Assembly: GCA_018266335.1 (NCBI GenBank)
Contig: JAFEAR010000114.1
Location: forward strand, 1 to 31,880
Direction: 5' to 3'
Length of the DNA: 31,880 bases
Origin: Bdellovibrionales bacterium
GTDB lineage: Bacteria > Bdellovibrionota > UBA2428
The notes below the pieces were generated by a model. The model saw only the letters and a program-made list of their open reading frames with translations, did no database searches and was not told the origin of the DNA. Positions 1 to 31,880 of the stretch are shown here, one piece after another. Each line of letters starts with the position of its first letter. Within the stretch, counting starts at the first letter, position 1. The position numbers and the translations under genes are program-made.

Positions 1-52
1 CAGCCGCCTTGTTCGGATCGACTTTCATCTTGCAAATCGGATCGATTTCCAT
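1..52 (-). CDS. YHS-domain protein, N-terminus only (partial at window edge)
   Basis: The reverse strand starts MEIDPICKMKVDPNKAA and runs off the window. The DPxCxMxVDP pattern is the beginning of a YHS (TRASH-like) metal-binding domain, which occurs either as a short stand-alone protein or at the N-terminus of copper P-type ATPases. It lies 31 nt downstream of csoR on the same strand, so it is probably the gene regulated by that repressor. An AGGAG lies 12 nt before the chosen ATG; another in-frame ATG at 64 is immediately next to that AGGAG and so is less likely. Whether this is CopA or a small YHS protein cannot be decided from 17 residues. Confidence 0.6.
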   Translation of the reverse strand, partial: MEIDPICKMKVDPNKAA

Positions 53-83
53 GTTGTTATTCATCTCCTACGGGAATTTGGGA

Positions 84-428
84 TCACCGCGAATGCTTGT
101 AGATCAGATCGAGCAACTCGTCATACATCGCTCGTGCCTCTTCCGGGGTGCCCTTCGAGATTGCTTGGGACGCGCAGTGCGTGAGGTGATTTCGCATCAG
201 CGCGCGCCCAACCGTCCTCAAAGCTTCTTGTGCCGCCGAGACCTGGATCATGATATCCGCGCAATAGCGGTCTTCTTCGACCATCTTCTGTATGCCGCGG
301 ATCTGACCTTCGACTCGGCGGAGCCGTTTCAGATTTGACGCTTTGATCTCTTGGTCGACTCCAATGGCCCTTCGGCCCAGCTCACCAATGCCGCAACCAC
401 ACGCGGCCACTTCTGTCACTTCTGCCAT
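84..428 (-). CDS. csoR: CsoR/FrmR-family metal-sensing repressor, copper type
   Basis: Small all-helical DUF156 repressor of about 114 aa, which releases DNA on binding Cu(I) or a related ligand. The core RLRRVEGQIRGIQKMVEEDRYC is characteristic. The copper triad is present: Cys56, His81 and Cys85 (RYC, then NHLTHC), matching the C-H-C set of CsoR rather than formaldehyde-sensing FrmR. The open frame extends to 509, but that longer version would translate through the operator palindromes at 434-474, so the ATG at 428 (MAEVTEVAAC) was chosen. An extra N-terminal CGC (residues 10-12) is unusual and may add a ligand. A YHS-domain gene follows on the same strand, consistent with a copper operon. 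The metal assignment rests on residues and context, not on measurement. Confidence 0.9.
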   Translation of the reverse strand: MAEVTEVAACGCGIGELGRRAIGVDQEIKASNLKRLRRVEGQIRGIQKMVEEDRYCADIMIQVSAAQEALRTVGRALMRNHLTHCASQAISKGTPEEARAMYDELLDLIYKHSR

Positions 429-433
429 TCGCG

Positions 434-474
434 ATATACCCCTACCCGGTATATTAATACCCCCAGGGGGTATT
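434..474 (-). promoter_or_regulatory. CsoR operator: two adjacent inverted repeats
   Basis: AATACCCCC-A-GGGGGTATT (456-474) is a perfect 9-bp inverted repeat, the C-tract/G-tract form typical of CsoR operators. Directly next to it lies ATATACC-N7-GGTATAT (434-440 and 448-454) with a C-rich centre. Both lie immediately upstream of the csoR start, so autoregulation is the simplest reading. Confidence 0.8.
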
Positions 475-509
475 GTCAAGTTAATTTGGAATCTCTGTCC
501 TCGATACAT

Positions 510-834
510 GTCCGCGCCGTCGTTTTAGCAGCCATCTCCCAGAAAAGCCCTAGCTAGTCTGCGCTTTGCATCGGTAAAGCGGAGAGCTCCGGAACGTTCA
601 GGATCGTCGATTTCGTCGCGGCCTCTTTGGGATGGTCACGAGCTTGGAGAGTTCAATCTTGGGGAGGGCTGGTTGGCGCTCCATGGTCGGCAGTTCGGTC
701 TCAAGGGCGGAGGCTCACGCCACATACAACGCCATCAAAATACTAGCTGAGCGGAGCGTTCCATCGTTTGAGGCCGCAACTGAGCGGCTTGGCCAAGCTG
801 TGTCACTGTGCCAGGTGGAAAAGCAGAAGCTTAG
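510..834. other. 325-bp stretch without a convincing gene
   Basis: This stretch separates the divergent csoR promoter from the end of the transfer operon. One plus-strand frame (632-838, 68 codons, with an internal ATG at 683) is open and its stop overlaps the stop of the minus-strand gene at 835. It has no clear ribosome binding site and no recognisable domain. It may be a small unknown gene or the remnant of one. I see no terminator, tRNA or att-like repeat here. The junction between copper module and transfer core lies in this stretch. Confidence 0.4.
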
Positions 835-1224
835 CTAGCGCAGCGTAATTGAACCCTTCTTCGCGAGCCAATAGGCTAGGCCCGTGTTGACAAGGATATT
901 CATTGATGAGCCCCGATCCTCTGCGATCTTCTTCAACTTCTTGTGAAGTGCGCGCGGCAGTGAGATCGTCGTATCCCGAACCATCTTTTCGTCTACGCTG
1001 ACGAGCGGAACTGTCGCCAGATCGACGGATTCCAGCGCTTCAATGGCCATCACAGATAAATCACCGCGATAGCGAATCAGCGTGCGGAGTGCCTCGTTCA
1101 CCCCTTCGTTCAAACGAATTGCCAGCTTAATGATGGGCTCTTGCGCAGGCGTAGCCTTCTTCTTCGCTTTCTTGATGGCGGTGGGCTGCTCTAGGCGGAC
1201 GACGGGTTTCGTGGGGTCGGGCAT
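835..1224 (-). CDS. Ribbon-helix-helix-like DNA-binding protein (129 aa)
   Basis: The C-terminal part (about residues 84-125) reads VRDTTISLPRALHKKLKKIAEDRG followed by SSMNILVNTGLAYWLAKKG. That is a beta-strand then two helices, with the polar/hydrophobic pattern of Arc/MetJ or HicB-type RHH domains. A weaker strand-helix pattern (KLAIRLNEGVNEALRTL, about residue 33) precedes it, and the N-terminus is Lys-rich and probably disordered. It is the last gene on the trb strand, separated from trbI by 107 nt that contain a copy of the element-wide TTGTACAGGC motif. An obvious role is transcriptional control of the transfer genes through that motif, but this is inference. No strong Shine-Dalgarno precedes the ATG. 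Confidence 0.55.
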   Translation of the reverse strand: MPDPTKPVVRLEQPTAIKKAKKKATPAQEPIIKLAIRLNEGVNEALRTLIRYRGDLSVMAIEALESVDLATVPLVSVDEKMVRDTTISLPRALHKKLKKIAEDRGSSMNILVNTGLAYWLAKKGSITLR

Positions 1225-1250
1225 TTCCGTAGCGTAATTTTCTTGAAAGA

Positions 1251-1260
1251 TTGTACAGGC
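1251..1260. promoter_or_regulatory. Copy of the shared TTGTACAGGC motif upstream of the RHH-like gene
   Basis: TTGTACAGGC occurs 27 nt upstream of the start at 1224. It is identical to the right half of the operator at 26095-26112 and overlaps the CTAGCTTGTACA core found at 11229, 17327 and 26095. This is the weakest copy because the CTAGC arm is missing. Confidence 0.4.
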
Positions 1261-1331
1261 ATTACGGTACCACCTCTCACGCTCTCGGTTCCAGGCCCAC
1301 CAGTCCTATGTCGTTGCACCCATTGAATCCG

Positions 1332-2684
1332 CTACTCGCGACCAGGCCGGTATGGCCCGTCAAAGAGGATGTCGCGGTTCACTCGCACGTTGAATCGGTA
1401 CCCGATGGGAACTTTGATTGTCGGCTGAATGTTCAGATTTCTCCGCGTCACGTCCGCTCCTAGTTGTGAGAGTTCGCGCCCGACGGCGCTGCCGGTGATC
1501 TCGGTGGCTGAAGGATAGCCCAGGAGTCCGCCGCGCCGACTTTGAGAAAGCTGGAAGGAGGCGCTGAAAAGACTGGTCATCAGGCCGAATCCGAGGAGCC
1601 GTTTGTAGTGGTTGTCCACGTCGTAGCGCAGGCCCGAGTAGCCCTTCGCATCTTGGCCAGACATCCCTTCCAGGTTGATCGAGGAGGCATCGGGGTAGAT
1701 GATGCGGCTCCAGGCAACCTGCAAACCGTTCTGCCCATAAGAAACACGGGAATCATAAGAGCCAACTAAGCGCGAACCTTGGGGAATCAGCAGGTGGCGA
1801 CCGGTCGCCGTATCGTAAACGTTTTCTCGAACGAGCGCTTTGATCTCTCCGGGCAGATCCGAATTCAACGCCTGCTCCAGCACGGCGGGGATGTCCCATC
1901 CTGCCTTCAATTCAAAGCGGCTGATCGGAGCGGTTCGAGTCGATTCCAGGTAGTTGCCTTTCTCAGACTTGCGAGCGGCGGCTAGAAACGCTTCTTTGCG
2001 ATCCTGCATGTTCTGGGAATCGTAGCTGTCCGCCGAGTTCTCGCCTGTCTCGATGGATAGTTTCGGCAAACCCGATGCAGACCTCGCCTGGCCTGCGGGA
2101 CCCTGCATCGCTTGCAAGAGATTGGTCATCTGAGCAACATCGCCGGCCGGCGTGGGTAGTCCGCTGCGCACCGCCCCACTTTGGCCAGCGCCATTGAATC
2201 CGTCTCGCCCAACAGTGGAGGAGTTGATCGCCTCCTGCTCGCGTTCGTACGCGGCAATCAGCCGTTTCTCCTCAAGAGTGGGCTCGCGATACTGTGGGAC
2301 GTTCGAGGGTACCGAATTGGCACCGGCCGGGTAGTAGATCTGCGGTGGCGGCTGGTCTTTAGAAGTGGCGAGTTGCTCCGGCTCGACCACTAGATTCTCG
2401 TTTGCGGAAGGAGGCAAAGCCAAAGTTGGGCGATTGGGCACTTGGGCGGCGACAATCTTGCCGGCATCTGTTGCGGCTGTAATTCCACGAGTCTCGTCTG
2501 GCTGAAACCCGACGTGGAACTGCTTTTGACCGCGAGTGTAAACTCCATACCCGATGAGTGCGACCACGACGAACACGATGGCGAGAGCGACGATGCCAGC
2601 TCGCTTGCTCAGCCGGACTGGAGACGGCGGCTCCGGATTCACGTCGAGACCGGAAGGGGAATCGATATCCTTCACTGGATTCAT
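1332..2684 (-). CDS. trbI: TrbI, VirB10-like outer-membrane core component of the P-type T4SS
   Basis: 450 aa. A short cytoplasmic N-terminus is followed by one membrane span (about residues 28-48, AGIVALAIVFVVVALIGYGVY). A long periplasmic Pro/Gln-rich linker follows, then the C-terminal VirB10 beta-barrel domain (from about 255: FELKAGWDIPAVLEQALNSD, later LLIPQGSRLVGSYDS and WSRIIYPDASSINLEGM). These are family signatures of the protein that spans both membranes and forms the outer-membrane channel. The start ATG overlaps the TGA of trbG (ATGA), showing translational coupling. Length is normal for TrbI. Confidence 0.95.
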   Translation of the reverse strand: MNPVKDIDSPSGLDVNPEPPSPVRLSKRAGIVALAIVFVVVALIGYGVYTRGQKQFHVGFQPDETRGITAATDAGKIVAAQVPNRPTLALPPSANENLVVEPEQLATSKDQPPPQIYYPAGANSVPSNVPQYREPTLEEKRLIAAYEREQEAINSSTVGRDGFNGAGQSGAVRSGLPTPAGDVAQMTNLLQAMQGPAGQARSASGLPKLSIETGENSADSYDSQNMQDRKEAFLAAARKSEKGNYLESTRTAPISRFELKAGWDIPAVLEQALNSDLPGEIKALVRENVYDTATGRHLLIPQGSRLVGSYDSRVSYGQNGLQVAWSRIIYPDASSINLEGMSGQDAKGYSGLRYDVDNHYKRLLGFGLMTSLFSASFQLSQSRRGGLLGYPSATEITGSAVGRELSQLGADVTRRNLNIQPTIKVPIGYRFNVRVNRDILFDGPYRPGRE

Positions 2685-3790
2685 CGCGCGCCTCCCTGCT
2701 TTGCCACGTCCGTCGCGTAGGGATCGCCCTTCAACTTCAACTTTCCGCGATAGGTGCCACGAATGATCTCCGCACGCTGTGCCTTCTTACCGACACCGAG
2801 GATCAACGCGCCGCGTTCGAAGAGGCGATCCACAATGTACATGTCGCCCTTCACTCGGTAGTTCACCATCTCCGGACCATCCGGGCCGATGACGACCAGA
2901 ACGGGGGCTTCGCGATGGGCGGCGTCCGGCGTCATTTGGATGAAAGTCTTAGTGCCGTCATCCACCACGCGAACCGGCCGAATATGCGGATCGACGCTCT
3001 CGATCCTGTAGTCGAAGTAGAGGTTCTCCAGTGATTCGACTGGCGCGACCTGAACAGCTTCGCGCTCCGCTTTCCGCCGCTGTTCCTCCCTGGCCAAATG
3101 GACCTGCCACTTGCGTACTTCGTCTTCCGGATATGCGAACGCCACGCGTGCCAGGTACTCCTCAGGCTTCGAGATTAGGCGCAGATAGTAGGCGCGTCGA
3201 TCTGTCGTCAATAGAAGGTTTGTGTCGAGCCCTGCCTGCTTCGGCTTCAAAACGATCATCGGCGTGACCGCATCGGCCTGTCCGGCACCGGCGGGCGCGA
3301 TGATCCATCGAACCGCATCACCGATGTGAGGTTCGCCCACCAACTTCTCGCCGGGCTCGAGTTCAACGACGCAAACCCGCAAGGGCGCGCACACCACGGT
3401 CGGCAAGCCAGCCCCATATGTATACAGAACTCGGCCATCCTTGCCCGGCGCGGGCGTATGCTTTTCACTCATCCATGCCTGGCCAACCGCAAGCGCCTCC
3501 TGCGCTGTCTTCGGAAGGGCAACATCTTTCGACGGATTGAAGTCCTTTGGAAGTTCGGCGCTTGGAACTAGGCCTCCAACTGCGGGCAACGGCTTGACTG
3601 GTGATGGAGTCGGCGGCGCGTTGCCGTCCAGAGTCTGGATGAGTTTGTCGAAAGGATACTTCTCAGGCGAAGGAACGCTCTCGGCGGGAGCCTGCTTTAC
3701 GGGAGGGGGCATGCGTTTGACCTCTACCGGCTTCGGCTGTCCGAGCAACGTCCCGGCTACGACCGCCGCGTTGATCAGAATATTTTTCAT
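2681..3790 (-). CDS. trbG: TrbG, VirB9-like core-complex protein
   Basis: 369 aa, with a signal peptide (MKNILINAAVVAGTLLGQ) and then a Pro-rich segment up to about residue 85. The VirB9/CagX domain begins near GRVLYTYGAGLPTVVCAPLR and includes GEKLVGEPHIGDAVRW. Its C-terminal lobe (NLYFDYRIESVD to KKAQRAEIIRGTYRGKLKL) contacts VirB10. GGAGG lies 5 nt before the ATG. The gene is upstream of and overlaps trbI. trbH, which sits between trbG and trbI in the Ti plasmid, is absent. The N-terminal Pro-rich linker is longer than usual for the family. Confidence 0.93.
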   Translation of the reverse strand: MKNILINAAVVAGTLLGQPKPVEVKRMPPPVKQAPAESVPSPEKYPFDKLIQTLDGNAPPTPSPVKPLPAVGGLVPSAELPKDFNPSKDVALPKTAQEALAVGQAWMSEKHTPAPGKDGRVLYTYGAGLPTVVCAPLRVCVVELEPGEKLVGEPHIGDAVRWIIAPAGAGQADAVTPMIVLKPKQAGLDTNLLLTTDRRAYYLRLISKPEEYLARVAFAYPEDEVRKWQVHLAREEQRRKAEREAVQVAPVESLENLYFDYRIESVDPHIRPVRVVDDGTKTFIQMTPDAAHREAPVLVVIGPDGPEMVNYRVKGDMYIVDRLFERGALILGVGKKAQRAEIIRGTYRGKLKLKGDPYATDVAKQGGAR

Positions 3791-3817
3791 GAGTCCTCCG
3801 TTTGGTCAGTACTTTCG

Positions 3818-4495
3818 CTATAATACGCGCGACCAACTCACGTTGGTGACGTAGATGCCCAGGGGATTGAGCCGGATCAGACGCTCGTCAGAAGGTGGGT
3901 TCACGGCGATTGTGAAAGAACCCTTCCAACGTTCTTCCCCTTCCACTTGGCCCGACAAGCCCCGAACCGTTTCAGACCACTCCACTTGGTAGGTCTTTTC
4001 ACTGGTGGCGAAGGCCGCTTTCACCTCGACATCGACCGTGCGTGTTTGTGCCCGCTCATGTGGAGGGGCGAGGCGATAGAAGTCGCCAACCTCAACCTGT
4101 GCGGGACTGCCGCTGGCAATCATCGTGTAGACACGATCAATTGCCTTGCGCTGAGCAACGCCATCGATGGTCACCATTCTGAGGTCGCTCACCCAGTGAA
4201 AGAGCGCCGCCCGCTTCAGCTTGTCGTCGGCCGCAGTCGTTTGGTCTGCCGGGCCGGAGGCGACCATGCGCCCAAGGTTGTCGATCGCCACCACGTAGGG
4301 GACGACCTTGGTCTTCATGGCGAGGGCAATGAGGCCGCCGGTTTCGAGCAATGCAATCATCAGCGCGACAAAAGCCGCTCGACGCCAGTTGTTGGCACGG
4401 GAGATCAAGCTGCCGTACCGTTCGTCCCATTCTTTGCGGGCATCGAGGTAGGGGCTGGCCTTCGGCGGCGTGTGGGTTTCAAGGGCGTGTTGCAT
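3818..4495 (-). CDS. trbF: TrbF, VirB8-like inner-membrane assembly protein
   Basis: 225 aa. The cytoplasmic N-terminus contains the TrbF signature (SPYLDARKEWDERYGSLISRANNWRR). One membrane span follows (about 40-61, AAFVALMIALLETGGLIALAM), then the periplasmic NTF2-like VirB8 domain (VVPYVVAIDNLGRMV to NPLGIYVTNVSW). VirB8 proteins nucleate assembly of the channel between VirB4, VirB9 and VirB10. It starts 2 nt after the trbL stop, with AGGAG upstream inside the end of trbL. Order and length match Ti-type trb operons. Confidence 0.95.
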   Translation of the reverse strand: MQHALETHTPPKASPYLDARKEWDERYGSLISRANNWRRAAFVALMIALLETGGLIALAMKTKVVPYVVAIDNLGRMVASGPADQTTAADDKLKRAALFHWVSDLRMVTIDGVAQRKAIDRVYTMIASGSPAQVEVGDFYRLAPPHERAQTRTVDVEVKAAFATSEKTYQVEWSETVRGLSGQVEGEERWKGSFTIAVNPPSDERLIRLNPLGIYVTNVSWSRVL

Positions 4496-4497
4496 AG

Positions 4498-5940
4498 CTA
4501 TTCCGAATCTCCTGAGGTGTTCAACGGTGGCGGGGCGACATGGGGAGCGTGGTCAGACGGGACGGCTCCCTGCGTTGCCCGGACAAATGCCGTGCTGGTG
4601 GCAAAGCCTCTGGCGACTCTCTTGCCGCGATCCGCAACTTGGGCCGACCGGCACGGAGCATTTGAGGACGCAGGTGGCGGATCTGGAGTTTTCTCCGGCG
4701 GTGGGGGCGTGGAGGTACTTTTGTCGGCACTCGCCTGGGTACTCTTCGGTTGTTCCCTACCGCCGTTTGATCCGCTCTTCGTCGGCGGGGCCACCTGCCC
4801 CCCTCCATTCCCAGCGGATGGCGTCCCGCCATTCCCACTTCCTGATGGCTTGGGGGCCGAACCACCCGAACCAGCACCGACTGCTCCACTGGCGCCGCCC
4901 GAACTCCCCCCAGCCGACGCCGCTCCGGCTCCCATTCCGGCGGCTTGACCCGCGGACATGCCTCCTTTTGCCGCGAGCATCTTGGCTCCCAGCGCCACGC
5001 CTCCCGCTACGGCTGTGCCCGCCAGCAGTGCCCCTTGCGCGAGTGCTCCCGCAGTTCCGACAGCGTCGCCGCCTGTGAACGCAGGTGCTCCGCCGAGAAT
5101 TCCCGCTGTGAATTTGGGGGCGTTCCAGCAGATCATCAGAAGCAGGACTGACGAGGCCGCAATGTCCAGCGCATCCACGGCGGGTTCGGGGCCAGACGGC
5201 ACGGCCGTTGCGGCAACAACCCAGCCATCGGTGAGCGTCAACCCAGCACCCATCAGAAGGTAGAGCACCATGATCTTTACCCCGGTTGAAACCGCCAGAG
5301 AGATGTAGCGCTCTACGTACGGGGCAGTCCAACGCGATCCACCGAAGCCCAGAAAGATGAACCCCGCCCCAACAACCAGATAGCTCTCGACGAGTGTTAC
5401 GACGAGTTGCACGGTCAATCCGAGGAAGGCGAGAAACGCCAAGAGTGCGGCGAACACGAGTGCCAATGCTGTCCCGAAATTCCCCATCCATCCGGAATCC
5501 GCCGCGCCACTGAGAAGATTGCCGGTGATATTTAGCCCGCGCACAAGAACATCGGTGGGAGCCAACGAAGGCAAGCCGGAAGCATTCTGCCCAATGATCT
5601 GAAAACTGTTGATGATCCGCGGAATCCAGTCTGCCCCGAAACTGAGCAACGCGAAGAACGCACCGATGAACATCATCTTGCGGATCAACGCCGCCGTCCA
5701 GCCTTGCAGATCTGTCTTCTCCAATACGAGAATGGCGGCGGTCCACGCGAATTCAATCAGAGCCAGAATGCCAAAGAGCCTATTGGCATAGCCCGCGGCG
5801 GTGCTCAACCACGACATTCGCACGGACCGGTATTGGTCCAGCATTGCGCTTGGAGACGTCTGCGCGAAAGCGGTTCCGTCCGCCAGGCACAGCACAAGAC
5901 ACAGAAGAGCCGACCCTCGAATAAGGTTGCGGATTGTCAT
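4498..5940 (-). CDS. trbL: TrbL, polytopic VirB6-like membrane protein with long low-complexity tail
   Basis: About 480 aa, starting with a signal-like segment (TIRNLIRGSALLCLVLCLADGTAFA) and then several hydrophobic spans between about residues 50 and 285. These include ALALVFAALLAFLAFLGL and TLVESYLVVGAGFIFLGFGG, the latter being the conserved TrbL region. From about residue 320 the protein changes to a Gly/Ser/Ala and then Pro-rich tail of some 160 residues, common in TrbL but long here. ATG at 5940 is preferred to the GTG one codon earlier because AAGGGG lies at a good distance from it. TrbL forms the inner-membrane part of the DNA channel. Confidence 0.93.
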   Translation of the reverse strand: MTIRNLIRGSALLCLVLCLADGTAFAQTSPSAMLDQYRSVRMSWLSTAAGYANRLFGILALIEFAWTAAILVLEKTDLQGWTAALIRKMMFIGAFFALLSFGADWIPRIINSFQIIGQNASGLPSLAPTDVLVRGLNITGNLLSGAADSGWMGNFGTALALVFAALLAFLAFLGLTVQLVVTLVESYLVVGAGFIFLGFGGSRWTAPYVERYISLAVSTGVKIMVLYLLMGAGLTLTDGWVVAATAVPSGPEPAVDALDIAASSVLLLMICWNAPKFTAGILGGAPAFTGGDAVGTAGALAQGALLAGTAVAGGVALGAKMLAAKGGMSAGQAAGMGAGAASAGGSSGGASGAVGAGSGGSAPKPSGSGNGGTPSAGNGGGQVAPPTKSGSNGGREQPKSTQASADKSTSTPPPPEKTPDPPPASSNAPCRSAQVADRGKRVARGFATSTAFVRATQGAVPSDHAPHVAPPPLNTSGDSE

Positions 5941-5983
5941 CACTGCCCCTTTCGCAGCGCGACAACCGCTTCAAGTCGTCGCG

Positions 5984-6304
5984 CTACTTCACTGCTTCAA
6001 ATCCTCGCCCGTCGCCCTTCCGTTCCTGAAAGCGGAAGGCACTCGCTGCGCTTGCCGCTGAACAGACTTTGCCTTCCGTGGAATCAGCCCAAGCCGCGGG
6101 TGCTTTCTCACGCACCGGCTGGCAAAGCTGCTTCACTTCAACTGCAAGATCCTTGTGTTGTCGGAACCATGTCTCCACGGCTTGGGGCGAAGCACTCCGT
6201 AAGTCGCCGGCCCCAGCCGCTTCTACTTTTGCCACGATGGCGCTCGAAGGTTCCTTCGCGCAGCCAACCAGAATAAGAACGATTGCAAGAGTCCATATCC
6301 GCAT
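5984..6304 (-). CDS. trbK: TrbK-like small lipoprotein (entry-exclusion position)
   Basis: 106 aa, with a lipoprotein signal peptide MRIWTLAIVLILVGC and lipid-accepting Cys at about residue 15. It lies between trbJ and trbL, exactly where the entry-exclusion lipoprotein TrbK sits in Ti and RP4 operons. Sequence similarity to TrbK is weak, so the name rests mostly on position, size and lipobox. An upstream ATG at 6340 overlaps trbJ but would put twelve extra residues before the signal peptide; GGAGG is very close to the chosen ATG. The last residues (FRFQERKGDGRGFEAVK) closely resemble the end of TrbJ, which is unexpected. Confidence 0.75.
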   Translation of the reverse strand: MRIWTLAIVLILVGCAKEPSSAIVAKVEAAGAGDLRSASPQAVETWFRQHKDLAVEVKQLCQPVREKAPAAWADSTEGKVCSAASAASAFRFQERKGDGRGFEAVK

Positions 6305-6311
6305 TCCTCCA

Positions 6312-7043
6312 TCATTGGACAGCTTGAAAGCCGCGTCCATCCCCCGTACGCCGATTGAAGCGGAAGAAGCGCTCGGTGGCAGCTTCGCTGGATGCTTCGC
6401 GCTGAATTTGCGCTGCCTGGAATGCCTGCTTACTCTGTAAATCGGCCAGGATCAACTGGCGCAGTTTCATGAGCTGCTGCACTTGTTGCTCGGCAATTTG
6501 ATTCGCCACTTGAATCGCCTTCATTCGACCGTCAGACGAGTTGGCCATTCCCCTTAGCTGCCGAAGGACCGCTTCCTCGTTCTGCATCTGTTGGCCTTGC
6601 AAGCCAGCAGCGCGAAGGGTTCCGAGAGTCGTATCCAAGCTGGTTTGCGACCAATTCTTGTAGTCGGTGAACCAGGCCCGCGCGTTGTAGCCCCATCCGC
6701 GGAATCGGTTGCGAAACTCCGTGTCGAGATTCGCCATGGAATAAGCCAGTGAACGGCCGCTTTGAACGATGCCGGCCAACTGTCCAATCTCCGCCATGAT
6801 CGGACCAAAGACTTGGAAGGGAAGTTCGGCGGTGTTCTTGGCCATGTCGAGAACCATCAGAATCTTTTGCCGCAATTCTTCGCCTTGGCGAATATATGTG
6901 GTGATCAATTGCAGATTGTTCGCCAGTTGGGTCCATTCCGTTGCGATGCCCGCCAGGACTCCAGCTTGCACCTGTCGCGCTCCAGGCAGGAAAAACGCCG
7001 CCGCCGTCAGCATCGCTGCACGACGTGAAACTTTCGCACTCAT
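6312..7043 (-). CDS. trbJ: TrbJ, VirB5-like periplasmic/minor pilus protein
   Basis: 243 aa, with a signal peptide (RRAAMLTAAAFFLPGARQVQA) ending near residue 27. The body is alpha-helical and coiled, typical of TrbJ, with the landmark FGPIMAEIGQLAGIVQSGRSLAYSMANLD and a Trp-rich segment RGWGYNARAWFTDYKNW. TrbJ/VirB5 proteins are exported and sit at the pilus tip or help its assembly. The ATG overlaps the TGA of trbE. The C-terminus FRFNRRTGDGRGFQAVQ is shared with the next protein. Confidence 0.92.
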   Translation of the reverse strand: MSAKVSRRAAMLTAAAFFLPGARQVQAGVLAGIATEWTQLANNLQLITTYIRQGEELRQKILMVLDMAKNTAELPFQVFGPIMAEIGQLAGIVQSGRSLAYSMANLDTEFRNRFRGWGYNARAWFTDYKNWSQTSLDTTLGTLRAAGLQGQQMQNEEAVLRQLRGMANSSDGRMKAIQVANQIAEQQVQQLMKLRQLILADLQSKQAFQAAQIQREASSEAATERFFRFNRRTGDGRGFQAVQ

Positions 7044-9472
7044 GCCAACACCCTCCTCTTCGGTTCATTCTGTTGATCCAGGTATTCAGCCCAATCGACT
7101 AAGCCCCGCATCCGGAGCCACTCCGCCGTCCAGTCGTCGCCGAAGTCCTCCATTGACTGCTCCGCAAGCTGGCGCTCTTCCCTGCTGCTGATGCCAACGA
7201 ACGAGAGTCCAACACCGCCCAAGCCCAGCGAGATCAGACGCCGACCGGCCGGAGAGACAACGTAGTAGTGCCGTTTGGGAATCGACTTCTGAATGATGTC
7301 TACTTCACGTTCATTCATCCCGATGGATTCGTAAAACTCGCGAGACGCTGGGTTCGCAGCCTCCGCGTTGGGCAGCAGCACCTTGGTGGGGCAGGATTCC
7401 AGGACCACATCGCGGATGGGCGAGTTGAAGATGTCTGAAAGGTTTTGAGTCGAGAGCAGAACGACGCCATTGAATTTGCGAAGCGTCTTCAGCCATTCGC
7501 GGACCCGCTCCCGGAACAGCGGATGCCTCAAGTAGACCCAGGCCTCATCGAGTGGCACCAGAGTTGGCGAACCATCCAGCCGCTTTTCGATGCGCCTGAA
7601 CAGATAAAGCAGCACTGCTACCACGGCTTTCTCGCCGAGGTTCATCAGATGCTCGGTCTCGAACGTGAGGAATCGACCCTCGCCGAGCATATCCTCCTCG
7701 GCATCGAGCAGATGCCCCATCGCTCCGCCCAGAGTGTAGTAGTGGAGTGCCTCGCGAATGTCGGTATCTTGCACATTGGCGCAAAGCTCCGTAAGCGTCC
7801 GCGTCGGGGAGTTCTGGAGGAGCAGCACCGCCTCCGTTAGCGCTTTGCGCTCTCGTGGGCCGATCTTGAAGTCCTGAAGAGTGCAAAGACTTTCGAGCCA
7901 ATCGACGGCCCAGGCCACGTCGGAAGCCGTGTCAATTTCCTTCAGCGGACAGAAAGCCCAGTGCGTTTTTTCCCCGCCGATGTCGTAGAACTCGCCCCCA
8001 GCCGCTTTGGTCAGCACAAAGAGTGAATAGCCTTTGTCGAATGCGAATACCTGGGCGCGCGGATAACGGAACCATTGCGCCGTCGTGAGACCTAGGAAGG
8101 TCGACTTTCCAGCACCCGGCGGTCCGATCATGAGCGTGTGGCCCAAATCGCCGACATGCAAATTGAAGCGGAATGGCGTCGCGCCGCTCGTTGCGGCATA
8201 AAGCAACGAGGGAGCATCGACAGGCATCAGCGGCGATGGGTTCTTCTTCTCTCCGGCCCACACGGCGGTGATAGGCATCATGTCCGCCAGATTGAGAGTG
8301 TGAAGGATAACCCGCCGAACATTCCTGTACCCGTCGCCCGGCAGGCTTCCACGCCAAGCCTCAACAGCATTGACACTTTCCACGCGGCAGGAGAACCCTA
8401 GGTTCTGAACTGTCTTCACGACCAGCGCCGCCGCTTCTTCGACCGAGACTTCTCGCTCGTGGAAACACAGAATAACCGTGTTGTAGACGCAGAACTGAAC
8501 ATCGCCGCAGCTTGCCACGCCCATGGCCTCTTCGGCATCCACGGCCATTTCCTGCGCGAATAGATTCACTGGGCCGTTCTCCGTTCGGAGCAGTTGGTCC
8601 TTCCAGCCTCGAATCTTCGCCCGCCACTTCCGCCGCGTCTTGTCGAGCAAACCGCGGGCTTCCTCTGGCTCAAGCAGAATGGCTCGGGTGTGCCAACGGT
8701 ATTCGATTGCGAGAGTATCGAGTGCTCCCAAGATGCCGGGGAAACTCAGCCGGGGAAACCCATCAATCGCGATCACGCGAATGTGCTTGCGCCCGATTCG
8801 CGGATTCATCCCGCCTACAAAATCGCGTGAGGCGAGGACATCGTTCAGATAGCTCGGAATCTGCGGCAATTGAATCGGGTGATCGGCTGCCGAGACACAA
8901 CGATGCAAGTATTGGAGCAACTCGTCACTGCGCGAGGTCCCAGACAAACGCTTTGCCTGAAACAGCGAAGCGAAGATATCCTCAAATGCACCCACGCGTC
9001 CCTTGAAATAATCGAGAGCTCTCAACGCGCTCGACTTCCATTCCCGCCGGCCTTCGAACATCCAGCCCTTTACACGCTCCTCACTTTCCTCCGGTGGCAG
9101 GTAGGTGAGGGCGATGTAGTAATCGCTTTCGTAGTGCGACCCTTCCAACGTGAACTGTTGCCGCCGCTCGTCGTCAATCAGCTTGGTAACCGCATCAGGG
9201 AATGCGTCGGCCTGGGGATAGTCAGGGGCCATCGAACGGATGGCGTCGCATTGGATCATCCACCCGCTCCCAAGCCGCAGAACTGAGTTCAGTCGCGCAC
9301 TCAGCGCCCCCATCTCGGAGTGCGTCGCGGAGGCCATATCCGGGCCGCGGAATGACCAGGCCGCGAGCATCGCCCCGTCCTGAAGCAACAAGACGCCGTC
9401 ATCCACCATGGAGTCATAGAGCAGCAGATCCGCCAAGCCTTGAATGCGGGAGCGATTCTCAGCAAGTTTCAT
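7040..9472 (-). CDS. trbE: TrbE, VirB4-family T4SS ATPase
   Basis: 810 aa. The N-terminal half is the CagE/TrbE/VirB domain (LADLLLYDSMVDDGVLLLQDGAMLAAW onward). The C-terminal ATPase has Walker A GPPGAGKST near residue 450 and Walker B LVPLDEAW near residue 642, followed by the RKFNGVVLLSTQNLSDI motif. It energises pilus biogenesis and substrate transfer at the inner membrane. The frame stays open to 9655, but the ATG at 9472 has GGAGGT 5 nt before it, begins with the family N-terminus, and is two bases after the trbD stop. Confidence 0.97.
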   Translation of the reverse strand: MKLAENRSRIQGLADLLLYDSMVDDGVLLLQDGAMLAAWSFRGPDMASATHSEMGALSARLNSVLRLGSGWMIQCDAIRSMAPDYPQADAFPDAVTKLIDDERRQQFTLEGSHYESDYYIALTYLPPEESEERVKGWMFEGRREWKSSALRALDYFKGRVGAFEDIFASLFQAKRLSGTSRSDELLQYLHRCVSAADHPIQLPQIPSYLNDVLASRDFVGGMNPRIGRKHIRVIAIDGFPRLSFPGILGALDTLAIEYRWHTRAILLEPEEARGLLDKTRRKWRAKIRGWKDQLLRTENGPVNLFAQEMAVDAEEAMGVASCGDVQFCVYNTVILCFHEREVSVEEAAALVVKTVQNLGFSCRVESVNAVEAWRGSLPGDGYRNVRRVILHTLNLADMMPITAVWAGEKKNPSPLMPVDAPSLLYAATSGATPFRFNLHVGDLGHTLMIGPPGAGKSTFLGLTTAQWFRYPRAQVFAFDKGYSLFVLTKAAGGEFYDIGGEKTHWAFCPLKEIDTASDVAWAVDWLESLCTLQDFKIGPRERKALTEAVLLLQNSPTRTLTELCANVQDTDIREALHYYTLGGAMGHLLDAEEDMLGEGRFLTFETEHLMNLGEKAVVAVLLYLFRRIEKRLDGSPTLVPLDEAWVYLRHPLFRERVREWLKTLRKFNGVVLLSTQNLSDIFNSPIRDVVLESCPTKVLLPNAEAANPASREFYESIGMNEREVDIIQKSIPKRHYYVVSPAGRRLISLGLGGVGLSFVGISSREERQLAEQSMEDFGDDWTAEWLRMRGLVDWAEYLDQQNEPKRRVLA

Positions 9473-9474
9473 CG

Positions 9475-9786
9475 TTACCTCCAACGCCTTGGGATTGAGG
9501 CCGTCTCGCGACCAATTGACCCTTTGGCTGGGTAGAAGGGACGATACTGGACATGCCGCAGGTAGACTTGCCGCATCATCGGGTCCGACCGCCCCATCCG
9601 CGAAAGCACCGCGACGGCCGCGATCCACAGAGAGATCCCGGCCACCACACCCCACCAGGTCACAAGCGCGAAGATCAACATCGCCGATAGCAAGGCCGCG
9701 AACAAGACCAACTCTCGGTCACCGCCGAGCAACAAGTGCGGGCGGTTTGCGGATTGATGAATGACGATCTCGCGTGGCGTCTCCAT
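9475..9786 (-). CDS. trbD: TrbD, VirB3-like inner-membrane protein
   Basis: 103 aa. The conserved N-terminus IVIHQSANRPHLLLGGDRELVLFAALLSAML leads into two close membrane spans (about residues 27-60). The second half includes RSDPMMRQVYLRHVQYRPFYPA, the TrbD signature. It works with TrbE (VirB3-VirB4 pair) in pilus assembly. It lies 7 nt after trbC and 2 nt before trbE. Confidence 0.94.
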   Translation of the reverse strand: METPREIVIHQSANRPHLLLGGDRELVLFAALLSAMLIFALVTWWGVVAGISLWIAAVAVLSRMGRSDPMMRQVYLRHVQYRPFYPAKGSIGRETASIPRRWR

Positions 9787-9793
9787 AGGAACT

Positions 9794-10126
9794 CTAAAGT
9801 ACGACCGCCCCGCCGACGCCGAACAACGTCGTCATGAAGCCAGCGCCCAGCACCAGAAAGGCTATCGCCAGCACGGCTACGCAGGACCGGCGTGCGAACT
9901 CGCTCAGTTCACCGCCAAATACGAGCGTTCCGCCGGCAACCATCAGCGCAATCAGGGAAATGGAAAGCGCCACTGGGCCAGTCATCGATTGCGCTACCCG
10001 GTTGAGCGGCGTCTCCCACGGCAAGCCACCGCCCCCCGCGCCACCCGCCAAGAGGGTCTGCGTTCCGAGCAGAAGCAAGACCGGCAGCATCCACGCCATA
10101 CCAAGAACACGATTTGAAATCCTCAT
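9794..10126 (-). CDS. trbC: TrbC, VirB2-like conjugative pilin precursor
   Basis: 110 aa, with a long signal peptide (MRISNRVLGMAWMLPVLLLLGTQTLLA). A Gly-rich segment GGAGGGG and then two hydrophobic helices (PVALSISLIALMVAGGTLVFG and SCVAVLAIAFLVLGAGFMTTLFG) make the classical pilin hairpin. The product of traF at 30160 is the expected maturation peptidase (cyclisation in RP4). The short, conserved loop GGELSEFARR between the helices supports the call. Confidence 0.94.
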   Translation of the reverse strand: MRISNRVLGMAWMLPVLLLLGTQTLLAGGAGGGGLPWETPLNRVAQSMTGPVALSISLIALMVAGGTLVFGGELSEFARRSCVAVLAIAFLVLGAGFMTTLFGVGGAVVL

Positions 10127-10148
10127 CAGAGTTGTCCTTCCTTTACGG

Positions 10149-11192
10149 TTAGAGATATTCGACCGAGTACCGACCGTTTTCGTACCCGTTTACCAACAGC
10201 AGTTGACGGACCTTGCGGCCCGCCGCCAGATCCGCTTCCTCGTCGATGAAAACCACCAGATCCACCGCTTCCGCAATCAGCGATTGCATGGGCGCCGAGG
10301 TAGCTTCCGAAACAAGACTTTCGAGACGCACCAAACCACTGAGAGCGTCATTGGCATGGACCGTGGCGACGCCACCAGGGTGCCCCGTGTTCCAGGCCTT
10401 GAGCATTACGTGGGCCTCAGCCCCGCGAACCTCGCCTACGACGATTCGCGTAGGCTTGAGGCGCATGCAGGCGCGGAGGCAATCCAGCATGGTGACGTTG
10501 CCAACCGCGCGTAGATCAACGTAGTTCTCGACCGGACATTGCAGCTCAATCGTGTCTTCAATCGAGATCACGCGGTCGTGTGGCGCTAGCTTGATCAAGG
10601 CCTCGAGGATTGCGTTAACCAGAGTCGTCTTCCCGGAACCCGTGGACCCGACGATGAGAATGTTCTTTTTCTCTGCAATGGCGGCGCGGATCACTTCGGC
10701 GTGCGAGAGGCTGCGCACCGCATTCTGGAAGTCGTTGCGCCACCGGCGTCGATTTATCGGGTCTTGTGAATCGCTCAGAATCCCGGCTTGCTCGTAGTCG
10801 TCTAAGGTGAAGATTCGTCGCGGGCGCTGACGAATCGCGAATGTGGGGCGGCTAACGACAGGCGGCATTAAACCTTCAAAGCGGCTCCCGTCAATCGGCA
10901 GTTCGGTTTCAAGGATCGGCCGGTCGTGGTTGATCACGGTGCCCTTCTGGGCCGCGATCGTACCCATTGCAGTTTGAGCCTGTGCGGGAGGCATCTCGCC
11001 GATGCACTGGAAACCTTCACCTTGCCGCTTCACCCAAAGGCGGGAATCGGGGTTGAGGACCAAATCTTCCGTCCGTCCATCCGCGAGAGCCCGCAGGACG
11101 GTCTCCCCGAGTTCACGCCGGAGTTTCGCATCGAGCCGAGCCGACTGGCCGCGGTCGTTTAGCGAAACAGGGATTGCGGTCTGAGCAAGCAT
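10149..11192 (-). CDS. trbB: TrbB, VirB11-type secretion ATPase
   Basis: 347 aa. The N-terminal domain (LRRELGETVLRALADGRTEDLVLNPDSRLWV) is followed by a RecA-like ATPase. Walker A is GSTGSGKTTL near residue 180, the Asp box is VISIEDTIEL, Walker B is TRIVVGEVRGAEA, and the His box is GHPGGVATVHAND. It forms a hexamer on the cytoplasmic face and switches the machine between pilus assembly and DNA export. It is the first gene of the trb operon, with GGAG 8 nt before the ATG. A copy of the shared element motif lies 37 nt upstream. Confidence 0.97.
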   Translation of the reverse strand: MLAQTAIPVSLNDRGQSARLDAKLRRELGETVLRALADGRTEDLVLNPDSRLWVKRQGEGFQCIGEMPPAQAQTAMGTIAAQKGTVINHDRPILETELPIDGSRFEGLMPPVVSRPTFAIRQRPRRIFTLDDYEQAGILSDSQDPINRRRWRNDFQNAVRSLSHAEVIRAAIAEKKNILIVGSTGSGKTTLVNAILEALIKLAPHDRVISIEDTIELQCPVENYVDLRAVGNVTMLDCLRACMRLKPTRIVVGEVRGAEAHVMLKAWNTGHPGGVATVHANDALSGLVRLESLVSEATSAPMQSLIAEAVDLVVFIDEEADLAAGRKVRQLLLVNGYENGRYSVEYL

Positions 11193-11218
11193 TCCAGAAC
11201 TCCAGGCTTGACTAATTC

Positions 11219-11242
11219 CTAGCCAGCATGTACAAGCTAGCT
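11219..11242. promoter_or_regulatory. Shared operator-like motif between trbB and the divergent primase
   Basis: TGTACAAGCTAG (11229-11240) is the exact reverse complement of the CTAGCTTGTACA core at 17327 and 26095. CTAGC at 11219-11223 and GCTAG at 11236-11240 form the arms of an inverted repeat. It lies in the 97-nt region between divergent genes and could control both. Confidence 0.6.
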
Positions 11243-11289
11243 ATGAAGCTGATTATTCCTGAACTTCCAACGAACGTCAAGGGGCAAAG

Positions 11290-12156
11290 ATGAAAAGCCG
11301 CACTCTGGTTGCCGTTGAGCAGCAGATCAACGCAATGGGCTGTGAGGTTTACGAGATCGGTCTCTTCAAGCCACACGTGCCCGGCTTGGGTTCGCGAGAG
11401 CCCGAGATGCTCCCCCGAACTTGGGACCGCGTTACGCTGCTCAAGTCCGTTCCGTGGCTTCGCTTCCAGAATTCCCAGGGCCGGAATATCTATATCCGTC
11501 CGAAGGGCGAACACCACCTCAGCATGGTTGACGACCTGACTGCGGACGCAGTCAAGCGGATGAAGGCGCAGGGCTTTGCGCCTTCGCTAGTCGTTGAAAC
11601 TTCACCCGGCAACTTCCAGGCGTGGGTCAACCATGGCGAGATCCTGCCTCAACGGATCTCTACTCTAGCTGCCCGCGCAATCGCAGAGAAGTTCGATGGT
11701 GATAAGGGTGCGGCCGACTGGCGACATTTTGGACGTTTGGCCGGCTTCACGAACCGAAAACAGAAATATCAGTCGGCGAGCGGCGATTTCCCTTTCGTGA
11801 AAATCGTCGAGAATCGTCACGTACTACGGTACCCCCAGGCCGAAAATTTCCTGGCCAATGTGAAAAGGTTGTGTGTGGAGCGAGAGACAGGGGGCGCCAA
11901 CTTCTCAAGATCGGTTTACGACCACGGTGTCCTTACAATTGACGATTTCCGAAGAAACCCAGCGTACGAGGGCGACGGGAATCGCATCGATCTCGCATAC
12001 GCTGTTTATGCCATTGCGCACGGCGAGAGTCCGGACTCAGTTGCCCAAGCGATTCGAACTCGCGATCTCTCCAAGAAGGGCTCGGAGTCAAGGCAAGCGG
12101 ATTATGCGTCCAGAACTATCGCGAAGGCTCAAACTCGGGTCGAGAACACCCGATGA
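11290..12156 (+). CDS. RepB-type DNA primase (RepB_primase domain)
   Basis: 288 aa. The order of motifs matches the primase of RSF1010-like RepB' and its relatives in conjugative elements. They are WLRFQNSQGRNIYIRP, then HHLSMVDDL (acidic pair Asp81-Asp82) and LVVETSPGNFQAWVNH, then DWRHFGRLAGFTNRK. It would prime complementary-strand synthesis on transferred single-stranded DNA or during element replication. Only the primase part with a helical C-terminal extension is present; no helicase or origin-binding domain is seen, so it is not by itself a replication initiator. It is divergent from trbB and shares a putative operator. No strong Shine-Dalgarno. An inverted repeat at 12135-12153 overlaps the end of the gene. 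Confidence 0.82.
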   Translation: MKSRTLVAVEQQINAMGCEVYEIGLFKPHVPGLGSREPEMLPRTWDRVTLLKSVPWLRFQNSQGRNIYIRPKGEHHLSMVDDLTADAVKRMKAQGFAPSLVVETSPGNFQAWVNHGEILPQRISTLAARAIAEKFDGDKGAADWRHFGRLAGFTNRKQKYQSASGDFPFVKIVENRHVLRYPQAENFLANVKRLCVERETGGANFSRSVYDHGVLTIDDFRRNPAYEGDGNRIDLAYAVYAIAHGESPDSVAQAIRTRDLSKKGSESRQADYASRTIAKAQTRVENTR

Positions 12157-12182
12157 GGGCATTCGTGTAGCGCGAGACGGCA

Positions 12183-12491
12183 CTATGCGTGTTGAAGTGC
12201 GCGTCGGACTAGCGCAACCGAGGGCCAGCCGGCAATCGATTGCTCGTCTTGGTAGATCCTGCAGCCAAGGCCATATCCACGTTCGTCCGCTTCTGGTCCC
12301 TCAAGGTCGCGGCCATCAATGCGGACGGTCGGTGATCCAATCAAGCGCGTCGTCTGGGCATCAGTGTCGTTTTCAACTGGCACGAGTTCGACATCTCCGC
12401 TAATTCCTTCGAGACGAAGCGCCTCCCGTACGTTATTGGCGGCCTCAATGTACGACGGACATCCGCCAAAGTAGAAAAGTTGGATCTTCAT
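12183..12491 (-). CDS. Thioredoxin-fold small protein of the mer operon (DF-family-like)
   Basis: 102 aa. It begins MKIQLFYFGGCPSYIEAANNVREAL, a thioredoxin-like strand-CxxS-helix, and contains IGSPTVRIDGRDLEGPEADERGYGLGCRIY with the cis-Pro (SPTV). This matches a family found in mercury operons whose members carry either Cys or selenocysteine at the GGC position; here it is Cys (TGC). A plausible role is thiol exchange with the metal delivered by the upstream MerTP, but no function is proven. The ATG overlaps the merTP stop by one base; GAGGG precedes it. Confidence 0.7.
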   Translation of the reverse strand: MKIQLFYFGGCPSYIEAANNVREALRLEGISGDVELVPVENDTDAQTTRLIGSPTVRIDGRDLEGPEADERGYGLGCRIYQDEQSIAGWPSVALVRRALQHA

Positions 12492-13102
12492 CACTTGCCC
12501 TCTTTCAGCTTGGCAACATATCCGGGCTGCCCAATCGCGGCAATCAATTTCTCAACGGACGTCTTTGCCGGTTCAAAAGTGATCTTGGCCGTTGTCTTCT
12601 CATAGTCGACTTCCGCGGCCACAACCCCTTTCTCTCTACCCAAAGTTGCCTTCAGGCCCGAAGCGCAAGCAGCACAGGTCATCCCATCAACCTTGAAGAT
12701 CGCTACTGATTGTCCTACTCCGTCTTTCGCGGTCTGAGCGGTCGAGTCCACACCAACCCTGCCGCCGACGTACGCAGTCGTCAGTTGTGGAACAGCCGCA
12801 AGCAGGGCAACAGCTGCTATTGAGGTGAAAAGCAAAGTTTTTGACATAAATCCATTCGCAGGCATGGGTGGGCACTCTCCCCCAGCGCAGGCGGTCTTTC
12901 GCTGAAATCGAATTCGAAGGAAGATAGCTGAACCTAGGAGGAGAGCGGTAACTCCCAAAAGATAGGGCCGAAGGTTTTCAAAGAGGCCCGCTGCACCGAA
13001 GGTACCTAGGCCAAGAGCCGCCGCGACCACAGGACCGATGCAGCAGAGAGACGCCCCAGTTGCAGCCAATATTGACGCCAAGGTCAGGGATTTTTCTTTC
13101 AT
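12491..13102 (-). CDS. merTP: MerTP: mercuric transporter fused to a MerP-like HMA domain
   Basis: 203 aa. The N-terminal part is MerT: a first membrane span with the paired cysteines LCC20-21IGP, a second span (YLLGVTALLLGSAIFLRI), a loop with CAGGEC and a third span (LLFTSIAAVALLAAVPQL). The C-terminal domain (from about 131) is a heavy-metal-associated fold with GMTCAAC (Cys143, Cys146). Such fusions take Hg(II) from the periplasm and hand it through the membrane to cytoplasmic thiols. It overlaps merR upstream and the thioredoxin-like gene downstream, so all three are one operon. No MerA reductase is present anywhere in the window. Confidence 0.92.
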   Translation of the reverse strand: MKEKSLTLASILAATGASLCCIGPVVAAALGLGTFGAAGLFENLRPYLLGVTALLLGSAIFLRIRFQRKTACAGGECPPMPANGFMSKTLLFTSIAAVALLAAVPQLTTAYVGGRVGVDSTAQTAKDGVGQSVAIFKVDGMTCAACASGLKATLGREKGVVAAEVDYEKTTAKITFEPAKTSVEKLIAAIGQPGYVAKLKEGK

Positions 13103-13512
13103 CTCACTCTTCCTTTTTCGTCCAGAGCATCGAGGATTGGGCAGTCGCCGACAGGTCCGTCATCTGAACATTCATTCGCGAGCTTCACAAGGACGCGCCG
13201 CATCGATTGCAGCGAGCGGATCTTTTCGTTGAGCGAGTCAACCTTCGCCAAAGCCTGGTCGCGGACATTGGCACAACTGGCGTTTTTGCTCACCCGAAGT
13301 TCCAAGAGTTCCTTGATCTCAGTTAACGAAAACCCGAGTTCTTGGGCGCGCTTCACAAAACGGACACGCCGGATTGTGTCTTCCGGGTACAAACGGTAGT
13401 TCGAGCCATTGCGTACTGGCTTACCGATTACGTCTTGACGCTCGTAATAGCGCAAAGTATCAACATTGACTCCCGCGTGTTCAGCGACTTTTCCAATGGT
13501 CAAGCCCATCAT
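13099..13512 (-). CDS. merR: MerR, mercury-responsive regulator
   Basis: About 137 aa from the ATG at 13512 (a second ATG follows immediately). The N-terminal winged helix is MGLTIGKVAEHAGVNVDTLRYYERQ, followed by the dimerisation helix. Cys80, Cys115 and Cys124 have spacings of 35 and 9 residues, identical to the mercury-binding triad Cys82/117/126 of Tn501 MerR, which argues for Hg(II) over Zn or Cu sensing. The frame extends to 13593, but that would read through the promoter. Unlike classical mer systems, merR is co-directional with the transport genes rather than divergent. Confidence 0.9.
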   Translation of the reverse strand: MMGLTIGKVAEHAGVNVDTLRYYERQDVIGKPVRNGSNYRLYPEDTIRRVRFVKRAQELGFSLTEIKELLELRVSKNASCANVRDQALAKVDSLNEKIRSLQSMRRVLVKLANECSDDGPVGDCPILDALDEKGRVR

Positions 13513-13518
13513 GCCTTC

Positions 13519-13550
13519 AGCATAGACCCTAGACCTAGGTCCAGGGTCAA
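13519..13550 (-). promoter_or_regulatory. MerR-type promoter with stretched spacer
   Basis: On the minus strand, TTGACC (-35, 13550-13545) and TATGCT (-10, 13524-13519) are separated by 20 bp. The spacer carries the near-perfect palindrome GACCCTGGACC-TAGG-type centred at 13536. An overlong spacer filled by a dyad is the hallmark of MerR-activated promoters. The predicted transcription start falls at or next to the merR ATG. Confidence 0.8.
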
Positions 13551-13611
13551 GCGAAAGTTTCGCGATTGCTGATCGGCGCGACACCGGAGTCATTCTTGCC
13601 GGCGGAGCGTA

Positions 13612-14433
13612 TCAAGCTCTGAGCGTGGATTCGAGAAAACGGATTACGTCAGCGTGTCCGCCAGGGTGGGCATTGGGGCATTCGCTCGACCGGTGACGAG
13701 CCCAGTCAAGGGCCGTACCCCCGTGCTCTGGGTCTTTGGCGGCAACATCAGCGCCCAGCGACACGAGATGGCGTGCGGCCGTAGCCTTTGCCTCCCAAGC
13801 CGCCCAATGGAGTGCGGTGCCACCGTTGATCAGTTGACTTAGAGAGATTCCCGCCGCATGGAGCTCGTCGATGACTTGGAGCCGGTCACAGACAGCCGCC
13901 GCTCGGAGGGCAGCCGCGCGTTCGCTGCTATCTGCATTGGACTCAAGCATCCCTTCAATCCTACCGGCTCCAGCGGCTTCCGCGAATGAACGAATCCTTG
14001 CTCCAGAAGCGACGAGAAGGTCAACGATTTCCACGGCTCCAAACTCAATGGCGTGAGCGAGCGGTGTCCCATTGAATACGGCCTGGCCGATGGCTTCGAG
14101 GTTGGCCCCTCCATCAATCAGCATTCGTGCCACTGAGATTTCGTTATAACTGGCAGCCGTGATGAGCAAGGTCTCATTATCGGTTGGATCGCCGTCCACC
14201 GGGGCACCCGCTTCGAGCAACATCCGCGTCATCTCACCTGCTCGCCGGTGCTTTACGAAACCGTTGAAGCGCGCCTGCGCCAGATAGGAGATGGCCTGAC
14301 AAGGGCCGATCTGGCAGGGAAATCCCCAGGCGTGAGTTCGCCCGGCAATCGTTGAATCTTCGGCGAGAAGGCGCGAAAGCTCAGCCAAATCGCCTTCGTC
14401 GAGTGCCCTGCGAAGAATCACCGAATTCGACAT
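13612..14433 (-). CDS. Ankyrin-repeat protein
   Basis: 273 aa, with no signal peptide or membrane span. Repeats are visible as NETLLITAASYNEISVARMLIDGGANLEA, then GTPLAHAIEFGAVEIVDLLVASGARI, then GTALHWAAWEAKATAARHLVSLGADVAAKD, then GGTALDWARHRSSE and a capping helix DVIRFLESTL. Ankyrin repeats mediate protein contacts; no catalytic domain is present. It sits upstream of and in line with the mer operon, but the merR promoter lies between, so a functional link to mercury is not established. It is likely cargo of the element. Confidence 0.85.
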   Translation of the reverse strand: MSNSVILRRALDEGDLAELSRLLAEDSTIAGRTHAWGFPCQIGPCQAISYLAQARFNGFVKHRRAGEMTRMLLEAGAPVDGDPTDNETLLITAASYNEISVARMLIDGGANLEAIGQAVFNGTPLAHAIEFGAVEIVDLLVASGARIRSFAEAAGAGRIEGMLESNADSSERAAALRAAAVCDRLQVIDELHAAGISLSQLINGGTALHWAAWEAKATAARHLVSLGADVAAKDPEHGGTALDWARHRSSECPNAHPGGHADVIRFLESTLRA

Positions 14434-14799
14434 GTCCTCAGGGTATCAATCGAGGCAAGCCATCGAACTTTGGAGTTCAAGGCGTCGATTCGTTCAGGGA
14501 CCATCTGACGTCGCCGGTAAGTATCAGCCTCACGTCCCTGCGTCTCTTCTGGCCTTCCGTCCATGATCGGGCACCGCTTCGCTTGACGGCTATCGCCTGG
14601 CCGCGCCCGGCGCTCGGCTCCGTTCTGCTTTGTCGGCTCCCCCAGCCGGATTGCGCCCTGCGGGTTCGTTCGCTTTCGCTCTCCGCAATCCGCCCGGTCC
14701 CCCCAACAATGCACTTCGCCTCACCGCTTCGCTCTTGGGAGCGGCCCCGCTCGCTTTTGGGTGCCCCGATCAAGAGACGGCGGCAGAAGGAGAAAGCAA
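14434..14799. other. 366-bp non-coding leader region upstream of ssb, rich in hairpins
   Basis: No frame here looks like a real protein. The DNA is repetitive and pyrimidine-biased on the plus strand (many TTCGCT/CGCTTC steps). It contains perfect inverted repeats: GCGCC-C-GGCGC near 14607-14617, GGATTGCG/CGCAATCC (14648-14655 and 14684-14691), and GAGCGG-CC-CCGCTC (14739-14752) followed by GCTTTT, resembling a short terminator or attenuator. It could be a structured 5' leader, an attenuator, or a single-strand promoter for ssb; the sequence alone does not decide. Confidence 0.4.
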
Positions 14800-15144
14800 A
14801 TGAACAACGTGATTCTGATTGGTTATCTCGGCAACGACGCCGAAACCCGTAAAACTCGCAACGACTCGACTCTCACCACCCTATCGCTGGCCACGCAGCG
14901 CACCTGGAAGGACCGCGAATCCGGCGAACGGCAATCGCAGACCACCTGGCACCGCCTCGTCATCTTTGGCCGCCTGGCTGAATACGCCGCCACTCTCACC
15001 AAGGGCGCTCATCTCCAGATCACGGGCGAACTCAATACCCGCGAATTCACCGCCAAGGACGGCGTCAAGAAGTCCATCACAGAGATCCGGGTCCAGCGCA
15101 TCAACCGTCTGGACCGTTCGGCGAAGCAGGAGGTGGCCGCGTAA
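14800..15144 (+). CDS. ssb: Single-stranded DNA-binding protein (SSB), copy 1
   Basis: 114 aa OB-fold protein: MNNVILIGYLGNDAETRKTRNDS, then TLSLATQRTWKD and TTWHRLVIFGRLAEYAATLTKGAHLQITGELNTREF. It lacks the long acidic tail (DDDIPF) of chromosomal SSB, which is usual for element-borne copies. AAGGAG lies 7 nt before the chosen ATG. It is followed 15 nt later by a sigma factor, suggesting an operon. Being about 2.4 kb from the oriT-like region it may protect incoming single-stranded DNA. A second, different SSB lies at 29745. Confidence 0.93.
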   Translation: MNNVILIGYLGNDAETRKTRNDSTLTTLSLATQRTWKDRESGERQSQTTWHRLVIFGRLAEYAATLTKGAHLQITGELNTREFTAKDGVKKSITEIRVQRINRLDRSAKQEVAA

Positions 15145-15159
15145 GCGGCCAATCCGGCT

Positions 15160-15600
15160 ATGACGAACCGAGACCAAATAATCCTCGATCACCTTCCTCA
15201 GGTGGAATTGCTTGCTCGTAGACTCCATCGGCGTTGTCCGCAGGTCGAACTCGACGACCTCATCTCCGCCGGCACCGTCGGGTTAATCCAAGCTGTCGAC
15301 CGCGTTGATTCGTCCAGAAACCTGAAGCTCAAGACTCTCGCTGAGCACCGCATCAACGGAGCGCTAATCGACTACCTCCGCAAGGTGGACCCCCTGCCCC
15401 GCACAGTCCGCCACTTTCAGAAGCGTCGTGACTCAATCCTCGCAGGCTACGCCGAAGGGGATCGTCCGGCTCAAAGTCAGATCGCGGAGATGCTCGGCCT
15501 CACGGAACGGAAGTTTGTACAACTGAGCCGCGCGATAACCGCCTCGGAGGTCATCCGATTCGACGATATGCCAGACTACATGCGCCGGAGGGTCGCCTGA
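15160..15600 (+). CDS. Sigma-70-family factor of the FliA/WhiG type lacking region 4
   Basis: 146 aa. Region 2 is clear: LPQVELLARRLHRRCPQVELDDLISAGTVGLIQAVDRVD, then LKTLAEHRINGALIDYLRKVDPLPRTVR (region 2.4 to 3.0). A region 3 helix set follows (RPAQSQIAEMLGLTERKFVQLSR). The protein stops after about 30 more residues, so region 4, which reads the -35 element, is missing. A full FliA is about 240 aa. Either it recognises only an extended -10 element, needs a partner, or is an anti/competitor factor. It follows ssb and faces the tra genes. The intact C-terminus with no frameshift remnant downstream argues against recent truncation. Confidence 0.82.
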   Translation: MTNRDQIILDHLPQVELLARRLHRRCPQVELDDLISAGTVGLIQAVDRVDSSRNLKLKTLAEHRINGALIDYLRKVDPLPRTVRHFQKRRDSILAGYAEGDRPAQSQIAEMLGLTERKFVQLSRAITASEVIRFDDMPDYMRRRVA

Positions 15601-15610
15601 AACCCTTCTC

Positions 15611-15636
15611 TGAGGCGGGGCACACGCTCCGCCTCA
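15611..15636. terminator. Hairpin between convergent genes, probable bidirectional terminator
   Basis: TGAGGCGG (15611-15618) and CCGCCTCA (15629-15636) are a perfect 8-bp inverted repeat with a 10-nt loop, between the sigma-factor stop and the stop of the convergent membrane-protein gene. No T-tract follows, so termination strength is uncertain. Confidence 0.55.
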
Positions 15637-15645
15637 CCGTCGAAG

Positions 15646-15801
15646 TTATCGATGAAACGCCATAGCGACTGCAAGCACCGAAACCAACGCTACCACGACG
15701 AGTCCAAGTGCGCAGAATGCGCCATAGAACAGCAGCAGGGCCCAGCGAGTGAAAGTCTCACCCATGCCCAGATAGACCCAAATCCAATCTTGAAATTTCA
15801 T
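15646..15801 (-). CDS. 51-aa single-span membrane protein coupled to the TraM-like gene
   Basis: The reverse strand encodes MKFQDWIWVYLGMGETFTR followed by a long hydrophobic segment (about residues 20-48) rich in Leu, Val and Ala, and ends AMAFHR. Its ATG overlaps the stop of the TraM-like gene in an ATGA arrangement, which is strong evidence for translation by coupling. The protein has one membrane span with an amphipathic aromatic N-terminus. I do not recognise a family. The position at the end of a TraK-TraL-TraM series suggests an inner-membrane accessory of relaxosome or transfer. Confidence 0.6.
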   Translation of the reverse strand: MKFQDWIWVYLGMGETFTRWALLLFYGAFCALGLVVVALVSVLAVAMAFHR

Positions 15802-16124
15802 ATCAGCCTCCCGACGATGAGTCCAAGTGCAAAGGCAGCTAGGGCGGCCAGGGCAACACGCAGCAACTGCACGTTCGCACCTGTAGTACCCCCTTTGCCG
15901 TTTCGAGCAATTTCCCGAGCCAAAGCCGTGCCGACGCCCTTCTGAAGCCTCTGACCAGCAGCCTCGAATTCACTCGCTGCCTTACGTATCTCATCGGCTA
16001 CTTCGTGAACAGCGTCCTCAAGCATCAGCCGGTTCAGCGTCACGATCACCATGGCGGGATCGGCGGCATCCAGCTTGACGCCGTGCCGCGCGATCGCTTC
16101 GGCCATCAGTCGATTGATATCCAT
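15798..16124 (-). CDS. TraM-like conjugal transfer protein (RP4 traKLM position)
   Basis: 108 aa. The cytoplasmic helical part MDINRLMAEAIARHGVKLDAADPAMVIVTLNRLML and ADEIRKAASEFEAAGQRLQKGV leads to a C-terminal membrane anchor (VALAALAAFALGLIVGRLI). The start resembles TraM of IncP plasmids, where a helical domain is anchored at the C-terminus. It lies 4 nt after traL and overlaps a 51-aa membrane protein gene. The name relies on architecture, gene order and limited similarity. Confidence 0.7.
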   Translation of the reverse strand: MDINRLMAEAIARHGVKLDAADPAMVIVTLNRLMLEDAVHEVADEIRKAASEFEAAGQRLQKGVGTALAREIARNGKGGTTGANVQLLRVALAALAAFALGLIVGRLI

Positions 16125-16128
16125 GGCG

Positions 16129-16887
16129 CTAGTGGAACGAAAGCCCGTCCAACTGGTCGAACAACTCGCGTTGGATCACTTTGAGTCTCTGGCGCATCAT
16201 GATCGGGAATCCAGCCGAATCGATTCCTTCCTGAAGGGTCAGCTTGCGGGTGATCACATCCTCAACGTCACGCCCAAAGGTGTCTTGATTTCGGCGAGGT
16301 ATGACGATGGAGCCAAGGACTCGGCTTGCGTTCTCCTGGTACACCGGCATCTCATGCAGTTGGCGCCCCTCACGCTCGATGCGTCCGAAGTACTCATTGA
16401 TCCATAGGACGATATTCTGATCCTCCGACGTCTGCGCGAGCCGGGCAAACCCGCTCAGGGTATCCGCAAGGGCCTGTCCGCCGGTAATCACACAATGCAC
16501 GTAGAGTTTCCGCCCCGAGTCTTTAAGCAAGCCCATCGCGTTGTTCTCAAGCATGTAGTTCCAGAGAGGGATGAACGTCGATGCGCCGTTATCCACGATG
16601 AAGGTGCCCGACTGCGTCAGCAGATTCTCCATTAATCCGTCGAAGGCGCGCTGATCGATGGAACCGTCCCGAAGCAATTCCAACCGGTCCACCTCCAATT
16701 CACGATATTGAGAGAAGGTCTGATTCACTGGGTCGGTGTCGATGCAGCGAACCGGAACATCCCTCCGGTGGCGGAAGTATTGGGCAAGGAGCGATGCAAC
16801 CAAGCTCTTGCCGACTCCTCCCTTGCCCTGAAGTGAGAAGTGAATCTCGCCCTCCAGTTCACTCCCATTCGCCTTCGTTGAAGCCAT
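16129..16887 (-). CDS. traL: TraL-like ParA-type ATPase of the transfer region
   Basis: 252 aa. Walker A is of the deviant ParA/MinD type, GKGGVGKSLVASLLAQYFRHR (residues about 20-40), with the switch segment CIDTDPVNQTFSQYREL and IVDNGASTFIPLWNYML. The later VITGGQALADTLSGFARL and ILWINEYFGRIEREG match plasmid TraL proteins. Role in conjugation is poorly defined; it may position or remodel the relaxosome. The ATG at 16887 is chosen because GAGGAG lies 8 nt upstream; the upstream methionine at 16902 overlaps traK. The gene lies 11 nt after traK. Confidence 0.88.
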   Translation of the reverse strand: MASTKANGSELEGEIHFSLQGKGGVGKSLVASLLAQYFRHRRDVPVRCIDTDPVNQTFSQYRELEVDRLELLRDGSIDQRAFDGLMENLLTQSGTFIVDNGASTFIPLWNYMLENNAMGLLKDSGRKLYVHCVITGGQALADTLSGFARLAQTSEDQNIVLWINEYFGRIEREGRQLHEMPVYQENASRVLGSIVIPRRNQDTFGRDVEDVITRKLTLQEGIDSAGFPIMMRQRLKVIQRELFDQLDGLSFH

Positions 16888-16898
16888 CTTTCGTCTCC

Positions 16899-17276
16899 TC
16901 ATTTCTTTCCGAACAGTTCTTCGTCCGACATCGTCCCGTTGTATTCAAACCCAGGGCGGCTTTTGACAATCCGGTGCAAGTTAGCCAGCGGATCGTTTCC
17001 GTCAGGCTTCGGAGTTCTGATTTCCCCGACCTTTGGCGGCGCGGATCTCTCATTCGCCGGTCCGGACTTTCGTAAACTCGAAATGGCCCAGCACAGCGTC
17101 GAATACGGAATCGACAGCCCATCCGCGTTCAGCCGCGCTTGAACCGCCCTAACCGTGTGTCCCGCATCCAGGCAGGCACGGATCGACGGCCACAGAAATC
17201 GAATCACTCCGATCCGCCGGGCCGGTACTTCGGAAGCAAGATCGGTCAGTTGGGGCAACTCAACGGGCTTTGGCAT
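16899..17276 (-). CDS. traK: TraK-like oriT-binding protein
   Basis: About 125 aa from the ATG at 17276 (a GTG at 17285 is the alternative; neither has a clear ribosome binding site). The N-terminal half RRIGVIRFLWPSIRACLDAGHTVRAVQARLNADGLSIPYSTLCWAISSLRKS is a helix-turn-helix-like domain of the kind in IncP TraK and related KfrA-type proteins. In RP4, TraK binds repeated sites between itself and nic and bends the DNA. Here the DNA just upstream of the gene contains a 10-bp phased repeat array, a good candidate target. C-terminal region is Pro/Lys-rich and ends in DEELFGKK. Confidence 0.75.
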   Translation of the reverse strand: MPKPVELPQLTDLASEVPARRIGVIRFLWPSIRACLDAGHTVRAVQARLNADGLSIPYSTLCWAISSLRKSGPANERSAPPKVGEIRTPKPDGNDPLANLHRIVKSRPGFEYNGTMSDEELFGKK

Positions 17277-17320
17277 CGAAATCACGTCTGTCTAAAGAAG
17301 TACAGCAAGTTCTAGCAAAA

Positions 17321-17340
17321 TACAAGCTAGCTTGTACAAG
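17321..17340. promoter_or_regulatory. Overlapping palindromes with the CTAGCTTGTACA core
   Basis: TACAAGCTAGCTTGTA (17321-17336) is a perfect 16-bp palindrome and overlaps CTTGTACAAG (17331-17340), a perfect 10-bp palindrome. Together they contain CTAGCTTGTACA at 17327-17338, which recurs at the trbB and ardC promoters. It lies 45 nt upstream of traK. Confidence 0.65.
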
Positions 17341-17390
17341 TTCCAACAGATTCTAAGCAGTTCTAATGCATTCCAAGTCTTTCTAGCCTC
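17341..17390 (+). repeat. Five tandem 10-bp repeats, consensus TTCYAR followed by 4 variable bases
   Basis: Units begin at 17341, 17351, 17361, 17371 and 17381, each starting TTCCA or TTCTA and followed by A or G. A related unit TTCTAGCAAA starts at 17310, 31 bp before the array. Exact 10-bp spacing places every unit on the same helix face. This looks like iterons or a multimeric protein-binding array within oriT. Confidence 0.7.
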
Positions 17391-17503
17391 GTTCGCCACA
17401 GCTAACGGAAATGCGGCAATGAAGGTGGTAGTGGAACATAAAGGAGAACCCGGGTCGCAGCATCTTTTTCCTTGCCTATCCCGCTTATTTCCAATACTAT
17501 GGC

Positions 17504-17546
17504 CATACGGTACAGGCTAGCCTGTTATCCGGGTGGTACCCGTATG
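17504..17546 (+). promoter_or_regulatory. Nested inverted repeats at the accessory-protein start
   Basis: ACAGGCTAGCCTGT (17512-17525) is a perfect 14-bp palindrome and contains a variant of the shared motif. It is enclosed by CATACGG (17504-17510) and CCGTATG (17540-17546), and next to CGGGT-GGT-ACCCG (17530-17542), which covers the ribosome binding site. The RHH protein encoded just downstream is the natural candidate to bind here and repress itself. Confidence 0.6.
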
Positions 17547-17966
17547 CCGAAACAGCATCGATTTGAAGTCCTCATCACAAACGATCAAATGAACGCAGCC
17601 CGAAAGGCTGCACATGCCCGTGGATTTGATTCCGTGTCGGCGCTCGTGCGGACGCTCTTGGAACAAGACCTTCGGCAGGCCTCGCAGCACGACCAACTGG
17701 AGTCTTCCGTCGCGGCCAGCATCGAACGCATGGCCAAGGAAATCCGTCGGCTCCATAACGCCCACCAGGCTCTGTTCGCACTGACTGACAGCCTGGTTCG
17801 ACTGTTCCTCACCTGCACACCCGAACCTTCGCCCGAGGCGCTCGATGCCACCAAACGCCGTGCGAAGCTTCGCTATGACCGATTCATGCTTTCGGTCGCA
17901 CAGAACATGACGGGAGATTCCAAGTCGGCCTTGATCGATGTATTGAAGGGAGCTTCGGATGTCTGA
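17544..17966 (+). CDS. Relaxosome accessory protein, RHH type (TraJ/MobC-like)
   Basis: 140 aa. The N-terminus MPKQHRFEVLITNDQMNAARKAAHARGFDSVSALVRTLLEQDL is a ribbon-helix-helix pattern. A helical middle (SIERMAKEIRRLHNAHQALFALTDSLVRLFLT) and a C-terminal helix follow. It overlaps the relaxase gene by 8 nt. In IncP and Ti systems the equivalent small protein binds oriT and loads the relaxase. The frame is open from 17472, but the ATG at 17544 is preferred: it has GGGTGG 7 nt upstream and leaves the palindromes at 17504-17525 non-coding. Confidence 0.8.
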   Translation: MPKQHRFEVLITNDQMNAARKAAHARGFDSVSALVRTLLEQDLRQASQHDQLESSVAASIERMAKEIRRLHNAHQALFALTDSLVRLFLTCTPEPSPEALDATKRRAKLRYDRFMLSVAQNMTGDSKSALIDVLKGASDV

Positions 17967-18945
17967 AGAAGCAGCGATCAAGCTCCGCCCACGCCAGCCG
18001 AGATTCGTCCGGGACGAGAGCAAATCGTGGTCCAGTGCATTCAAAGGCCTGATGCGGATCGCACGCATGACGAGCAGTCGGAAGCCCTCATCCAGCACTA
18101 GCTCCGCGGCTCGGCCCCGCAAGGCACACAAACAACGCTGCGCGATCCGCGTCACCTACTCCCCGAACCAAGTGCGCGGCCAGTGGGCTGCCCATGGCCG
18201 GTACATTGCTCGTGAAAGCGCGAATAGCGAAGGCGTTGGATTCACCGCCGAGAGGGAGAACGTCGCCATTGCGGCAGAACTTGGGGATTGGCAGAAAGCC
18301 GGTGACCCGAGGATGTTCAAGATGATCGTCTCTCCAGAATTTGGGGAGAGACTGGATCTCAAGCGGCATACTCGCGACCTGATGACGCGGCTTGGGAGCG
18401 AGCTAAACGTTCAATTGGATTGGGTAGCGGTGGCTCACTTCAACACCGGCCATCCGCACGTCCACATCGCCCTGCGGGGCGTAACTGCCCTTGGCAACCT
18501 CCGCATTCCTCGGGATGTGATCAAACATTCAATTCGGAATCACGCCGAGGACCTCTGCACGGAACAACTTGGATTTCGCACCATCGGTGACGCCATCGAA
18601 TCCGGACGCAGAGAAATCAACGCTCTAAATGTGACCAACCTCGACCGTGAGCTGGCTCGCAAGATGCGCCCAACATCAGAGGAATGGGGATCAATTCAAA
18701 CGCCTGAGCCCAATGGGTCAGAGTTGCGGCGAGTACAGGCTTCTCAACTTCAGGCGCGACTTGGTGTTCTCGCCAAACTGGACCTCGCGCGTCCCAACCC
18801 GGGTGGGCATTGGGATCTCCAGACCGATTTCCATCAAAAGCTTTGCGCGCTCCAGAACGCGAATGATCGTCAGCGGAGCCGACCGAACAAGATGACGTCA
18901 TCTGCGCCAGACCGGGAGAACGTGAAACAGAGCAGGCCTAGATAG
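17959..18945 (+). CDS. VirD2/MOBP-like relaxase, compact form
   Basis: 328 aa. Motif I has HGRYIARES with probable nicking tyrosine Tyr82. Motif III is HFNTGHPHVHIALRG (His160, His165, His167, His169), the metal-binding histidines that give the HUH-type active site. The segment between (MIVSPEFGERLDLKRHTRDLMTRLGSELNVQLDWVAVAHF) is typical of the VirD2-like relaxases that carry a DUF3363 C-terminal domain. Here that domain is missing: only about 150 residues follow motif III, ending in a basic tail. AGGGAG precedes the ATG. The protein nicks oriT and pilots the strand to the coupling protein at 27668. Confidence 0.9.
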   Translation: MSEEAAIKLRPRQPRFVRDESKSWSSAFKGLMRIARMTSSRKPSSSTSSAARPRKAHKQRCAIRVTYSPNQVRGQWAAHGRYIARESANSEGVGFTAERENVAIAAELGDWQKAGDPRMFKMIVSPEFGERLDLKRHTRDLMTRLGSELNVQLDWVAVAHFNTGHPHVHIALRGVTALGNLRIPRDVIKHSIRNHAEDLCTEQLGFRTIGDAIESGRREINALNVTNLDRELARKMRPTSEEWGSIQTPEPNGSELRRVQASQLQARLGVLAKLDLARPNPGGHWDLQTDFHQKLCALQNANDRQRSRPNKMTSSAPDRENVKQSRPR

Positions 18946-19159
18946 AGTTGTTCACGGCCTTCAGAAAACGTATTTTTCTGAGCACGAGACCGAGAGTCTG
19001 TGGAGCTTGAGGCGAAGGTGCTGTCGGGAGCCCCTCCGAACTCGATGGCCTTTCCGCCGCATTGTTACTTGTAGTGTAGTTCGAAAGTTTTCCCACAGGC
19101 ACCTCGGGCGACGGAGAGCAGGGTACGGCTCAAGTTCATCCTCGCGCTACTCAGAGAAT
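18946..19159. other. Intergenic region between relaxase and the metal island, with an A/T hairpin
   Basis: TCAGAAAA (18961-18968) and TTTTCTGA (18974-18981) form a perfect 8-bp inverted repeat with a 5-nt loop, 15 nt after the relaxase stop. It sits between convergent genes and may terminate transcription from both sides. The rest of the 214 bp holds no gene I can support. Confidence 0.5.
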
Positions 19160-19582
19160 TTACGAACCAAATTTCATCAGAAGTGGGCCCAGTAGATAGG
19201 CGCTGAAGAGCCCGACGCAGTACAGGCAGGCCGAGATCCATAGGACCGACCGGCTGAGCGTGCTCACTTCTTCGCAAGCTTCGGGGGTATCCACGGGACA
19301 GGCGGCTCCTCCGGATCGGAGCTTTGGCGCAAGCATGTATGTGTAAGCGAAGTTTCCCCCGATTAGGATTCCGGAGATGAGGAACACCCAGTTCTTATGG
19401 TGAGACAGAGTGACAAGCCACGGCACGGCAGAAAGAAAGCTTGCAACCGTCGCCCCCAGTCCGAGGAGGACTAGGAGCGACGGAAGAGCACAGCATAAGA
19501 GTGTTCCGAACGAAGTGAAAAGCGAAAGGTAGTTTAGAAGGGCACCCCGGCTCTGGGTGCCTATGGTGCCAATGTCTGCCAT
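19160..19582 (-). CDS. MerT-like metal transport protein
   Basis: 140 aa with four hydrophobic segments. The first carries the vicinal pair LLCC (Cys30-Cys31) followed by ALPSLLVLLGLGATVASFLSAVPWL, the MerT/MerC-type metal path. A periplasm-facing loop contains ACPVDTPEACEEV (two cysteines), and the last span contains ISACLYCVGLFSAYLLGPLL. It begins 2 nt after the HMA protein gene, with AAGGA at a good distance. Together they look like a MerP/MerT pair passing a soft metal ion inward. Similarity to classical MerT is partial, so substrate is inferred. Confidence 0.78.
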   Translation of the reverse strand: MADIGTIGTQSRGALLNYLSLFTSFGTLLCCALPSLLVLLGLGATVASFLSAVPWLVTLSHHKNWVFLISGILIGGNFAYTYMLAPKLRSGGAACPVDTPEACEEVSTLSRSVLWISACLYCVGLFSAYLLGPLLMKFGS

Positions 19583-19584
19583 CT

Positions 19585-20082
19585 TTAACGTCCTTTCTCG
19601 ATCCCTCGAACCTGGAGGGGCACGGCCGCTTTGGAATCTTTCTGCGGCGTAAGGCTTCCTTGAATGGTCAGAGACTTTGCGGCCTGGCCTCGTACCTCTT
19701 CAAGGGCCTTGGGGTTTTTCGGATCGGATGCGAGGTCAAAGAGTTGATTCGAGCCAGTCACTTTGAACTTTCCTCCCAGTATTTCTCCCCGAACAATAAC
19801 GATGGTCTCTTTCGGCGTAAAACCGTTCTTCTGAACTGTCTGCCAGAAGTCCTCTAGGCGTAGTGTGTTTCCGGGTTTCAGTTTCACTGCGGCAAGCCCT
19901 TTGTTGAGGCTCACATCGACGGTTTCTACTCCTGGCATCTTTTTGATTGCTCCGCGCACGGCGAAGGCGCAGGTCATTCAATCCATGCCAAAGATCGAAA
20001 GGTCCATCTGGAGGAACTCTGCTCGAACGGGAGCGACACTCGCGAGAAGCACGATGATAAATACGGATAAAGTTCGTTTCAT
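19585..20082 (-). CDS. Secreted HMA (MerP-like) protein, probable selenoprotein with Sec35 encoded by TGA
   Basis: 165 aa when read through an in-frame TGA at 19980-19978. The ATG at 20082 starts a signal peptide MKRTLSVFIIVLLASVAPVRA. The mature protein continues with FLQMDLSIFGMD, then TGA, then MTCAFAVRGAIKKMPGVETVDVSL. Read as selenocysteine, the motif is GMD-U-MT-C, exactly GMxCxxC with the first metal-binding Cys replaced. The HMA fold follows, then an extension of about 90 residues (IVIVRGEILGGKFKVTG onward) of unknown function. Conventional calling would start at the ATG directly after the TGA and lose signal peptide and motif. Signal peptide, frame continuity, exact Cys replacement and a SECIS-like hairpin support Sec; a nonsense mutation of TGC/TGT is the alternative. 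Confidence 0.82.
19950..19980 (-). promoter_or_regulatory. Candidate bacterial SECIS element immediately after the in-frame TGA
   Basis: Counting from the base after TGA, nucleotides 12-17 (CUUCGC) pair with 23-28 (GCGGAG would be read as G-C-G-G-A-G) with one U-G wobble. They close a 5-nt loop C-G-U-G-C at 18-22, with G at position 2 of the loop and G-U following. Loop distance of 17 nt from UGA equals that in E. coli fdhF and meets the known bacterial rule (apical loop 16-37 nt away, G within its first two bases). Confidence 0.7.
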
Positions 20083-20092
20083 GGTCATTCTC

Positions 20093-20941
20093 CTAGAAGA
20101 AATACGCGAAGTTCAGTGCAAACCGAACACGCTCGCGAGGATAGATGGGCGAGCTTTCTCGGTACACCGGAAACTGAATGCCGGCCGAGACGGCGATGTT
20201 TTTGTAAACTCCCAATGTGGTGGGGCCGAGAAAGACCTGGTGGCTGTCGCTGCCCCTGAGCTTCAGCCTGGAATGCTGGAGGTTCCCTGAACGCTCGCCG
20301 GTCATCTCCGCAAAGATCCTCCAATCCCAGCCGGTATCGGTCCGCCATGACGGCGGCCGGTAAGCATAGGAGAGAGTGTAGAAAAGAAGATCCGGCCGGC
20401 GATCTCCGTCATTCGCTGAGTAGCGCTGATACGTAGCACCTGCCCAGGCGTAATGACTTCTAGAAGCGATTCCCGTCACCGCTCCGACAAGCGCACCGGG
20501 CCCGCTCTTAATGCCTCTGAGCGGCCCTCCGGCATCTTGGGGGCTTGGCAGAAGAACGCCTCCGATTGCGGCGCTTTCAAAACGAGAGCCGACGCCTGTG
20601 TCCTTGCGGTGGAATCTCCATATCGCTGTACCTTCGAAATCTCCGCTCATTGAGGTGAACGCCGACATCCGTGACGGGTAGAAGGGCTCAGTCTTGAAAC
20701 TGACCGGGGCCGATACAGCAACTTTGAAGTTCTCAGTTATGCCATACCCGAGTGCCGGCCGGAACATCACGCCGCTGCCGTTTCCAGCTCGGCCCATGAG
20801 GTTGAAGTCCAAACTCCAACCTCCTTTGGGATTGGTCGGCGTGGCTAGGCCAAAAACTGGCCCATGGCCAGAGGCATGAAGGGGCTGCAAAGAACCGTCC
20901 AACGCCATCGCGATTAGGACGGGGAATATCATTTGTCTCAT
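20093..20941 (-). CDS. Outer-membrane beta-barrel protein of the metal island
   Basis: 282 aa with signal peptide (MRQMIFPVLIAMALDGSLQPLHA). Alternating hydrophobic strands follow (WSLDFNLMGRAGNGSGVMFRPALGYGITENFKVAVSAPVSF, then HYAWAGATYQRYSA, DLLFYTLSYAYRPP, WDWRIFAEMTGERSG). The C-terminus RVRFALNFAYFF ends in Phe, the BAM recognition signature. It resembles the putative transporter barrels (Phenol_MetA_deg-like) often seen beside metal genes. It lies 10 nt upstream of the HMA selenoprotein gene and is probably co-transcribed. Possible role: outer-membrane passage of a metal or its complex; unproven. GGAGAG lies upstream of the ATG. Confidence 0.75.
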   Translation of the reverse strand: MRQMIFPVLIAMALDGSLQPLHASGHGPVFGLATPTNPKGGWSLDFNLMGRAGNGSGVMFRPALGYGITENFKVAVSAPVSFKTEPFYPSRMSAFTSMSGDFEGTAIWRFHRKDTGVGSRFESAAIGGVLLPSPQDAGGPLRGIKSGPGALVGAVTGIASRSHYAWAGATYQRYSANDGDRRPDLLFYTLSYAYRPPSWRTDTGWDWRIFAEMTGERSGNLQHSRLKLRGSDSHQVFLGPTTLGVYKNIAVSAGIQFPVYRESSPIYPRERVRFALNFAYFF

Positions 20942-21044
20942 AGCTTATTTCTCTCCTGCCTGTGCGCGTGCAAAGGCTAATTCGTGACGTAACAAACCAA
21001 AGCAGCATCGCTGCTGAGCAAGTCCGTGAGCAGGGGAGAGAATG

Positions 21045-21410
21045 CTAGATGATGAGCGTAGAGTGAAGGAGGTTCAGATCCGGAGGGGAGTGGTCAGAGC
21101 CCAGTGTTTGGATTCGCGGTGCTTCCGAACCGGGTCCAAGCACCGTAGAAAAAAGGATTGTGCTGTCTAAACCCTCTGCAACGGCCAATTCCGCGTGAGC
21201 AGCGCCAAGCTCCTGCAGCTCCAACGGCATTTGCTTGCACTCTTTAACGGGAGCGTTTTTTGTAGGCCGTTCGCACCGGCCATCTTTTTTGCAGCAGCTC
21301 TTTTCAGCCTTCGCGAACATGAAGAACTGAGGGCAGGAGATGCAGCCGCCCCACAGTAGCGTCAGTACCATGAGCAATGAGAGCACCGAATTGGCAAGCG
21401 CCTGGAGCAC
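21045..21410 (-). CDS. Secreted/anchored Cys-rich protein, paralogue of the gene at 25182
   Basis: 121 aa starting at GTG with GAAGG 8 nt upstream. One hydrophobic segment (SVLSLLMVLTLLWGG) is followed by a Cys cluster: GCISCPQFFMF, then EKSCCKKDGRCERP, then VKECKQMP. It ends SPPDLNLLHSTLII. No known enzyme domain. Hydrophobic start, Cys cluster and hydrophobic terminal strand are shared with the protein at 25182. LLWGGC could be a degenerate lipobox. Context between TonB receptor and outer-membrane barrel suggests metal binding in the envelope. Confidence 0.6.
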   Translation of the reverse strand: MLQALANSVLSLLMVLTLLWGGCISCPQFFMFAKAEKSCCKKDGRCERPTKNAPVKECKQMPLELQELGAAHAELAVAEGLDSTILFSTVLGPGSEAPRIQTLGSDHSPPDLNLLHSTLII

Positions 21411-21458
21411 GGTTTCTGCCTTCAGAATACCAGTTTAGAAGACCTCTGAACCGGGCGA

Positions 21459-23594
21459 TCAATACTGCAATCGGATGCCGCCATTAAAAACGCGCCCATC
21501 TAAAGGTGCCCATGCATCAACGGTCCACCGACCATCTGCTCCGCGATCGGGTCGGAGGAGTGAATTCCAGCGGGTCTGCCGAATATTCGAAAGGTTTTCA
21601 GCGTTGATAAACAGCTTGAACCGGCCGACCTTCCGCTCGGCAAGGGCCCCAAAAACCACATAAGCCTTTGATTCTGACCGGTATGGGTTCTCTTCCAGTC
21701 TTTGATTTCCGGTGTAGTAGGATTCGAGGCCAATGCGGCCTTTGTTTTCCTTCTCCCACATTGCTGTGATGCCGGCACTGTGGCGGGGGGTCAACGGAAC
21801 GTCTACTCGTTGCCCGTATTCGAATTCTCGTGCTTGAACGTAGGTGTAGCTTGCCGTGACGGAAAAAGGAGCTTTCCTTAAGGTACTGAGGACTTCAAAG
21901 CCCACATTGTCCGTTGGTGCAGAGAGATTTCTCAGCTCGTAAACGCCCTGGCGTAGAACATCGATGGGATTTCGAACGTTTGAAGCAAACACCGTCACGG
22001 TGTGGGAGGTCGGTCCAATCTTGCGCGTCAGATCGAGGGAAGCACTCCGGCCGCGTTCAGCAAGAAGCGGCACGGGGATGGAAAGACGAGATAACCCCGC
22101 GGCTTCCGTTTCCTCCGTCAGTGGGGTCGGAGCAAAAAATCCCTGACCAACGGAAAGCCGACTGGTCCATCCTTCCCATCTAAATAGCGCCGCAAGTCTT
22201 GGACTAAAAAACGTTCCATAGCGATTGTGAAAATCGACGCGTGCACTAGCGGAAACGGAAAGCCATGAAGCGATCGCAATGTCGTCTTGAACGAAGAGCC
22301 CAGGCGTCACATAGACGTATCGGAAGCGGGGCACATCTCGGGGAACGTATGCTTCCCGCTCGGCTGCCGCGCCCACAACCCAAGTATGCTGACGGTAAGT
22401 ACCGCGGGCCGAGACTTCGCCGAAGAGCATCTCGTGACGGTCGCTCTCAGTAATTTCACCGAACTGGTGCCGGTGGTTCTGCGACGAAGCTGCAACGCGA
22501 GCGGTCAAAACATATTTCTGGTTAACTATCGACTGAAAGATGCCACCGAAATCATAGCGCCTGGTGTCTAGGGCTTCCGTATATGGAACGCCTGCTGCGC
22601 GAAGCGTTTCTCCAGGCATGGTTCCGCCATTACGGTTTTCATATGTGACACCGCCTGTAAGAAAGGCGGTCTTTCCGTCTCCGTTATCCCAAAAAACTCG
22701 CGGTCGGATAACCGCCCGAGAATACCCAGCGAGATCAGCCCATCCGTCTTTATCAATGTCTCTTTGTTCCTGCCAATGGCCGCCCGTCAGAAGAGTCCCG
22801 CTCCACTTGGATGAAAGTTTAGAACCGAAGAACGCAGAAGCATCGGTCGCGCCAAGAGTCGAGCGATTGAGAAGAAAATCGTAAACGGGTTCATCGCCTG
22901 GCCGGCGAGCAATCAGGTTCACCACGCCTCCCATCGCTCCCGCTCCATACAGTGCAGACGAGACTCCTTTGATGACTTCAACCTGGCCAAGGTCCATCGG
23001 TGGAATTTGCAAGATACCAAGTCCACCTCCCTGCTGGCCAAAAAGTGGAAGTCCGTCCGAGAGAAAGCGTGTATAGCGTCCGCGCATTCCTTGAATCCGA
23101 ACACTCGCAGCACCCAGCGCCGGCGAAGTTGTTTGGACACGAAGCCCGCCCATTTCGTTTAGCATCATCGTGATGTCTCCAGGCGTCATGAGCATTTTTT
23201 CTTCAATCTCTTCCCGGTTCAGCACCTCAACACGGGTCGGAAGATCTTGAAGCCTGGTATCCGTCCGCGTTGCAAATACCGTTACCTCTTCTCCCTCATG
23301 CGCTTCCGGTTGAAGCTCGACCTGGATTTGCCATTCGCGGGCTTCGTTCGCGATTAGTGAAGCGGTCGCCGGGAAGAATCCTTCCTTCTTCACCGTCACA
23401 GTAATTATTCCCAGTGGAACTGAGGCTCTCGCGATTCCCTGAATGTCCGTGCCAACCACGGCACCGTTCACGTGCACCGCTGCCTTTTCCACCGCTACGG
23501 AATTCGTTTTTACCTCAACGCTGATGGTGGCTTGTGGTGTTTGGGAGTTCGCAAGCGTGGCCATGACCACAACAAGAGTGAATAGCTTAAGCAT
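21459..23594 (-). CDS. TonB-dependent outer-membrane receptor with N-terminal carboxypeptidase-like domain
   Basis: 711 aa. Signal peptide MLKLFTLVVVMATLANSQ is followed by a carboxypeptidase regulatory-like beta-sandwich (about 22-105, VAVEKAAVHVNGAVVGTDIQGIARASVPLG). A TonB-box-like EEVTVFATRT, a plug domain (LPTRVEVLNREEIEE to ALYGAGAMGGVVNLIARR) and a 22-stranded barrel ending in GGIRLQY with terminal aromatic complete it. It imports a substrate using TonB energy; metal chelate is likely from the neighbours, but the ligand is not readable. The frame reaches 23651 (GTG right after the transporter stop), yet the ATG at 23594 starts the signal peptide. Neither has a good ribosome binding site. 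Confidence 0.9.
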   Translation of the reverse strand: MLKLFTLVVVMATLANSQTPQATISVEVKTNSVAVEKAAVHVNGAVVGTDIQGIARASVPLGIITVTVKKEGFFPATASLIANEAREWQIQVELQPEAHEGEEVTVFATRTDTRLQDLPTRVEVLNREEIEEKMLMTPGDITMMLNEMGGLRVQTTSPALGAASVRIQGMRGRYTRFLSDGLPLFGQQGGGLGILQIPPMDLGQVEVIKGVSSALYGAGAMGGVVNLIARRPGDEPVYDFLLNRSTLGATDASAFFGSKLSSKWSGTLLTGGHWQEQRDIDKDGWADLAGYSRAVIRPRVFWDNGDGKTAFLTGGVTYENRNGGTMPGETLRAAGVPYTEALDTRRYDFGGIFQSIVNQKYVLTARVAASSQNHRHQFGEITESDRHEMLFGEVSARGTYRQHTWVVGAAAEREAYVPRDVPRFRYVYVTPGLFVQDDIAIASWLSVSASARVDFHNRYGTFFSPRLAALFRWEGWTSRLSVGQGFFAPTPLTEETEAAGLSRLSIPVPLLAERGRSASLDLTRKIGPTSHTVTVFASNVRNPIDVLRQGVYELRNLSAPTDNVGFEVLSTLRKAPFSVTASYTYVQAREFEYGQRVDVPLTPRHSAGITAMWEKENKGRIGLESYYTGNQRLEENPYRSESKAYVVFGALAERKVGRFKLFINAENLSNIRQTRWNSLLRPDRGADGRWTVDAWAPLDGRVFNGGIRLQY

Positions 23595-23651
23595 TGTGGA
23601 TGAGGAGAGGAGATTGGAGAGCCTACTCAGCGGCGGAAGATCGAAGAGCAC

Positions 23652-24296
23652 TCAGTGACACTGGCCCTCTCCGCAGCCGCAAGATTTTCCTTGCAGCGCT
23701 TCGATTCCTTCCTTCCCGATGATCGGCACCATGATCAGCGCAGACACCGGGTCGGCCCACCATAAGCCAAATGCCGCATTGAGAATAAGCCCGCCCAACA
23801 GGATGGCCGACAAGTATGTGCAAAGCTCGGTTTGTTTTGCGTCTGCCGTCATCGCGGCACTTCCGATGCTTTGGGCGACCTTTTGTTTAGCTCTCGCAAG
23901 GAGCGGCATTACGATAAGCGAAAGAACGGCCAGGATGATGCCGGGAACGCTGCGCTCCGGGGCTTCTCTGGACAACAGCATCGTTATCGAATCGTAGGCA
24001 ACATAAAGAGCAAGGGCGATGAACGAAGCGCCAACGATCTTAAGCGCCTTCTGTTCGATTACTTCTCTTCGTTCCTCGTCGTGGTCTCCGTGTAATCGCC
24101 AGAGGAGAGTCGCACCTGAGGTGACTTCAATCAAACTGTCAAAACCAAAACCGACCAGGGCGACGCTGCCGGTTAAGGAACCGGAAGCAATCGCGATAAT
24201 GCCCTCAAGGCTATTCCACACAATGGTGAAGTGCTCGAGGCGCTTTCCGCGCTCGACTGTTTCTGATCGCGTAAGGGGAGCCGTAATCGTATTCAC
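23652..24296 (-). CDS. Cation-diffusion-facilitator-like transporter with Cys/His tail
   Basis: 214 aa. The membrane domain of the CDF family has about six spans. VALVGFGFDSLIEVTSGATLLW contains the Asp metal site of span II, and LARAKQKVAQSIGSAAMTADAKQTELCTYLSAILLGG is the conserved span V region with Asp near ADAKQT. The usual cytoplasmic C-terminal domain is missing; instead the protein ends GKSCGCGEGQCH, a likely metal ligand. The start codon overlaps the MerR stop (ATGA), so MerR probably controls this exporter or importer. Zn, Cd, Pb or Hg cannot be told apart from sequence alone. Confidence 0.85.
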   Translation of the reverse strand: MNTITAPLTRSETVERGKRLEHFTIVWNSLEGIIAIASGSLTGSVALVGFGFDSLIEVTSGATLLWRLHGDHDEERREVIEQKALKIVGASFIALALYVAYDSITMLLSREAPERSVPGIILAVLSLIVMPLLARAKQKVAQSIGSAAMTADAKQTELCTYLSAILLGGLILNAAFGLWWADPVSALIMVPIIGKEGIEALQGKSCGCGEGQCH

Positions 24297-24703
24297 GAGA
24301 TCTGCTCCGTGTCGAGGCTTTCCAAAATCGGGCAGTCCGTAACAGTACAGTGACCGTCACAGGAATCTTTCATGCGGACAAGCGTTCGCTTGATCGCTTG
24401 AAGATGCTGAATCTTCTGCTCGACTTCTCTGGTTCTTGCCTCGATTTGGCGGACTACGTCCCCGCACAATTGATCAGGGTCAACCTTGAGCTGAAGTAGC
24501 TCTTGGATCTCACTGAGAGAGAACCCTAGCTCCTGGGCACGTTTAATGAAGCGGAGCCGATGAACGGCACTTGGACCATAGGCGCGGTGACCGGACGTCT
24601 TACGGGGCGGCGGCGGAATGAGACCTTCGCGCTCGTAGTAGCGGATGGTTTCGAGATTTACGCCGCCGCGTGCCGCAAGCTGTCCGATAGTCAGGGTCTC
24701 CAT
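24293..24703 (-). CDS. MerR-family metal regulator, second copy (MerR/PbrR type)
   Basis: 136 aa from ATG 24703 (METLTIGQLAARGGVNLETIRYYEREGLIPPPPR). Cys80, Cys115 and Cys124 have the same 35/9 spacing as Hg-sensing MerR, with an additional Cys119 in DSCDGHCTVTDCPIL. That extra Cys and the TVTDCPIL ending also occur in lead/cadmium regulators, so the inducer may be Hg, Pb or Cd. About half of the residues match the merR at 13099; they are paralogues in two separate cargo modules. The frame is open to 24742 but that would include the promoter. Confidence 0.85.
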   Translation of the reverse strand: METLTIGQLAARGGVNLETIRYYEREGLIPPPPRKTSGHRAYGPSAVHRLRFIKRAQELGFSLSEIQELLQLKVDPDQLCGDVVRQIEARTREVEQKIQHLQAIKRTLVRMKDSCDGHCTVTDCPILESLDTEQIS

Positions 24704-24711
24704 CTGCTTCC

Positions 24712-24742
24712 AGTCTAAAACCCGTACTAAACTACGGGTCAA
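24712..24742 (-). promoter_or_regulatory. MerR-type promoter with 19-bp spacer
   Basis: Minus strand TTGACC (24742-24737) and TAGACT (24717-24712) are 19 bp apart. The dyad ACCCGTA-N6-TACGGGT lies between them. The expected transcription start is only a few bases from the ATG at 24703, so the message would be nearly leaderless, as for the other merR. Confidence 0.82.
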
Positions 24743-24814
24743 GGAAATTTTTAGGGAGCAGACTGAGAACCAGTGGAAGTGAGACGGGCGACCTCCCGTC
24801 TCACCTGCCCGTGA

Positions 24815-25084
24815 CTAGCAGCAGCGATGTGCCGTTTCTGTTTGGACTGGCGGTTTTGTGCCTGGATAGTCCCGACCGAACTTGGCCTTAAACCACTGGT
24901 TCATATAGCTGCTATTGGAAGCCTCGCGTTGAGAGGGCTTACCGGTGCAGCACTTCGAGCTACAGTAGCTCTGCGCTGAGCAACACGAATGCTCCGTTGA
25001 TTCTTGTCCGAAGCTTGCGTCCGCACCGACCGTCAGGAATCCAAATAAAAGTGCGGCAAGCGCACTGCGATTGATCGATTTCAT
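24815..25084 (-). CDS. Small secreted Cys-rich protein with CC motifs
   Basis: 89 aa. Signal peptide MKSINRSALAALLFGFLTVGADASFG precedes a compact cluster: HSCCSAQSYCSSKCC (five of its six cysteines in two CC pairs plus a single). A polar middle follows with YMNQWFKAKFGRDYPGTKPPV and the last residues are HRCC. AAAGGAG lies 7 nt before the ATG. I do not recognise a family. Nine thiols or so in 60 mature residues point to periplasmic soft-metal binding. It lies upstream of the second merR but separated from it by the MerR promoter. Confidence 0.65.
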   Translation of the reverse strand: MKSINRSALAALLFGFLTVGADASFGQESTEHSCCSAQSYCSSKCCTGKPSQREASNSSYMNQWFKAKFGRDYPGTKPPVQTETAHRCC

Positions 25085-25181
25085 GATGTTTCTCCTTTGA
25101 ACTGTTCGTCTTGCACAAATGTTGAGACACGAGTGGTTCGGCCCCGCAGTGGGGCTGAAAAACTTGTCAAACAAAGAAGAA

Positions 25182-25550
25182 TCAGATGAGGAGAACGCGA
25201 TTGAAGAGGTAGAGGGGACCTGAATCAGCCTCTCTCGTCAGGGCAACCGAGAGAGCATGTGCCTCTGAGAACGAAGGATGAATGAGGGTTGATGGCTGTA
25301 CCGCGGGTATCAGCGCATTCGTCAGGACCTTGATGGCTAGGTCGGATGTTTTTTCGACCGTGTAAGGACAAATGAGGATACATGCAGACACCGGGCAGCT
25401 ATTCGGCCGGTGCTGCTTGTCGGCGGGACAGTGCGAGCAGGATTCGGACTGCACGTCGGCCGACGTCATCAGCGGACAGCTAAACGCACTGCTGATGCCC
25501 GGCAGGCCGAAAAGCAGGGCAGTTATCGTAAATGTGAAGAGTGCCCTCAT
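25182..25550 (-). CDS. Secreted Cys-rich protein, paralogue of the gene at 21045
   Basis: 122 aa from ATG 25550, which starts signal peptide MRALFTFTITALLFGLPGISSA. The next part is FSCPLMTSADVQSESCSHCPAD, then SCPVSACILICPY, seven cysteines in total. The end is SGPLYLFNRVLLI. It shares layout with the protein at 21045: SCP after the hydrophobic stretch, Cys cluster, a PSTL/SEA middle and a closing L-x-L-x4-L-x-I strand. Another in-frame ATG at 25595 is possible; neither has a clear ribosome binding site. It is the first gene of the minus-strand metal island. Confidence 0.55.
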   Translation of the reverse strand: MRALFTFTITALLFGLPGISSAFSCPLMTSADVQSESCSHCPADKQHRPNSCPVSACILICPYTVEKTSDLAIKVLTNALIPAVQPSTLIHPSFSEAHALSVALTREADSGPLYLFNRVLLI

Positions 25551-26050
25551 CACTAGATAAGACGTGGCTCCTCGAGTTTTGGTCTCGGTCGTCATCAACA
25601 ATTCGGGGTGTCTTTGGAGCGAAGTTCGTGCTTCACCTTTCGAGGGCCCTATGTAGCGAGGGATACCGCTCAAGGAAAACGTTGAAGGTGAATTCTTGCG
25701 CTCAGCCGTCCGCCGCTCCGTGTATCGCCCCCTCCACCAATTCTCTGACGATCGTGTCGGTGAGGTTCACGCCGTCCTCATTCAAGGCATTGAGATTGTT
25801 AACTGGGTGCCGACCACGCGAATTAGCTCTGTCCGCCCTCGAACTGCCAGAGATGATTTCTTCAGGCGTATGTTCCAGGAGCATGCGATTTATGTCCGTG
25901 TGACCTCAATTCGCCACGAGGTCGGTTGCCGCAAGTACATTCCTTCTTGAGAATTGCGCTATTGAGCCATTCCTGTCATGCATGAACAACCTGGGACCTT
26001 CTACCCGGCTCAAGCATGAATTTCTAAGATCGTTGCGACTACATCGGACC
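25551..26050. other. 500-bp region without a supported gene
   Basis: This lies between divergent units (metal island to the left, ardC operon to the right). Short open frames exist on both strands (plus 25696-25950, 84 codons; minus 25702-25884, 60 codons whose product ends VNLTDTIVRELVEGAIHG), none with a good ribosome binding site or a family match. It may contain a decayed gene. The right part (from about 25950) has lower GC and leads into the promoter at 26057. Confidence 0.35.
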
Positions 26051-26112
26051 GCTAGCTTGACAACAAGGGCAACTGAGGGCATACTCTGGACATGCTAGCT
26101 TGTACAGGCTAG
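26051..26112 (+). promoter_or_regulatory. Sigma-70-like promoter with operator for the acidic protein-ardC-traG operon
   Basis: TTGACA (26057-26062) and CATACT (26080-26085) are separated by 17 bp. GCTAGCTTG overlaps the -35 (26051-26059), and CTAGCTTGTACAGGCTAG (26095-26112), an imperfect 18-bp palindrome with the shared core, lies at the expected transcription start. Binding there would block transcription. Confidence 0.7.
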
Positions 26113-26120
26113 ATACGCCC

Positions 26121-26255
26121 ATGGAAGACACCACAAATCAACTACCCGACACCGATCACGATACCCCAGCAGAAGAGGATAAGGGTCTCGACCCCGTCCT
26201 CGGCTCGGGCTTCGAGGAAGAGCAACCCGAAACAGACTTCGACGAAAGGATCTGA
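26121..26255 (+). CDS. 44-aa strongly acidic protein, first gene of the ardC operon
   Basis: MEDTTNQLPDTDHDTPAEED leads into a protein with about 17 Asp/Glu and only two basic side chains (Lys21, Arg43), ending FEEEQPETDFDERI. It starts just after the operator and ends 3 nt before the ardC ATG, so it is positioned as a translated gene. No family is recognised. Its net charge and place beside ArdC would suit a DNA mimic or an adaptor peptide, which is speculative. It could also be a leader peptide that couples translation of ardC. Confidence 0.5.
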   Translation: MEDTTNQLPDTDHDTPAEEDKGLDPVLGSGFEEEQPETDFDERI

Positions 26256-26258
26256 CGC

Positions 26259-27656
26259 ATGGCCAACGACTCCAATTCCAACGAAGCTCCGGTCAAGAGA
26301 GACTTTCGCAAAGAAGTAACCGACCAGATCATCGAAATGCTGGAGAAGGGCACCGCGCCCTGGCAGAAGCCCTGGGAGCCAGGATCGCTTCAACTCCCCT
26401 TCAATCCGACTACCGAAAAGAACTACCGGGGCGGCAATGCCCTTCATTTGATGGCCGTTGGAACGCGCAAGGGCTTCGATGACCCGCGCTGGCTCACTTA
26501 TAAGCAAGCCGCCGCCAACGGTTGGCAGGTTCGAGCGGGTGAAAAGGGCACGCAAATTGAGTTTTGGCAGTTTGGCGAGGACACCAAGAAAGGCTCACCG
26601 AACCCACGAGACGCCGAGCGCGACACCGGCAACGGCGATTACCGAGGACCGCTCCGCCGGGTCTTCACGGTTTTCAACGCCAAGCAGATCGACGGAGTTT
26701 CTCCCTACGTCCCAAAGGAGCGCGCAGAGTGGGAGGTCGCCGAGACCGGCGAATCGATCCTACAGAATTCTGGGGCAAAGATCGTCCACGATCAGAATGA
26801 CCGTGCGTTTTACAGCCGATCCGCCGACCGGATTCACCTCCCGCCGGACGCTGCCTTCAAGACCGCCGCCGACTATTACGGTACGGCGCTTCACGAGTTA
26901 GCCCATTGGAGCGGTCACCCAGACCGCCTGAATCGGCCAACGCTCAACGAAAGCTACCGCTTTGGCGATCCGAACTACGCCAAGGAAGAACTGAGGGCCG
27001 AACTCACTAGCGTCTTTCTCGCGGCGGAACGGGGTATTCCACACAATCCAGAACAGCACGCGGCGTATGTGCAGTCCTGGATCAAGGCGCTCAGCGAAGA
27101 CAAGAACGAAATCTTTCGCGCGGCCAAGGACGCCAATCGAGCAGCCGACTACCTATTGGACTTGGAACGGGGGAAGCAACTCCGAACTGAGACATCCGAG
27201 CACGTCGCCGCCTTCGAGCGGGGCGCGGGAGCGGTAGCCATCACCGAAAAGGAGACGGCGACAGAACATCGGGACCCGGTTGCCTCCAGAGGCGTCGCCA
27301 AGATCGAGGCCGAGAAAATCTTGGACGGGGAGGTGGACGGTCATCGTCCGCCCAGCGAACAGGCCCTCAAGGAATCGTTTGCTGCGGCCGAGCTTGCCGC
27401 ACGAGAACTGATGGGAGAGAAGGTGAAGACGTACTCTGCCGACACAGACTCCGGCAAGTACCGCGGCGAAGTGCTCGGCGAAACCGACCACCATCTCATC
27501 CAGAAGGTGAGTGCCAAGAGCGTCGTCGCGCACGAAAAGCACCTCCTACCCGGCACCGCCAGGGTAGCTGAAAATGTCCTGATCTCTTATTCCAATCAGG
27601 CAGCCCAACTCAAGCCGAACCAGGAGCGCCAACGTTCCCACGCGTTGGCCCGCTGA
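26259..27656 (+). CDS. ardC: ArdC-type antirestriction protein
   Basis: 465 aa. The ArdC N-terminal ssDNA-binding domain (KRDFRKEVTDQIIEMLEKGTAPWQKPW to FTVFNAKQIDGV) is followed by the MPTase-PolyVal zinc-peptidase domain with HELAHW at residues 212-216 and the third-ligand helix KEELRAELTSVFLAAE. ArdC coats incoming single strands and protects them against restriction early in transfer. The last 150 residues (from about 315) are an extension beyond normal ArdC length of about 300, containing HRPPSEQALKESFAAAELAARELMGE and a small basic fold. That extension may be a separate domain of the kind found in element-borne ArdC/TraC fusions; I do not recognise it. Confidence 0.92.
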   Translation: MANDSNSNEAPVKRDFRKEVTDQIIEMLEKGTAPWQKPWEPGSLQLPFNPTTEKNYRGGNALHLMAVGTRKGFDDPRWLTYKQAAANGWQVRAGEKGTQIEFWQFGEDTKKGSPNPRDAERDTGNGDYRGPLRRVFTVFNAKQIDGVSPYVPKERAEWEVAETGESILQNSGAKIVHDQNDRAFYSRSADRIHLPPDAAFKTAADYYGTALHELAHWSGHPDRLNRPTLNESYRFGDPNYAKEELRAELTSVFLAAERGIPHNPEQHAAYVQSWIKALSEDKNEIFRAAKDANRAADYLLDLERGKQLRTETSEHVAAFERGAGAVAITEKETATEHRDPVASRGVAKIEAEKILDGEVDGHRPPSEQALKESFAAAELAARELMGEKVKTYSADTDSGKYRGEVLGETDHHLIQKVSAKSVVAHEKHLLPGTARVAENVLISYSNQAAQLKPNQERQRSHALAR

Positions 27657-27667
27657 GCGACACCAAG

Positions 27668-29743
27668 ATGCCGCGCGAACCAAAGGTCTATCGAACACCG
27701 CCCGACCCCGGTTTCGTCGGCGGCTATAACTGGCCAGCCATGCTGACCGGCCTGGGACTGCTCCTAGTTGTGAACATAGCGGCCACCCAGTTCGTGGCCT
27801 ACCAATTTCGCTACCACGCTGCGCTCGGAGCGCCGCTCCTTATACGCTCGGGCCACGCCATTTACCAGCCAACGGCTTGGGCGTTTTGGCTCCTTCAACA
27901 CAGCAACACCACCAGCCTTCAAGTAAAGCAGCCGCTTCTCGCGGGAGCCCTTGTGGTCGTCGTCGGGTCGGCCATCACGGTCATGATCGTCTATGGACTC
28001 AATCTGAGGCGCGCCCGCCGTCTTTCGGCAAACACGGAGGACTTGCATGGTTCCGCTCGGTGGGCAAGTGCGTCCGACATTCAGGCAACTGGGCTGCTCG
28101 AATCCAACCAGGGCGTTTACGTCGGTGGGTGGCTCAATCCCTCTACGCGGCATCTCCACTATCTTCGCCACAATGGCCCCGAGCACGTGCTCGCGTTCGC
28201 TCCCACGCGAAGCGGCAAAGGCATCGGGTTAGTCATTCCTACCTTGCTCGCTTGGTCCGAATCGGCGGTGGTTTACGACATCAAGGGTGAGAACTGGGCG
28301 CGCACCGCAGGCTTCCGGGTAAAGGCTGGTCATCTTTGTTTTAAGTTCTCACCGGTGGAAGTGGCTAACGGTTCCCGCTTCAATCCGCTTGCCGAAGTGC
28401 GAATCGGCACACCACGCGACGTGTCCGACGCCCAAAACGTCGCCGACATGATCGTCCGCACCGGTGAAGACAGCCCGATGGAGCGCTACTGGCAAGACGC
28501 AGCGGCCTCAATCACCACTGGCATGATTCTGCACGTTTGTTACGCGGCAGCGGCAGCCGGCAAGGAAGCAAGTCTCGGAGACCTCGCCGCTACTTTCACT
28601 AGACCGGGCCAAAGCTTCCGCGACACCCTGAACGAACTCGAGAACTTTCCACACGACCCGCAGCGCAACCACCAATGGATGACCCCGGACGGCGAACGAA
28701 CCACAACTCACCCCGTCGTTCGAGAAAAGGTTCGCGAGATGCTGGACAAGGAGGACAAGGACTTCTCCGGGGTCCTATCCACCGCTAAGACCGCCCTCAC
28801 TCTCTACAGCGATCCCATCGTCGCGAAGAACACTGCCGCCAGCGACTTTACGATCGACGATCTGGTCAACCACGTGCGGCCCGTCTCGCTTTATCTGGTC
28901 GTACCGCCCTCGGATAAGATCCGGCTTCGCCCACTGATCCGCCTCATCTTCACGATGATCGTCAACCGGCTGACAGAACGGATGGACTTCCAAGGCGCCG
29001 CTCAGAAGCGCAATCGCCACCGGCTCTTGTTCATGGTTGATGAGTTCCCATCGCTGAAGCGGATGGAGATCTTCGCCGACGCTCTGTCCTACATGGCCGG
29101 TTACGGTTTGAAGGCGTACCTCATCACGCAGGACATCCGGCAGATCGTCGATGAGTACGGCCCCAACGAGAGCATCGTCTCCAACTGCCACGTCCGCGTC
29201 GCGTACGCGCCGAACCAGTTCGACACCGCGGAACTGCTCTCAAAGATGACCGGGACGAAGACTATCCAAAAAGCAACATTCAATTTCTCAGGTTCCCGTT
29301 TGGCGCCTATCGCGAATCACATGAGCGCGACAGTGGATCAAGTCGAGCGTCCTCTCGTAACTCCGGACGAAGTGATGCGTCTGAAGCCGCCGAAGAAGAC
29401 CGGCCAAGGTTCCAACGAACGTATCGTCGCGCCCGGCGACATGCTGATCTTCGTCAGCGGTCACCATCCGATCTATGGGACCCAGATTCTCTATTTCACG
29501 GACCCCGTCCTAAAGGACCGTGCCGAGATTCCTCCGCCGACCACATTCCTAGCCATCGGCGAGGCCGGCATTGAACCGCAGTTGCCACCAAATCGAACCC
29601 GCAACGTCATCAGCCGCGCGGAATTCGTCCCACAATCCCCAATGGAAGCTGCCTTTTTAGCCGAACTGAATGGCGCAGTGCCAACAAAGCCCGGCTTCAT
29701 TGAGCAGCTCGACTTGGATCTTCACGAAGAAAGGAAGGACTGA
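27668..29743 (+). CDS. traG: TraG/VirD4 type IV coupling protein
   Basis: 691 aa. Two N-terminal membrane spans (about 20-40 and 95-112) precede the ATPase. Walker A is APTRSGKGIG near residue 180, VVYDIKGENW follows, and Walker B is LLFMVDEFPSL near residue 458. The C-terminal HVRVAYAPNQFDTAELLSKMTGTKT is the conserved TraG segment. It links the relaxosome (relaxase at 17959) to the trb channel. It begins 11 nt after ardC. The family usually sits beside the relaxase; here it is separated from it by the metal island, suggesting insertion of cargo between the two halves. Confidence 0.96.
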   Translation: MPREPKVYRTPPDPGFVGGYNWPAMLTGLGLLLVVNIAATQFVAYQFRYHAALGAPLLIRSGHAIYQPTAWAFWLLQHSNTTSLQVKQPLLAGALVVVVGSAITVMIVYGLNLRRARRLSANTEDLHGSARWASASDIQATGLLESNQGVYVGGWLNPSTRHLHYLRHNGPEHVLAFAPTRSGKGIGLVIPTLLAWSESAVVYDIKGENWARTAGFRVKAGHLCFKFSPVEVANGSRFNPLAEVRIGTPRDVSDAQNVADMIVRTGEDSPMERYWQDAAASITTGMILHVCYAAAAAGKEASLGDLAATFTRPGQSFRDTLNELENFPHDPQRNHQWMTPDGERTTTHPVVREKVREMLDKEDKDFSGVLSTAKTALTLYSDPIVAKNTAASDFTIDDLVNHVRPVSLYLVVPPSDKIRLRPLIRLIFTMIVNRLTERMDFQGAAQKRNRHRLLFMVDEFPSLKRMEIFADALSYMAGYGLKAYLITQDIRQIVDEYGPNESIVSNCHVRVAYAPNQFDTAELLSKMTGTKTIQKATFNFSGSRLAPIANHMSATVDQVERPLVTPDEVMRLKPPKKTGQGSNERIVAPGDMLIFVSGHHPIYGTQILYFTDPVLKDRAEIPPPTTFLAIGEAGIEPQLPPNRTRNVISRAEFVPQSPMEAAFLAELNGAVPTKPGFIEQLDLDLHEERKD

Positions 29744-29744
29744 C

Positions 29745-30182
29745 ATGCAAAAGAACCGCATCGAGTTGGCGGGCTACCTCGCCGATAAGCCGCAAGTTCG
29801 CTATATGCCTTCGGGCACACCAGTCGCCAACGTCCGCATGGCCGAAGGCTACCGCTACACCGACCGCAATAACCAAGCCCAGGAACATACGAACTGGCAC
29901 AGCCTCGTTTTCTACGGTGACCTTGCCGATATTGCCGCCACATATGAGAAAGGCGAGAACATCTTCATCGAGGGCACGCTTCAAACACGAAAATTCACGC
30001 CCAAGGATGGTAGCCCCAGGACCGTCTACGAAATCATTGCACGCAGTGTCTATCTGATCGCCAAGCCCCGCACAGCGAAGGAAGCTCCTGCCGACAACGC
30101 CCCTCAACGAGAGGACGCCTCGGCAGCATCTGCCAACGGAGTAGAGGAGGTCGAAGCCGATGCTTCTGTCTGGCCGTCATAA
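29745..30182 (+). CDS. ssb: Single-stranded DNA-binding protein, copy 2
   Basis: 145 aa OB-fold: MQKNRIELAGYLADKPQVRYMPSGTPVANVRMAEGYRY, then TNWHSLVFYGDLADIAATYEKGENIFIEGTLQTRKF. The tail is short, acidic and Ala-rich and lacks the canonical DDDIPF tip. It is clearly different from the SSB at 14800, so not a recent duplication. Start overlaps nothing: ATG is one base after the traG stop, with AAGGA upstream. The end overlaps traF by 23 nt. Confidence 0.93.
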   Translation: MQKNRIELAGYLADKPQVRYMPSGTPVANVRMAEGYRYTDRNNQAQEHTNWHSLVFYGDLADIAATYEKGENIFIEGTLQTRKFTPKDGSPRTVYEIIARSVYLIAKPRTAKEAPADNAPQREDASAASANGVEEVEADASVWPS

Positions 30183-30702
30183 GGCGCTTCTCCTACTATT
30201 CGGCGTACCGCTCTTTACACTCTCGGCGCTCTCGGTCGCTGCAATGGCTCTTGGCATCCGAATCAACACCAGCTACAGCCTTCCGTTGGGACTTTATGCG
30301 ACGACCAGCGACAGCGAAGCTGAACTGATCGAGTTCTGCCCAGCGGAACCGTTCGCCTCCGAATCCGCATCACGGAGCTATCGAACCCGTGGGTTCGCTT
30401 GCCCGGATGGCGCGGTCCCACTGCTGAAGCCGGTGGTAGCTCGGCCCGGCGACCTGGTCGTCGTGAGTGAAGAGGGGATTGTCGTCAACGGCCATCTGCT
30501 TCCAAAAACCTATCCAATCCCTTTCGACGCGAGCGGCAGGCCGCTAAAGGCTTGGCCAACTGGAATGTACGGTGTCCGCGAAGGCACTGTGTGGGTCGCT
30601 TCAACGTACAACGCGGGAAGCTACGACTCACGCTACATGGGTCCCATACAGATCAGCCAGATCCGCAGGAGGCTACGACCTTTATGGCTCTTTCGTGGCT
30701 AG
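30160..30702 (+). CDS. traF: TraF, signal-peptidase-like pilin maturation protease
   Basis: 180 aa. One membrane span (LLLLFGVPLFTLSALSVAAMALG) precedes the catalytic Ser in NTSYSLPLGLYAT (S-x-P-x-G motif of S26 peptidases), and the general-base Lys is in LLKPVVARPGDLV. The C-terminal motif GSYDSRYMGPI completes the family. In RP4, TraF cleaves and cyclises the TrbC pilin; trbC is at 9794. It overlaps ssb upstream and traB downstream, matching the traF-traB order of Ti plasmids. Confidence 0.94.
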   Translation: MLLSGRHKALLLLFGVPLFTLSALSVAAMALGIRINTSYSLPLGLYATTSDSEAELIEFCPAEPFASESASRSYRTRGFACPDGAVPLLKPVVARPGDLVVVSEEGIVVNGHLLPKTYPIPFDASGRPLKAWPTGMYGVREGTVWVASTYNAGSYDSRYMGPIQISQIRRRLRPLWLFRG

Positions 30703-31799
30703 TCAGTTTGAGTCTCGCGGCACTGATCGGCGCGGTCGCATGGCGTGGTCCAATGCCGATGATTGGGCTTACGGTCTTTGTTCCGTGGATGATCTTTCGC
30801 GAATCCACTCGGCCACGGGCGACGGCGCTGGCACTCGCGTACTACCTCGCCGCGTCACTCCCATCGGTCGCGGTTGCGCAGGCGTTCGAGCCAAACAATC
30901 CAGCGCAGGGATGGCTCATTTGGCTAGCTGCGTCAGTGATCCTCGCGCTCCCGTGGGCAGCGTTCTGGGATTTCGACTCCGCGAAAAGCCTTTGGCGATG
31001 CCCTGCGACATTGATCCTCTCGGCTATCCCTCCATTTGGACTGATCGGATGGGCATCGCCTCTGACTTCCGCCGGCGTCCTGTTTCCCGGCACCGGCTTC
31101 CTCGGGCTCCTCGCTACTGCCTTGATCCCGACCGTCTGGACAGCGCGCCCGTTCCTTCTGATAGGCGTTGTCGCCGTCGCCAATCTGATCTATGGCCCGC
31201 CGTCCCCACCTTCCGATATCCAGGTAGTTAACACGAAAGAGAGTCCAGACCTGTTCCAAAAAGAAGAGGCGGCGCGGGCGGCAATCCAATTCGCGAAATC
31301 GAACCTCGTCATTCTCCCGGAGGGCGCGGTTCGCCGTTGGACAGAGGCCACGGAAGAGTTCTGGTCGCCAACAATCCAAGATCTGCGAGCCTCACGCCGA
31401 GCGGCGCTAGTTGGCGCCGGCGTCCCAACAGCCAACTCGCAGGAATTCCAAAATTCGGCCATCGCGATCGGAGACTCCCACCCGGCCACTTTCAACCAAC
31501 GCATACCGATTCCGATCGGCATGTGGAAGCCGTTTGGCCCTGCCGACGGCGTCCCGCTGAACCTGACCGGACCGGGAACCCTAAAGATCGGTCCCCACAG
31601 ATTGGCCATTCTCATCTGCTACGAGCAACTCCTCGTTTGGCCCATCCTTCAATCTGCTTTGGAAAAGCCCAGCCTCATCGTCGGCATTTCGAATGCCGCA
31701 TGGACTCGGCACACCAACATCCCCGCCGCCCAGCAGGCCTGTCTCTTTGCCTGGTCTCGTCTGTTCGGCATTCCCTACGTTGCGGCCGTCAACGGCTGA
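30684..31799 (+). CDS. traB: TraB, nitrilase/apolipoprotein N-acyltransferase-like transfer protein
   Basis: 371 aa. Several N-terminal membrane spans (residues 1-170) are followed by a CN-hydrolase-type domain with Glu in LPEGAV (about 213), Lys in GMWKPFGPAD, and Cys in LICYEQ (about 312), the E-K-C triad. Ti-plasmid TraB has this layout and raises transfer efficiency by an unknown mechanism, maybe lipoprotein acylation or envelope adaptation. ATG at 30684 is preferred to the upstream frame because it has AGGAGG 10 nt ahead and starts the first span. It overlaps traF by 19 nt. Confidence 0.93.
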   Translation: MALSWLVSLSLAALIGAVAWRGPMPMIGLTVFVPWMIFRESTRPRATALALAYYLAASLPSVAVAQAFEPNNPAQGWLIWLAASVILALPWAAFWDFDSAKSLWRCPATLILSAIPPFGLIGWASPLTSAGVLFPGTGFLGLLATALIPTVWTARPFLLIGVVAVANLIYGPPSPPSDIQVVNTKESPDLFQKEEAARAAIQFAKSNLVILPEGAVRRWTEATEEFWSPTIQDLRASRRAALVGAGVPTANSQEFQNSAIAIGDSHPATFNQRIPIPIGMWKPFGPADGVPLNLTGPGTLKIGPHRLAILICYEQLLVWPILQSALEKPSLIVGISNAAWTRHTNIPAAQQACLFAWSRLFGIPYVAAVNG

Positions 31800-31827
31800 C
31801 CGCGTAACCCACGAAAGGAGATCACTC

Positions 31828-31880
31828 ATGCCCACCAGAACACTTCAATCTCAGGAATTTATCGGAAGCGCGATCCACAA
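31828..31880 (+). CDS. Start of an unidentified gene (partial at window edge)
   Basis: ATG follows AAGGAG at 6 nt spacing and opens MPTRTLQSQEFIGSAIH, running off the window. It lies 28 nt after traB on the same strand and is likely in the same operon. Too short to assign. In Ti-type elements traH or other transfer accessory genes follow traB. Confidence 0.55.
   Translation, partial: MPTRTLQSQEFIGSAIH

Follow-up and report, generated by a model that had tools for sequence, protein, structure and literature searches.

A predicted Sec-x-x-Cys HMA protein with a covarying SECIS-like hairpin, likely encoded in the cargo of a conjugative element

Introduction

Does the single in-frame TGA of a minus-strand gene for an HMA-domain protein end translation or encode selenocysteine (Sec), and what would the resulting protein do? 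This question is raised by the window, the stretch of 31,880 nucleotides of DNA that was analysed here, for which the original prediction had proposed a probable Sec in a secreted MerP-like metal chaperone. The best explanation, to which a probability of roughly 0.8 is assigned, is that the UGA is a Sec codon and that the gene encodes a predicted secreted Sec-x-x-Cys chaperone, likely handing a soft metal to the adjacent MerT-like protein. Decoding of the UGA as Sec is in itself highly probable, and a metal relay, once Sec is granted, is probable.

Structure of the Sec-HMA gene and its product

Direct reading of the minus strand from 20082 to 19585 places a predicted signal peptide, an HMA domain and an OB-like domain in one frame that is interrupted by the TGA alone (Table 1). 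The proposal that signal peptide and HMA domain are one frame is thereby upheld, with the signal peptide recognised by eye and the Pfam HMA model (PF00403) running across the TGA and passing its cut-off when the TGA is given as Cys (45.9 bits against 24.8). The TGA also stands where it had been placed, at the first Cys of GMxCxxC, which reads GMD-TGA-MTC around codon 35; Cys occupies this site in one full-length database relative (P0032) and in 11 genes of the CxxC kind. The AGGAG motif preceding the full-length ATG falls where the upstream porin-like gene ends.

In an AlphaFold model (49 sequences; mean pLDDT 80.4, values below 50 for residues 1-19), a part resembling HMA precedes another small beta domain. 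Among solved structures, MerP 1osd comes closest to the whole model (E 1.2e-4), and CopZ 6ff2 is next. Modelled alone, the C-terminal part reached a mean pLDDT of 82.5 and showed weak likeness to OB-fold domains and YgiW (best E 0.03).

Table 1. Coordinates of the Sec-HMA gene, its predicted elements and neighbouring genes in the window
Feature	Position	Strand	Remarks
Sec-HMA protein gene	19585..20082	-	165 codons from ATG to stop, single in-frame TGA
TGA codon 35	19978..19980	-	predicted selenocysteine, first HMA-motif ligand (GMD-U-MTC)
Predicted signal peptide, residues 1-21	20020..20082	-	by eye: hydrophobic core, ends APVRA
HMA domain, residues 28-88	19819..20001	-	Pfam PF00403; nearest solved fold MerP 1osd
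C-terminal OB-like domain, residues 89-162	19597..19818	-	weak structural matches: OB-fold domains, YgiW
AGGAG, Shine-Dalgarno-like	20090..20094	-	7 nt before full-length ATG
Predicted bacterial SECIS hairpin	19950..19966	-	6-bp stem, loop CGUGC, 17 nt after TGA; covariation
MerT-like membrane protein	19160..19582	-	Cys-Cys in first hydrophobic stretch, second Cys pair in later loop
Predicted outer-membrane (porin-like) protein	20093..20941	-	conserved neighbour; barrel inferred by eye
Small Cys-rich protein	21045..21410	-	GGCxxCPQFF motif
TonB-dependent receptor	21459..23651	-	Pfam profile search
Cation diffusion facilitator (Cation_efflux)	23652..24296	-	Pfam profile search
MerR-family regulator	24293..24742	-	best model TIGR02051 MerR, 134.3 bits, below cut-off 150.85
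VirB4/TrbE-type conjugation ATPase	7040..9655	-	searched with 7040-9457
Relaxase	17959..18945	+	backbone common to related elements ends here
Type IV coupling protein (TraG/VirD4)	27668..29743	+	

Relatives with TGA or Cys at the ligand column

A search of 5.8 billion proteins returned 397 relatives of the Sec-HMA protein at E up to 1e-3. Among the 120 of these that were listed, all of them metagenome proteins compared at the protein level, 117 have as their first residue exactly number 36, encoded directly behind the TGA; two others start at a later position, and the remaining one, the full-length P0032, has the sequence GMDCMTC. Automatic annotation does, as had been anticipated, start after the TGA; this includes the database protein P0102 (120 aa), which starts right after the TGA codon and belongs to L001, a Bryobacterales MAG. 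Both L001 and L002, a Bryobacteraceae MAG, have TGA at the same codon as the window gene. Viral contigs contained no relative of the Sec-HMA protein, and the plasmid collection yielded five Shinella records at 35% identity.

Overlapping genome sets were searched, comprising 399 genomes of the class, 257 of the order and 396 of the phylum of L002's genome, and 40 of another order. Classified by the DNA of the strongest genome matches, the relatives listed fall into three kinds that share one layout, namely UxxC (TGA followed by Cys), UxxU (TGA at both positions) and CxxC. The main UxxC set holds 21 sequences, the window included, the other 20 genes coming from 19 genomes, and the close CxxC set (GMDC...) holds 11 sequences from 10 genomes. 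Genes split over two contigs (G119, G415) were counted once each, G086 was dropped as a repeat of G005's contig, and G044, an odd UxxC paralogue, entered the genome counts and was excluded when hairpins were counted. Further TGA matches lie outside these counts, for instance G234, G249, G124, G346 and G369, and G875 and G537 lie outside the classification. A group of 14 'distant' genomes is made up of five in which the Cys motif was read (G386, G191, G071, G283, G254) and of matches without stops.

In the alignment, the same codon is TGA in all 20 further UxxC genes and TGC or TGT in the 11 close CxxC genes, so that the homologue comparison proposed with the original prediction gave TGA or Cys in this column. 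Genes of the UxxC kind occur in at least 10 of the 257 genomes of the order (E up to 1e-12, motifs checked), with a patchy distribution. Upstream of the TGA, substitution is codon-like, with 59% of changes at third positions in 19 of the 21 UxxC sequences, a count that leaves out G119, which has no upstream sequence, and one of G603's two copies.

Two sets of relatives have further peculiarities. At the G603 locus (L177), two UxxC genes occupy opposite strands with about 3 kb between them; the locus also holds genes for MerR, MerT-like and porin-like proteins, as well as one for a flavin disulfide oxidoreductase that is distantly like glutathione reductase and MerA. The UxxU sister group (L051-L068, e.g. 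L055, L058 and L053) combines two TGA codons with the same HMA-plus-C-terminal layout, and in many of its members two successive hairpins fold after the TGAs, as if one SECIS served each UGA.

A covarying hairpin downstream of the TGA

The stem-loop with bacterial SECIS geometry described in the original prediction is present. Counting the T of the TGA as 1, columns 15-20 pair with columns 26-31 around a loop at 21-25, and one of the six window pairs is a G-U wobble. The bSECIS rule, in the form given in PMC13188914, asks for a loop of 3-9 nt, a stem of 4-16 bp, a G in the first two loop positions, a distance of 16-37 nt from the UGA and a minimum free energy at or below -7.5 kcal/mol. The geometry of the window hairpin satisfies this rule with its loop CGUGC, 6 bp and 17 nt.

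Conservation of the hairpin, which was to be checked among homologues, is pronounced: 123 of 126 possible pairs are formed in the 21 UxxC sequences and 18 of the 21 hairpins are complete, against a synonymous-codon null with a mean of 85.6 pairs (maximum 99) and of 1.3 complete hairpins (maximum 6) in 3000 redraws. Similarly, the loop starts with CGTG in 21/21 UxxC sequences, against a null mean of 2.8 and a maximum of 9 (3000 redraws). The Cys forms lack the hairpin, with 32 of 66 pairs in the CxxC sequences, below their own expectation of 40.2 (2000 redraws). Across the 20 distinct rows of the alignment, two-sided changes are found in five of the six pairs, 16 cells in all. The covariation score of 0.476, compared with 0.192 +/- 0.032 in shuffles, was reached by 0/500 of these, and shifting the partner by 1 to 3 columns gave scores of at most 0.132. 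Two of the five covariation measures were less striking, as the number of pairs changed on both sides was reached by 6/500 shuffles and the number of pair types by 75/500. Some of the changes in the hairpin alter amino acids as well (Ala..Arg/Ser to Ile..Asp/His or Val..Asn), and protein and RNA vary together.

Thermodynamic folding of the window, also proposed as a check, did not bear the prediction out. The 61-nt stretch folds no better than shuffles (z -0.14), and the best fold that keeps the hairpin has -7.2 kcal/mol, narrowly missing the limit of -7.5, while the minimum-energy fold is a different one at -13.4 kcal/mol. As isolated 19-mers, 13/21 UxxC sequences reach the limit of -7.5 kcal/mol. 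The pair probability of the hairpin is 0.00 in the window, G108 and G121, at least 0.5 in 15/21 UxxC sequences and above 0.19 in none of the 11 CxxC sequences. The competing fold of the window uses nt 1-15, and a ribosome standing at the UGA would probably cover these nucleotides. Since plain folding fails for the window, the SECIS case rests on the covariation and the codon-preserving null. Rfam models at gathering thresholds and the tRNA scan found nothing in the window.

Sec machinery in genomes of relatives

The presence of Sec machinery, a check proposed with the original prediction, was assessed in relatives, namely in 36 genomes with TGA forms, 20 of them UxxC, with a SelB match at E up to 1e-60 and a tRNA-Sec score above 55 bits as criteria. 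The latter line was drawn by the authors in the gap between 52 and 58 bits; the Rfam cut-off is 47. SelB was found in 33/36 TGA genomes and tRNA-Sec in 31/36, and the corresponding numbers for the UxxC genomes are 18/20 and 19/20. At least one of the two was present in 35/36 TGA genomes and 20/20 UxxC genomes, and both in 29/36. No SelB match was found in 3/36 TGA genomes and no strong tRNA-Sec match in 5/36, G316 having neither, and in G213 SelB appears as two pieces under the curated cut-off. ARAGORN assigned a TCA anticodon to the two tRNA-Sec checked.

The close CxxC genomes have SelB in 0/10 cases and tRNA-Sec above 55 bits in 1/10 (G093, 58.6 bits). Fisher's exact test of SelB, 33/36 versus 0/10, gives 7e-8, a value that overstates independence as the genomes are related; the 10 close CxxC genomes may form one clade and thus not represent 10 independent events. 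Lowering the tRNA-Sec line to Rfam's 47 bits lets two more close CxxC genomes pass (G217, 48.5 bits; G202, 47.2 bits). Matches of this strength also accompany a strong tRNA-Sec in many genomes, and the 48.9-bit match of G002 is a tRNA-Ser according to ARAGORN. G093 itself carries two Cys forms (L086, L161) alongside its tRNA-Sec match and has no SelB match; this tRNA-Sec is possibly a relict of lost Sec decoding.

Distant relatives without TGA come from genomes with both SelB and tRNA-Sec (14/14), and Cys-type relatives are therefore not confined to hosts that lack Sec decoding. At five of the distant loci (G386, G191, G254, G432, G454), no porin-like and MerT-like neighbours were found, which makes these loci look like another branch.

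Operon and neighbouring metal genes

The porin-like protein is the most constant partner of the HMA gene. When the neighbours of the window gene were compared with the other loci by tblastn, a porin-like gene was found near the HMA gene in 19/20 UxxC genomes and a MerT-like gene in 14/20, counts that include contigs ending at this place and loci with a different gene order (G603, G639, G044). Both genes are present in 9/9 close CxxC loci examined, while the UxxU loci have the porin-like gene in 0/7 cases and the MerT-like gene, weakly, in 1/7. One Cys-form locus, G335, repeats most of the window cassette, with MerT-like, HMA, porin-like, CDF, TonB receptor (61% identity) and MerR genes; adjacent to these lie another MerR, a DF-family protein and a MerP that passes its NCBIfam cut-off. 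The window's porin-like protein (20093-20941) has no Pfam match.

Pfam searches of the window's MerT-like protein gave no match to MerT (PF02411) at E up to 0.01 and no other match, and in its relatives PF02411 stayed below the cut-off in L069 (14.6 versus 32.9 bits) and gave no match in L177. Over the Cys-Cys stretch, the protein aligns to the window's own MerTP (hhalign E 1.2e-4, probability 54%). Both Cys pairs are kept in 8/9 aligned sequences; the ninth is distant and was taken from a later start. Among its 120 listed relatives, 35 bear the JGI name 'mercuric ion transport protein', and 12 others appear as hypothetical protein.

A first metal cassette of the element (12183-13593) encodes MerR, a Cys-containing MerT-HMA fusion (GMTCAAC) and, in an apparent Cys form, a DF-family (seleno)protein (NF049942, 92.5 bits over a cut-off of 70). 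With the Sec gene in the second cassette, the element carries both Cys-type and Sec-type HMA proteins. A metal-sensitive transcriptional repressor (PF02583) lies at 84-509, near the left end of the window.

A predicted conjugative element with probable variable cargo

The window contains T4SS genes, a relaxase, a coupling protein, and ArdC and KfrB domains. VirB4 is at least 93% identical in 8/257 genomes of the order, and 8/8 of these have SelB and tRNA-Sec; G065, with a VirB4 of 89% identity, has neither. Alignment with G339 and G512 (82-88%) covers the backbone between 0.8 or 0.2 kb and 11.8 kb and again between 14.5 and 18.9 kb. It breaks off where the relaxase ends, and other genes take over, which in G512 form a different metal cassette. 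G336 keeps 0-12.1 and 12.2-14.8 kb, where its contig ends. The comparison covers the left junction side, with about 4 kb (G339) and about 7 kb (G512) visible between the relaxase and the contig end. The simplest interpretation treats the two metal cassettes of the window, at 11.8-14.5 kb and at about 19-25 kb, as variable cargo. The Sec gene lies in the latter, a likely cargo segment of a T4SS element. With different genes in each related element (window, 18946-26258; L189, 16624-19901; L192, 16645-19901), the site that follows the relaxase resembles a hot spot for cargo.

Alternative explanations

The alternative that survives best, although less likely than not, accepts Sec and metal binding and assigns the protein to Cu(I) (or Ag, Cd), with the porin-like protein and the TonB receptor serving uptake or export rather than mercury handling. 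It draws on the model scores of the window protein, which are higher for the best CopZ model (45.1 bits) than for the MerP model (36.1 bits), both below cut-off, on the JGI name 'copper chaperone CopZ' given to many of the 120 listed relatives, and on the CDF-type exporter of the cassette; in addition, no mercuric reductase was recognised by eye in the window's list of ORFs. Mercury is favoured by the JGI names of 35 of the 120 listed relatives of the MerT-like neighbour, by the MerR regulator, whose best model, albeit below cut-off, is the mercury one, and by the G335 cluster with its MerP over the cut-off. We infer that Hg(II) is the first candidate metal; Cu(I), its main rival, or another soft metal would fit nearly as well.

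A clearly less probable alternative also takes Sec as real and sees a periplasmic thiol/selenol redox protein instead of a metal carrier. UxxC is also a redox motif, and the Cys pair of HMA proteins can be oxidised, the best structural match 1osd being titled oxidised MerP; the HMA fold, the GMD-x-x-x-C motif, the MerT-like neighbour with its Cys pairs, and MerR and CDF in the same cassette argue against this alternative.

That the TGA is a true stop, separating a short leader with the signal peptide from a cytoplasmic 130-aa protein that starts at the ATG right after it, is very improbable. This is the database version, since 117 of the 120 listed relatives have been annotated from that point on, and an ATG directly follows the TGA in 9/21 UxxC sequences. 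It is, however, absent from the other 12/21, and in the window gene the internal ATG lacks a Shine-Dalgarno-like motif in front of it, whereas the full-length ATG is preceded by AGGAG; stop and internal restart were rejected on these two grounds. Moreover, the HMA domain spans the site, the Cys homologues (P0032 and 11 CxxC genes) are continuous and the hairpin covaries. Finally, a decaying pseudogene or a sequencing error has a negligible probability. One related copy (G533) does lose family similarity about 28 codons after the TGA, but the conserved column already contradicts this explanation: the same TGA recurs in 20 further genes from 19 genomes, which makes the sequencing error named as a possible refutation of the original prediction very unlikely, and change upstream is biased to third positions.

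Proposed mechanism and significance

The Sec reading of the window gene is thus supported, and with it a metal relay can be outlined, which draws on the chemistry of MerT and MerP and on the affinity of selenium for mercury. With the ribosome positioned at the UGA, the hairpin would be bound by SelB, and the predicted protein would be exported to the periplasm, where its selenolate-thiolate pair would take a metal that had crossed the outer membrane via the porin-like protein or the TonB receptor. The metal would then be passed to the Cys pairs of the MerT-like protein, with MerR switching the operon on, and the segment with the Sec gene would travel as cargo of the conjugative element. Since the protein needs Sec decoding, a full-length product is expected only in Sec-decoding hosts, and such decoding is presumed for the window's own host. 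A broader, tentative proposal is that the conjugative element carries, as exchangeable cargo, a complete outer-to-inner-membrane relay for soft metals with a Sec-x-x-Cys periplasmic clamp, a natural use of selenium-mercury chemistry for trafficking; UGA recoding would limit its working host range to Sec-decoding bacteria, and a Cys-for-Sec form of the operon would occur in lineages without SelB.

The truncation of most listed relatives at the TGA codon, together with the name 'copper chaperone CopZ' on many of them, suggests that a selenoprotein family with hundreds of database relatives is likely hidden. Two questions become testable with this family: what a metal chaperone gains from selenium apart from redox chemistry, and whether the need for recoding restricts horizontal transfer.

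Comparison with known systems

Sec-containing HMA proteins as such are already known. The UxxU metal-binding (seleno)protein NF041115, tabulated as metal-binding protein / putative mercuric reductase in PMC13188914, also has an HMA-type domain with Sec at ligand positions. Its model covers 74 positions and gives the window protein 42.3 bits against a cut-off of 95; the window protein departs from NF041115 in its UxxC motif, its predicted signal peptide and the OB-like domain at its C-terminus. In the Global Ocean Sampling study (PMC2398784), Table 2 includes a selenoprotein 'Mercuric transport protein MerP' as a previously described family, with 2 selenoprotein sequences from 1 sample and 0 Cys homologues in those samples, and the same 2008 table also has a 'putative mercuric transport protein'. 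Judged by its table entry, the marine MerP resembles the window protein in containing Sec (PMC2398784).

The MerT/CopZ fusion-like heavy metal transport selenoprotein NF045683 combines, by its name, a MerT-like part, HMA and selenium; it is a fusion model, whereas HMA and MerT-like proteins are separate genes in the operon described here, and it is absent from the NCBIfam matches of the window protein at E up to 0.01. MerP (TIGR02052 / 1osd), the HMA protein of mercury systems, offers the nearest solved fold; here, the window protein scores 36.1 bits against a cut-off of 92.55 and differs in its TGA for the first Cys and in its extra C-terminal domain. The window protein and six relatives scanned, two each of the UxxU, UxxC and CxxC kinds, remain below every NCBIfam cut-off, and among the papers listed in literature searches none on the window's Sec-HMA protein family was noticed.

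As Sec-HMA proteins are known and no NCBIfam cut-off was reached, the window protein is filed as a variant of the known Sec-HMA proteins. Judged from sequence, it would represent an unnamed UxxC family of two-domain proteins that are predicted to be secreted and are encoded in an operon with porin-like and MerT-like genes. Compared with the Sec-HMA proteins listed earlier, new features are the comparison of UxxC and CxxC forms within one conserved operon, the covariation-supported SECIS and the link to mobile DNA.
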